Source of the DNA: Micromonospora sp. CPCC 205371
GTDB lineage: Bacteria; Actinomycetota; Actinomycetes; Mycobacteriales; Micromonosporaceae
Direction of reading: 5' to 3'
NCBI RefSeq assembly: GCF_026130045.1
Contig: NZ_JAIBNX010000039.1
Location: 1-49,172, forward strand
DNA length: 49,172 nucleotides
Below the pieces are notes generated by a model. The model was not told the DNA's origin. It worked only from the letters and a program-made list of their open reading frames with translations, and made no database searches. Shown here piece by piece: positions 1 to 49,172 of the stretch; the stretch's first letter is position 1, and each line of letters opens with the position of its first letter. The position numbers were made by a program, and so were the translations under genes.

Positions 1-124
1 TCGGGGCCACGTAATAGACCAGTCCGGCTGCCGCATCGCTGCCCGTCGCCGATATGGCGACGATCGAGATGACCGCGGCGAGACCTGCCGTGACCGCCGA
101 ACCGAGGAAGGCAGCACGTTTCAT
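1..124 (-). CDS. Secreted protein, N-terminal fragment
   Basis: Only the first 41 codons are in the window; the gene runs off the left edge. The start ATG at 124 has a GGAG ribosome site 7 nt upstream. The peptide begins MKRAAFLGS, followed by a hydrophobic stretch and small residues, which is a typical Sec signal peptide. After it comes GLVYYVAP; a YYVAP-like start is common in right-handed beta-helix proteins and polysaccharide lyases, but this is only a hint. It begins 17 nt after the GH53 stop, so it is probably co-transcribed with that galactanase and may act on the same plant polysaccharide. Confidence 0.6.
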   Translation of the reverse strand, partial: MKRAAFLGSAVTAGLAAVISIVAISATGSDAAAGLVYYVAP

Positions 125-141
125 TTGTCTACTCCAGACGA

Positions 142-1191
142 TCAGACGTTGAGGAAGCCGTCCATGGCGGCGGTGGGGCGGCGGGTGGCGGGGTCCCAAG
201 CGGTGCTGCCGTAGCTGGTGAACGGCGAGTACCCCTCGGGCTCCCAGAAGAAGGTGCCCAGTCCGCCGAAGCCTTTGAGCCCGGTGATGAACCCCCGCAG
301 CGAGTCGCGCACCTGGGTGGGCTTGTCGCGCGGCCCGCCGTACTCCACCTGCATGACCGGCTTGCCGTAGCTGGTTTGGATGGTCCTCATGTTGGCCACG
401 ATCGGGGCCACGTTGCCGCCCTGCCCGTACGAGGACAGGCCGGTGATGTCCCACCGCCCGCCGTTGTTCCGGTAGGCGTTGAGGAAGTTCTGGACGCTGG
501 CCAGGTTCTGCGGCTGTGCCAGGTGCACCAGCACGGGTGTGTTTGGGAAGACGTGCTTGGACATGTCGTACGCGGCGTTGAGCAGGCCGGTCATCTGGGC
601 GGGCCGGCTGATGCTGCCGGTCGGCTTGCAGATACCGGAGTTGGTCTCATTGCCGATCTTCACCCAGGCCGGTGTGACGCCGTAGTACTTGATGACGTTG
701 CAGGAGTGGTACACGTAGTTGTACATGGCGTCGAGCATCTGGGCGTAGCTCATGCCCGCCCAGGCGGCCGGCGGATTCTGTACTCCGACGGAGTTCCACG
801 TGTCTCCGAAGTGGAATCCAATGAGGACCTGCATGCCGGCGTTCTTGGCCCGCACCGCCATCTGCACGGTCTCCTCGATGGAGCAGTGCCCGTTGGCCGG
901 GTCGCTGGACGGGTTCACCCAGGTGCGCAGGCTGACGGCGGTGATGCCGTATCCCTTGAGGATGGTGAACAGGTCCTGCCGGACGCCCGCGCTGTTGTTC
1001 CAGTAGTAGCCGCCCGCCTCCATCTGCGGCATCCAGCTGATGTCCGCGCCCTTGACGAAGGTCGCCGCGTGCGCTGGAGGCGCCAGGGCGGCGTTGGCGC
1101 CCAAGGCGAGCGCTCCCGCGCCGGTGGCCGCTCCCAGCAGCACGGCGCGCCGCCGCATACGGATGGGTACGTCTGGTTCCCGGTCGGTCAT
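142..1191 (-). CDS. Secreted GH53 arabinogalactan endo-beta-1,4-galactanase
   Basis: It hydrolyses internal beta-1,4-galactosyl bonds in type I (arabino)galactan, the galactan side chain of pectin. About 349 residues, normal for GH53. A twin-arginine-like signal (MRRRAVLLG near residue 12) ends at AHA. Diagnostic GH53 motifs are GADISWMPQ, LRTWVNP, GFHFGDTW, VKIGNETNSG (acid/base Glu about 182) and MQVEYGG (nucleophile Glu about 283). I chose the ATG at 1191 because GGAGG lies 6 nt upstream; an in-frame ATG cluster 30 nt further upstream has no good site. It lies 146 nt downstream of an importer operon on the same strand, but that gap holds two LacI-type operator-like sites, so it probably has its own regulated promoter. 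Confidence 0.93.
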   Translation of the reverse strand: MTDREPDVPIRMRRRAVLLGAATGAGALALGANAALAPPAHAATFVKGADISWMPQMEAGGYYWNNSAGVRQDLFTILKGYGITAVSLRTWVNPSSDPANGHCSIEETVQMAVRAKNAGMQVLIGFHFGDTWNSVGVQNPPAAWAGMSYAQMLDAMYNYVYHSCNVIKYYGVTPAWVKIGNETNSGICKPTGSISRPAQMTGLLNAAYDMSKHVFPNTPVLVHLAQPQNLASVQNFLNAYRNNGGRWDITGLSSYGQGGNVAPIVANMRTIQTSYGKPVMQVEYGGPRDKPTQVRDSLRGFITGLKGFGGLGTFFWEPEGYSPFTSYGSTAWDPATRRPTAAMDGFLNV

Positions 1192-1248
1192 GATGCCCTC
1201 CAATAGATCGAACATCATCATTGTCTCGTCCAGGAAGGCGCGATGTCA

Positions 1249-1262
1249 ATAAAGCGTTTACA
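1249..1262. promoter_or_regulatory. LacI-family operator-like site upstream of GH53
   Basis: ATAAAGCGTTTACA contains the near-palindrome TAAAGCGTTTA and shares the GCGnTnACA right half with the palindromes at 4590 and 32514. It lies 57 nt before the GH53 start. Assignment to a LacI-family repressor is inference. Confidence 0.5.
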
Positions 1263-1295
1263 TAGCCCTGTACCTCGATCGAAGCGGGCATTCTA

Positions 1296-1309
1296 TGTAA
1301 GCGTTTTAC
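1296..1309. promoter_or_regulatory. Second LacI-family operator-like site upstream of GH53
   Basis: TGTAAGCGTTTTAC is a near-palindrome with GTAA...TTAC arms and the left half TGTnAGCG found at 4590 and 32514. A TAGAAT that could serve as the minus-strand -10 box (1295-1290) abuts it, so a bound repressor would block the promoter. The two sites are 47 bp apart centre to centre. Confidence 0.55.
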
Positions 1310-1337
1310 TACACGCCCTAGGCCGACTCGGCGGCAC

Positions 1338-2189
1338 TCATCCCTTGACCCCCGACATCACGACGCTGCGGACGAAGTAGCGCTGCGTGAAGAAGAAGAT
1401 CAACATCACGGGTACCACGTACAGCGCGGCCGCGGCGGCCTGCACGGTGGGGATGTAGTTCCCGTGCGGGTCCCGGTAGGACTGGGTGATCGCCACCGAC
1501 AGTGTCGTGTGGTCGATGTCCAGCAGTAGTGCCGGCGCGAGGTAGTCGCCCCAGATCCAGGTGAACGAGAGCAGGAACGAGGTGAGCAGCACCGGCCGGG
1601 ACAGCGGCAGGAAGATGCGCGCGAAGATGCGCCCGTACCCGCAGCCGTCGATGATCGCGGCGTCCTCCAGATCCCTCGGGATGGCCGCGAAGAACTGCCG
1701 GAACAGGAACACCAGGTACGGCGAGGCGGCCAGGCCCCACAGCACCCAGGGCCAGTAGGTGTTCACCAGGCCCAGCCGCGAGTACAGCACGTAGGTCGGG
1801 ATCAGCGTGAGGATGCTGGGCAGCATCATCGTCGACAGCAGCACCATGAACAGGGGGCGCTTGCCCGGACCCTTCAGCCGGGCGAAGCCGAAACCGACCG
1901 CGGCACTGGAGAACGTGACCAGGATGGCGTACGTGGCGGACAGGAACAGCGAGTTCGCGGTGTACGCCAGGAAGTTGACCCGAGTGAACGCCTCGGTGAA
2001 GTTGCTCCACTGTGGAGCCTCGGGCAGGAAGTGGATCGGGATCGCGACCCACTCGGTCTGCTTCTTCAGCGCACCCAGCACCAGCCAGGCGAACGGGCCG
2101 GCGAAGAGCACCGCCAGGACCATGAGAAGCACGTATGTGCCACCCGCGTCGAGCCGGCGGGTGCCGGCACGGTCAGTCCCTCTCGTCAC
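1338..2189 (-). CDS. Carbohydrate ABC transporter permease, MalG type
   Basis: Inner-membrane subunit of a CUT1-class sugar importer, 283 residues with six predicted membrane helices. The cytoplasmic EAA loop that docks the ATPase is visible as EEAAIIDGCGYGRIFARIFLPL. The start is GTG at 2189, preceded by GAGGTGG. It overlaps the end of the upstream permease gene by 17 nt, so the two are translationally coupled. Substrate is inferred as galacto- or arabinogalacto-oligosaccharides from the GH53 and GH35-GH51 neighbours. No ATPase gene is present; in actinomycetes such importers usually borrow a shared MsiK-type ATPase. Confidence 0.92.
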   Translation of the reverse strand: MTRGTDRAGTRRLDAGGTYVLLMVLAVLFAGPFAWLVLGALKKQTEWVAIPIHFLPEAPQWSNFTEAFTRVNFLAYTANSLFLSATYAILVTFSSAAVGFGFARLKGPGKRPLFMVLLSTMMLPSILTLIPTYVLYSRLGLVNTYWPWVLWGLAASPYLVFLFRQFFAAIPRDLEDAAIIDGCGYGRIFARIFLPLSRPVLLTSFLLSFTWIWGDYLAPALLLDIDHTTLSVAITQSYRDPHGNYIPTVQAAAAALYVVPVMLIFFFTQRYFVRSVVMSGVKG

Positions 2190-3171
2190 GATCCACCTCG
2201 TAGTACACCCAGAACCGGCTTGAGCGCTGCACCAACACCGTGATGATCAGAATGATCAGGAAGAACACCCACAACATCGCCGAGCCGTACCCGAACCGCT
2301 GGTTGGCGAAGTACTCCTGGTAGACCTGGACCATGTACAGGTGGGTGCTCGACGGCACGTTGGTCACCGCGCCGATGCTGTTGGTCTCCGCAAGCAGCAG
2401 CGGCTGCACCAGCACCTGAAACGACATGATCACGCCGGTCACGATCTGGAAGAAGATCACCGGCGAGATCATCGGCACCGTGACGTGCCAGAACACCCGC
2501 CAGCGGCCGGCGCCGTCGACGACCGCCGCCTCCTCCAGCTCGACCGGCACGCCCTGGAGGGCGGCCAGCATGATCACCATGCCGCCGCCCAGCCCCCACA
2601 GCGTCAGGATGATGAGCGCGTAGAAGGCGGTCGGGTCAACCAGCCAGGTGACCGCGCCGACTCCCAGCCGTTCCAGGATCGCGTTGAGCAGGCCGGCGTC
2701 GCGGTTGAAGACGAGCTTCCACATGATCGCCGTAGCCACCACCGGCACCACGGAGGGCAGGAAGAAGACGGTCCGGAAGAGCCCGACGGCGCGCAGCCGC
2801 CGGTTCAGCAGTACGGCCAGGCCGAGCGCGATCGCCACGCTGAGCGGCACCACGATCGCCGTGTAGACCAGCGTGCGGACCAGGCTCGACCATGCCGCCG
2901 AGTCTTGTAGCAGCTCGCGGTAGTTGCGCAGTCCCACCCACCGCCACAACGACGAGCTGCCGTCGAAGTTGGTCAGGCTCATCGCGAACGCGTATCCGAG
3001 CGGTACGACGGTGAGCAGCAGGAAACCGAGTACCCAGGGCGAGACGAACAGGTAGAAGGTGCGGCCGGAGTACCGCGACCACCGCCGGCGCGGCCGCGGT
3101 ACGGCCCGGCCGGGGTGAAGCCGCCCGGCCGGCGCCGTCCCCCGTACCTGTTCGGCAACCACGTCGGCCAC
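2173..3171 (-). CDS. Carbohydrate ABC transporter permease, MalF type
   Basis: 332 residues with a basic, proline-rich cytoplasmic N-terminus of about 35 residues, then six membrane helices. The EAA loop reads EEAAVVDGAGRWRVFWHVTVPM. It pairs with the MalG-type gene downstream to form the sugar channel. Its GTG start shares one base with the TAG stop of the binding-protein gene (TAGTG), so translation is probably coupled through the whole SBP-permease-permease operon. Confidence 0.92.
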   Translation of the reverse strand: MADVVAEQVRGTAPAGRLHPGRAVPRPRRRWSRYSGRTFYLFVSPWVLGFLLLTVVPLGYAFAMSLTNFDGSSSLWRWVGLRNYRELLQDSAAWSSLVRTLVYTAIVVPLSVAIALGLAVLLNRRLRAVGLFRTVFFLPSVVPVVATAIMWKLVFNRDAGLLNAILERLGVGAVTWLVDPTAFYALIILTLWGLGGGMVIMLAALQGVPVELEEAAVVDGAGRWRVFWHVTVPMISPVIFFQIVTGVIMSFQVLVQPLLLAETNSIGAVTNVPSSTHLYMVQVYQEYFANQRFGYGSAMLWVFFLIILIITVLVQRSSRFWVYYEVDRDERD

Positions 3172-4535
3172 TATCCGATCCGGTCCTTGCCCTGCTTGAG
3201 GAGCTTGTTGATGTCCTCAGTGATCTTCTGTGCCGCGACGTCCAGGGTGATCTTCTTGCGGGCCGCCTGATCGATGTACTGGTTCAGGGTGGTGATCCAG
3301 TTGGCGATGGTCACGTACGGCGAGTCGGGCAGCGGCACGTTGTACGCCAGCTCGGCCTGGGCCGTCCGGAACGCCTCCTGCTGGTACGGCAGCTCCTGCG
3401 GCATCAGCGGAAGCAGCGACTTCAGCGCGGGCATGCCCCATCCGCTCTTGGCGCGCTCCTCCGCGGGCGGCCCACCCATGAAGTACTCCATGAGCTTCCA
3501 CGCGGCGTCCTTGTTCTTCGCCTTGGCCGGAATCCACGCGCCCTGGCCGGCGTAGCACGGGCTCACCCGCTTGTCGCCCATCACCGGCGCCGGGGCCATC
3601 CGGATGTTGTCCTTGAGGTCCGCGGCGGCCTCGATGAAGTTGCCGCCGTACCAGTAGCCGTCCTGCGTGATAGCCATCCGCTTGGCCATGAACGTGGACA
3701 GGTCCGCCCCGTCGGCCAGCGGATTGAGTGACGACGGCGCCGCGCCCGACTGGGCCAGGTCGACGAGCCACTTCAAGGCCCGCTTCGCCTGCGGGGTGGT
3801 CACATCGGTCTGGGTGAGATCCTCGCTGTAGAGGCTGCCGCCCTGGGACATGACCATGGCGGCCAGCGGCCCGTACAGGCCCCACTGCCACTCGATGCCC
3901 AGGCCGTACACGACGGTCTTGCCGTCCTTTTGTACGGTCAGCTTCCGCGCGATCTCCAACAACTGGTCGTAGGTCACCGGCTCGGTCGTGCTCAGCGGCG
4001 CCACCTTCGCCTGTGCGAACAGCGCCTGGTTGTACCAGAGGGTGGCGTCCTGGCTCCAGTCCTTGGTGATCCCGTAGTACGGGCCGGCGCCGATCTTCTT
4101 ACCGTCCCACCGCCAGCTGTCGTTGACCGGCAGCAGGTCGTCCTTCTTCAGCACGGAGCTTTTTTCCAGATACGGGTCGAGGCTGGTGGCGAGGCCCCGG
4201 GCGTTGTTGTTGGCGCTGCCGACCGCCGCGCCGCGGACCAGGTCAGGCGGGTTGCCGGAGGCCAGCATGGCGTTGAGGCGGGTGTCGTCGTTTTCGATTA
4301 GTGTGATCTTGATGCCGGGGTTCTTGGTCTCGAAGTCGGCGATGTGCTCCTTGGTGAGCTCGTTGCTCGCGTACATGACCGTGAGGGTGGTAGTGCCGCT
4401 GCTCTCGCCGGAGCCGGAGGAGCTGGCGTCACAGGCGCCGAGCAGTGGTGCGGTCGCGGCGCCGCCCACGACCAGCGCCGATCCGGCAAGGAAACGCCGG
4501 CGGCTGAACAACCCGGGTGTGTGTCCGTCGGACAT
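3171..4535 (-). CDS. Sugar-binding lipoprotein of an ABC importer (SBP family 1)
   Basis: 454-residue extracellular solute-binding protein that captures oligosaccharide and delivers it to the two permeases. The N-terminus has a Tat-like SRRRFLAG motif (residues 11-18) and a lipobox LLGAC, with lipid-modified Cys about 35, followed by a Ser/Gly-rich linker. Family features include [19 protein letters not shown] near the start and a C-terminal [10 protein letters not shown] helix. ATG at 4535 has AGGAG 7 nt upstream. It is the first gene of its operon, and a perfect 14-bp LacI-type palindrome lies 55 nt before it. The role in galactan-oligosaccharide uptake is inferred from context. Confidence 0.92.
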
Positions 4536-4589
4536 CTATGTGCTCCTTCTCCTCACCCTCGACAGCGAGGTTCACCTGCCCGAAACAAC

Positions 4590-4603
4590 TGTGAGCGCTC
4601 ACA
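4590..4603. promoter_or_regulatory. Perfect LacI-family operator in a divergent promoter region
   Basis: TGTGAGCGCTCACA is a perfect 14-bp palindrome between the divergent importer operon (minus) and the GH35-GH51 gene (plus). A 13/14 match lies at 32514. The LacI gene directly downstream of GH35-GH51 is the likely cognate regulator (inference). Confidence 0.75.
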
Positions 4604-4624
4604 CCGTGCGCCGCTAAAGTACTG

Positions 4625-4654
4625 TTGTCAAGGTCTGGTGGAGGACTTTATAAA
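4625..4654 (+). promoter_or_regulatory. Sigma-70-type promoter of the GH35-GH51 gene
   Basis: TTGTCA at 4625-4630 and TATAAA at 4649-4654 are separated by 18 bp. The start codon is 65 nt downstream. The operator lies just upstream of the -35. On the opposite strand TTGACA (4632-4627) overlaps it and could serve the divergent importer operon, though its -10 is weak. Confidence 0.55.
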
Positions 4655-4718
4655 GTTGTACGGTTGCCCGCGGCGGCGTTCAGCGCTGGCGCATCTGTCC
4701 GACGACGAGGAGTACCTC

Positions 4719-7700
4719 ATGCCCGTGGCCGCCGCGCAGGCGCGCACCGTTCCGCTGGTCGTCCGCCAGCGCTCGTGGCCGGCACCGCAGCGCGAGCCGC
4801 GCATGTGCAACGACGAGGACGCGCGGCCCGGCCTGTCACTGACCAGCCGGTTCCTGTGCCGGAACGGGCAACCGTGGATTCCCGTCTCCGGGGAGCTGCA
4901 CTACAGCCGCGTGCCGCGAGACCGCTGGGAGCAGCGGCTGCGGCTCATGCGCTCGGGCGGCATCACCGTGGTTTCGAGCTACGTGCCGTGGATCCATCAC
5001 GTGCCGCGCCGGGGAGCGCCGCGGTTCGACGGCAACCTCGACGTCGCCGCGTTCGTGGATCTCTGCCGCGCCACCGGTATGGAGGTCGTGCTGCGTATCG
5101 GCCCGTGGGTTCACGGCGAGATCCGCAACGGTGGCTTCCCCGATTGGGTGCAGCAGGCGCCGGTCACGCACCGCCGCGACGACCCCGCGTACCTGCGCCT
5201 GGTGCGGGAGTGGTTCGGCCAGCTCGGTGCCGCGCTCGCCGGACGGTGCACGCCGGCCAACGTCCTCGCGATCCAGCTGGAGAACGAGCTGTACGACCAG
5301 CCGGAACACCTGTTGACACTCAAGCGCCTGGCCCGCGAGGCCGGGATGTCGGCGCCACTGTGGACGGCCACGGCGTGGGGCGGCGCTGAGCTGCCACCGG
5401 AGGAGATCATGCCGCTGTACGGCGGCTACGGCGATGGCTTCTGGGTCGACGCGGAAGCGCCGTGGGACGCCTCCTTCCGGGACCACTTCTTCTTCTCGCA
5501 CACCTGGGACGACCCTGGGATCGGTGCCGATCTGCGTACCGGCGCCCACCACGTCTCGGCACGGGAGTCGGCGCTGTTCCCGCCGGCCACCTGCGAGCTC
5601 GGCGGCGGCATGGCCACCGCGTACCACCGCCGGCCCCGACCGTCCGCTGTGGACATCGCGACCGTGGCCCACTGCAAAATCGGCAACGGATCGGCCTGGC
5701 AGGGCTACTACATGTACGCCGGCGGCACCAATCCGCCCGGCACGCAGGAGTCGCACGCCACCGGCTACCCGAACGACATGCCCGAGCTCGGCTACGACTT
5801 CCACGCCGCGATCGGCGAGGCTGGCACCGTGTCGCCGACCCACGCGGCGCTGCGCCGGCAACACGCGTTCCTCGCCGCGTTCGGGGATCGCCTGGCGAAG
5901 ATGCCCAGCAGCCTGCCGGAGATACGGCCCGAGGGCGTCGAAGACACGACGACACTGCGGTGGGCACTGCGCGCCGACGGCCGCTCCGGCTTTCTCTTTG
6001 TGGCCTGGCACCAGCCGCACGTACCGCTGCCGACGTACCGGGGTGCACAGTTCGAGGTGGCGCTCGATTCCGAGCGGGTGGTGCTTCCGCCGGCGCCGGT
6101 CGACATCCCCGCCGGAACCCTCGCCCGCTGGCCCGTCGGCCTGGACGTGCAGGGGGTACGCGTCGACTGGGCCACCGCCTCCGCCCTGACCCTGCTGCCG
6201 GGCGCGGTGCCGACTCTGGTGCTCTGCGCCGAGCACGGCATCCCCGTGGAGGTGGCAGTCGGCGGAGCGACCACCGTCGTCGAGCCCGGCCGGGAGCCCG
6301 TGCGGCTGAGCGGCGACTCAGGCGTACTCGATCTGCTCGTCCTGCCGGCGGCGGACGCCGGCGCGGTGTGGGTAGCTGACGAGCGTTCCGGGCGCCGGCT
6401 GCTGCTGTCCGACGACGATCTCGCCTGGGGCGCGGATGGGCGGGTCATTGCCCGAACGGTCCGGCCCGCGCCGGACGTGCGAGTCTACGACCCGGCCAAG
6501 CGCGGTTTCGTCCCGCTCCCTCTGCAGGGTGACGCGCGCGCCGCCGCCGTGGCGGACGTGCTCGTGACGCCGAGGCGGCCACCGCACGGGGCCGTTCCTG
6601 CGAGCTACGGCACGCGGGATGACCGGCAGTCCGCACCCTCGGAGGCCATGTTCGACGAGCTGGCCGCGGTCTACGAGCTGCACCTGCCGGAGTGGGCCGG
6701 CGAGCCGGACCAGGACGCCCTGCTGCGCCTGGACTGGGCCGGCGACGTGGCACGGCTGCGGGTCGACGGCCGCACCGTCACCGACCGGTTCTGGGATGGT
6801 TCACAGTGGACCGTCAGCCTCCGCGACGCCGGCTACCGGCCCGGCTCGACGCTCACCCTGCACCTGCTGCCCCTGTCGGCGGACGCCTCGGTCCACCTGC
6901 CGGTGGAGGCCGCCGAGCGCCTCGCGGGCAGCCCCGGACAGCTCGTCGCCGTCGACGCCGTACGGGTGGAAGCGCAACGGGCCTGGCGCGAGGCCGACGC
7001 CGTCGCCGAGGCACGGCCGGAGGTGGCCACGGTGCGCGGCGTCATCGACCTCGACCTGCCCGGACCCCGCATCAACCGGCACGTGTACGGGCACTTCGCC
7101 GAGCACCTCGGCCGCTGCATCTACGGCGGGTTCTTCGTCGGTGAGGACTCACCCATCCCCAACGAGGGTGGCATCCGGCTCGATGTCGTCGAGGCGCTGC
7201 GAGCCATCGCCATCCCGAACCTGCGCTGGCCCGGTGGCTGCTTCGCCGACGAGTACCACTGGCGCGACGGGATCGGCCCGCGCGAGCAGCGCCCGCGGAT
7301 GGTCAACAGCCACTGGGGCGACGTCGTGGAGGACAACAGCTTCGGCACCCACGAGTTCATGGCGTTGTGCGAGCTGCTCGGCGCTGAGCCCTACGTCTCG
7401 GTCAACGTCGGCAGCGGCAGCGTCCGCGAGGCCAGCGAGTGGGCCGAGTACCTCACCCGCGGCGACGACAGCCCGATGGCCGCTCTTCGGCGCGCGAACG
7501 GCCGTGACGAGCCGTGGCGGGTGCGGTTCTGGGGCCTTGGCAACGAACCGTGGGGCTGTGGCGGCGGGATGCGCCCCGAGGCGTACGCCGACCTCGCCCG
7601 CGTCTTCGGCACCTACAGCCGCGACCACAGCGGCAACCAGCTGTACCGGATCGCGGCGGGCGGCTCCAGCGACAACTATCACTGGACCGAGGTCCTGATG

Positions 7701-8555
7701 AAGGCGCTCGACCGCATGATCGGATCGGGAGTGGCACCGGCCGACCGCACCCCACCCTTCCAGGCCATCTCGTTCCACCACTACACGGTTCCCGGTTCCT
7801 GGGAGCACAAGGGCAGCGCCACCGAGTTCGACGCGGAGCAGTACTACTGGACGATGGCCCAGGCGGCCGCCGTCGACAAGATCCTGTCAGGACACGCCCG
7901 GGTCATGGACGCGTACGACCCGGAGAAGAAGGTCGGGCTGGTTCTGGACGAATGGGGCACCTGGCATGACGTGGAACCGGGCACCCACCCGGGCTTCCTG
8001 TTCCAGCAGAACACGCTGCGCGACGCGCTGGCCGCGAGCCTGCACTTCGACGCCTTCCACCGGCACGCCGACCGCCTCGTCATGGCCAACATCGCCCAGA
8101 CCGTCAACGTCCTGCAGGCCATGCTCCTGACCGACGGCGAGGCGCTGGTGCGTACCCCCAGCTACCACGTGTTCGCCATGAACTCCGGCCACCAGGACGC
8201 CGACTCGCTCGCCGTCCGGTTCGTGCGACCCGCACCCGTGCGCCTGATCGCGCACACCGAGCTGGCGACCTTCTCCGCCACCGCCAGCCGCAAGGACGGG
8301 CACGTGCTGATCTCAATGACCAACGTGGACGCCGAGGGTGGCCTGGACGTCGAGCTCGACCTGCGCGGCGAGCGCGTCGGCGACCCCATCGCGACGGTGC
8401 TCACCGCCAGTGCGCTCAACGCGCACAACACCCCGCAAGACCAGGATGCGGTCCGGCCCGAGCCGTTCGAAGCGGCGCGGTTGGAGGGTGGCACGCTGTG
8501 GGTACAGCTGCCGCCGCACGCCTTCGCCACCGTCAAGCTCCCGCTACTCGGATGA
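4719..8555 (+). CDS. GH35 beta-galactosidase / GH51 alpha-L-arabinofuranosidase fusion
   Basis: A 1278-residue cytoplasmic enzyme with two complete glycosidase halves and no signal peptide. Residues about 45-760 are GH35-like: [35 protein letters not shown] (acid/base Glu about 190) and TCELGGGM (probable nucleophile Glu about 293). Residues about 775-1278 are GH51: [35 protein letters not shown] (acid/base Glu about 943) and LDEWGTW (nucleophile Glu about 1078). It would remove terminal galactose and arabinose from imported arabinogalacto-oligosaccharides. The start at 4719 has GAGGAG 6 nt upstream; the frame is open further upstream, but that part overlaps the divergent gene. Each family normally occurs as a separate protein of 500-700 residues, so the fusion is unusual. 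No stop or frame change is seen at the junction. Confidence 0.9.
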
Positions 8556-8650
8556 CGCGGCGACCCAGCACCAGGCGGCGGGCGGGTGTGGCCCCCAGGC
8601 ATGACCAGGCCCACGGTACGATCGGTGGCACTACCGGCCCTGCACGGACG

Positions 8651-9688
8651 ATGGTCATGCCCACACCAAGAGTCACGATCGCTCAGGTCGCCGCGGAAGC
8701 CGGCGTGTCGGCGATGACCGTCTCAAACGTCATCAACTCGCGGCCCGGCGCGTCCGACTCGACCCGCCAGCGCGTGCTCGAAGTCGCCGAACGCCTCGGC
8801 TACACCCCGCCCAGCGCCCGCAACGGCAAGCGGGGCCGCACCGGCCTCGTGGGCGTCCTCACCCTTGATCTCACCGGGGAGTACAGTCTCGAGGTCGTCC
8901 GGGGGATCGCCGAGGAGATCGCCGACGACGAACGCGAACTGCTGCTGAACGCCTCCGTCGACGCCATCCGCGAACGCGACCGCATCGCCATGTTCGCCAA
9001 GGGTCTGGTCGACGGACTCGTGCTCATCGCCCCCGTCCTGGAGCCCGAGACCGTCGAGGAGATCCAGGCGGGCGAGCTTCCGGTCGTTGTCATCGATCCC
9101 CGCCGGCTCGACCTTGACCTGCCGCGCGTGATGGCCGACAACTACGACGGCGTACGCGCCGGCACCCAGCACCTGCTCGGGCTGGGCCACCGGCGCATCG
9201 CCTACATCCGTGGCGAGGAAGACCACGAGAGCACCGAGCGGCGCTACCGGGGCTACGCCGACGCCATGCTCCTGGCTGGCATCCCGCCGGAGCCCGCGCT
9301 GGTGGCCTCGTCCAACTTCAACCACCAGGGCGGCGTACACGCGGCCACCCAGCTGCTGACCACGACACCGCGTCCCACCGCCATCGTCGCCGGCGCCGAT
9401 CCGATCGCTGTCGGCGCGCTGGACGCCGCGCGGGCGCTCGGCCTGTCCGTGCCCGGCGACGTGTCGGTCGTCGGCTTCGACGACCTGCCGCAGGCGGCGC
9501 TCTGCACCCCACCGTTGACCACGGTGCGGCAGCCCTTGCGCGAAATGGGTCGGGCCGGCGCCCGTGCGCTGCTGTCGCTCGTCGGCGGCCAACCACTGCC
9601 GACCGACGGCATCCGCCTGCCCACGAAGCTCATCCTCCGCGACACGACCGCGGCCCCGCCAGCCGATGGTGGGCCGGCTTCGGCTTGA
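8651..9688 (+). CDS. LacI-family transcriptional regulator
   Basis: About 345 residues. An N-terminal LacI HTH (VTIAQVAAEAGVSAMTVSNVIN) and hinge helix precede a periplasmic-binding-protein-like effector domain with PGDVSVVGFDDLPQA and LTTVRQPLREMG. It lies 95 nt after the GH35-GH51 stop on the same strand and is likely co-transcribed. It is the best candidate to bind TGTGAGCGCTCACA at 4590 and related sites at 1249, 1296 and 32514, with a galactose- or arabinose-containing sugar as inducer (inference). I chose ATG 8651; ATG 8657 is also possible, and the ribosome site is weak for both. Confidence 0.92.
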   Translation: MVMPTPRVTIAQVAAEAGVSAMTVSNVINSRPGASDSTRQRVLEVAERLGYTPPSARNGKRGRTGLVGVLTLDLTGEYSLEVVRGIAEEIADDERELLLNASVDAIRERDRIAMFAKGLVDGLVLIAPVLEPETVEEIQAGELPVVVIDPRRLDLDLPRVMADNYDGVRAGTQHLLGLGHRRIAYIRGEEDHESTERRYRGYADAMLLAGIPPEPALVASSNFNHQGGVHAATQLLTTTPRPTAIVAGADPIAVGALDAARALGLSVPGDVSVVGFDDLPQAALCTPPLTTVRQPLREMGRAGARALLSLVGGQPLPTDGIRLPTKLILRDTTAAPPADGGPASA

Positions 9689-9746
9689 CAAGTGCCACAT
9701 CCACATACTTCGATAACTGTCTCGGCGGTTATGTGTGGGGGATGGC

Positions 9747-11171
9747 ATGCGGGTCCTGGCGGCGGCAATCCTTGGTCTTGGCGGCGTGGTCGCTCCCGCG
9801 GCGGGCACGCTGCCCGCGCCCACCGAGCTGACGGTAGCGGGCAGCGGCGAGACCGCCTTCCTCACGTGGCGGCAGCCATCAGGTGAGCGCGCCCGCGCCT
9901 TCCGTGTCTATGAAAGCGGCGTCGAGATCACCCGCAACACGACCACCTCGGCGCAGCTCACCAACCTCGGCTTCGCGCGCACCCGCACATACACGGTCAC
10001 CGCCGTCGACGGCGCGGGCCGCGAGTCGCCGCACTCCGCCCCGATCAGCCGGCAGGTCGGCGTCTCCGGCGTGCCACCGATGTGCTCGCCAGCGCCGCTG
10101 GACGGCCTCGCCGCCTCCGGCGTCACCGCGTCGGCGGTCACGCTGACCTGGACCGGCAACGGCGATCCGGGCACCACCATGGTCACCGGAGCGCCCGCCG
10201 GTCCGGTGTCCACCGATGGATCAGGGGTGCGCATCGGAGGGCTCAGCCCGGCCACGACGTACACCTTCGAGGTCACCCACCTCCCCGGCTGCTTCGATCC
10301 CGTGCCGCAACCAGCCCACGTGACCGTCACGACCGCGCCGGGCGAGGCCGGCACGCCCGAGTCGCCGGCCGGCGTGACCGTGACCGGCCGCACCGACACG
10401 ACCCTCGGGCTCGCGTGGCAGCCGCCGGCGGGTGGCGCGGCGGGCTACGCCGTCTACGAATCCGGGCGCCGCGTGGCCACCACGACCGGGGCGTCCACTG
10501 TGGTGCGCGGGCTCTACCACGCGGCCGGCTACACGTTCCAGGTCGCCGCCCTCGACGCGCGCGGCAACGAGTCACCCGCCATCGCGGTGAGCGGGACCAC
10601 CGCCGCGTGCCAGGCCCGCCCGCCACGCCCGGCCGCGGTCACGGCCATCGCGCTGTCCGCGTCGTCGGTCCGGCTTTCCTGGGAGTACGACGCGGCGGCC
10701 ACGGGCTACACGATCTTCGACGGCACGGGGGCGGCGGTGGGCACGAGTGCCGGCACGGCAACCGTCCTGAGTGGACTCGCCTCGGCGACAGCGTACTCCC
10801 TGCGGGTGGCCGCGACCCTCGCCGGCGGGTGCGGTCGGAGCGCCGCGAGCGCGTGGGTGAACGTCACCACGCCACCCGGCGCCGCCGGGCGACCAACCCG
10901 CCCCGCCGGCTTGCGCATGGTGTCCGGCGACCCGATGACGGGCGTGGTTACGCTGGAATGGACCCAGCCACCCGGCGGCGTGCCCCCGGTGTCGTACCGC
11001 GTCTACCGCGGCGCCGATGTGCTGACCACCGCTGACACGACGCGGGTCGCGCTGGCCCTTCCTCAGGCCACGACCCAGGTGCTCACGGTCGCGGCGGTCG
11101 ACGGGCGGGGCCTGGAGTCGGCACAGAGCGCCCCACTCACCGTCCGCGTGCCGTACCTGCCCCCGCCGTAG
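9747..11171 (+). CDS. Secreted protein of five fibronectin type III repeats
   Basis: 474 residues. The ATG at 9747 follows GGGGG by 5 nt and opens a short signal peptide (MRVLAAAILGLGGVVAPAAG). The rest is five FnIII-like repeats of about 90 residues. Recurrent signatures are PxxLTV...LTW, a YxVYESG strand and YTVTAVDGAGRESP-type closing strands. No catalytic domain is visible. FnIII modules usually act as spacers or adhesion units in actinomycete polysaccharide-degrading enzymes; a protein made of them alone may be a surface or matrix adhesin. It follows the LacI gene and converges on gap. Confidence 0.8.
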   Translation: MRVLAAAILGLGGVVAPAAGTLPAPTELTVAGSGETAFLTWRQPSGERARAFRVYESGVEITRNTTTSAQLTNLGFARTRTYTVTAVDGAGRESPHSAPISRQVGVSGVPPMCSPAPLDGLAASGVTASAVTLTWTGNGDPGTTMVTGAPAGPVSTDGSGVRIGGLSPATTYTFEVTHLPGCFDPVPQPAHVTVTTAPGEAGTPESPAGVTVTGRTDTTLGLAWQPPAGGAAGYAVYESGRRVATTTGASTVVRGLYHAAGYTFQVAALDARGNESPAIAVSGTTAACQARPPRPAAVTAIALSASSVRLSWEYDAAATGYTIFDGTGAAVGTSAGTATVLSGLASATAYSLRVAATLAGGCGRSAASAWVNVTTPPGAAGRPTRPAGLRMVSGDPMTGVVTLEWTQPPGGVPPVSYRVYRGADVLTTADTTRVALALPQATTQVLTVAAVDGRGLESAQSAPLTVRVPYLPPP

Positions 11172-11192
11172 CCTCACGTGACGTCGCGGGTG

Positions 11193-12197
11193 TCAGGCGG
11201 CCGCGGCGATTCGCTCGGAGAACTCGACGAGGCGGTTGGAGAATCCCCACTCGTTGTCGTACCAGCCGAGCACCTTGACCTGGTCGCCGACGGCCTCGGT
11301 CAGCGGCGCGTCGAAGATTGACGAGTAGGGGTTGCCGACGATGTCCGCCGAGACCAGCGGCGCCTCGGAGTACTGCAGGTAGCGCTGAAGCCGCGGCGAG
11401 GCGGCCGCCTCGCGGGACGCCGCGGTGACGTCCTCGGCGCTGGCGCTGCGCCGGCGGACCACGGTGAGGGCGGTGGTCGAACCCACCGGGGCGGGCACGC
11501 GCAGCGCCCCGCCGGTGAGACGCCCTTCGAGCTCGGGGATGACTTTGCCGATCGCCTTCGCGGCGCCGGAAGACGTCGGGATGGTCGAGACGGCGGCCGC
11601 GCGGGCCCGGCGCAGGTCGGAGTGCGGTGCGTCGTGCAGCCGCTGGTCGCCCGTGTAGGCGTGGACGGTCGTCATCAGGCCGGACTCGATGCCGAACGAG
11701 TCGTTGATCACCTTCGCCAGCGGCGCGAGCGAGTTCGTGGTGCACGAGCCGTTGGAGAAGACGTCGTGGCTGTCCGGGTCGAGCCTGTCGTCGTTCACCC
11801 CGAGCACGAACGTGGGGACGTCGCCCTTGGCCGGCGCCGAGATCACGACCTTCCGCGCGCCGCCCTTGAGATGGGCCGCCGCCGCGACGCCGTCCGTGAA
11901 GTGGCCGGTGGACTCGATGACGACGTCGGCGCCGACGTCGCCCCAGGGGATGGCGGCTGGGTCCGGTTGCGCGAAGACCCGGATGCGCGTGCCCCGGATG
12001 GTGATCGCGTCGCCTTCGAATGCGACGCCGTCGAGGTGGCCGAAGATGGAGTCCCACTCGAGGAGGGTGGCCAGCGTGCGGGCGTCGGTGAGGTCGTTGA
12101 CCGCGACCACCTCGACGTCGGCACCGTTCGCCAGGGCGGCGCGTAGGTAGCAGCGCCCGATCCGCCCGAACCCGTTGATGCCTATGCGTACCGTCAT
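11193..12197 (-). CDS. gap: Glyceraldehyde-3-phosphate dehydrogenase, type I
   Basis: 334 residues converting glyceraldehyde-3-phosphate to 1,3-bisphosphoglycerate with NAD(P). The N-terminal Rossmann motif is VRIGINGFGRIGR; the active site is SNGSCTTN (Cys 152). HAYTGDQRLHD and WYDNEWGFSNR complete the family pattern. The ATG overlaps the stop of the upstream tetR gene (ATGA), so the two are translationally coupled. Primary gap genes in actinomycetes are usually next to pgk-tpi, so this copy is probably a second, conditionally expressed isozyme, perhaps induced with its repressor under redox or electrophile stress (inference). Confidence 0.93.
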   Translation of the reverse strand: MTVRIGINGFGRIGRCYLRAALANGADVEVVAVNDLTDARTLATLLEWDSIFGHLDGVAFEGDAITIRGTRIRVFAQPDPAAIPWGDVGADVVIESTGHFTDGVAAAAHLKGGARKVVISAPAKGDVPTFVLGVNDDRLDPDSHDVFSNGSCTTNSLAPLAKVINDSFGIESGLMTTVHAYTGDQRLHDAPHSDLRRARAAAVSTIPTSSGAAKAIGKVIPELEGRLTGGALRVPAPVGSTTALTVVRRRSASAEDVTAASREAAASPRLQRYLQYSEAPLVSADIVGNPYSSIFDAPLTEAVGDQVKVLGWYDNEWGFSNRLVEFSERIAAAA

Positions 12198-12796
12198 GAC
12201 GTTCTCTTCCTCTTCTTGTTCTCGTTGTTCGGCGCGGATGGTGCCGCCGCCCGGAGCAAGTCGAGGGCGCCGGCGCGGGCGTCGTCGAACAGGCCCGGGT
12301 CCTGCTGCGCGATCGCGAGCACGTAGCCGCCTTGCAGGACGGCCATCAGCGTGTGGGCGAGGCGCTCTGGATCGAGGTCGTCTCGCAGCTCGCCTGCCGC
12401 GACCGCCTCGCGTAGCACCTTCACCCAACTGACGTGGACCTGGGTGAACGCGCGCGCCACCGGGGCAAGCAGCACCGGGTCCTCGCGGACCTGCGGGTCC
12501 TGGGTCATCCGGCCGACCTTGCAACCCTTGAGGGCGTCGCGGGGGCGCATCAGGTAGGCCTCGATCCGGGCCATCGGGTCGCCCGGACCGTCGAGCTCGG
12601 ATGCGGCCGGCAGCAGGTCGGCCACGTTGCGCTCAAGGGCGGCGACCGCTAGGTCCCGCTTGGTCGGGAAGTGGTGGTACATGCTGCCCTGGCCGACACC
12701 GGACCGTTCGCGCACGTCACGCGGGCTCGTGTCGGCGTAGCCGCGCTCCCACATGAGCTCGCTCATCGTCTCGACCAGCAGTTGACGCGAGTCCAT
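12194..12796 (-). CDS. TetR-family regulator coupled to gap
   Basis: 200 residues. The N-terminal TetR HTH includes DVRERSGVGQGSMYHHFPTKRDLA. The C-terminal part (residues 75-180) resembles TetR_C domains of the small reactive-compound sensor type, with CKVGRMTQDPQVRED including a Cys. The tail is very basic (NNENKKRKRTS). The ATG at 12796 is supported by an operator-like palindrome 10 nt upstream. The stop overlaps the start of gap by 4 nt. Likely an autorepressor controlling itself and gap. Confidence 0.88.
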   Translation of the reverse strand: MDSRQLLVETMSELMWERGYADTSPRDVRERSGVGQGSMYHHFPTKRDLAVAALERNVADLLPAASELDGPGDPMARIEAYLMRPRDALKGCKVGRMTQDPQVREDPVLLAPVARAFTQVHVSWVKVLREAVAAGELRDDLDPERLAHTLMAVLQGGYVLAIAQQDPGLFDDARAGALDLLRAAAPSAPNNENKKRKRTS

Positions 12797-12806
12797 GGCG
12801 CCATTC

Positions 12807-12826
12807 TGTACATACCAGTAGGTACA
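12807..12826. promoter_or_regulatory. TetR operator overlapping the tetR-gap promoter
   Basis: TGTACATACCAGTAGGTACA is an imperfect inverted repeat (16 of 20 positions symmetric). It fills the spacer of a minus-strand promoter, TTGCAT (12832-12827), 16 bp, TACAGA (12810-12805). The inferred start of transcription is close to the ATG at 12796, so the mRNA may be almost leaderless. Confidence 0.55.
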
Positions 12827-12863
12827 ATGCAACCTCTGGTCTGTGCGGTGACAGAATCGACCG

Positions 12864-13033
12864 GTGGTGAGCAGCGACGCACTGCCGTCGGGAGTTCCGC
12901 TCGTCGTCGGCAAGGTCAGTGTGCCGCCGCGCCGGGCTGGCACCGTGTCGCGGCGCCGGCTGACCGACGCGCTCGGCGATGGCACTCCGCTCGTCGTGGT
13001 GGTGGCGTCAGCGGGCTGGGGGAAGACGACGCG
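12864..13033 (+). pseudogene. 5-prime remnant of a MalT/LuxR-type ATP-binding regulator
   Basis: The reading frame encodes KVSVPPRRAGTVSRRRL and then LVVVVASAGWGKTT, the N-terminus and Walker A loop of MalT-like (STAND) LuxR regulators, normally about 900 residues. Similarity stops right after GKTT; the next 75 codons are arginine-rich and overlap the opposite-strand PPOX gene in a shadow frame. No Walker B or HTH follows. This is a truncated relic left by a deletion or insertion. The intact LuxR gene at 13718 has its own start and a different architecture, so it is not the missing half. Confidence 0.6.
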
Positions 13034-13072
13034 GTCCATTCGCGGCCCCCTCGCTCGTTCCGCCAGGCATCC

Positions 13073-13570
13073 TCAGGCGCGTCGACGCTCCTCGCGCTGC
13101 CGTACCAGCTCCTCGACCGCGCTTGGCAGCGTCGTCTCGAAGTCGATCAGCTTCGCCCAGGTCGGTGTCACGACGATCCGGACCATGCTGTCGTAGAGCG
13201 AGCGGACCTCCGCCTCCCACTCGACCCGCTGCTCGGGCGTCATCCGGTAGGTGCCGTTCGCCTGGAGGTACTCGTCCGGGATGCCGTCGACGACGTCCAG
13301 CTCCGCTCGACCGCGGATGAGCAGGATCTTGGGTGGGTGCATCTCCGTGTCGATGGTCAGGGCGACCATCGGGTTGGCGCGCAGGGCCGGCAGCTTCGGG
13401 GCGTTCGTCGAGGTGCACATGACGATCTCCGAGCCGTTCCAGATGAACGCGATCGGCACGTTGCGAGGCGTGCCATCCGTGGCGACGTAGGCCAGGCGGG
13501 TCACGTCGCGGGCCAGCAGCTCTTGGCTGATCGGCCGGTTCAGAACCTCGGTGATCTCTTCTGGTCGCAT
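13073..13570 (-). CDS. Pyridoxamine-5-phosphate-oxidase-like flavin/F420-binding protein
   Basis: 165 residues with the split-barrel PPOX fold: LLARDVTRLAYVATDGTPRNVPIAFIWNGSEIVMCTSTNAPKLPALRANPMVALTIDT. Actinomycete members of this class often bind F420 or FMN and reduce small molecules; the substrate cannot be told. I chose ATG 13570, 8 nt after GAGGG; ATG 13576 is too close to it. It is divergent from the LuxR gene at 13718, and its 3-prime end reaches into the relic frame described at 12864. Confidence 0.8.
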   Translation of the reverse strand: MRPEEITEVLNRPISQELLARDVTRLAYVATDGTPRNVPIAFIWNGSEIVMCTSTNAPKLPALRANPMVALTIDTEMHPPKILLIRGRAELDVVDGIPDEYLQANGTYRMTPEQRVEWEAEVRSLYDSMVRIVVTPTWAKLIDFETTLPSAVEELVRQREERRRA

Positions 13571-13717
13571 GGTCATCCCTCGCATCGTCGGCCGGTCATG
13601 GTCACTCATGCCCCTGGGACGGAGCCAGCTTCGCATTCTCGACACCCGATCATGTCGCGTTCGGCCACCCCGCCCGCACTGAGTCGGTAGCGTCCTGTCT
13701 AGCGACGGAGGACGCGG

Positions 13718-15328
13718 GTGGACGAGCACGGGGACAACCTGACCCAAGCGCGGCTAGCCTACGCGGCACACGACTGGCACACCGCCGCGGCGCACTTCGA
13801 TGCGGTCGCGACCGAGCGACTCACCGCGGACGATCTCGCCGCCTACGCCCATGCCGCGTGGTGGCTCGGCCGCATCGAAGACAACTTGCGGCTGACCACC
13901 GCTGCGTGCGACGCCTTCCTGGCCGACTCCCGACCGGTCGAGGCCGCGTGGGCCGCCCTGGTGCTCGGGATCTTCCACGTGTCGAGAGGCGACGAACCGC
14001 AGGGTATGGGGTGGATCGGCCGCGCCGCGCGCCTGCTGGAGGGCGTCCCGGAGTGCCCGGTACACGGATACCTGCTGCACCTGACCGAGGTGGAGGCGAG
14101 CATGGCGGCCGGGCAACCGGCTGCGGCAGTGGACGCCGCACGCCGGATGCGAGATCTCGGCCGCCGGCTCGACCAGCCCGACCTGGTAGCCATGGGCCTC
14201 AACGGCGAGGGCCGCGCCCTGATCAAGTCGGGTCACGTGGTCGACGGGCTGAGGCTGCTCGACGAGGCGATGGTCGCCGTCTTGGGAGGCGAGCTCGCCC
14301 CGTTCGTGTCCGGCACCCTCTACTGCCACACCATCGCGGCCTGCCACGAGGTGGCCGACATCCGCCGGATGACCCGCTGGATCGAGCTGACCGAGCGGTG
14401 GCTGGCCACGTTCCCCGCGGCCGTGGCATTCGGGGGGTTGTGCGCGGTGCACCGGGCCCAACTCCACCTGTTCCGCGGCGAATGGGACGAGGCCGAGCGC
14501 AAGGCGCTGCGGGTCGGGGCGGATCTCGACGCCAACCGGATCGACTACGCCGCAGAGGCCTGGTACGTCGTTGCCGAGGCGCGCCGGTTGCGCGGCGATC
14601 CAGGCGCCGCCGACGCGTACGACGAGGCGCACGCCCGCGGTCGTGACCCGCAACCGGGCCGGGCGCTGCTGCGGCTCCAGGAGGGTGATCCTGTGGGTGC
14701 CGCGACGTCGGTGCGCTCCGCCGTGGCGGCGGTCGGCACCGACCCGTTGCGCCGGGCCCCTTTGTGTGCTGCGGCGGTCGAGATCGCGGTCGCCGCGGGA
14801 CGGCTGGATGACGCGGCGACGGCCGCGTCCGAGCTCTCTGCGACGGCGAAGACGTACGCGACGTCGGGGCTGGAGGCGATGGCGGCCACCGCGCGCGGTG
14901 CGGTGCTGCTGGCCGAGGGGAGCGCGGAGGAGGCCCTCGCGGTGTTACGCGACGCCTGTCGGCGCTGGCACGATCTGGGCGCGGTGTACGACGCCGCCGG
15001 CACCTGCGTCCGGCTTGCTGAGGCCTATCGGGCACTCGGCGACGAGGCGTCCGCCGTCGCCGAGGTCGCGCGGGCGGAGAAGACGTACGAGCACCTGGGC
15101 GCGCACCGGCCGGCGCGGGGATCGCCCGGCGGACTGACGCGGCGCGAGTGTGAGGTGCTGGCCCTGGTGGCCGACGGCCGCTCTAACCGGGAGATCGGCG
15201 AGGCGCTGTACATCAGCGACCGAACGGTCGCCCGGCACCTGACGAACATCTTCCACAAGATCGATGTCAGCTCCCGGACCCAGGCCGCCCGCTACGCCAT
15301 CGACCATGGGTTGACAGCAACGCGGTGA
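13718..15328 (+). CDS. LuxR-family regulator with TPR-like sensor region
   Basis: 536 residues. Residues 1-460 are Ala/Leu-rich helical repeats of TPR type (for example ARLAYAAHDWHTAAAHF, HRAQLHLFRGEWDEAERKAL). Residues about 470-530 form a GerE/LuxR HTH: LTRRECEVLALVADGRSNREIGEALYISDRTVARHLTNIFHKI. There is no N-terminal ATPase domain, which is normal for this actinomycete class. The GTG start at 13718 has GGAGG 7 nt upstream. The signal and targets are unknown; it may control the alpha/beta hydrolase downstream or the divergent PPOX gene. Confidence 0.9.
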   Translation: MDEHGDNLTQARLAYAAHDWHTAAAHFDAVATERLTADDLAAYAHAAWWLGRIEDNLRLTTAACDAFLADSRPVEAAWAALVLGIFHVSRGDEPQGMGWIGRAARLLEGVPECPVHGYLLHLTEVEASMAAGQPAAAVDAARRMRDLGRRLDQPDLVAMGLNGEGRALIKSGHVVDGLRLLDEAMVAVLGGELAPFVSGTLYCHTIAACHEVADIRRMTRWIELTERWLATFPAAVAFGGLCAVHRAQLHLFRGEWDEAERKALRVGADLDANRIDYAAEAWYVVAEARRLRGDPGAADAYDEAHARGRDPQPGRALLRLQEGDPVGAATSVRSAVAAVGTDPLRRAPLCAAAVEIAVAAGRLDDAATAASELSATAKTYATSGLEAMAATARGAVLLAEGSAEEALAVLRDACRRWHDLGAVYDAAGTCVRLAEAYRALGDEASAVAEVARAEKTYEHLGAHRPARGSPGGLTRRECEVLALVADGRSNREIGEALYISDRTVARHLTNIFHKIDVSSRTQAARYAIDHGLTATR

Positions 15329-15469
15329 TGGCGATGCGGCTACGCAGAACCGCGTAGACCCGCCGCCGTCAGGTGGTCAATCGCGCCGATGCTGGGGAGC
15401 CGCCGCGCGTCCTAGCGTCCCGGTAGACGCGCTGAACACGGGCGCGGGAATCGACCGGGAGTGATCACC

Positions 15470-16309
15470 ATGCCTGAATACCGGATCCAGAGAGCCGTCT
15501 CCGCCGACGGCACCGAGATCGCCGGACGAGTACTGGGGCAGGGGCCGCCGCTGGTCCTGGTCCATGGCGCCATCGGGGATGGCGACATCGCCTGGGAGGC
15601 ACTGCTGCCGTACCTCACCGACCGTTTCACCTGCTACCTGCCGAGCACCCGCGGCCGAGGGCTATCGAGCGACAACCCGGACCACTCACCTCCGCGCCTG
15701 GAGGAGGACATCACCGCGTTCGTCGACAGCGTCGGCGAGCCGGTCTGCCTGGTGGGCTGGTCGGGCGGCGGCGCGTGGGCGCTCGGCGTGACCGCCCACA
15801 GCGGCTCTGTAGCCGCGGTGGCCGCCTACGAGCCCGGTGTGATCTCGGTGATGCGAGAAGACGACCTCGCCCGTACCGGTGCCACCGTGGCGCAGGTGGG
15901 TACGGCGGCTGCCGACGGCCGGCTCGTCGATGCGGTCCGCGCGTTTGCCTCGTGGATCTGCACCGACGACGAGATCGCCGCCCTCGAACAGACCGACTTC
16001 TACGCACGATGGGCACCTGCCGTCCCGGCGATGCTCCAGTTCTTCCAGCACGACGCGGCCTACGCGGGGCCCCGGTCGACCGACCCCGAACTGCTCCGCC
16101 AGGTTGCCGCGCCGGTCCTGCTCCTGCGGGGGCGACAGACCAAGCTCAGCACCTGGTTCGCCCACGCGGCGCGGCACATTGCCCAGAACGTCGCCCACCC
16201 GCAGGTCCGCGAGCTGCGGGGCGTCGGGCACTTTGCCCCGCTGCTCGCACCGGAGTCCATCGCTCGGGAGCTGATCTCCTTCTTCGAGTCGGTCCGGCAA
16301 CCAGCCTGA
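15470..16309 (+). CDS. Alpha/beta hydrolase
   Basis: 279-residue soluble hydrolase. The oxyanion motif LVHGAIGDG (31-39) and nucleophile elbow GWSGGG (Ser about 98) are clear. The catalytic His is probably in RGVGHFAPLL near residue 255, and LLLRGRQTK marks the strand before the acid residue. No signal peptide. ATG 15470 has GGGAG 8 nt upstream; the GTG at 15461 would overlap that site. Substrate unknown (ester, lactone or epoxide are all possible). Confidence 0.85.
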   Translation: MPEYRIQRAVSADGTEIAGRVLGQGPPLVLVHGAIGDGDIAWEALLPYLTDRFTCYLPSTRGRGLSSDNPDHSPPRLEEDITAFVDSVGEPVCLVGWSGGGAWALGVTAHSGSVAAVAAYEPGVISVMREDDLARTGATVAQVGTAAADGRLVDAVRAFASWICTDDEIAALEQTDFYARWAPAVPAMLQFFQHDAAYAGPRSTDPELLRQVAAPVLLLRGRQTKLSTWFAHAARHIAQNVAHPQVRELRGVGHFAPLLAPESIARELISFFESVRQPA

Positions 16310-16310
16310 C

Positions 16311-16329
16311 CGTGCCACGCGCTGGCACG
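16311..16329. terminator. Hairpin between convergent genes
   Basis: CGTGCCA, loop CGCGC, TGGCACG: a perfect 7-bp stem located 1 nt after the hydrolase stop and 19 nt from the end of the convergent tetR gene. It has no T-run, so a bidirectional terminator role is probable but not certain. Confidence 0.5.
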
Positions 16330-16348
16330 CTTCCGCGTGAGCGGGTGA

Positions 16349-17053
16349 TTACAGCGATTCTGGCCATGGCGTGATCGCCAGGATGGCGTCGAGGCCGCGC
16401 TCGAACAGGTCGTCGTCGTCCCACCGAGCGGCGTCGAGATGGCCGGAGTCGTTCAGGGTCGGGTAGGCGGTGGGGTTCGCCGTGATGTGTCGCCGGGCTA
16501 CCGCCTGCGAATGCGGGTCCGCGGTTCGGCGCCAGGTGGCTTCGGTCAGCGAGGCACCGATCACGTAGTTGGCCAGGGTGCGGGTGGCCACGGCCAACTG
16601 GAGGCCGGAGAGGCCACCCCGGACCAACGCGGATTGCAAGTACTCGGTGCGCGCGAGGACGTTGGGTCCTAGCATCGGCCGGCCGATGAGGCTGGGGGCC
16701 CAAAGATGATCAAGCATGACCGCGTGCCAGTTGCGGATCAAGCCTCGCGCGTCGCTTCGCCAGTCGTCGGTGGCATCCGGGAGTGGCACGTCGCCGAAGA
16801 TGCGGTCTAGGGCCAGGTCGAGGACGTCTTCCTTGGTTTTCACATGCCAGTACAGGGCGGTCGACGTGACGTCCAACTGCTGGGCGAGCCGGCGCATCGT
16901 TAGTCCATCGACGCCGTCCTGATCGAGCAAGGTCACTGCCGCCTCGACGATGCGTTCGCGGCTCAGTGGTGTGCGGCGCGCCCGGGTGGACTCCTCGCGC
17001 ACCCATACCGAGCCGGCGTGACCGCGGTGGTGGTGTGCCGGCGTTTCCTTCAC
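16349..17053 (-). CDS. TetR/AcrR-family regulator
   Basis: 234 residues. The HTH is RERIVEAAVTLLDQDGVDGLTMRRLAQQLDVTSTALYWHVKTKEDVLDLALDRIF, the pattern of the tetracycline-repressor class (ALYWHVKNK type), followed by a TetR_C-like ligand domain. The N-terminal 30 residues are basic and not part of the fold; the GTG start at 17053 is uncertain and a later GTG (VREES) is possible. An inverted repeat 29 nt upstream is a likely operator in the divergent intergenic region shared with the small gene at 17142. Confidence 0.85.
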   Translation of the reverse strand: MKETPAHHHRGHAGSVWVREESTRARRTPLSRERIVEAAVTLLDQDGVDGLTMRRLAQQLDVTSTALYWHVKTKEDVLDLALDRIFGDVPLPDATDDWRSDARGLIRNWHAVMLDHLWAPSLIGRPMLGPNVLARTEYLQSALVRGGLSGLQLAVATRTLANYVIGASLTEATWRRTADPHSQAVARRHITANPTAYPTLNDSGHLDAARWDDDDLFERGLDAILAITPWPESL

Positions 17054-17081
17054 GCCCCGAGCTTAGTACAGTGTGCAGGTG

Positions 17082-17098
17082 ACTTAACGTTGGTAAGT
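17082..17098. promoter_or_regulatory. Probable TetR operator
   Basis: ACTTAACGTTGGTAAGT has perfect 5-bp arms ACTTA/TAAGT separated by 7 bp, in the intergenic space between tetR (minus) and the small gene at 17142 (plus). A wider GTACAG...CTGTAC repeat (17066-17071, 17102-17107) frames it. Confidence 0.45.
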
Positions 17099-17141
17099 TA
17101 GCTGTACGGTGTTCAGCTGCGAAGGAGGCAGGCGTCTGCTC

Positions 17142-17372
17142 ATGGCTCTTTTCATACGTGTGCAGCTCGATACCGATCCGATCACTGCCCGCCGGGTCGT
17201 GGCGTTGCATCGAGCGGGCAAGACCCATCGCGAGTCCCGCGATGCCGCAAGAGACGAGATCTGGCGCCGCGGTCGCACCCCCGCCGGTGAGCCCGTCTTC
17301 GTCGGCGTAATGAACGGTGATCCCGTCCGGCTGCTCTACGAGGTAGAGGTCTACTCAGAGACAGTCACGTGA
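17142..17372 (+). CDS. Small hypothetical protein
   Basis: 76 residues from ATG 17142 (MALFIRVQLD to EVYSETVT). I do not recognise it. It has a charged helical centre (ALHRAGKTHRESRDAARDEIWRRG) between two short beta-rich ends and no membrane segment. A strong GAAGGAGG lies 13 nt upstream, longer than ideal, so the exact start is uncertain. It is divergent from the tetR gene and may be its target; it converges on the FAD oxidase with 11 nt between stops. Confidence 0.5.
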   Translation: MALFIRVQLDTDPITARRVVALHRAGKTHRESRDAARDEIWRRGRTPAGEPVFVGVMNGDPVRLLYEVEVYSETVT

Positions 17373-17383
17373 GCGGTGGGCGG

Positions 17384-18739
17384 TCAGTGTGCCGGGCGGA
17401 TGTTCTGGTTCAGGTGGAACACGTTGGCCGGGTCGTATGCGGTCTTCACCGCGGTCAGCCGGGCCAGCTTCGCGGCCGGGTACGCCCGGCGCACGCCGCT
17501 TTGCCCGTCGGCAAGCTCGTCGGCGGTCAACGAGTTGACGTACACGCCGCTCGCGTACGGCTCGAGCGACGCACCGGCGGCACGGGCGGCACCCATCCTG
17601 GCGTCGTCCTCGGCCGGGTCGGTCCAGCGGGAGCCGGCACCGTACTCGAACATCGTGTCGCGGTGGCTGAACGCCGCGTCGGCGTCCGGTACATCGGCGA
17701 TCGCCCCGCCGTGCGCCTGCAGGCCGACGCCGGGCAGGTATCGGCTTCCGCTCAGGTCGGTGCCGCCGCGCAGCAGGAACGCCTCGATCGCCGCGGTGGG
17801 AAACCGCCGCAGGTAGTGGGCCTTGGAGTAGCGGCGGTAGGCGTGGCCGCCGGTGGAGTCGTCGCGTTGCTGAAGTTCGAGGTACGACGGCGTGGTGACG
17901 CGCGACGCCACCGGACGTCCGAGCGCCCGCATCGCGGGGAGCAGCCGGCGGCCCTCGGTCGGGTCGCCGACCCACACGAATCCCACCGTGGCGATCGGGC
18001 CGGCGGGACCGCTGGCCACATCGGCGGTGAACGTCGCCTGCCGGGGCGCGACGGCGTTCAGGTCGCGCCAGCCCTCGATGACCGGCACGGCGTCCTCGGC
18101 GCGGAAGTCGAACTCGGCGACCAGCGTCCGCGTACCGGTGTGATGTACCTGGAACTCGAACTCGGTGACGATGCCGAAATTGCCACCACCGCCGCGCAGG
18201 CCCCAGAACAGGTCGGGGTTCTCGGTGCGGCTGGCGGTCACCACGTCACCGTCGGCGGTGACCATCGTGTAGGAGACGACGTTGTCGCAGGCGAGGCCGT
18301 GCTGGCGGGCGAGCCAGCCCATACCGCCGCCGAGCGTGAGCCCGCCGACGCCAGTGTGCGAGACGTTGCCGGCGGTGGTGGCCAGGCCGTACGGCTGGGA
18401 TGCCCGGTCCAGCGCCCCGAGCAGCGCGCCGCCCTGCACCCGGGCCCGGCGACGGGTCGGGTCGATCCGCACGCCGCCCATGGGCGTCAGGTCGATCATG
18501 AGACCACCGTCGGGCACCGCGAAGCCAGCGACGTTGTGGCCGCCGCAGCGTACGCCGATCGCAAGGTCCAGTTCGCGGGCCAGCCGGACCGCCGCAACCA
18601 CGTCGGCGACGCCCGCCGCGCGGACGATCATGCGCGGACGCCGGTCGACCATCGCGTTCCATACCGTACGGGCGGCGTCATAGCCGGCGTCGCCGGGAGC
18701 GAGGAGCTGGCCGTCGAAGCGAGTCGCTGTCGTTGTCAT
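17384..18739 (-). CDS. FAD-binding BBE-like oxidoreductase
   Basis: 451-residue VAO/BBE-type flavoprotein. The PP-loop region MIVRAAGVADVVAAVRLAREL leads into VRCGGHN, where His 68 is the expected covalent FAD attachment point. GNVSHTGVGGLTLGGGMGWLARQHG lacks the Cys used by bicovalent members, so the flavin is probably held by one bond. A C-terminal BBE segment (YDPANVFHLNQNI) closes the substrate pocket. No signal peptide. Such enzymes oxidise sugars, alcohols or secondary metabolites; the substrate is unknown. It is divergent from the MocR gene with a 47-bp shared promoter region, which makes it the likely target of that regulator. Confidence 0.88.
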   Translation of the reverse strand: MTTTATRFDGQLLAPGDAGYDAARTVWNAMVDRRPRMIVRAAGVADVVAAVRLARELDLAIGVRCGGHNVAGFAVPDGGLMIDLTPMGGVRIDPTRRRARVQGGALLGALDRASQPYGLATTAGNVSHTGVGGLTLGGGMGWLARQHGLACDNVVSYTMVTADGDVVTASRTENPDLFWGLRGGGGNFGIVTEFEFQVHHTGTRTLVAEFDFRAEDAVPVIEGWRDLNAVAPRQATFTADVASGPAGPIATVGFVWVGDPTEGRRLLPAMRALGRPVASRVTTPSYLELQQRDDSTGGHAYRRYSKAHYLRRFPTAAIEAFLLRGGTDLSGSRYLPGVGLQAHGGAIADVPDADAAFSHRDTMFEYGAGSRWTDPAEDDARMGAARAAGASLEPYASGVYVNSLTADELADGQSGVRRAYPAAKLARLTAVKTAYDPANVFHLNQNIRPAH

Positions 18740-18786
18740 GCCACTGAGCCTGGCAGGAATCGGTACATGCGATAAGGTCCGATTTC

Positions 18787-20208
18787 GTGGGCCAATTCAG
18801 GACCAATTCGGGACCGGCCGAGGATCTGCTCATCGAGCTGGACCGCGACGCCGGGGTTCCGCTGCACCGGCAGATCGAGGCGTCCATCCGTGGCAGCATC
18901 CGGGCCGGCCGCCTGCGCGTGGGCGCGTCGCTGCCACCCACCCGCACCCTCGCGGCTGGGCTCGGTGTCTCCCGCGGCGTGGTCGTGGAGGCGTACCAGC
19001 AGCTTGTGGCCGAGGGCTACCTGGCCAGCCGATCGGGCGGCTACACCCAGGTCGCCGCGTCGACGGCGCCGGCCTCCGCCGGCCCCGCCGCGCGGGCGCA
19101 GCCGGCCGCGCGCAGAGTCGATTTCGGGTACGGGCGCACCGACGTGTCGCAGTTCCCACGGGCCGCCTGGCTGCGCTCGGTCCGCACCGTGCTCACCACC
19201 ACTCCCAACGACCGCTTCGGGTACCTAGACGGGCGCGGCGTGCCGGAACTGCACCGGGCCCTGTGCGACTACCTCAACCGGGTGCGCGGCACGTCGGCCG
19301 TCCCCGACAACGTGGTGATCTGCAACGGCTATGGGCAGGGCATCTCGCTGCTGATCCAGGTGCTCGTCCGGCGCGGCGCCAGGCGGATCGCCCTGGAAGA
19401 CCCGTCGTCCAATGACGACGCCCGCGTCCTGGCAGGCGCCGCCGGTCTGGAGGTGGTCGGCATCCCGGTGGGGCCGGACGGCGTCGAGGTCGACGCCCTC
19501 GACCGGGCCGACGCCGACGCGGTCGTGCTCACGCCGTCGCATCAGTGGCCCACCGGCGCGGTGCTGTCGGCCGCGGCGAGGGCTGAGGTGATCCGCTGGG
19601 CGAAGCGCCGCGGGGCGATCGTGATCGAGGACGACTACGACGCGGAGTACCGGTACGACCGGTCGCCGGTCGGCGCCATGCAGGGCCTCGCGCCCGATCA
19701 CGTCGTCTACTGCGGCACCGCCAGCAAGACACTCGCGCCTGGATTGCGGCTCGGCTGGCTGATAGTCCCCTCCCGCCTGGTCGCCGACGTCGCGGCGGCG
19801 AAGGTGCTCGCCGACCGTGGCTCACCGGTCATCGACCAGCTGACATTCGCCGACTTCCTCGCCCGCGGCGAGTTCGACCGCCACCTGCGCCGGATGCGTC
19901 CGGTCTACCGCCGCCGCCGCAACGCGCTGCTGGACGCCCTGCGCACCCACCTGCCCGAGCTGAAACCGGCCGGGGTCGCGGCCGGGCAGCACGTGGTTGC
20001 CTGGCTCCCGCCCGACCTCGACGAGACGGCGGTGGTGGCAGCAGCCGCCCGGCACGGGCTCGGCATCCACGCCGTCGGCCCGTACCGGATCGCCGGCACC
20101 GGGCCGGGTGGACTGATCTTCGGCTACGCCATCCTCGGCGAGGCCGCCATCGCCGAGGGGATCACGCTGCTGGCGGCGGCCATCCGGGAGGTACAGGGGC
20201 GGCCATAG
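18787..20208 (+). CDS. MocR/PdxR-type GntR regulator with aminotransferase domain
   Basis: 473 residues. The N-terminal GntR winged helix (PLHRQIEASIRGSIRAGRLRVGASLPPTRTLAAGLGVSRGVVVEAYQQL) is fused to a fold-type I aminotransferase domain. The PLP lysine is Lys 314 in CGTASKTLAPGLRLGW, with EDDYDAEYRYDR upstream. Members such as PdxR and GabR use PLP or an amino acid adduct as effector. It starts with GTG at 18787, 47 bp from the divergent FAD oxidase gene. Confidence 0.92.
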   Translation: MGQFRTNSGPAEDLLIELDRDAGVPLHRQIEASIRGSIRAGRLRVGASLPPTRTLAAGLGVSRGVVVEAYQQLVAEGYLASRSGGYTQVAASTAPASAGPAARAQPAARRVDFGYGRTDVSQFPRAAWLRSVRTVLTTTPNDRFGYLDGRGVPELHRALCDYLNRVRGTSAVPDNVVICNGYGQGISLLIQVLVRRGARRIALEDPSSNDDARVLAGAAGLEVVGIPVGPDGVEVDALDRADADAVVLTPSHQWPTGAVLSAAARAEVIRWAKRRGAIVIEDDYDAEYRYDRSPVGAMQGLAPDHVVYCGTASKTLAPGLRLGWLIVPSRLVADVAAAKVLADRGSPVIDQLTFADFLARGEFDRHLRRMRPVYRRRRNALLDALRTHLPELKPAGVAAGQHVVAWLPPDLDETAVVAAAARHGLGIHAVGPYRIAGTGPGGLIFGYAILGEAAIAEGITLLAAAIREVQGRP

Positions 20209-20230
20209 CGACCAGGCCCCGCCGTGCCGG

Positions 20231-20665
20231 TCAGTCGAGACAGAACTCGTTCCCCTCGATGTCCTGCATCACGATGCACGACTCGTTCTCGTCATCGGCG
20301 GGCAGTAGTCGTTCGCGTACCGCGCCGAGCGCGACCAGTCGTGCGCATTCGGCCTCAAGCGCGGCCAGGCGCTCGTCGCCCACGAGGCCGGTGCCGACCC
20401 GCACGTCGAGATGCACCCGGTTCTTGACGACCTTGCCTTCGGGAACGCGCTGGAAGTACAGTCGCGGCCCCACGCCTGTGGGATCGACGCATGCGAACGC
20501 CGCGCCCCGCCGCTCGGGCGGCAGCGTGCGATCGAAATCGTCCCACGTAGCGAATCCTTCCGGCGGCGGCGGTACGACGTAACCCAACACCTCGCACCAG
20601 AACCGAGCGACGCGCTCAGGGTTCGCGCAGTCGAACGTGACCTGGACCTGCCTCACTGACGCCAT
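20231..20665 (-). CDS. VOC-family (glyoxalase-like) protein
   Basis: 144 residues of the glyoxalase/bleomycin-resistance fold. Paired beta-alpha-beta-beta-beta units are visible: VQVTFDCANPERVARFWCEVLGYVV and KNRVHLDVRVGTGLVGDERL, ending in MQDIEGNEFCLD. The family includes metal-dependent dioxygenases, lyases and drug-binding proteins; no specific function can be assigned. ATG 20665 marks the start of the conserved fold. It is divergent from the GH43 gene. Confidence 0.85.
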   Translation of the reverse strand: MASVRQVQVTFDCANPERVARFWCEVLGYVVPPPPEGFATWDDFDRTLPPERRGAAFACVDPTGVGPRLYFQRVPEGKVVKNRVHLDVRVGTGLVGDERLAALEAECARLVALGAVRERLLPADDENESCIVMQDIEGNEFCLD

Positions 20666-20725
20666 CGGTCCACCATAGGGGCGGATCTTTAGTCGTCCTC
20701 GACCCGGGTGGGTGAGAATCGATCG

Positions 20726-21757
20726 ATGTACGACTCGTTCCGACCCGGGCAGGTCTGGCTCGACACCAACGGCGAGCGTATCCAGGCCCACGGCGGCTCG
20801 CTGCTCTTCGTCGACGGCGCCTACTACTGGTACGGCGAGAACAAGGAGCGCTCCAAGCCGGGCACCGGCATCTGGCACTGGGGCGTGCGCTGCTACTCCT
20901 CCACCGACCTCTACAACTGGGACGACCGTGGCCTGATCATCCCGCCGGTGCCGGAGGACCCCGACTCCCCGCTGCACCCGGCGCAGGGCATGGACCGGCC
21001 GCACATCGTCCACAGTGCACGCACCGGGAAGTGGGTCTGCTGGCTGAAGATCTGGGCCGGCGGCGAGGTGCACGTGAGCACGATCCTCACCGCCGACTCG
21101 CTTCTGGGGCCGTACGAGATCGTCCGCACCGGCCTCGCGCCGCTTGGCATGTACGCCGGAGACTTCGACCTCGTCGTGGACCCCTTCGACGGCAAGGGCT
21201 ACTACTTCTTCGAGCGTGTCCGCAGTGAACTCATCTGCGCCGACCTCACCGCCGACCTCACCGACGTCACCGGCTACTACTCCACGCACTTCCCGCAGCC
21301 GCATCCGCCGCTCGTGCGGGAGGCGCCCGCGTACTTCCGGCGCCGTGGCAAGCACTACCTGATCACCTCGGGCACGACGTGGTATTACCCCAACGCGTCC
21401 GAGGTGGCGGTGGCCGAGACGTACCACGGGCCGTACACGGTGCTTGGAGACCCGCACCCGACCGACCCGAGCGGCACCTCGTTCCGCTCGCAGGTGAGCT
21501 CGGTCTTCCGGCATCCGACCGAGCCGGACCTGTATATCGCGCTCGCCGACCGGTGGCTGCCGCACCTGACCGAGGCGGAGTCGAACCAGACCGAGGCCTT
21601 CCACCGGCTGTACGCGAGCGGGGGCGAACGTGGCTTCACTCCTCCGCCGGTCGACACCTCGGTCGCCGACTATGTGTGGCTTCCCATCCGCTTCGACGGC
21701 GACATGCCGCTCATCGAGTGGCACGACGAATGGCGCTGGAACACGTGTGCGCCGTGA
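20726..21757 (+). CDS. GH43-family glycosidase, exo-beta-1,3-galactanase-like
   Basis: 343 residues of five-bladed propeller type. The opening RIQAHGGSLLFVDGAYYWYGENKE resembles the GH43 subfamily that includes exo-beta-1,3-galactanases. Other conserved segments are DRPHIVHSARTGKWVCWLK, YAGDFDLVVDPFDGKGYYFFERV and REAPAYFRRRGKHYLITSG (probable acid Glu). No signal peptide is visible, so the enzyme looks cytoplasmic, unlike typical secreted galactanases. ATG 20726 was preferred over GTG 20708 because GGTGAG lies 9 nt upstream. The exact specificity needs subfamily placement. Confidence 0.78.
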   Translation: MYDSFRPGQVWLDTNGERIQAHGGSLLFVDGAYYWYGENKERSKPGTGIWHWGVRCYSSTDLYNWDDRGLIIPPVPEDPDSPLHPAQGMDRPHIVHSARTGKWVCWLKIWAGGEVHVSTILTADSLLGPYEIVRTGLAPLGMYAGDFDLVVDPFDGKGYYFFERVRSELICADLTADLTDVTGYYSTHFPQPHPPLVREAPAYFRRRGKHYLITSGTTWYYPNASEVAVAETYHGPYTVLGDPHPTDPSGTSFRSQVSSVFRHPTEPDLYIALADRWLPHLTEAESNQTEAFHRLYASGGERGFTPPPVDTSVADYVWLPIRFDGDMPLIEWHDEWRWNTCAP

Positions 21758-21780
21758 CCGGGATCGGTCACGGCGCACAC
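21745..21780. terminator. 15-bp perfect bidirectional hairpin
   Basis: GTGTGCGCCGTGACC, loop GGGATC, GGTCACGGCGCACAC. The left arm contains the GH43 stop codon (21755-21757). It stands between convergent GH43 and subtilase genes and should terminate both. There is no T-run. Confidence 0.75.
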
Positions 21781-21795
21781 CGCGGTTGTTGATGG

Positions 21796-24700
21796 TTACT
21801 GGACGATGCCGCCGGGGCGGAGCCTGATCGGCAGCTCAGACGCGACCACCGTGACACCGGGGACCGTGGTGGCGGTCATTTCGGTGGTGATGACGCCCTT
21901 GCCGAGTCCGACGCCGGTGACCTGGACGACGTACGACACCGAGGCGCCCGCGGTGGGCGGGCTGCTGGTGACGCGCAGATCCTCCGTGGGCAGGGTGCCG
22001 GCCGGAAGCTGCTCACCGCCGCTGCCGTTGATGTTTTCGGCGCCGACGATCAGTTCCTGCGTGCCGGGTGCGGCGGGCAGTGCGTCCGGGTCGTAGGCGA
22101 AGACGATGTCTTCCTCGCCGCCCAGGCCGATCCAGATCTGGAAGTGCCGATTGGAGTCGGTGCCCCAGACGTCGACCTGCCACTCCACGACCAGCCATCG
22201 GTTGACGCCGTCGCTAAGGACGGTGGCGAGGATGCCTTGGTCGCTTTCGCCGCTCAGGTCGGTCCAGAATGGTGCCAGGATGTTGTTGGGCCTGGCCGGG
22301 TCCGGGATCTGGGTCAGCTCGCAGCAGTTGTTGTCCTCCGAGGTGCCGCCGCCCACGACCGCGTACCCGTTGGAGTCGATGCCGATCCTCGTGTACGTCT
22401 GTCCACCGTAGACGAACGGCGGCACGTTGAAGTTGAGGATGTCCTCGTCGCCGACCGGCGTCGGCGTGACGCCGAAGTCGGCCAGCGGGAGGTACCCGGC
22501 GACCGTGCCGGGTGCCAGCGATGGCACGCCCGGCTTGGCGCCGGCGAGTGGCACGTCGTTCTTGACGACGCGGCGCGCGCCGGCCGCGGTCGCGCCCTCG
22601 ACCCCGGAGACCTTGAGGTTCTGGTCGACGGTGGTCTCCAGGTCGGCCACGGCGTCACCGAATGTCTCGTTGGTCGCCGTGATGGTGCATTCGGCCGTGC
22701 CCAGGAGGGTGATCTGTGCCGGGGCGCAGTCGCTGGTCAGCTTGACGTCGCCCTGCTGCGGCACGAAGGCCACCGGCAGGTGCAGGGTCGGCAGGTTGGC
22801 CTGGACCGGGTCGAGGACCACCTGACCGAACTGCTGGCCGCTGGCCTTGGTCGAGGAGATGGTGATCGTCAGGTCCTTCGACTTGCCGGCGCCCAGCGTG
22901 AACACGCTCGGCGTGACAGTGATCTTGCTGCCGGCCGGAGACTTGACGTGTACGCGGTACGTCTGGTTGCCGCCGGTCACATTCTTCGCGGTGCGGACCG
23001 TGGTGAGCCGGCCGGGCATGGTCGGCGCGTTCACCGACGGCAGGTTCAGGTGCACCGCGTTGATCGGGTCGTTGCCGAGGGCCAGCATCCGCGCGGCCGA
23101 CTCGTCGAAGGTCAGGCCCGGCTTTTGGGCCTTCTTCAGGTCGACCCGGCCGCTGCCGTAGTCGAACGGGTCGGCCGGCGTGGTCAGGTCTTCCTTGACC
23201 ACATCCTGGAAGGCCGTGGTCATCATCGCCGACTTGATCTGACCCGGGCTCCAACCCGGGTTCAGGGCCTTGAGCAGGACAGCCGACCCGGCGATGTGCG
23301 GCGCCGACATCGACGTGCCCGCGATCGCCTGGAAGTACTCGCCGGGCGGGCCGTTCTCGACCGCGTCGGGCGTCGGCGAGTTACCGGCCAGGATCTGTAC
23401 GCCGGGCGCCGTGATGTCCGGCTTGATGCCAAAGCCGCCGGGGCCGCGCGAGGAGAACGCGGCCATGACGTCGGCCTGCCCGTTGTCCTTCTGGCCGGCG
23501 GTGAACGATCCCGTCACGCCGGTGTGCGTGGTCATGAACGACTTGAACTCGGTGCCGTCCGCCAGGTGCACCGTCGGCAGCCAGTGGTTGTCGGTCTCGA
23601 TGTCGGCCAGCGTCGGGTTGTAGAGCACCATGCCGACCGCACCGCCCTGCAGGACGTTGTAGCCCTTGACGACGCGGGAGTTCACGCCGCGTTGACACGC
23701 GACGATCTTGCCGGCGAAGGCGCCAGCCGGGGCCGGATCGGTGCACAGCGCGGCGTACCCGGAGAGGGACTCGGCCAGCACGACCGGAGTCTGCGCGGTG
23801 ACGCCGCCGGTGATGGAGGCGCCCTTCAGGGTCAGCGTGTCGGCACCCGAGCTGAGGGTCAGCGTGGAGTTGAACTCGCGGGTCTGTGTCGACGCCGCGA
23901 CGGTCGTGACCCACGGGGACACGTGGTCAGTGGTCGCCACGCCCGGTCCCGAGTTGCCCGCCGACGCGGAGACGAACACGCCCGCCGCGTACGCGTCGAG
24001 GAACGCCAGCTCGGCCGGGTCGGTGAACGGGTTGCTGCCACCCGAGATCGAGTAGTTGATCACGTCGACCCCATCGAGCACGGCCTGCCCGATGGCGGCG
24101 GCCAGGTCGGAGGAGTACCCGCCCGACTCGCCCAGGGCCTTGTAGACCGAGAGCCAGGCGCCCGGCGCGATGCCCTGTAGCGGGCCGCGGTCGACGCCGA
24201 AGACCGGTGCCGACTCGAGCACGTTGCCGGCCGCGGTGGACGCGGTGTGGGTACCGTGGCCGCCGCTGTCGCGCGCGGACTCGTAGTCCTCGCCCTCGTT
24301 GTTGGCCAGGTACGTGTCGAGGAACGCCGCGCCGCCGATGAGCTTGTTGTTGCAGGCGAACACGTCGGTCTGCGGGGTCAGCGGGTTGTCGCCGAAGTCG
24401 CACTCGCGCGGCGTGCCGTCGGCCTTCGCCGGCGCGCTGTTCAGGTTGCCCTGGTCGGCGAAGGAGGGGTGCTCGGGCCAGGCGCCGGTGTCGATGACAC
24501 CGATGATGATGCCGGCGCCGGCGTTCTTCTTGCCGCCCAGCGCGCCGTACGTGCTGGTGGCCCCGATGAAGGCGGCACTGGCGTCGGTCAGGGGCTGGCG
24601 CAGCTCGTCCTTCTGCACCGCCACCACACCGTCGACCTTCAGCAGGTCGCCGACCTTGTTGGCCGGCACGACGGCGGACACTCCGCCGTACACGGTGCGC

Positions 24701-25131
24701 AGCCGCTGCCCCACGGCGGCACCGGGCACGGCCTTGACGAGGTCCGCGACGACCTCCTGCTCGCGCTGCACGACGTGCTTCTCGTACGCCTGCACGGCCG
24801 CGCCGCGACCGAGCTTGCGCCCGGTCTCGCCGGGGCTCGTCGCGGCCAGACCCGCGACGCCTCCGCTATATGTGGCAACCGGGTCGTAGTCCAGCTTGAC
24901 GAGGACCGGGATCCGGGTGGACTCGGTGCGGTTGAGCAGGGTCGGGTCCGTCTGCGCCAGCCGGCTGGTGGGCGCCTTGGCGGTGGATACCCGGTCGGCC
25001 GGTCGGAGAACCTGCTCCACGCTGAGATCGCCAGTAGGCGCGGCCGAACCGGGACTGGCCCCGGTCACCATCGCCAGCGGCACGGCAAGAGCGGCCGCGA
25101 AGCCGGCCCGCAGCCACTTCCTTCGATGCAT
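21796..25131 (-). CDS. Secreted S8 subtilisin-like serine protease
   Basis: 1111 residues. Signal peptide 1-31, an I9-type propeptide to about residue 180, then the subtilase domain. The triad is Asp 214 (GVIDTGAWPEH), His 292 (GGHGTHTAS) and Ser 607 (AGTSMSAPHIAG). A protease-associated (PA) domain is inserted at about 445-545, as in large actinomycete and plant subtilases. After the catalytic part come a FnIII-like C-terminal domain (about 690-800) and a further beta-rich tail (PPFVYGGQTYTRIGIDSNGY). ATG 25131 has GGAGG 7 nt upstream. The leader contains two strong hairpins. No clear link to the sugar genes. Confidence 0.95.
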   Translation of the reverse strand: MHRRKWLRAGFAAALAVPLAMVTGASPGSAAPTGDLSVEQVLRPADRVSTAKAPTSRLAQTDPTLLNRTESTRIPVLVKLDYDPVATYSGGVAGLAATSPGETGRKLGRGAAVQAYEKHVVQREQEVVADLVKAVPGAAVGQRLRTVYGGVSAVVPANKVGDLLKVDGVVAVQKDELRQPLTDASAAFIGATSTYGALGGKKNAGAGIIIGVIDTGAWPEHPSFADQGNLNSAPAKADGTPRECDFGDNPLTPQTDVFACNNKLIGGAAFLDTYLANNEGEDYESARDSGGHGTHTASTAAGNVLESAPVFGVDRGPLQGIAPGAWLSVYKALGESGGYSSDLAAAIGQAVLDGVDVINYSISGGSNPFTDPAELAFLDAYAAGVFVSASAGNSGPGVATTDHVSPWVTTVAASTQTREFNSTLTLSSGADTLTLKGASITGGVTAQTPVVLAESLSGYAALCTDPAPAGAFAGKIVACQRGVNSRVVKGYNVLQGGAVGMVLYNPTLADIETDNHWLPTVHLADGTEFKSFMTTHTGVTGSFTAGQKDNGQADVMAAFSSRGPGGFGIKPDITAPGVQILAGNSPTPDAVENGPPGEYFQAIAGTSMSAPHIAGSAVLLKALNPGWSPGQIKSAMMTTAFQDVVKEDLTTPADPFDYGSGRVDLKKAQKPGLTFDESAARMLALGNDPINAVHLNLPSVNAPTMPGRLTTVRTAKNVTGGNQTYRVHVKSPAGSKITVTPSVFTLGAGKSKDLTITISSTKASGQQFGQVVLDPVQANLPTLHLPVAFVPQQGDVKLTSDCAPAQITLLGTAECTITATNETFGDAVADLETTVDQNLKVSGVEGATAAGARRVVKNDVPLAGAKPGVPSLAPGTVAGYLPLADFGVTPTPVGDEDILNFNVPPFVYGGQTYTRIGIDSNGYAVVGGGTSEDNNCCELTQIPDPARPNNILAPFWTDLSGESDQGILATVLSDGVNRWLVVEWQVDVWGTDSNRHFQIWIGLGGEEDIVFAYDPDALPAAPGTQELIVGAENINGSGGEQLPAGTLPTEDLRVTSSPPTAGASVSYVVQVTGVGLGKGVITTEMTATTVPGVTVVASELPIRLRPGGIVQ

Positions 25132-25144
25132 CCGATCCCTCCAG

Positions 25145-25235
25145 GGAAGGCGTTACGCGCCTTCCTGCGCCCGGCGGTATGCCGTGGTCAGCGCAGAGTT
25201 GGCGCGTGGGGGTGAGGGGGATGATCCCACGCGCC
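25145..25235 (-). promoter_or_regulatory. Structured leader of the subtilase gene
   Basis: Two perfect hairpins precede the protease. GGAAGGCG/CGCCTTCC (25145-25152 with 25158-25165) has a 5-nt loop and lies 13 nt before the ATG, just upstream of the ribosome site. GGCGCGTGGG/CCCACGCGCC (25201-25210 with 25226-25235) has a 15-nt loop. The second could terminate doxX transcripts or be part of a regulatory 5-prime UTR. I do not recognise a known riboswitch. Confidence 0.5.
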
Positions 25236-25317
25236 TCAGGAAAAACACAGACCACTCGCGGGCGCTGGCGAAACTTTCACGCGCACGACCACTGCGCACG
25301 TCCGGCCGCTAGCCGGG

Positions 25318-25737
25318 TCAGACCGTGACCGCGGCCTCGCGTCGCTGAGCCAGAATCGAGTCCACAGACCATTTTCCGGGGCCGAGCACCGCGATCATCA
25401 GGAACGACCAGCAGAACAGCGCGGACAGTTCGCCGCCGTTGTTGAGCGGGAGCAGGGCATCCGGCTGGTGCACGACGAAGTACGCATATGCCATGGAGCC
25501 GGAGCAGATGATCGCGGCGATGCGGGTGCCCAGGCCGGCCATGACCAGCGCGCCGCCGACGAACTGGATCAGCGCCGCCCACCAGCCGGGCCACGTGCCG
25601 ACCGCTATCGCTTCTCCGGTGCCGCGATTGCCGCCGAATACACCGAACAGCGACGACGCGCCATGGATAGCGAACAGAAGGCCGAGTACGATCCGGAAGA
25701 GGGTGGTGACGAGGTCGTTCAGGCGGGCAGGGTTCAT
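25318..25737 (-). CDS. DoxX-family membrane protein
   Basis: 139 residues with four membrane helices; the first is FRIVLGLLFAIHGASSLFG and an internal one is WWAALIQFVGGALVMAGLG. DoxX proteins are small quinol/redox-linked membrane proteins of poorly known role. The ATG has GAGGAG 6 nt upstream. It lies on the same strand as the subtilase, 186 nt upstream of it. Confidence 0.88.
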   Translation of the reverse strand: MNPARLNDLVTTLFRIVLGLLFAIHGASSLFGVFGGNRGTGEAIAVGTWPGWWAALIQFVGGALVMAGLGTRIAAIICSGSMAYAYFVVHQPDALLPLNNGGELSALFCWSFLMIAVLGPGKWSVDSILAQRREAAVTV

Positions 25738-26086
25738 CGGATCTCCTCAGAGGACGGTCCTAACGGCGATGAGATCCTAACCCAGTACATCCATGTTGGT
25801 CTATGTTGTATTGCAGCCCGGCGCCCCGGCCGGCGCCATCCCGGCCGTCGATCCGCCGGCCGGCCCATCTTTCGACGACGTTTCGACGACGTTCCGAGGC
25901 GTCACCCGCGACCGATCTTGGGCGGGGAGTGGCCTTGGACCACCGGTGTAGTCTTCGCTGCAAGCTGGAGACTGGACGGCCCCAGCATGGTCGCACGCCG
26001 TGCTGAAACCTTTTCGAAAAGGTTTTCGTTTGCAGCGCCGTGAGGAGTGGTTCGTCAGGACATGCCGGTCGCCGAGGGAGCGTCAC
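25738..26086. other. Intergenic region between doxX and lacI
   Basis: 349 bp without a gene. It holds a direct repeat TCCTAAC at 25758 and 25775 upstream of doxX, a tandem duplication of TTTCGACGACG (25870-25891), and the LacI-type operator cluster at 26006-26028. The region is less GC-rich than its neighbours around the operators. No small coding frame with a ribosome site stands out. Confidence 0.6.
26006..26028. promoter_or_regulatory. LacI-family operator upstream of its own regulator
   Basis: AAACCTTTTCGAAAAGGTTT (26006-26025) is a perfect 20-bp palindrome. Overlapping it is CGAAAAGGTTTTCG (26015-26028), identical to the site at 27275 and related to CGAAAACATTTTCG at 27155. It lies 58 nt before the lacI ATG, which suggests autoregulation. 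Confidence 0.75.
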
Positions 26087-27118
26087 ATGAGCACTGAGCC
26101 GGAGATCCCGGTCAACCGGGCGGCGACCCTGACCGACGTCGCGAAGCTCGCGGGGGTTTCGGTGGCGACCGCGTCCAAGGCCATAAACGGACGAGGCGAC
26201 GTCCGAGCGGCGACGCGGCAACGGGTACTGGAAGCCGCGGAGATGCTGTCCTTCGCGCCCAATGCCCTCGCTCGCGGGCTGCTCGGCGGCCGCACCGGCA
26301 CCGTCGGCCTGCTGACCAGCGACCTGGAGGGCCGCTTCTCGATCCCCATCCTGATGGGGGCCGAGGACGCCTTCGGGGCAGGGCAGGTCTCGGTCTTCCT
26401 GTGCGACGCGCGTGGCGATGCGATCCGGGAGCGGTACCACGTCCGTGCCCTACTGTCCCGGCGCGTCGACGGCCTGATCGTCGTGGGTTCCCGCACCGAC
26501 CCCCGGCCGCCGCTGGCGGGCCCCATCCCCGTCCCGGTCGTGTACGTCTACGCACCCTCCGCGAACCCGGACGACATCTCGATCACGGTCGACAACGTGG
26601 GCGGCGGGCGGCTCGCCATCGAGCACCTGCTGGCGTGCGGCCGGCGCCACATCGCGCACATCACCGGCGATGCCGGTTACCAGGCGGCCCGGGACCGCGC
26701 CGACGGTGCCCGAGCCGCGCTGGCGGACGCGGGCCTGACCATGCTGGACGGTAAGCCGTACTACGGGTCGTGGGACGAGACCTGGGGACGGGCCGCGGCG
26801 CACATCGTGGTCGAGCGGCACCCCGAGGTCGACGCGATTTTCTGCGGCAGCGACCAGATCGCCCGCGGTGTCCTGGAGACCTTGCGCGACCTCGGGCGCG
26901 ACGTGCCCGGCAGCATCTCGGTGACCGGATTCGACAACTGGGAGGCCGTCGCCGCGCACTCCCGGCCGCGTCTGACCAGCATTGACATGAATCTTGAGCA
27001 GCTCGGCGCCGCGGCTGGCCGCCGGCTCTTCGCGGCCATCGACGGCGGCGACCTGCCTAGGTCCGACCAGTACCCCGGCCGCCTCGTGATGCGCGACTCG
27101 ACCGCACCCGCCCAGTGA
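26087..27118 (+). CDS. LacI-family transcriptional regulator
   Basis: 343 residues. The HTH is LTDVAKLAGVSVATASKAINGRGDVRAATRQRV, followed by a sugar-binding effector domain (GTVGLLTSDLEGRFSIPILMG, DAIFCGSDQIARGVLE, GSISVTGFDNWEAVA). ATG 26087 has GAGGGAG 6 nt upstream. Three copies of CGAAAAnnTTTTCG flank it, one before its own gene and two before the importer operon at 27400, so it almost certainly represses both. The ligand is inferred to be an arabinose-containing sugar because the operon ends in a GH127 beta-L-arabinofuranosidase. Confidence 0.93.
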   Translation: MSTEPEIPVNRAATLTDVAKLAGVSVATASKAINGRGDVRAATRQRVLEAAEMLSFAPNALARGLLGGRTGTVGLLTSDLEGRFSIPILMGAEDAFGAGQVSVFLCDARGDAIRERYHVRALLSRRVDGLIVVGSRTDPRPPLAGPIPVPVVYVYAPSANPDDISITVDNVGGGRLAIEHLLACGRRHIAHITGDAGYQAARDRADGARAALADAGLTMLDGKPYYGSWDETWGRAAAHIVVERHPEVDAIFCGSDQIARGVLETLRDLGRDVPGSISVTGFDNWEAVAAHSRPRLTSIDMNLEQLGAAAGRRLFAAIDGGDLPRSDQYPGRLVMRDSTAPAQ

Positions 27119-27154
27119 GGCGTGGCATTTAGTCACCTGTCTATTCGTTCCCCC

Positions 27155-27168
27155 CGAAAACATTTTCG
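27155..27168. promoter_or_regulatory. Upstream LacI operator of the importer operon
   Basis: CGAAAACATTTTCG has perfect 6-bp arms. It is exactly 120 bp upstream of the site at 27275 and lies upstream of the promoter at 27243, an arrangement that would allow looping between two repressor dimers. Confidence 0.65.
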
Positions 27169-27242
27169 ACGCACTACGGAGCGGTGAAACGCGCTGTTGG
27201 CGGCGGTCTGTGACCCCTGCGGCCAGGCGTTGGAACGAACTG

Positions 27243-27271
27243 TTGACACAGCCGTAACAGACGGCCAGAAT
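27243..27271 (+). promoter_or_regulatory. Sigma-70-type promoter of the importer/GH127 operon
   Basis: A perfect TTGACA (27243-27248) and CAGAAT (27266-27271) are separated by 17 bp. The expected start of transcription falls at about 27278, inside the operator at 27275-27288, so repressor binding would block initiation. The leader would be about 120 nt. Confidence 0.65.
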
Positions 27272-27274
27272 TCC

Positions 27275-27288
27275 CGAAAAGGTTTTCG
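27275..27288. promoter_or_regulatory. LacI operator at the transcription start of the importer operon
   Basis: CGAAAAGGTTTTCG is identical to 26015-26028. It sits directly after the -10 box of the promoter at 27243. Confidence 0.75.
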
Positions 27289-27399
27289 GAGCGGCGGGAG
27301 GCCGCGGGCCGCGTGTCCCGTAGCCGCCGTTGGATGCCGCTCGCGTGGTGGATCGGCCTGGATTTGAACTGATGACCCTTGAACCTGGGAGGACAATCG

Positions 27400-28701
27400 A
27401 TGAGAGGAATCTTGGGTAGGCGCACCGCCCTGCGCTCGTTGGCAGGGGTACTGGTAGCGACGTTGACGTTCGGCGTAGCGGCGTGCGGCGGCGACGATTC
27501 GGCCGGCACCGACGCGGCCGAGGCCGGACCCAATGGCGTCGACGATGGCAGCGAGCTCACACTGTGGACCCGCGCCCCGCTGGAGAAGCAGGCGAAGCTC
27601 CTGGTCGACGCCTACAACGCCAGCCACAAGAACCAGGTCAAGCTGACCGTCGTCCCCAACGACGACTACGTGGCGAAGGTCGGTGCGGCGGCCGGCTCCA
27701 GCGGCCTGCCGGACCTGTTCGCCGCCGACATCGTGTACGTGCCGAACTGGGTGAACCAGGGGCTGTTCCAGGACCTCAGCAAGAACATCGACGGCCTCGG
27801 CTTCAAGGATTCCATCAACAAGGGGCACCTGTCGGCCGGCACCGTCGACGGTAAGGCGCACGTGCTGCCGTTCGTGCTCGACCTGTCGATGCTGTTCTGG
27901 AACAAGCAGCTGTTCAAGGAAGCGGGGCTCGACCCGGAGAAGGCACCGGCAACGCTGGAGGAGTACGCCGCGGCCGCCAAGAAGGTCCAGGCTCTGAAGA
28001 AGGACGGCGTCTACGGCACGGCGGCCGGCCTGAACTGCGGCGGCTGCCTGGTCTTCACCTGGTTCCCGTCGATCTGGGCCGGCGGTGGTGAGGTGCTGAG
28101 CGCCGACGGCAAGTCGTCCGAACTCGCCGGCGACACGGCGCAGAAGGTCTACAGCACCTGGCAGGACCTGTGGAAGTCCGGCGCCGTGCTGCCCTCCTCG
28201 TCGGGCGAGACGGGCCCGACGTGGACCGCCGCGTTCACCGAGGGCAAGGTGGGCCTGATGTTCTACCCGGCCACGCTGCTGTCCTCGACGCCGTTCGACG
28301 CTGGTGTCGCCGGCATCCCCGGCCCCGGCGGTGGCGCCTCGACGTTCGTCGGCGGTGACGGCATCGGTGTCTCGAAGGACTCGAAGAAGGCGGCACAGGC
28401 CTGGAACTTCCTGAGCTGGATGATGTCCGAGGAGGCCCAGGTGGAGGTGCTGGCAAAGAACAAGGACGTGGTGTCCCGTTCCGACCTGGCGGGCAACAAG
28501 TACGCCGCCGCCGACCCGCGGCTGGTCACCATCAACGAAGTGGCCGGCAAGGGTGACACGCCCGTCGCGATGAACTTCCAGCAGGCCTTCAACGCGCCGA
28601 ACAGCCCGTGGCTGACGCTCGTGCGCAACCAGGTGTTGGAAGGAAAGACTGGCGATCTGCAGAAGGACAACGAAGAGATCACGGCAGTACTCGGGCAGTA
28701 A
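27400..28701 (+). CDS. Sugar-binding lipoprotein of an ABC importer
   Basis: 433 residues, an SBP family 1 lipoprotein. The signal peptide ends in lipobox VAAC with Cys about 29, followed by GGDDSAG. Conserved parts are LTLWTRAPLEKQAKLLVDAYNA, LPFVLDLSMLFWNKQLFKEAGLDP and TWTAAFTEGKVGLMFYP. ATG 27400 has GGGAGGA upstream. It is the first gene of an operon with two permeases and an intracellular GH127, so it probably binds arabino-oligosaccharides (inference). A long stem-loop follows the stop. Confidence 0.93.
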   Translation: MRGILGRRTALRSLAGVLVATLTFGVAACGGDDSAGTDAAEAGPNGVDDGSELTLWTRAPLEKQAKLLVDAYNASHKNQVKLTVVPNDDYVAKVGAAAGSSGLPDLFAADIVYVPNWVNQGLFQDLSKNIDGLGFKDSINKGHLSAGTVDGKAHVLPFVLDLSMLFWNKQLFKEAGLDPEKAPATLEEYAAAAKKVQALKKDGVYGTAAGLNCGGCLVFTWFPSIWAGGGEVLSADGKSSELAGDTAQKVYSTWQDLWKSGAVLPSSSGETGPTWTAAFTEGKVGLMFYPATLLSSTPFDAGVAGIPGPGGGASTFVGGDGIGVSKDSKKAAQAWNFLSWMMSEEAQVEVLAKNKDVVSRSDLAGNKYAAADPRLVTINEVAGKGDTPVAMNFQQAFNAPNSPWLTLVRNQVLEGKTGDLQKDNEEITAVLGQ

Positions 28702-28711
28702 CTGTCCCGCC

Positions 28712-28758
28712 GCGGGCGCGTACCGACCAGCAGTCCTTTGTGGATGGTGCGCGCCCGC
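28712..28758 (+). other. Long stem-loop between binding-protein and permease genes
   Basis: GCGGGCGCGTACC (28712-28724) pairs with GGTGCGCGCCCGC (28746-28758) over 13 bp with one G-U pair and a 21-nt loop. Such structures after a binding-protein gene often protect its mRNA or partly stop transcription, so that binding protein exceeds permease. Confidence 0.6.
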
Positions 28759-28785
28759 TCCGCCCGAACGAGAGGTTTCGGTTCC

Positions 28786-29649
28786 ATGAGACGCGGCCGT
28801 CAGGCCCTGCTCGGTTGGCTCTACGCGACACCAACGGCGGTTTTCGTGGTGGCGCTGTTCGCCATCCCGCTGTTGCTCGTAATCAAGATGTCGGTGTCGA
28901 GGTGGCCGCTGCTCACCGGCGACCAGGGAATCAACGCCCCCGCCAACTTCGAGAAGGCGGTCGACCACCGCTTCTTCACCGATTCCGTCGTCTTCACCAT
29001 CAAGTACACGGTGCTAGCGACCGTACTCTTGCTGGTCCTGGGGCTGGGTCTGGCCCTGCTGGTGCAGGAGTCGAGCCGGTGGAACAACCTGCTCCGGGCG
29101 TCGTTCCTGATCCCCAGCGCGCTCGGCCTGGCTTCGGCGTCACTGCTGTTCTACGTGTTCTACTCGCCCTACGCGAGCCCGCTGAAGCCCCTGATGGACA
29201 GCTGGGGCTTCACCTTCCTCGGCTCACCCAACGCGGCGCTGTTCTCGACGACGTTCCTGATCGTGTGGCGGTACGCCGGCTTCTACATGGTGCTGATGCT
29301 GGTCGGACTGCAGGGCATCCCGGCGGACGTCTTCGAAGCCGCCCGATCCGACGGTGCCACCCGCTGGCAGACATTCTGGCGGGTCACGATGCCGCTGCTG
29401 CGCCCCACGCTGGCGCTCACCACCGTGCTTTGCGTGACCGGCTCCCTGCTCGCCTTCGAACAGTTCTACATCCTCACCAAGGGCGGTCCGGACAACAGCA
29501 CCATCACCGTCGTCCAGCTGATCTACAGCGTGGCGTTCCAGGGACAGAACGACCTCGGGGTCGCCGCGGCCATCTCGGTCATCGTGCTCGTCGCGCTGGT
29601 CGTCATCAACGCGTTGCAGTTGCGCGCCTTCCGGTCCGAGGAGAGCTGA
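28786..29649 (+). CDS. Carbohydrate ABC transporter permease, MalF type
   Basis: 287 residues with six membrane helices beginning ALLGWLYATPTAVFVVALFAIPLLLV. The EAA loop is FEAARSDGATRWQTFWRVTMPLLRP. ATG 28786 has GAGAGG about 10 nt upstream; a GTG-type start at 28738 would fall inside the upstream hairpin and is less likely. It forms the channel with the gene 4 nt downstream. Confidence 0.92.
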   Translation: MRRGRQALLGWLYATPTAVFVVALFAIPLLLVIKMSVSRWPLLTGDQGINAPANFEKAVDHRFFTDSVVFTIKYTVLATVLLLVLGLGLALLVQESSRWNNLLRASFLIPSALGLASASLLFYVFYSPYASPLKPLMDSWGFTFLGSPNAALFSTTFLIVWRYAGFYMVLMLVGLQGIPADVFEAARSDGATRWQTFWRVTMPLLRPTLALTTVLCVTGSLLAFEQFYILTKGGPDNSTITVVQLIYSVAFQGQNDLGVAAAISVIVLVALVVINALQLRAFRSEES

Positions 29650-29653
29650 CCCG

Positions 29654-30568
29654 ATGACCGTCGTTTCCCGTACCACCTCGACGGCCGCCGGGGGCGGTCG
29701 GACACCGGGCCGAGCCCCGGTCCGCCGGACCAGAGCGCGTCGCGTCAGCATCGCCGGGATCGCGCTGCGGACGCCGTACTGGGTGTTCACCGGCGCGCTA
29801 GCGTTGATTTTCCTGGCGCCGCTCGCCTGGACGGCCGTCGCCTCGGTCTCCCCGCAGGCCGGCACCAACCAGGTCGACGGCTGGGGATTTGGCAACTACG
29901 AGACGCTCGCGCGTTACCAGGCCGGCATCTGGCGCTATCTGTTCAACTCCGCGTTCGTCTCCCTGCTGACGGTCGCGCTGACGCTGGTGATTTCGTTCTT
30001 CGGTGGTTACGCGTTCGCGCGGTTCCGCTTCCCCGGCAAGAACGTCCTGTTCCTGCTCACGCTGGCCATCCTGATGGTCCCGTACGCGACGCTCCTGATC
30101 CCGCTGTATGTCCTGCTCAACGAGGTGGGGCTGCAGAACTCGCTGGTCGGTGTCGCCCTGGTGCTCACGATGTTCCAACTGCCCTTCTCCACCTTCCTGA
30201 TGCGCATTTCGTTCGAGGCGGTGCCGCGTGAGCTCGACGAGGCGGCGACGGTGGATGGATGCTCGTCGTTCGGCGCGCTGTGGCGGGTGCTGCTGCCCGC
30301 CGTCAAGCCGGGCCTCATCACCGTTGGACTGTTTTCGTTTCTCGCGGCGTGGAACGACTTCTTCGCGCCGCTGATCCTCATCAACGACTCCGAGCGCATG
30401 ACACTTCCGCTCGCTGTCTCCAACCTGCGCGGCCAGGTACAGGGTGTCGTCGACTACGGGGCGACCGAAGCGGGTGTGGTCATTCTCGCCCTTCCATGCA
30501 TCGTGCTGTTCCTGTTGCTTCAACGACACTACGTGCGCGGCTTCATGTCGGGCGCGCTGAAGGGATGA
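29654..30568 (+). CDS. Carbohydrate ABC transporter permease, MalG type
   Basis: 304 residues with a basic N-terminal tail of about 40 residues and six helices. The EAA loop reads DEAATVDGCSSFGALWRVLLPAVKP, and the C-terminus YVRGFMSGALKG is typical of MalG-like subunits. GAGGAG precedes the ATG. Its stop overlaps a possible GH127 start (ATGA at 30565). No ATPase gene follows; a shared MsiK-type ATPase elsewhere is presumed. Confidence 0.92.
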   Translation: MTVVSRTTSTAAGGGRTPGRAPVRRTRARRVSIAGIALRTPYWVFTGALALIFLAPLAWTAVASVSPQAGTNQVDGWGFGNYETLARYQAGIWRYLFNSAFVSLLTVALTLVISFFGGYAFARFRFPGKNVLFLLTLAILMVPYATLLIPLYVLLNEVGLQNSLVGVALVLTMFQLPFSTFLMRISFEAVPRELDEAATVDGCSSFGALWRVLLPAVKPGLITVGLFSFLAAWNDFFAPLILINDSERMTLPLAVSNLRGQVQGVVDYGATEAGVVILALPCIVLFLLLQRHYVRGFMSGALKG

Positions 30569-30570
30569 CC

Positions 30571-32499
30571 ATGAGCCGCACCGCCTCCATGTCCGCGCCC
30601 GTCCTGCCGATCCGCGGCCGGCTCCGGCCGCTCGGGTTGGGCGACGTCCGGATCACGGGCGGCTTCTGGGCCGAGCGGCAGTCGGTCAACGCCGTGGCGA
30701 GCCTCGCGCACATCGAGCACTGGCTGGAACGGGAAGGCTGGATACGCAACTTCGACCTCGCCGCCAGCGGCGACAGCGACATCGCCCGTGCTCGCCGCGG
30801 CCGCGAGTTCTCCGACTCCGAGATTTACAAGCTCCTCGAAGCGATGGCGTGGGAGATCGGCCGCACCAGCGACGAGGGGCTCGAATCGAGGTTTCGTTCC
30901 ATTGTGGGGCGGGTGGCCGCGGCTCAGGAGCCAGACGGTTACCTCAACACCAAGTTCGGGCGCCCGGGGCAGGCGCCGCGCTGGTCCGATCTGGAATGGG
31001 GCCACGAGCTCTACTGCGTCGGTCACCTCCTGCAGGCGGCGGTGGCCCGTGCCCGCACGCGTCCGGGCGCCGACGACGGGCTGGTCGAGGTCGCCCGCCG
31101 GGCCGCCGACAACGTGTGCGAGACGTTCGGACCGGACGGCATCGACGGTCTCTGCGGGCACGCGGGTATCGAGACCGCGCTGGTGGAGTTCGCCCGCGTC
31201 ACCGAAGACGACCGGTACCTGGCGCAGGCCGCCCTCTTCGTCGACCGGAGGGGCCACGGCCGGCTCAGCGACGTGGAGTTCGGCCGGGAGTACTTTCAGG
31301 ACGAGCGTCCGGTCCGGCACGCGACGGTCCTGCGTGGACACGCGGTGCGGGCGAACTACCTCGCCGCCGGCGCCGCCGACGTCGCGGTCGAGCTGAAGGA
31401 CGCCAGTCTGCTCGACGCCGTGCGTACACAGTGGCAGAACACGGTCGCGCGGCGCACGTACGTCACCGGCGGGCAGGGTTCGCGGCACCAGGACGAGGCA
31501 TTCGGCGAAGACTGGGTACTGCCGCCCGACCGCGCCTACTCCGAGACCTGCGCCGGTATCGGCTCGGTGATGCTCGCGTGGCGGCTGCTGCTCGCCGATG
31601 GCGACCCCCGGTACGCCGACCTCATCGAGCGGACGCTGTTCAACGTCGTATCGACCTCGCCATCGGCGGACGGGCGAAGCTTCTTCTACACCAACACCCT
31701 GCACCGCCGCGAGCTCGGCACTCTGCCCGACGCCGACCGGCCGAGCCTGCGCGCGGCGGCCTCGTTGCGCGCGCCGTGGTTCGAGGTGTCCTGCTGCCCG
31801 ACCAACGTCGCACGCACCCTGGCGAGCCTCACCGCGTACGTCGCCACGTCCGACGACGAGGGCCTGCAACTGCACCAGTACATGCCGGGCACCGTCACGC
31901 ACCGCCGCGCCGACGGGCGGGAGCTGCGCGTGAGCGTGGTGACCGGTTACCCCTACGACGGCGAGATCCGGGTCCGTATCGATACTGACGACGCGCAGCC
32001 CTGGTCGCTTTCCTTGCGAGTGCCTGGATGGGCGACCGAGGGCGCGACGCTGACCGTCGCGGGACAGACCCGCCCGGTCGGCCCGGGAGCCGTCACCGAG
32101 CGCCGCACCTGGCGCCGCGGCGACGAGGTGGTGCTGCGCCTGCCGATGGCCCCCCGGTTCACGCACCCGCACACCCGCATCGACGCGGTCCGCGGCTGTG
32201 TCGCGGTCGAGCGCGGCCCGCTGGTGTACGCGCTGGAGTCCGTGGACGTGCCGGGCATCGAGACGGTCGACGAGTTGCGTGTCGACACCAGCCAAGCACC
32301 GCGCCTGGTCGACGGCCAGGTCACGGTGCGCTGCGAACGCGTGCGCACCGATGAGCACGACTGGCCATATTGGACCGGCCCGAACGGGTCCACACCCGTG
32401 GCGGGCGAGGAGTTCGACGAGGTGCCGCTCGTGGAGTACCACGCGTGGGCCAACCGTGGACCCTCGACGATGCGCGTCTGGCTTCCCGCGAAGCCCTGA
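30571..32499 (+). CDS. Intracellular GH127 beta-L-arabinofuranosidase
   Basis: 642 residues of (alpha/alpha)6-barrel type without a signal peptide. The GH127 zinc site is complete: YSETCA (Glu 325, Cys 327) and SCCPTN (Cys 408, Cys 409), matching the E/C/CC set of HypBA1, in which the first Cys of the pair is the nucleophile. It releases beta-L-arabinofuranose from imported arabino-oligosaccharides or hydroxyproline-linked arabinan. Either ATG 30565 (ATGA overlap with the permease stop) or ATG 30571 (AAGGG 6 nt upstream) could be used. It closes the importer operon controlled by the adjacent LacI regulator. Confidence 0.92.
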   Translation: MSRTASMSAPVLPIRGRLRPLGLGDVRITGGFWAERQSVNAVASLAHIEHWLEREGWIRNFDLAASGDSDIARARRGREFSDSEIYKLLEAMAWEIGRTSDEGLESRFRSIVGRVAAAQEPDGYLNTKFGRPGQAPRWSDLEWGHELYCVGHLLQAAVARARTRPGADDGLVEVARRAADNVCETFGPDGIDGLCGHAGIETALVEFARVTEDDRYLAQAALFVDRRGHGRLSDVEFGREYFQDERPVRHATVLRGHAVRANYLAAGAADVAVELKDASLLDAVRTQWQNTVARRTYVTGGQGSRHQDEAFGEDWVLPPDRAYSETCAGIGSVMLAWRLLLADGDPRYADLIERTLFNVVSTSPSADGRSFFYTNTLHRRELGTLPDADRPSLRAAASLRAPWFEVSCCPTNVARTLASLTAYVATSDDEGLQLHQYMPGTVTHRRADGRELRVSVVTGYPYDGEIRVRIDTDDAQPWSLSLRVPGWATEGATLTVAGQTRPVGPGAVTERRTWRRGDEVVLRLPMAPRFTHPHTRIDAVRGCVAVERGPLVYALESVDVPGIETVDELRVDTSQAPRLVDGQVTVRCERVRTDEHDWPYWTGPNGSTPVAGEEFDEVPLVEYHAWANRGPSTMRVWLPAKP

Positions 32500-32513
32500 C
32501 GGGCCGTCCCTCA

Positions 32514-32527
32514 TGTTAGCGCTCACA
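32514..32527. promoter_or_regulatory. LacI-family operator before the surface-enzyme operon
   Basis: TGTTAGCGCTCACA differs at one base from the perfect palindrome at 4590, 28 kb away. It lies between GH127 and the 1577-aa glycosidase and 40 nt before the latter's start, so it should control that gene and those behind it. Confidence 0.7.
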
Positions 32528-32566
32528 CTCCATAGACGCACTCCCATATAGCAAGGAGGAAGCGAC

Positions 32567-35500
32567 ATGTCCCGTAGACGCGTGAGGCGGGTGCCCCTTT
32601 GGGCGGCCCTGACCGCGCTCATGGTGGGAGGAGCGGTAATCGTGCCGTCCCCGGCCCACGCCGACAGTCCCATACTGCCCGGCAACGAGGGTGACGTCGG
32701 TGTCTACACCGACGGACAGAGCCACGTCATGGACATCGGAGACCCGACCTATAGCAACACCGGCAACGTCGCGGGCCAGCTCAACCCCGGCGTGCCCTTC
32801 ACCGCCGGCAACATGCACCAGTCCATTTTCGACAAGGACCTGGCCGCCGGCGGCACCGACTACTACCTCGACCGCATCCTGGGCGTGTCCGGCACGCTCG
32901 GCTCCCCGGTGCTGATGACCCGCGGCCGCTCGCTCTACATGCGCGGCGCTAGCAACAACAACTTCACCGTCATGGGCTTCGCCGGCAGCGCGTACGTGGG
33001 CGGCCCCAACAACCTCGGCAACCTGTACACCGTGACCGTTCCTGGGCAGACGGTCACCGAGGTCAACGCCGACCGGTTCAACGCACCCAGCCACGCCAAG
33101 AGCCGGTACACGATCGGCGGCACCGGCGTTACCGCCGACCTGACGAAGTTCATCACCTACGACAACGTCGCGGTCACCGCCCTCACCTTCAACAACCCGG
33201 GCGGCTCGGCGGCTACCTTCACCGTGCGTGCCGCCTCGCCGCTGGCCACCCAGCCCGGCGAGGGCCCGGCCGAGCTCACCGGCACCCGCGTCATCACCAG
33301 CGGCTCCAACAACGGGCTCGTCGACACACCGTGGAACACGATCAGGACGCACCTGACCGGCACCGGCTTCACGCGTACCGGAACCAACCTCGACCGCGAG
33401 GTCACCGTGCCGGCCGGCGGCTCGGTGTCGCTGTCGGTTGTCGGCGCGGTCTCCTCGGCCACGCTGCCGGCGACCGTGCCGAGCTACCGCGACTACGCCG
33501 GGCTGTCGCCGGCGGTGGCGGTACGCACCGGCATCACCGCGTTCAACCGCCGGTGGGCACAGGACGTGCCGTACATCGACGTCCCCGACCCAGCGCTGGA
33601 GAAGGCCATCGTCTACCGCTGGTGGGGCGAGCGCTACAACAGCCTCGACGCCAACGCGACCGGCCACGTCTACCAGTACCCGACGACGATCGAGGGAGTG
33701 AACCTCTATCAGAACGCCGTCGCCCTGACCCAGCCGATGCACCTGCAGGACACCAAGTGGCTGCGCACGCCATACCTGCCGTACGGACAGATCCTGAACA
33801 TCGGCGAGCTGTCCGGTTCATCGGCCTTCTTGGACAGTCCCGGCCACACGAGCTGGAACAACCACTACTCGCAGTACATCGGCACGGCCGGGCTCGAGGC
33901 GTACAACGTGCACGGAGGCGGGGCCGACATCGCCCGCAAGTTCGCACACTACTTCGAGGGCGACGGCGTCGGCCAGCTCGAGCACTACGACGGCAACGGC
34001 GACAAGCTCATCGCGTACGACACGAACTTCATGCCGGGCAACGACGCCGACGCGATCACTTTTGGCTTCCCGAAGGCCAACGCCGGAGCGCCCGGCGCGG
34101 AGACGATCGAACGCCCCGAGTCGGCGTACGTGTGGGGCGCGTTCGACGCGGCTCGGCAGCTGTACCAGATCTCCGGCGCCGACCAGTCCAAGGTGGACCA
34201 GATGGCGGCCAGTGCCAACGGCATCCGCGACGCGGTCCTTTCCCGCCTGTGGAGCCCGGACACGCGGATGTTCCTGGCCGGCACCTCGCACGGGGCGACC
34301 AGCGCGGCCAGCTCCAACGGCCGGGCCAACCCGCTGCCCGAGTCGGCCCGTGACCTGATCCCGGCCAAAGAGTCGAACCTGTACGACGTCTACGCCCAGA
34401 ACCTCATCCCGTTCGACCAGTGGCAGACCTACGTCGACGGGTTCCGGTTCCTGACCTACGGCGACAACTTCCCGATCTTCCCGTTCTACACCGCGAACCA
34501 GTACGACCGGACCGCCTACGGGATCGGCGGTTCGAACAACTTCTCCAACATCAACTTCACGGTCCAGTACCGTGGCGTCCGCTCGGCCCTGCGCCACTAC
34601 GACCCCGAGCACAAATACGTCACTCCGGCGTACGCCAAGCGGCTGCTGGACTGGATGGCCTGGAGCGTCTACCCGAACGCGGACATGCGCGTGGCGAACC
34701 AGGCCGAGTACTACTCCGGCTGGAATCCGACCACCAAGACGTACACCCGCAACAACCCGAACCACATCATGCTCGGCAACCAGAACTACATCTTCGTCGA
34801 GGACATGGCGGGCATCCAGCCGCGCTCCGACGACAAGATCGAGCTGTGGCCGATCGCGTTCGGCTACGACCACTTCATGGTCAACAACCTGCGGTACCAC
34901 GGCCAGGACGTCACGATCGTCTGGGACCCGGACGGCAGCAAGTACGGCCTCGGCGCGGGCTACAGCCTGTTCCTCAACGGCGAGAAGAAGGTCAGCACCG
35001 ACAAGCTCGGCAAGCTCACCTACGACCCGAAGACGAACCAGGTCCAGGCGCAGGACGGCCTGAACGTCACGTTCACCGCCTCGACCGGCACGGAATTCCC
35101 GAGCGCGGTCGACACCCCGATCCAGGACGAGCGGGTCGTCGAGTACCTCAAGACGGCCGGCGTCGACCTCACCGAGGACGCGCCGAACCTGGCCTCGGGC
35201 GCCACCCTCAGCTCGTCGTACACCCAGCAGGGCGCGCGGCCCACGCCGTGGCGGCAGTTCCACACGCCCGGGTGGAACGCCTCGACGATGAACTACACGC
35301 CCGGTGCGATCAAGGAGACCGAGCGGCCGGTGTCGCTGGCGGCGGTCACCGACGGCGTCACCGCCAACGAGCCGTACTGGGGCAACTACGGCACCACCGA
35401 CAAGAACGGTTACATCGAGCTGGACCTCGGTTCGGCGAAGGCGTTCGACAACGTGAAGGTGACGTTCGTCAGCGACCGGCAGGCCGGCGGCTACCGCGAA

Positions 35501-37300
35501 CCCGCACGCTGGTGGGTGCAGGTGCCCGATGGCAACGGCGGCTGGAAGGAGATTCCGAACCAGTTCAAGAACCCGACCGTCACGTCGGCGAAGTTCAACG
35601 AAGCGCTGTTCGGCACCGTCACGTCGAGCAAGCTGCGCGTCGCATTCACGAACAACCCGTCCTTCTACACGGCGATCGCCGAGATCCAGGTGTTCAACTC
35701 CGGCCGGGAGGTGCCGCCGGTGTCCAACCAGGCGCCGGCCGTCACCGCCGCGAGGGACGGCTCGGCGGACGGCAACCTGTCCACCAGGCTGGTCGGCACG
35801 GCCACCGACGACGGCATCCCGTACGACAGCGAGCTCGTCCTCGGCTGGGAGACCGTCTCCAAGCCGGAGGGCGCGGGCGTCATCTTCGCCGACTCGAAGG
35901 CGCTGTCGACCCGCGTGACCGGCACGGTCGCCGGTGACTACGTGTTCCGGTTCTTCGCGGACGACGGCGAGAAGCGGAGCGAGGCGACGGTCGCTGTGAC
36001 CCTCACCCCGAAGCAGGTCGTCGCGGAGTTCGGCTCCTCGGCGACGGTCACCACGAGCGGCAGCGCGTCGTGGGAGAACCCACTGCGGGTCAACGAGGCC
36101 ACCACGCCGGCCAGTTCGAGTCCGGGTGCCGGCAACGGCTGGGGCACGTGGGGCCAGACCCAGAACGGCACCACCCCCGAGACGGAGGCGTGGATCCAGT
36201 ACCGGTGGAACGCGCCGGTGCGGCTGTCGTCGACCGACATCTACTGGTACGACGACAACGGCGGCACCCGCCGGCCGAACGCCGACACGTACGTCATCGA
36301 AACCTCGGCCGACGGCGCCACCTGGACCCCGGTCACGCTGACCGGCGGTTCGACGTACGCGGGCGCTCTGAACACCAACGCCTACAACCGCCTCAACTTC
36401 GAACCCATCATGACCAGCCACCTGCGCATCCGCATCTGGGGCGTCATGACCGGCGGCGCGGGCACCGGCGTGCTGCGCTGGCGCGCCAACGGCGAGACCG
36501 TCGACTCGGTGCGCTCGCCGGTGCTGATCCGCACCACGGTAGGACAGGTGCCGACGTTGCCGGCCGAACTCGATGGAGTGTACGCGAGCGGCGCCCGCGG
36601 CAAGATCGGCTTCCGGTGGCAGCAGATCACCCCGGAGATGGTCGCCGAGACCAACGTCGACCCGTTCGTGGTCTACGGCACGAACGACGCCTACGGCCTG
36701 ATCGCCGAGGCACGAATCTATGTGCGGCCCGAGACGGCGCCGGGCGGCATCTCGATCCAGGGCGCCGAGTCGTTCCAGCAGAGCGTCGAGGTGGGCGAGC
36801 TGCCTTACCTACCGGACAAGGTGGAGGTCTCCTACAACGACGGCTCCCGGGACAACCAGGCCATCGGGGTCGACTGGGACTTCGACGAGAGCATCGTCGA
36901 CGTTCCCGGCCGGTACACCATCGTCGGTGATCTGATCCTGCCCGACTACGTCAGCCGGGCCGGCACCACGCAGACCACGCTGACCCTCACCGTGGGCGAG
37001 GGCGCACCGGCGTGGGATGTCACGGTCACGGCACGAACCCAGTGCGTCGGCGGCAAGGCGTACGTCGCCGTCAGCGCCCGCAACGACGAGGACGTGCCGC
37101 TCACCATCGAGCTGGTCACGCCGTACGGGTCGCGGACGGCGCCGGGCGTGGCTCCCGGCAAGTCCGCCTACCAGGCGTTCAACTCGCGCGTCGCGTCGGT
37201 GCCGGCCGGAACCGTGACCGTGAAGGTCTCCGGCACCGTCGGCGAGGAGCCAGTCACCTCGCAGATCAACGCACCCTACGCCGCGATCACCTGTGGTTAG
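32567..37300 (+). CDS. Secreted MGH1-like (alpha/alpha)6 glycosidase, multi-domain
   Basis: 1577 residues. Signal peptide 1-32 (AHA). Residues about 35-860 resemble MGH1/GH63-like six-hairpin glycosidases, with YRWWGERYNSLD, GQILNIGELSG and ELWPIAFGYDHF; I cannot name a CAZy family or the catalytic pair. Then follow a discoidin/CBM32-like module (about 874-1045), a PKD/Ig-like domain, a second discoidin-like module (about 1158-1312), two Ig-like domains, and the C-terminal domain shared with the GH43 and GH127 downstream (1482-1577, RTQC at its start and a terminal Cys). AAGGAGG precedes the ATG. It is the first gene of the surface-enzyme operon. Likely substrate is a pectin side chain or arabinogalactan. 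Confidence 0.8.
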   Translation: MSRRRVRRVPLWAALTALMVGGAVIVPSPAHADSPILPGNEGDVGVYTDGQSHVMDIGDPTYSNTGNVAGQLNPGVPFTAGNMHQSIFDKDLAAGGTDYYLDRILGVSGTLGSPVLMTRGRSLYMRGASNNNFTVMGFAGSAYVGGPNNLGNLYTVTVPGQTVTEVNADRFNAPSHAKSRYTIGGTGVTADLTKFITYDNVAVTALTFNNPGGSAATFTVRAASPLATQPGEGPAELTGTRVITSGSNNGLVDTPWNTIRTHLTGTGFTRTGTNLDREVTVPAGGSVSLSVVGAVSSATLPATVPSYRDYAGLSPAVAVRTGITAFNRRWAQDVPYIDVPDPALEKAIVYRWWGERYNSLDANATGHVYQYPTTIEGVNLYQNAVALTQPMHLQDTKWLRTPYLPYGQILNIGELSGSSAFLDSPGHTSWNNHYSQYIGTAGLEAYNVHGGGADIARKFAHYFEGDGVGQLEHYDGNGDKLIAYDTNFMPGNDADAITFGFPKANAGAPGAETIERPESAYVWGAFDAARQLYQISGADQSKVDQMAASANGIRDAVLSRLWSPDTRMFLAGTSHGATSAASSNGRANPLPESARDLIPAKESNLYDVYAQNLIPFDQWQTYVDGFRFLTYGDNFPIFPFYTANQYDRTAYGIGGSNNFSNINFTVQYRGVRSALRHYDPEHKYVTPAYAKRLLDWMAWSVYPNADMRVANQAEYYSGWNPTTKTYTRNNPNHIMLGNQNYIFVEDMAGIQPRSDDKIELWPIAFGYDHFMVNNLRYHGQDVTIVWDPDGSKYGLGAGYSLFLNGEKKVSTDKLGKLTYDPKTNQVQAQDGLNVTFTASTGTEFPSAVDTPIQDERVVEYLKTAGVDLTEDAPNLASGATLSSSYTQQGARPTPWRQFHTPGWNASTMNYTPGAIKETERPVSLAAVTDGVTANEPYWGNYGTTDKNGYIELDLGSAKAFDNVKVTFVSDRQAGGYREPARWWVQVPDGNGGWKEIPNQFKNPTVTSAKFNEALFGTVTSSKLRVAFTNNPSFYTAIAEIQVFNSGREVPPVSNQAPAVTAARDGSADGNLSTRLVGTATDDGIPYDSELVLGWETVSKPEGAGVIFADSKALSTRVTGTVAGDYVFRFFADDGEKRSEATVAVTLTPKQVVAEFGSSATVTTSGSASWENPLRVNEATTPASSSPGAGNGWGTWGQTQNGTTPETEAWIQYRWNAPVRLSSTDIYWYDDNGGTRRPNADTYVIETSADGATWTPVTLTGGSTYAGALNTNAYNRLNFEPIMTSHLRIRIWGVMTGGAGTGVLRWRANGETVDSVRSPVLIRTTVGQVPTLPAELDGVYASGARGKIGFRWQQITPEMVAETNVDPFVVYGTNDAYGLIAEARIYVRPETAPGGISIQGAESFQQSVEVGELPYLPDKVEVSYNDGSRDNQAIGVDWDFDESIVDVPGRYTIVGDLILPDYVSRAGTTQTTLTLTVGEGAPAWDVTVTARTQCVGGKAYVAVSARNDEDVPLTIELVTPYGSRTAPGVAPGKSAYQAFNSRVASVPAGTVTVKVSGTVGEEPVTSQINAPYAAITCG

Positions 37301-37310
37301 GAGATCGACA

Positions 37311-40300
37311 GTGACAATCTCCGTCAGACGCTTGGCGGCCGCTACGGCGGCCGCCGGGCTCCTCGCCACCGCACTGGTCGGCGCCGGCACCCCGGCCTAC
37401 GCCGCGGACCCGATCACCTTCACCAACACCACCAACCCCATCCTCGGCGACGGCAGCTACTACTCGGCCGACCCAGCACCGCTCGTCGTGCCGGCCGGCG
37501 CACCCGGCAACGCCAGCGACCGGGACGAGCTCTACATCTACACCGGACACGACGAGGCCGGACCGTCCACAAACGACTTCATTATGAACGAGTGGGGCGC
37601 CTTCCGCACCAACGACGTCCAAGCTGGACAGTGGACCCACTACCCGTCGCTCATGCGCCCGGAACAGGTCTTCTCCTGGGCGACACCCGGACGCGCCTAC
37701 GCCGGCCAGGTCGTCCGGGGCGTCGACGGGCGCTACTACTGGTACGTGCCGATCAACGAGCGGGACAGCCCGGCGGCCGACAAGTTCGCGATCGGCGTGG
37801 CCGTCTCGGACAGCCCGACCGGCCCGTGGACCGACCACGCCGGCGGCCCGATCATCTCCCAGCGGGTGCCCACGACCAACACCATCCACAACATCGACCC
37901 GACGATCCTGGTCGAGGGCCAGCGGGTCTTCGTGTGGTGGGGGTCGTTCAGCAACCTGCGGATGCTGGAGTTCCAGGCCGACATGAAGACGCCGGTCGGC
38001 ACCCAGCGCACCGTCACCGGGCTGACCGGCTTCTTCGAGGCGGCCTGGATCTTCAAGCGCGGCGACACCTACTACATGGCGTACGCCGGCAACAACGCCG
38101 GCCCGACCTCGGCGTGCACCCCGGCGAACTACCACGCCTGCATCGCCTACGCGACCGCCGCGTCACCCGAAGGCCCGTGGACCTACCGGGGCACCGTGCT
38201 GCGGCCGGTCTCCTCGACCACGAGCCACCCGGGCATCGTGGAGTTTGGCGGCCAGTGGTACCTGGCCTACCACACCGCTGACGCCGTGGGCGGCGGTCAC
38301 TTCCGCCGGTCGGTGGCGATCGACAAGCTGGAGTGGGACGACACCCAGACGCCGCCGCGGATGAAGCTCGTCACGCCGACGCCCGCCAAGGGCCGCGACC
38401 TCACGCCGCGGGCGAACATCGCACAGGAGGCGACGGTCACCGTCTCCAACGAGCCGGTGCCCACGCAGTACTGGGTCAAGGCGCTCAACGACGAGATCGT
38501 CCGCTCCAACCCGCTGCCGCCCGACATGTGGGGCACCTGGACGGGCAACAACCCGCCACAGCAGTGGGTCCAGTACAGGTGGGACCAGCCGATGCGGATC
38601 ACCGGCTCGCAGATCGAGTTCTGGAACGACCAGCCGCAGGGCACCGGCGTCGGCGTCGCGGCACCGGCGCGCTGGCGCATCCAGTACTGGAACCTCGACA
38701 GTGGACAGTGGGTCGACGTGCCCAACCCGAGCGGATACCCGACCGGCACGCAGGGCTTCCAGGACACCACCTTCGACCCGGTCACCACCACGCAGGTCCG
38801 AGCGACCTTCGACGCCTCCACCAACGGCAGCACATACTCGGCGGTGGCGGTGGAGGAGTGGAAGATATTCGCCGCCCAGCCAACCTCCGTCACGCCGCCG
38901 GCGATGACGGTCGAGGTGGGGGAGCGGGAGCTGCCCGGCACCGTCGGCGTCGCATTCGGCGCCGACACGCTCCAGGTGCCGGTGTACTGGGGCCCGGTCA
39001 CCGCCGACCAGGGCGCGGCGCCCGGCCGGTTCGCGGGACAGGGCACCCTGCTCGGGTACGCCGCCGGCCGCGTGTCCGCGCAGGTGCGGGTGATCTCGCC
39101 GGGTGACACCGAGGGCGATGTGACCCCGCCAGCGCTGACGCTCACACCCACGGGCAGTGCGGGCAGCGCGAGCTGGTTCCGGTCCGCCGTGCGGGTGCGT
39201 GCCGCCGGCGTCGACGACCGGGGCGGCCGGATGACCATCCAGTCCACGGTGGACGGTGGCCAGCCGGTCGTCGCGGCCGAGGTCAGGTACGCGGACGTCG
39301 ACGTATCGGGGGACGGGCAGCACACCGTCACGGCGACCGCGACCGACCGCGCCGGCAACGTCTCCGCGCCGGCGAACCTCACCGTGAAGATCGACGCCAC
39401 CGCGCCGGCCAGCACGGGCACCGTGAACCCCACGACCAGGGCGGTAACGGTGGTCGCGACCGACGCTACCTCCGGGGTCGGCCGCATCGAGTACGCCATC
39501 GGCGCGGGCGCCTGGACCACCTACACCGGCCCGATCGCGGCACCCGACGCCAGCAAGCACACGGTGTCGTTCCGCGCGCTGGACGTGGCCGGAAACCTGG
39601 AGACCGCCAAGAGCGTCACCATCCCGGCGGACATCTCCGGGCCGCTGACCGGCAACATCGGGCCGATCGGCACGCCGACCGCGTCGTACACGGCACCGTG
39701 GAACAGCGTCACCGCGCTCAACGACGGCACCGACCCGCCGAGCCCGAGCCAGGCCCAGATCTGGGGCACCTGGTCCGGCACCCGACCGGAGAGCCAGTGG
39801 ATCCAGTACGACTGGACCCGGCCGGTACGCCTCAACGGAACCGAGCTGAAGTTCTGGCGCGACGCCGACCAGGGCAGCGGCGAAGGCGTCGCCGAACCCG
39901 ACGGGTGGATCTTGCAGTACTGGGACGAGGCGGCGGCCGCCTGGCGTGACGTGCCCGGCGCGTCCGGGTACGGCACGAGCAGCACCGCGTTCAACACCGT
40001 CACCTTCGACCCGGTAACCACACCCCGGGTGCGGGCCACGATCCAGGCCAACGGCAACGGCACCACGTACTCCGCCGTCGCGGTCACCGAGTGGCGGGTC
40101 TTCGCCGACGACCCGGGCACCAACCCGACCCGGGTGCCGGTCACGGTCACCGCCCAGTCGCGGTGTATCGCCGGCAAGGCCTACGTCGCGGTGCAGGCAC
40201 GGAACGACCACGATGGCCGGGTGCGGATCGACATCGAGACCGGCTACGGCGAGCGGTCGTTCCCATCCATCGCGCCGGGCGCCAACGCATACCAGTCGTT

Positions 40301-40421
40301 CGCCACGCGAGCGGCCTCGGTCGTGGCGGGCTCGGTCACCGTCCGCGCCACCGGGACGGTGGGTGGCAAGGACGTGACCACTGTCTACACAGCGGAGTAT
40401 CCCGGCGCGGCTTGCGCCTGA
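37311..40421 (+). CDS. Secreted multi-domain GH43 glycosidase
   Basis: 1036 residues. Signal peptide 1-31 (AYA). The GH43 propeller covers about 35-360 with YYSADPAPLV (Asp 54), HNIDPTILV (Asp 196) and FFEAAWIFKRG (Glu 243) as the likely base, pKa modulator and acid. Two discoidin-like modules (about 368-520 and 780-930, both with the pattern MWGTWTGNNPPQQWVQYRW or similar) flank Ig-like domains. Residues 941-1036 are the shared C-terminal domain, with Cys in QSRC and a Cys at the end. GTG 37311 has AGGAG 7 nt upstream and is 10 nt after the previous stop. Arabinofuranosidase, arabinanase or galactanase activity is possible. Confidence 0.88.
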   Translation: MTISVRRLAAATAAAGLLATALVGAGTPAYAADPITFTNTTNPILGDGSYYSADPAPLVVPAGAPGNASDRDELYIYTGHDEAGPSTNDFIMNEWGAFRTNDVQAGQWTHYPSLMRPEQVFSWATPGRAYAGQVVRGVDGRYYWYVPINERDSPAADKFAIGVAVSDSPTGPWTDHAGGPIISQRVPTTNTIHNIDPTILVEGQRVFVWWGSFSNLRMLEFQADMKTPVGTQRTVTGLTGFFEAAWIFKRGDTYYMAYAGNNAGPTSACTPANYHACIAYATAASPEGPWTYRGTVLRPVSSTTSHPGIVEFGGQWYLAYHTADAVGGGHFRRSVAIDKLEWDDTQTPPRMKLVTPTPAKGRDLTPRANIAQEATVTVSNEPVPTQYWVKALNDEIVRSNPLPPDMWGTWTGNNPPQQWVQYRWDQPMRITGSQIEFWNDQPQGTGVGVAAPARWRIQYWNLDSGQWVDVPNPSGYPTGTQGFQDTTFDPVTTTQVRATFDASTNGSTYSAVAVEEWKIFAAQPTSVTPPAMTVEVGERELPGTVGVAFGADTLQVPVYWGPVTADQGAAPGRFAGQGTLLGYAAGRVSAQVRVISPGDTEGDVTPPALTLTPTGSAGSASWFRSAVRVRAAGVDDRGGRMTIQSTVDGGQPVVAAEVRYADVDVSGDGQHTVTATATDRAGNVSAPANLTVKIDATAPASTGTVNPTTRAVTVVATDATSGVGRIEYAIGAGAWTTYTGPIAAPDASKHTVSFRALDVAGNLETAKSVTIPADISGPLTGNIGPIGTPTASYTAPWNSVTALNDGTDPPSPSQAQIWGTWSGTRPESQWIQYDWTRPVRLNGTELKFWRDADQGSGEGVAEPDGWILQYWDEAAAAWRDVPGASGYGTSSTAFNTVTFDPVTTPRVRATIQANGNGTTYSAVAVTEWRVFADDPGTNPTRVPVTVTAQSRCIAGKAYVAVQARNDHDGRVRIDIETGYGERSFPSIAPGANAYQSFATRAASVVAGSVTVRATGTVGGKDVTTVYTAEYPGAACA

Positions 40422-40452
40422 CCGTCTAGCACATAGGACATTGGAGAATCGT

Positions 40453-41088
40453 ATGAGCAGAGCGAATCGCAAACGGCTGGCCGCCGCGGCGGCGGGCGCC
40501 ACCGCCGCCCTCGCCGGCCCGCTGGGGCTGCCGGCGGCCCCGGGCGCCGCGCCCGGTGACAGCGACGACGTACGGGTGACGGTCGACATCGAGGAGATCA
40601 ACGAACCGGGTGTGCTCGCCATGTCGATCGCCGGCGACTCCGTCGCGCTGGCCGAGAACGGCTCGACGCTGCTGGTCCGCCAGTTCGTCGGCACCCTGCC
40701 AACGGTGACCGTCACCGACACCCGTACGGCCGACGAGGTGCCCGACGGCGCCGCGTGGGCCGTGCTGGGCAGCGCGACCGACTTCGTCGGCGACGCCGGC
40801 CAGGCACCGATCAGCGCCGGCCACCTCGGCTGGCGGCCGAACCTGATCGACGGCGGCGACACCGGCCTGATCACCGAAGGTGAAGAGGTGGTCACCGTCC
40901 TCGACGACCCGACCCAGCCCGGCAACAACGTGGGCCTGGTCGACCAGGAACTGCTGGTGTCCACTTTCGACTCCGAGGCTGTCGCCGGTGACGCGTACTC
41001 CGTCAACGCCAACCTGTTCCTGCGCGCCCCCGCGGAGGTCGCGGCGGGCACGTACACCTCGACGTTGACCCTTTCCCTGTTCGAATGA
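40453..41088 (+). CDS. WxL-domain-like secreted surface protein
   Basis: 211 residues. An N-terminal signal (MSRANRKRL, then an Ala-rich hydrophobic run to PGAAPGD) leads to one beta-rich domain. AAWAVLGSATDF, HLGWRPNL and the final AGTYTSTLTLSLFE follow the layout of WxL domains, although the last Trp of the proximal motif is Leu here. In Firmicutes WxL domains bind peptidoglycan non-covalently and pair with DUF916 proteins, and the next gene is exactly such a protein. ATG 40453 has GGAG 6 nt upstream. A 14-bp hairpin follows the stop. Confidence 0.75.
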   Translation: MSRANRKRLAAAAAGATAALAGPLGLPAAPGAAPGDSDDVRVTVDIEEINEPGVLAMSIAGDSVALAENGSTLLVRQFVGTLPTVTVTDTRTADEVPDGAAWAVLGSATDFVGDAGQAPISAGHLGWRPNLIDGGDTGLITEGEEVVTVLDDPTQPGNNVGLVDQELLVSTFDSEAVAGDAYSVNANLFLRAPAEVAAGTYTSTLTLSLFE

Positions 41089-41092
41089 CGCA

Positions 41093-41124
41093 TGGTGGGG
41101 GCCGCGTCGCCGCGGCCCCCACCA
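41093..41124 (+). terminator. 14-bp hairpin between WxL and DUF916 genes
   Basis: The arms 41093-41106 and 41111-41124 (GGTGGGGGCCGCG core) pair perfectly around a TCGC loop, 5 nt after the WxL stop and 24 nt before the DUF916 start. It has no T-run. It could be a partial terminator or mRNA stabiliser making WxL protein more abundant than its anchor. Confidence 0.65.
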
Positions 41125-41147
41125 CACCCGGGCACGAAGGGCTCGCC

Positions 41148-42191
41148 ATGTTCCGAAGCTTGCTCGTCACGCTGGGCGCGGTGCTCGCCACCGTGCCGGT
41201 CGCGCCCGCCGCCGCTGCGGCGCCCACCCCGTCGCCGACCAGCCCGACGCTCACGTGGGCGGTGCAGCCGGCCAACCAGCAGGGCCCGGACGGCCGGCGG
41301 TGGATCACGCACACGCTCGATCCTGGGCAGGTGGTTACCGAGCGCCTGGCGGTGCGCAACTTCAGCAACCGGGCCGCGGTGTTCGCCCTCAAGGCCGCCG
41401 ACGGCTACCTCACCGACAACGGGCGCTTCAACATGCTCCCGTCCAACCAGGCGTCGGTCGACGGCGGCACCTGGATTCAGGTCCAGGACAAGGTGAGCGT
41501 CGGGGCCAACGAGACCAAGATCGTGCCGTTCACGATCACGGTGCCGCGGGACGCCAAGCCGGGCGACCATCCGGCTGGCATCGCAGCGACGGTGACCGCC
41601 ACCGGGGGCACGGTCGCCGTCGAGAGCCGGGTCGGATTCCGGGTCATGATGCGGGTCAGCGGTACTGTCACCGCGGCGCTGACCGTCGATGGCCTCACCG
41701 CCACGTACCGGCACTCGTGGAACCCGTTCGCGGCCGGCAGCATCCGGGTTCGGTACAGCACGAAGAACGACGGCAGCGTCGCGGTGACCGGCACCGGCCA
41801 GGTGTCCACCGCCGAACTCGGCGGCCTGAGCGAGAGCGACGCGCGGGCCGAGGTTGACCAGACGCTGCCGGGTGGTAGCCGGCAGGTCGACGTCCGGGTC
41901 ACCGGCGTGTGGGGCCTCGGACCGCTGCGGACCACTGTGGACCTGACGCCCGCCCTCCTCGACGGCGACAAGAGCGGCGCCGAGATCCGGCCGGCCTCGG
42001 CCTCCGTCACGGTGTGGACGCTGCCCTGGCCGCAACTGCTGCTCGCCGCGCTCGTCATGGCCGCCGTCTTCGGCGTCCGGACATTCCGCCGGCGCCGCCG
42101 GCAGCGGCTCGCGCAGCTCCTCGCCCGCGCCCGTGACGAAGGCCGGGCCGAAGCGCGTTCCGACAAGGTCTTAGAAGAAAAGCACTCCTGA
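41148..42191 (+). CDS. DUF916 (WxLIP-like) membrane-anchored protein
   Basis: 347 residues. Signal peptide about 1-26. Residues about 30-150 match DUF916, the peptidoglycan-binding domain of WxL-interacting proteins: LTWAVQPANQQGPDGRRWITHTLDPGQVVTERLAVRNFSN. A second beta domain follows (about 150-290), then one membrane helix (LPWPQLLLAALVMAAVFGV) and a short basic cytoplasmic tail. ATG 41148, with GAAGGG upstream, was chosen over ATG 41085 because the hairpin at 41093 and the signal peptide both favour it. It probably anchors the WxL protein and perhaps the flanking glycosidases at the cell surface (inference). Confidence 0.85.
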   Translation: MFRSLLVTLGAVLATVPVAPAAAAAPTPSPTSPTLTWAVQPANQQGPDGRRWITHTLDPGQVVTERLAVRNFSNRAAVFALKAADGYLTDNGRFNMLPSNQASVDGGTWIQVQDKVSVGANETKIVPFTITVPRDAKPGDHPAGIAATVTATGGTVAVESRVGFRVMMRVSGTVTAALTVDGLTATYRHSWNPFAAGSIRVRYSTKNDGSVAVTGTGQVSTAELGGLSESDARAEVDQTLPGGSRQVDVRVTGVWGLGPLRTTVDLTPALLDGDKSGAEIRPASASVTVWTLPWPQLLLAALVMAAVFGVRTFRRRRRQRLAQLLARARDEGRAEARSDKVLEEKHS

Positions 42192-42214
42192 CTTGCGTGG
42201 AAGGACGACCACCA

Positions 42215-45200
42215 GTGGCTCAATTCGACGAGGTCAAGTTCAACCGGCGCCAGCTCCTCCAAGCGTCCGCCCTCAGCGCTGGCGCGGTCGCGGGCGCCAG
42301 CGGATTCGTGGCGGACTCGGCTCAGGCGGCGCCCGATCCCGGCACAGCAGCCGCCGCCACCGCCGCGGCTGCCCTTGGGCCCGGCGCGACCGCGCCGGTC
42401 CGGCCGTTCGAGCTCAGCGAGGTGCGGCTCGGAAGCGGCCTGCTGCAGGAGAAGCGCGACCGCATGAAGAACTTCCTGCGACAGTACGACGAGCGGCGCT
42501 TCCTCGTCCTGTTCAACAACCAGGCGGGCCGGCCGAACCCGGCGGGCGTCTCCGTTCCGGGCGGCTGGGAGGACGGCGGGCTCCTCAGTGGCCACTGGGC
42601 CGGCCACTACATGACGGCGCTCGCGCAGGCGTACGCCGACCAGGGCGAGGCCGTCTACAAGGACAAGCTCGACTGGATGGTCAGCGAACTCGCCGCGTGC
42701 CAGGCCGCCATCACCGCCCGGATGGGCACTGGAGGGCCCGGTGGTGAAGAGCCGCCCGAACCCCAGATCGACCGGGTGCCTGGCCGCTACGGCAACGCGC
42801 TGCGTCTCAACGGGCCGAGCATGGCGCAGTACGTGACGCTGCCCCAGGAGGCGATCAACCAGCTGACCGACTTCACCATCGCCGCCTGGGTGAACCTCGG
42901 CTCCACGCAGAGCTGGACCCGGCTGTTCGACTTTGGACAGAGCACCACGGTCAACATGTTCCTGACCCCGCGCGCGGGCGTGACCGGCAACGTGCCGCGG
43001 TTCGCCATCACCATCGGGGGGTCCGGCCAGGAGCAGCGGATCAACGGCACCGCCGCGCTGCCGACCAACCAATGGGTGCACCTGGCCGTCACGCTGTCGC
43101 AGACCACCGGCACGCTGTACGTCGACGGCCAGCCGGTCGGCACGAACACGAACATGACACTCAACCCGTCCAGCCTCGGCAACCCGGGCAACCGGTGGAT
43201 CGGGCGGTCGCAGTACGGCGACCCGTTCCTGGACGCGACCATCGACGAGTTCCACATCTTCGACCGGGCACTCAGTCAGCAAGAGCTGCTGTCCATGATG
43301 GACTCGGCGGCCGGCGGTACGGGCGGCGGCAGCATCGCCTGGTACCGCTTCGACGAGGACGGCGGCACAACGCTGCGGGACGCCTCGCCCAACGGCCGCG
43401 ACGGCGGCATCGTGGTGGCGCAGCAGGGCGGTGAGAGCGACTGGGTCCCCACCCACCCCGGCTACGTCGGCGCGATCCCGGAAGACGCGGTGCTGCGGCT
43501 CGGCCCGCCGCGCTGGGCCGTCTACGGCGGCAACGCCGACACCAACACCTGGGCCCCGTGGTACACCCAGCACAAGATCATGCGCGGGCTGCTCGACGCC
43601 TACTACCACACCGGCAACACGCAGGCCCGCGACGTCGTCGTCAAGATGGCCGACTGGGCCCACCTCGCGCTGACCGTCGGCGACAAGAACCACCCCGACT
43701 ACACCGGCCCCATCACGCGCGACAACCTCAACTACATGTGGGACCTCTACATCGCCGGCGAGTTCGGCGGTGCCAACGAGGTGTTTCCCGAGATCTACGC
43801 GCTCACCGGCGAAGCGAAGCACCTGGAGACCGCCAAGTGCTTCGACAACCGGGAGTCGCTCTTCGGCGCCTGCGTCGAAAACCGGGACATCCTCGTGGTC
43901 ACGCCACAGAACAGGCCCGGACGGCGCCGCCCCGAACGGCTGCACGCCAACACGCACGTGCCGCAGTTCGTCGGCTACCTGCGCGTCTTCGAACACACCG
44001 GCGACCAGGAGTACTTCACCGCCGCCAAGAACTTCTTCGGCATGGTGGTTCCACATCGGATGTTCGCGCACGGCGGCGCGGGCGGCAACTACCCGGGCTC
44101 GAACAACAACGTCGAGCTGTTTCAGAACCGGGGCAACATCGCCAACGCGATCGCGCAGGGCGGCGCGGAGACCTGCACGACATACAACCTCATCAAGCTG
44201 GCCCGCAACCTGTTCCTGCACGAGCACGACCCGGTGTACATGGACTACTACGAGCGTGGCCTGCTCAACATGATCACCGGGTCGCGGGCCGACACCGCGA
44301 CCAACAGCGACCCGCAGCTCACCTACTTCCAGCCGCTGACGCCCGGAGCGGCCCGCAGCTACGGCAACACCGGCACCTGCTGCGGCGGCACCGGCCTGGA
44401 GAACCACACCAAGTACCAGGAGACCATCTACCTCAGGTCGGCCGACGGCACGACGCTGTGGGTCAACCTCTACGCGCCCTCGACGCTGACCTGGGCCGAA
44501 AAGGGCTTCACCGTCACACAGCAGACGACCTTCCCGCGCGAAGAGCGCACCAAGCTGACCATCGACGGTAGCGGGCCACTCGACATCAAACTGCGGGTGC
44601 CGGGCTGGGCGCGCAAGGGTTTCTTCGTCACCGTCAACGGAGTCGCGCAAAGCGTCGACGCCCAGCCGGGCACCTACCTGACGCTGAGCCGCACCTGGGC
44701 ACCCGGCGACACCATCGAGGTCCGCATGCCGTTCAGCATCCGCATCGAGCGGGCCCTGGACCGCCCCGACACCCAGGCGATCTTCTGGGGGCCGGTGCTC
44801 CTGCAGATACTGGGAAACCCGGGCAGCGGAACCTTCCGCGAGCTCACCCTCTACCGCCACCTGAAGCGCGACGGCGACTACTCCCGCGCGGCGATCACAC
44901 ACCAGAGCACGACGGCGGCGGGCGACCCGTACTTCACGACGCACGGGCTCACCCTGCGGCCGTACCACATCAGCGACACCCAACCCGTCTCCTCGTACTT
45001 CCGGCGGGTCGAGCCGACGATCGTGTTCGGCTCCATCGACACCGGCGTGCCGAACCGGAAGCGCAACGACGGCCTGCCGAACTACGACGTGCCCGTCACC
45101 GGCATCCCGTCGCCCGGCACCGACGGTCCGACCTTCCTCGATCTGGTCTGGGACCATGCGCCTTTCCCGAACCACGGCGCATTCGTCGCCACCGTCACCC

Positions 45201-45574
45201 AGACCGCCGAGGCGTTCGTCGCCGCGGGCGTCTTCACCGCGGCCGAAAAGGACGTCGTCGTCGCCCGCGCCGCCAGCGCCGCACAGGAGCTGGCACCACC
45301 CGCCACCTGGTCCGTCGAGGTCCAGGCCCGCACGCAGTGCATCGGCGCCAGCGCCTACCTGTCGGTCAGCGTGCGCAACACCGACGACGTGCCGCTCACC
45401 ATCGAGATGGTCACGCCGTACGGCTCGCGGACGGTGGCCGACGTCGCTCCGGGCAAGTCCGCCTACCAGTCCTTCAACACGCGCCGCGCGACCGCGCCGG
45501 CCGGCACCGTGACCGTGACGGTCACCGGCGCGGTCGGCGCGGCGCCGGGGGCCAGCGACATCCGGACACCGTAG
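42215..45574 (+). CDS. Secreted GH127/GH146-type beta-L-arabinofuranosidase with inserted LamG domain
   Basis: 1119 residues. A Tat signal (FNRRQLLQASAL) ends at AQA. The catalytic (alpha/alpha)6 domain starts at about residue 60, is interrupted at about 183-400 by a LamG/concanavalin-like module (QWVHLAVTLSQTTGTLYVDGQPV), and resumes at HPGYVGAIPEDAV. Catalytic and zinc residues are present: GGAETCTTYN (Glu 652, Cys 654) and GTCCGGTG (Cys 722, Cys 723). Residues 1031-1119 are the shared C-terminal domain, but unlike the other two copies it lacks the terminal Cys. The GTG at 42215 has GGAAGGA upstream. It would release arabinose outside the cell; GH127 and GH146 are hard to separate by eye. 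Confidence 0.88.
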   Translation: MAQFDEVKFNRRQLLQASALSAGAVAGASGFVADSAQAAPDPGTAAAATAAAALGPGATAPVRPFELSEVRLGSGLLQEKRDRMKNFLRQYDERRFLVLFNNQAGRPNPAGVSVPGGWEDGGLLSGHWAGHYMTALAQAYADQGEAVYKDKLDWMVSELAACQAAITARMGTGGPGGEEPPEPQIDRVPGRYGNALRLNGPSMAQYVTLPQEAINQLTDFTIAAWVNLGSTQSWTRLFDFGQSTTVNMFLTPRAGVTGNVPRFAITIGGSGQEQRINGTAALPTNQWVHLAVTLSQTTGTLYVDGQPVGTNTNMTLNPSSLGNPGNRWIGRSQYGDPFLDATIDEFHIFDRALSQQELLSMMDSAAGGTGGGSIAWYRFDEDGGTTLRDASPNGRDGGIVVAQQGGESDWVPTHPGYVGAIPEDAVLRLGPPRWAVYGGNADTNTWAPWYTQHKIMRGLLDAYYHTGNTQARDVVVKMADWAHLALTVGDKNHPDYTGPITRDNLNYMWDLYIAGEFGGANEVFPEIYALTGEAKHLETAKCFDNRESLFGACVENRDILVVTPQNRPGRRRPERLHANTHVPQFVGYLRVFEHTGDQEYFTAAKNFFGMVVPHRMFAHGGAGGNYPGSNNNVELFQNRGNIANAIAQGGAETCTTYNLIKLARNLFLHEHDPVYMDYYERGLLNMITGSRADTATNSDPQLTYFQPLTPGAARSYGNTGTCCGGTGLENHTKYQETIYLRSADGTTLWVNLYAPSTLTWAEKGFTVTQQTTFPREERTKLTIDGSGPLDIKLRVPGWARKGFFVTVNGVAQSVDAQPGTYLTLSRTWAPGDTIEVRMPFSIRIERALDRPDTQAIFWGPVLLQILGNPGSGTFRELTLYRHLKRDGDYSRAAITHQSTTAAGDPYFTTHGLTLRPYHISDTQPVSSYFRRVEPTIVFGSIDTGVPNRKRNDGLPNYDVPVTGIPSPGTDGPTFLDLVWDHAPFPNHGAFVATVTQTAEAFVAAGVFTAAEKDVVVARAASAAQELAPPATWSVEVQARTQCIGASAYLSVSVRNTDDVPLTIEMVTPYGSRTVADVAPGKSAYQSFNTRRATAPAGTVTVTVTGAVGAAPGASDIRTP

Positions 45575-45603
45575 CCCGCCGGCCGCGGCGCATAAAGAGG
45601 TGG

Positions 45604-45624
45604 GGCCGCCGCAAAGGCGGTGCC
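45604..45624 (+). terminator. Small hairpin after the surface-enzyme operon
   Basis: CCGCC (45606-45610), loop GCAAA, GGCGG (45616-45620), extended by imperfect pairs. It lies 32 nt after the GH127 stop and before the metG leader, so it may end the operon. Confidence 0.4.
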
Positions 45625-45635
45625 AGGATGGAGGC

Positions 45636-45695
45636 ATGCAGCCACGCCATGAGCGGATGATGGGCCCCTCCCGGGGCCTGCTCGGCGTGCGCTAG
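45636..45695 (+). CDS. Putative Met leader peptide of metG
   Basis: A 19-codon frame, MQPRHERMMGPSRGLLGVR, ends at TAG 45693-45695, 78 nt before the methionyl-tRNA synthetase gene. It carries Met at positions 1, 8 and 9, the last two as consecutive ATGs. AGGA lies 7 nt before its ATG. A 6-bp hairpin, GGCCCC/GGGGCC (45663-45668 with 45673-45678), begins right after the Met-Met codons, so a ribosome stalled there would melt it. This layout fits ribosome-mediated attenuation responding to charged tRNA-Met. It is too short to prove by composition. Confidence 0.6.
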   Translation: MQPRHERMMGPSRGLLGVR

Positions 45696-45704
45696 CGCGG
45701 ATTT

Positions 45705-45742
45705 CCACGACCAGACCCCGCCCGGCGGGCGTCTGGTCGTGG
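45705..45742 (+). terminator. Attenuator hairpin before metG
   Basis: CCACGACCAGAC (45705-45716) and GTCTGGTCGTGG (45731-45742) form a perfect 12-bp stem; the 14-nt loop is itself GC-rich. It starts 10 nt after the leader-peptide stop. Downstream, GCCTCCCGCC (45742-45751) can pair with the ribosome site region GGCGGAGGAGGC (45759-45770), an alternative fold that would hide the start of metG. Confidence 0.65.
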
Positions 45743-45773
45743 CCTCCCGCCGTCGTGGGGCGGAGGAGGCATC

Positions 45774-47198
45774 ATGCGTTTCTACGTGACCACCGCGATC
45801 CCGTACGTCAACGCCGCCCCGCACCTCGGCCACGCGCTGGAGTTGGTGCAGGCGGACGTGCTCGCACGGCACCGGCGGCTGCGCGGCCACCAGGTGCGGT
45901 TCCTGACCGGTACGGACGACAACGCGGTGAAGAACGTCCAGGCCGCACGCGCCGCCGGCGTGCCGGTGCGCGAGTTCGTCACGGCCAATGCGGCGCGCTT
46001 CGCGGCGCTGCGCGAGCCGCTCGCGCTGTCGTTCGACGACTTCATCGCGACCAGCGCCGATCACCGACATGCCGAGGGGGTACGCCGGCTGTGGCGCGAG
46101 TGTGCGGCGGCTGGTGACTTCTACCGGCGTACCTATCGGGGACTCTACTGTGGCGGGTGCGAGCAGTTCTACCAGCCCGACGAGCTGGCCGGCGGGGCGT
46201 GCCCGGAGCACGGCACCGAGCCAGAAGCCGTCGAGGAGGAAAACTGGTTCTTCCGGCTGTCGCGCTATCAGGACACGATCCTGCGGGCGCTGGAGTCCGG
46301 CCGGGTGCGGGTCGTGCCGGAGGCTCGCCGCAACGAGGTGCTCGCCTTTGTCCGAGGTGGACTCGCCGACTTCAGCGTGTCCCGCCCAGCGGCACGGGCC
46401 GGTGGCTGGGGGATCGGCGTGCCCGGCGACCCGTCGCAGGTCGTGTACGTATGGTGGGACGCGCTCGCCAACTACGTCACCGCGCTGGGCTACGGTACGG
46501 GTGACGCCGCATACCGTACATGGTGGACAGACGCGGACGAGCGCGTTCACGCCATAGGCAAAGGGATCGTCCGCTTTCACGCCGTGTATTGGTTGGCGCT
46601 GCTGCTGTCCGTGGGGCGGTCGCTGCCCACCACGATCGTGGTGCACGACTACCTCACCGTCGACGGCGCCAAGATAGCCAAGAGCGCAGGCAACGCGGTC
46701 GACCCGGCCGCGCTGGTCGACCGGTGGGGCAGCGACGCGCTGCGTTGGTGGCTACTGGCCGACGTGGCCCCGGTAGGCGACACCGACTTCACGACCGAGC
46801 GCCTGGTCCGCCGCGCCAACCAAGACCTGGCGCACGGGATCGGCAACCTGGTTCACCGCACGACGAGCCTCGTGCGCCGGCACCGGGGTGGCGGCGTACG
46901 CGAGGTCCCGGGTGTGGGCACCAATCTGCCGCGCCAAGTCGACCAAGCGCTGGAGCGGTACGACTTCCGCGCCGCGACACGCGCGTTCACCGTGACCGTC
47001 GACGGGGCCAACCGGCTCATCGAAGCCAAGCGCCCGTGGGAGGCTTCCGAGGAGGTCGATGTCGTGCTGGGCACCCTGCTGCACACCTGCCGGGTACTGG
47101 CGACGGAGCTGGAGCCATTCCTCCCCGCCGGAGCGAAGCGGCTAAGCCGCCAACTGACCGGCGAAGCGTCGGGCCCAGCGTTCCCCCGCTGGGAGTAA
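45774..47198 (+). CDS. metG: Methionyl-tRNA synthetase, short form
   Basis: 474 residues charging tRNA-Met with methionine. The class I signatures are PHLGHA (residues 16-21) and DGAKIAKSAGN (KIAKS at 300-304 in place of KMSKS). A single zinc knuckle, YCGGCEQFYQPDEL...CPEHG, sits in the connective domain. VYVWWDALANYVTALGY and GKGIVRFHAVYW are classical MetRS motifs. It lacks the C-terminal tRNA-binding extension of longer forms. The altered KMSKS loop and compact size suggest it may be a second, accessory MetRS rather than the housekeeping copy; this cannot be settled from the window. GGAGGAGG precedes the ATG. Confidence 0.9.
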   Translation: MRFYVTTAIPYVNAAPHLGHALELVQADVLARHRRLRGHQVRFLTGTDDNAVKNVQAARAAGVPVREFVTANAARFAALREPLALSFDDFIATSADHRHAEGVRRLWRECAAAGDFYRRTYRGLYCGGCEQFYQPDELAGGACPEHGTEPEAVEEENWFFRLSRYQDTILRALESGRVRVVPEARRNEVLAFVRGGLADFSVSRPAARAGGWGIGVPGDPSQVVYVWWDALANYVTALGYGTGDAAYRTWWTDADERVHAIGKGIVRFHAVYWLALLLSVGRSLPTTIVVHDYLTVDGAKIAKSAGNAVDPAALVDRWGSDALRWWLLADVAPVGDTDFTTERLVRRANQDLAHGIGNLVHRTTSLVRRHRGGGVREVPGVGTNLPRQVDQALERYDFRAATRAFTVTVDGANRLIEAKRPWEASEEVDVVLGTLLHTCRVLATELEPFLPAGAKRLSRQLTGEASGPAFPRWE

Positions 47199-47253
47199 TG
47201 CGGCGTCGAGAACCCGCATGCCCAGTCCTTCCAGCGTGCCCGATGCTCCGCTG

Positions 47254-47676
47254 TCATCGCACGTCTGGGAGCGCGTCGACCCGTCGCTCGGCCAGATCCG
47301 GTAGGTGTCGCGCGGCCGCGACGAAATCGTTGTCATCGTGCAGGATTACAAGCCCTCGCATCGCCGCACATGCACACACCAGCAGGTCCACACATGAAAG
47401 CGCGCGGTGCACACCAGCCCGCAACAACCTGTACTGAGCCGACTCGACCCATTGCCAGGCCGCCTTCGGCACCGCGACGTCAGGGTACAAATCAACGAAC
47501 ATCGCGGTCATCTGCTCATATTCGTCGAGGTTGCGAGCGGACCGCCGGAACTCGGTCCGCTGCGGCTGGCACGACCCGATCGCGTGGTCAGAGATCACAT
47601 CTGCCCAGGCAGCCCGGATGCCCGGTTCGCGCAAGAGACGCCAGATGGCCGATGAGTCGGCCAGGTAGCGAATCAC
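47254..47676 (-). CDS. VapC-family PIN-domain toxin
   Basis: 140-residue ribonuclease toxin. The PIN acidic residues are visible: Asp 7 (YLADSSAI), Glu 42 (RTEFRRS), Asp 97 (SCVDLLVCA) and Asp 115/117 (LHDDNDF). VapC toxins cut tRNA or rRNA when not held by antitoxin. The GTG start overlaps the antitoxin stop by 4 nt (GTGA), typical of vapBC operons. It converges on metG. Confidence 0.9.
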   Translation of the reverse strand: MIRYLADSSAIWRLLREPGIRAAWADVISDHAIGSCQPQRTEFRRSARNLDEYEQMTAMFVDLYPDVAVPKAAWQWVESAQYRLLRAGVHRALSCVDLLVCACAAMRGLVILHDDNDFVAAARHLPDLAERRVDALPDVR

Positions 47677-47894
47677 GCGGTCGGCGCTTTGGTCGCCGCA
47701 CGCATCTCCTGCCAGCCTTCGTAGTCCCAACCCTGTGCGACCGCCGCGTAGTGATCAAGCGCGGCAATCCGACGGTGACGAGCCGCGTATTCGCGGAGCG
47801 CCAGGTTCACGGTTTCCTTCTTGCTCTTTGCCCCCGACAGCCGCATCGCCTCGCCGAGCGCTTCGTCATCGAGATCAATTTGAGTCACAGTCAT
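47673..47894 (-). CDS. VapB-family antitoxin
   Basis: 73 residues. The N-terminal ribbon-helix-helix (TQIDLDDEALGEAMRLSGAKSKKETVNLALREYAARHRR) binds DNA. The C-terminal tail (HYAAVAQGWDYEGWQEMR) should wrap the toxin. ATG 47894 has AGGAG 6 nt upstream. The inverted repeat at 47912-47932 is its probable operator for autorepression by the VapBC complex. Confidence 0.9.
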   Translation of the reverse strand: MTVTQIDLDDEALGEAMRLSGAKSKKETVNLALREYAARHRRIAALDHYAAVAQGWDYEGWQEMRAATKAPTA

Positions 47895-47911
47895 CAGGAC
47901 TCCTGTTGGCA

Positions 47912-47932
47912 ATGTATGTCAGGCTCATACAT
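47912..47932. promoter_or_regulatory. vapBC operator
   Basis: ATGTATG (47912-47918) and CATACAT (47926-47932) are a perfect 7-bp inverted repeat with 7-bp spacer, 18 nt upstream of the vapB start. Confidence 0.6.
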
Positions 47933-48049
47933 CACCAACATACCATGCACCCCCGGAGTCTCGGCGACGGGCCGTCGCCTGGCCCGGCCGAGCGTTGGCG
48001 CGGTGCCGGGACGCGCGAAGCGCGAGCCTCGATCAAGGAAGACCGCATG

Positions 48050-48106
48050 GATCAAGGGCAAATACACGCGGTTTTGAGATCGAACCGCGTGCGTTTGCCC
48101 TTGATC
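48050..48106. repeat. Large intergenic palindrome
   Basis: The arms 48050-48073 (starting GATCAAGGGCAAA, ending CACGCGGTT) and 48083-48106 (ending TTTGCCCTTGATC) pair over 24 bp with two mismatches and a 9-nt loop. A third GATCAAGG copy is at 48031. It lies upstream of vapB and downstream of the DUF1990 stop (48144). It may be a terminator or a REP/MITE-like dispersed element; copy number in the genome would decide. Confidence 0.7.
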
Positions 48107-48143
48107 GACGGGAAGGGGCCGGCGGGGGCGGGGGGCCGGGGCG

Positions 48144-48674
48144 CTACAGCAGGGAGCGGAGGGCGGTGGCGTAGCGGTCGGTGACCAGGGCCTGGACACG
48201 GCGTGCCAGCGGGCCGCCCAGGCGGGTGAGCAGGGTGGCCGGCCGGGAGAACGCCCTGATCAGCAGCCGCACGGTGCCGTCGCCGTCCAGCGTCACCAGG
48301 AACGCCTCCTCACCGCGCTCCGGGTGTCCCGGCAGCGTGCCGTATGCGAAGCCGCGCTTGTCCGGCTCGTCGACGCGGTACACGACCCGGCACGGCGCGA
48401 GCAGGCCGATCGGCCGCGGGCCGAAGCGCAGGGCGACCACCGCGCCGGGCTCGGCGGTCGGGGCGGACGCCGACACGGATAGTCCAGCGGCCCTGTGTAC
48501 CCGCCAGGAGAGCAGGGCCTCGGCCGCGGCGGTGAACGCCGCCCGCCCGGTACCCACGGTCACGTCGCGGTGCACGTGGTGGTACCCGGCGGGCAGCGTC
48601 GGCGCACGTGTGGCCCCATGCTCGGGGTAGGTCAGCTCGGCGGCCGCCAAGGCGGCCAACTGCTCAGGGTTCAC
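48144..48674 (-). CDS. DUF1990-family protein
   Basis: 176 residues. YHHVHRDVTVGTGRAAFTAAAEALLSWRVHRAAGL, FGPRPIGLLAPCRVVYRVDEPDKRGFAYGTLPGHPERGEEAFLV and the following beta strands are the DUF1990 pattern, related to the SRPBCC lipid-binding fold. The function is unknown. Its GTG start overlaps the stop of the Clp gene by 4 nt (GTGA), so the two are co-translated. Confidence 0.85.
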   Translation of the reverse strand: MNPEQLAALAAAELTYPEHGATRAPTLPAGYHHVHRDVTVGTGRAAFTAAAEALLSWRVHRAAGLSVSASAPTAEPGAVVALRFGPRPIGLLAPCRVVYRVDEPDKRGFAYGTLPGHPERGEEAFLVTLDGDGTVRLLIRAFSRPATLLTRLGGPLARRVQALVTDRYATALRSLL

Positions 48675-49172
48675 ACGAGCATTCTGTCCTCATCACGGAC
48701 CGTGAAGGCGAGCCCATCCCCGTCACGGTCGACGAGAACCCGCTGGCCGGGCCGCAACTCGTTGAAGAGGACGCGCTCCGCCAAGGCATCCTCGATCTCC
48801 CGCTGGACGAGGCGGCGCAGCGGCCGGGCGCCGAGCGCCGGATCGAAGCCCTTGGCCGCCAGGTACTCCTTGGCGTTGTCGGTCAGCTCGAGGCCCATAC
48901 CCTTGTCGCGGAGTCGGGTCTCGATCCGCCCGACCATCATGTCCACGATGGACAGCATGTCGGCCTGTGTGAGGCGCGGAAACACGATGACCTCGTCGAT
49001 GCGGTTCAGGAACTCCGGCCGGAAGTGCTGCTTCAGCGCGTCGTGAACCCTCCGTGTGTGATCGAGGGAAGGCGTCTGGAAACCGACGGGGATGCTGTTG
49101 GTGATGTCGCGGGTGCCCAGGTTGGTGGTCAGGATGATCACCGTGTTCTTGAAGTCGACGATGCGTCCCTGA
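48671..49172 (-). CDS. Clp-family AAA+ ATPase, C-terminal part
   Basis: Only the last 166 codons are present; the gene continues past the right edge. GRIVDFKNTVIILTTNLGTRDI, FRPEFLNRIDEVIVFPRL and GFDPALGARPLRRLVQREIEDALAERVL are the sensor-1, arginine-finger and D2-small regions of ClpC/ClpB. The sequence resembles ClpC more than ClpB, but the family cannot be fixed from this piece. It unfolds proteins for ClpP or disaggregates them. Confidence 0.9.
   Translation of the reverse strand, partial: QGRIVDFKNTVIILTTNLGTRDITNSIPVGFQTPSLDHTRRVHDALKQHFRPEFLNRIDEVIVFPRLTQADMLSIVDMMVGRIETRLRDKGMGLELTDNAKEYLAAKGFDPALGARPLRRLVQREIEDALAERVLFNELRPGQRVLVDRDGDGLAFTVRDEDRMLV

Follow-up and report, generated by a model that had tools for sequence, protein, structure and literature searches.

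Three secreted enzymes of a Micromonospora operon share a C-terminal domain of about 93 residues, here called the tag, and across the Actinomycetes genomes that we sampled this tag is strongly linked to a gene for a small WxL-like protein. Beyond the WxL-like/WxLIP pair itself, it is the shared tag that accompanies the WxL-like gene from locus to locus. We propose, with a probability of about 0.58, that the operon is an enzyme-display system in which the tag would be held by the WxL-like protein and that protein tethered by WxLIP. The operon lies in a stretch of 49,172 nucleotides from Micromonospora sp. CPCC 205371 (the window); this stretch makes up one complete contig of the draft genome, whose size is 9.36 Mb. 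A tight, same-strand run of five genes encodes a HypBA2-like enzyme, a GH43 enzyme, the small secreted protein, WxLIP and a GH127 enzyme. The first-pass annotation, made from the DNA letters and their translations, had placed the pair as two same-strand ORFs flanked by secreted GH43 and GH127 enzymes, and this arrangement was confirmed. The features of the operon and its upstream flank are as follows.

29654-30568: sugar permease gene, just upstream
30571-32499, plus strand: upstream GH127, untagged, with no obvious leader from ATG 30571 (PF07944; start judged by eye); serves as a contrast case
32567-37300, plus strand: HypBA2-like secreted enzyme with F5/8 and Big_4 domains, tagged (NF041578 and Pfam domains)
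37013-37297, plus strand: C-terminal tag of the HypBA2-like enzyme (alignment and profile)
37293-40421, plus strand: GH43 secreted enzyme with two F5/8-type stretches, tagged (PF04616)
40134-40418, plus strand: C-terminal tag of GH43 (alignment and profile)
40453-41088, plus strand: WxL-like small secreted protein of 211 aa, from ATG 40453 to the stop at 41088 (ORF; probable kin of an actinobacterial WxL subfamily)
41148-42191, plus strand: WxLIP (DUF916) of 347 aa, with two predicted beta domains, a C-terminal membrane helix and a basic tail (PF06030; fold of a homologue)
42021-42107, plus strand: predicted membrane segment (42021-42077) and basic tail (42078-42107) of WxLIP (sequence by eye)
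42197-45574, plus strand: GH127 with a LamG-like domain and a truncated tag (PF07944, PF13385)
45308-45571, plus strand: truncated tag of this GH127, without the last cysteine (alignment, sequence)

The intergenic gaps are 31 bp from GH43 to the WxL-like gene, 59 bp from there to the WxLIP gene and 5 bp from the WxLIP gene to GH127; we took ATG 41148 as the WxLIP start, and a longer ORF from ATG 41085 is also in the ORF list. The HypBA2-like enzyme matched NF041578 at E 3.8e-166, yet its score was 555 bits against a cut-off of 3200. Judged by eye, the leader of GH43 is of the Sec type and that of the GH127 at 42197-45574 of the twin-arginine type. One WxL-like gene and one WxLIP gene were found in the genome, and a profile search recovered three tags only, all in this operon; the tag search of the genome placed none on the window's GH53, its GH35 or the upstream GH127. 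The GH53 and GH35 belong to an entirely untagged carbohydrate cluster at the left end of the window (142-8555), with GH53, permease and solute-binding protein genes on the minus strand and, on the plus strand, a GH35 with an alpha-L-arabinofuranosidase C-terminal domain. A large subtilase with PA and fn3-like domains (21796-25131, minus strand) is likewise untagged.

Neither Pfam (3 of 25 members, best E 0.00099) nor NCBIfam (2 of 25 members, best E 0.00073) gave a convincing match for the tag, which the first-pass annotation had brought up only as a domain for structure prediction. Among the best 79 of 267 related loci, the ORF ended no more than 11 residues from the end of the tag match in 147 of 147 cases, and 141 of these 147 tags had a cysteine near each end; the two cysteines probably form a disulphide. 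An AF2 model of the tag had pLDDT values of 95-98 and seven strands in an Ig-like fold. Fold comparison listed generic Ig-like matches and no specific relative (best Z 9.8, rmsd 2.2, 87 aligned), and the tag profile gave partial matches to designed Ig proteins among PDB sequences, the best at E 2.8e-6. The idea that the tag is a shortened WxL domain was unsupported (hhalign 0.8%). In a phylum-wide set of 119 genomes, with up to 43 candidates scored per genome, the only genome with a tag at E 1e-6 was the window's own. The GH127 of L136 (15161-15439) also ends without the last tag cysteine, as does the window's GH127 tag. Tandem tag-like stretches occur within one ORF in L169 (8446-8949; 29 and 51 bits) and L173 (8236-8751; 54 and 27 bits), which belong to one genus and have no strong WxL-like gene.

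Family membership and the modelled fold of a homologue both identify the protein at 41148-42191 as a WxLIP. In the Pfam scan it matched PF06030 (WxLIP_PGBD) at E 4.2e-7 with 30.5 bits, above the cut-off of 27.3, and it was the single PF06030 match in the 9.36 Mb genome (33 bits). By eye, it has a signal peptide and one C-terminal hydrophobic segment followed by RTFRRRRRQR. An AF2 model of a homologue that is 72% identical to the window protein (from alignment A12) contained two beta domains, with pLDDT mostly 80-96. Its top structural matches among solved chains, across both domains, were the Enterococcus faecium WxLIPs 9i25, titled as WxLIP bound to a long WxL protein, and 9i1y, WxLIP alone (Z 13.8 with 220 aligned and 13.6 with 224 aligned). 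Identity in these alignments was about 12%, and the rmsd of 10.4 in each means that the domains match but are arranged differently relative to each other. The next structural rows, at Z about 10-11, were mostly single Ig-like domains and pilus chaperones. The WxLIP profile ranked the same two entries best among PDB sequences (E 0.0033 and 0.0036; next 0.1). No Pfam family covered the second beta domain (DUF3324/HBD) among matches to E 1. The DUF916 identity proposed in the first-pass annotation is supported by the over-threshold PF06030 match and the agreement of the homologue model with 9i25 and 9i1y, and that model also predicts the two-domain topology.

The other half of the pair is more distant from its namesake. 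Its N-terminus is a signal peptide by eye, and it had no Pfam or NCBIfam match up to E 1. PF13731, the WxL family, matched nothing in the window genome even at E 10 and none of the 18 members of the window protein's subfamily, A8. The first Trp-x-Leu motif is replaced by W-x-V, and there is no Trp near the C-terminal TLTLSLF strand. In a sister subfamily of Actinomycetes, A9, 6 of 10 members did match PF13731 (best E 3.2e-5), one of them displayed at 22.2 bits, under the 25-bit cut-off, and profile alignment joined A8 to A9 with a probability of 99.7% and an E of 1.6e-26. Given the missing Pfam and PF13731 matches, the name WxL-like holds only in the sense of distant homology: judged by its sequence relatives, the window protein is probably related to WxL proteins through the sister subfamily but falls outside the WxL family in its defined sense. 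The WxL-like identity first assigned survives as kinship through A9; in profile searches the DUF916 protein passes and its partner fails the WxL model. Against PDB sequences, the best matches of the two subfamily profiles were at E 0.25 (A8) and 0.027 (A9), neither of them a WxL chain. When the WxL-like protein was modelled by AF2 in read-through pseudo-fusions with the tag (pTM 0.39) or with WxLIP (pTM 0.45), neither gave a confident arrangement; the tag and WxLIP folded well in their respective models, but the WxL-like part had no confident fold in either. None of the 80 WxL-like proteins of the best 79 of 267 related loci has a cysteine in its last 170 residues. A WxLIP gene lies no more than 300 bp downstream of at least 26 of 55 A9 genes and at least 18 of 37 genes of the window subfamily, both lower bounds because the number of WxLIP candidates scored in each genome was small. 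In genomes G110, G171 and G239, two WxL-like genes are followed by a WxLIP gene without a tag, a Firmicutes-like layout in Actinomycetes.

To relate the tag to the WxL-like gene, we used several samples. A scan of named genomes with a single peptide pattern yielded 267 confirmed relatives, of which the 79 best distinct loci were kept. These loci contain 80 WxL-like genes, and a tag ended 33-173 bp upstream of all 80, although these loci are close relatives (Micromonosporaceae and Streptosporangiaceae) and the count overstates their independence. Among 296 Actinomycetes genomes, 19, spanning six families, had a strong WxL-like gene and 29 had a tag, and all 19 fell among the 29 (Fisher 5e-23, with kinship ignored). 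A same-strand tag ended no more than 500 bp upstream of 27 of the 37 strong WxL-like genes, compared with 0 of 77 genes of the sister subfamily, and a tag lay within 20 kb of 34 of 37 compared with 2 of 77; the chance expectation for an upstream tag was 0.016 of the 37 genes. One of the families, with six genomes, differs: there the pair is not behind a tag and instead lies 5.4-5.6 kb before the nearest one. The line between strong and weak WxL-like genes, E 1e-20, was drawn post hoc in a gap from 5.5e-25 to 2.6e-18, and the 37 strong rows include contig-edge fragments. At most 10 WxL-like, 17 tag and 6 WxLIP candidates were scored per genome, so that misses are possible, above all for WxLIP. 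The genome co-occurrence table is built on 92 of 114 WxL-like rows and 57 WxLIP rows, and the 500-bp and 20-kb counts add the other 22 WxL-like rows.

Further samples gave a similar picture. In a separate set of 41 genomes from the window's family, all five with a WxL-like match above 200 bits had a tag 38-64 bp upstream; two further genomes lacked a tag, and their WxL-like matches scored 79-81 bits. In a plasmid collection, a DNA search for the pair and a protein search for the tag returned the same 4 of 72,556 records; a protein search for WxLIP only reached 11. The arrangement goes beyond chance, since homologous pairs adjoin secreted enzymes in three other species: Clavibacter phaseoli, Cellulosimicrobium protaetiae and Nonomuraea gerenzanensis have at least three, four and one tagged proteins around the pair, respectively. 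Further enzymes encoded in these stretches include GH53, GH3 and RICIN proteins of Cellulosimicrobium and a Clavibacter GH43 cut by the end of the stretch. Co-occurrence with secreted enzymes in related genomes, as the first-pass annotation had expected, was conserved in this neighbourhood survey. That annotation had made its reading depend on a structural match to WxL/DUF916 folds and on co-occurrence with secreted glycosidases; the former was found for WxLIP, and the neighbourhood agreed with the latter.

Tags also occur alone. Even when every candidate was scored, ten of the 29 tag genomes lacked a strong WxL-like gene. G016 is one of the ten, but its strong WxLIP gene begins 178 bp from a contig end, and the WxL-like gene expected just before it may therefore sit in an assembly gap, which leaves nine. 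Three of the eight tag genomes in the 41-genome sample, with weaker tags (64-75 bits), had no WxL-like match at 1e-20, and even where the system is present, lone tags were seen (L182, L186, L187 and L192). A rule that every tag genome holds a WxL-like gene is therefore unsupported in both samples (10 of 29 and 3 of 8). Such lone tags favour a different account, in which the tag does nothing more than bind carbohydrate or act as a spacer, like many ordinary domains, and the WxL-like/WxLIP pair forms a wall protein of its own, linked to the enzymes only by co-regulation; the tag's common Ig-like fold and the lack of a tag/WxL-like contact in the AF2 models also speak for it. Co-regulation, however, leaves the position of the tag directly before the WxL-like gene unexplained (80 of 80 and 27 of 37, against 0 of 77 in the sister subfamily), and sugar binding is ill-suited to a nuclease, a phosphatase or a peptidase, all of which carry the tag. 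We consider this account unlikely.

The range of tagged proteins bears on what an enzyme-display system would carry. Among the best 79 of 267 related loci, 147 tagged ORFs formed 14 clusters, 11 of which were seen directly upstream of a WxL-like gene; clustering was by single linkage at 35% identity over half of the shorter sequence, and one cluster can therefore mix related architectures. Pfam scans covered one member of each of the 14 clusters (the longest or only member in 12) and the Nonomuraea protein. By Pfam, the glycan-type cargo comprises GH43, GH127 and proteins of HypBA2-like make-up. Other cargo includes a nuclease/5'-nucleotidase, an M14 carboxypeptidase, an M6-type peptidase and a purple acid phosphatase, as well as DUF6351 tannase-like, LVIVD and ThuA proteins, the last with galactose-oxidase-like or dehydrogenase domains. 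In most cases these non-glycosidase proteins also have an adjacent WxL-like gene. A subtilase is tagged too, and its cluster is one of the three not found directly upstream of a WxL-like gene. A role for the tag as a substrate-specific sugar-binding module is unlikely, given that the cargo includes nuclease, phosphatase and peptidases.

The first-pass annotation had inferred a cellulosome-like assembly dedicated to arabinan- and galactan-degrading enzymes. The tagged proteins of the window (HypBA2-like, GH43 and GH127) fit this idea, as do the four largest cargo clusters, whose representatives are of glycosidase type. However, the nuclease, phosphatase, peptidase, tannase-like and oxidase-like cargo shows that the system lacks such specificity for arabinan or galactan; moreover, the window's own GH53, GH35 and upstream GH127 are untagged. 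Pfam scans of the operon proteins and cargo representatives listed no cohesin or dockerin match. We hold a dedicated arabinan/galactan assembly to be very improbable.

We also compared the loci with one another. A WxLIP gene follows 59 of the 80 WxL-like genes; it is absent from 20 with enough sequence, and one locus is cut by a contig end. Eight of the ten strains with a locus that lacks WxLIP hold another locus that has it. The WxL-like proteins of one strain that come from different cargo loci had a median identity of 0.92 (43 pairs), compared with 0.83 between strains for the same cargo (904 pairs) and 0.82 for different cargo (2213 pairs). The tags showed the opposite trend in the same three comparisons (0.50, 0.67 and 0.57). 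Four strains had 4-6 loci each, which gave 37 pairs. In 18 of these the third-codon identity of the WxL-like gene was 0.80-0.96, against 0.57-0.81 for the tag region and 0.51-0.83 for the sequence immediately downstream. In the other 19 pairs, which involve L122, L124, L125, L094 or most Micromonospora endophytica loci, the third-codon identity of the WxL-like gene was 0.66-0.76, and between strains it was 0.62-0.83 for same-cargo pairs. Within strains of Micromonospora and relatives (L077-L125), WxL-like DNA was up to 98% identical with both flanks different. These sequence patterns suggest that at some of the loci the WxL-like partner gene may have undergone gene conversion, which would also fit the fragments of WxL-like genes that G087 has at contig ends.

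A partner gene of this kind might instead encode a chaperone-like secretion or folding partner, with the tagged enzyme then released and not permanently anchored. In its favour, each cargo often has a partner gene of its own, and the first domain of WxLIP has the pilus chaperones FimC and Caf1M as structural neighbours at Z about 10; mutual stabilisation of WxLIP and WxL was proposed by Hassan 2023 (PMC10599100), as far as the available part of that paper goes. On the other side, the tags served by the homogenised WxL-like proteins often share no more than about 50% identity, and published WxL domains bind the wall according to the sections at hand of PMC9772566 and PMC4449606. We judge a transient, chaperone-like role quite unlikely.

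We return to the enzyme-display reading and set out how it might work. The sequences themselves show the gene pairing, the C-terminal position of the tag, cargo that changes next to a constant junction, the identity of WxLIP and the likeness of the partner within strains. Secreted enzymes would carry the Ig-like tag at their extreme C-terminus, and the WxL-like protein may hold it, as the pairing of the genes suggests; docking of the tag on the WxL-like protein is thus a putative step. WxLIP would tether the WxL-like protein at the wall and membrane, by analogy with the solved WxLIP-WxL complex of Firmicutes and in keeping with its predicted membrane helix. In this scheme the tag could stand in for the C-terminal WxL domain of the large WxL proteins in Firmicutes Csc clusters, and one WxLIP could serve several tag/WxL-like loci of a strain. 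The cargo of the window (HypBA2-like, GH43 and GH127) may keep the release of arabinose-containing sugars near the sugar permease encoded upstream, with plant glycoproteins or arabinan as candidate substrates. In a fuller version, a protein-display code of Actinomycetes, a portable tag would sort enzymes to the surface, so that a secreted enzyme would be bound to the cell once it acquires the tag; the WxL-like protein would be the common receptor, its copies beside different cargo would stay interchangeable by gene conversion, and WxLIP could be an anchor for multiple loci of a strain. We put this version forward tentatively, at somewhat under even odds.

Like the cellulosome with its dockerin and cohesin, the operon combines a module shared by many enzymes with a partner on another protein; it differs in that the partner is encoded beside the cargo, the cargo extends beyond polysaccharides and no cohesin or dockerin match was listed for the operon proteins and cargo representatives. 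The A9 clusters of two WxL genes and a WxLIP gene (G110, G171 and G239) encode proteins homologous to the WxL-like and WxLIP proteins of the window, but A9 genes are unlike the window type in their surroundings: none of the 77 has a tag in the 500 bp upstream, and 75 of them have none within 20 kb. With the Csc/WxL clusters of Firmicutes, as described in the parts of the literature at hand, the operon shares a WxLIP with a membrane helix, a small WxL-related protein, clustered genes and a multidomain partner with a common C-terminal domain. In contrast to those clusters, no large WxL protein was found here, and the enzymes themselves are the multidomain partners, with an unrelated Ig-like tag; the small protein lacks the second Trp motif, and the hosts are Actinomycetes, not Firmicutes.

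In the portion of Siezen 2006 (PMC1534035) available to us, Csc surface complexes were proposed for the use of plant polysaccharides and likened to cellulosomes, and the large WxL protein of the Firmicutes complex carries a common C-terminal domain. Excerpts of Hassan 2022 (PMC9772566) assign over 91% of 938 known WxL sequences to Firmicutes, and those of Hassan 2023 (PMC10599100) place WxL proteins almost entirely in Lactobacillales and Bacillales. PMC4449606, a paper that contains both DUF916 and Actinobacteria, treats lactobacilli in its accessible text, and that of PMC12537917 reports DUF916 genes near another protein type, Ang-2. Among titles and abstract openings in open-licence PMC, we found no report of an actinobacterial WxL/WxLIP pair with enzymes, or of the tag.

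Together, these data suggest that some soil actinomycetes may use an unrecognised way to keep secreted enzymes on the cell surface. If true, the enzyme-display reading would explain the surface retention of secreted enzymes in some actinomycetes, give a function to a domain absent from Pfam and NCBIfam, and extend the WxL/WxLIP system to Actinomycetes with the enzymes themselves as cargo. The putative tag-receptor pair would be testable with two purified proteins, and the loci would offer a clear case of a partner gene that seems to undergo homogenisation between loci even as the counterpart carried by its cargo diverges.
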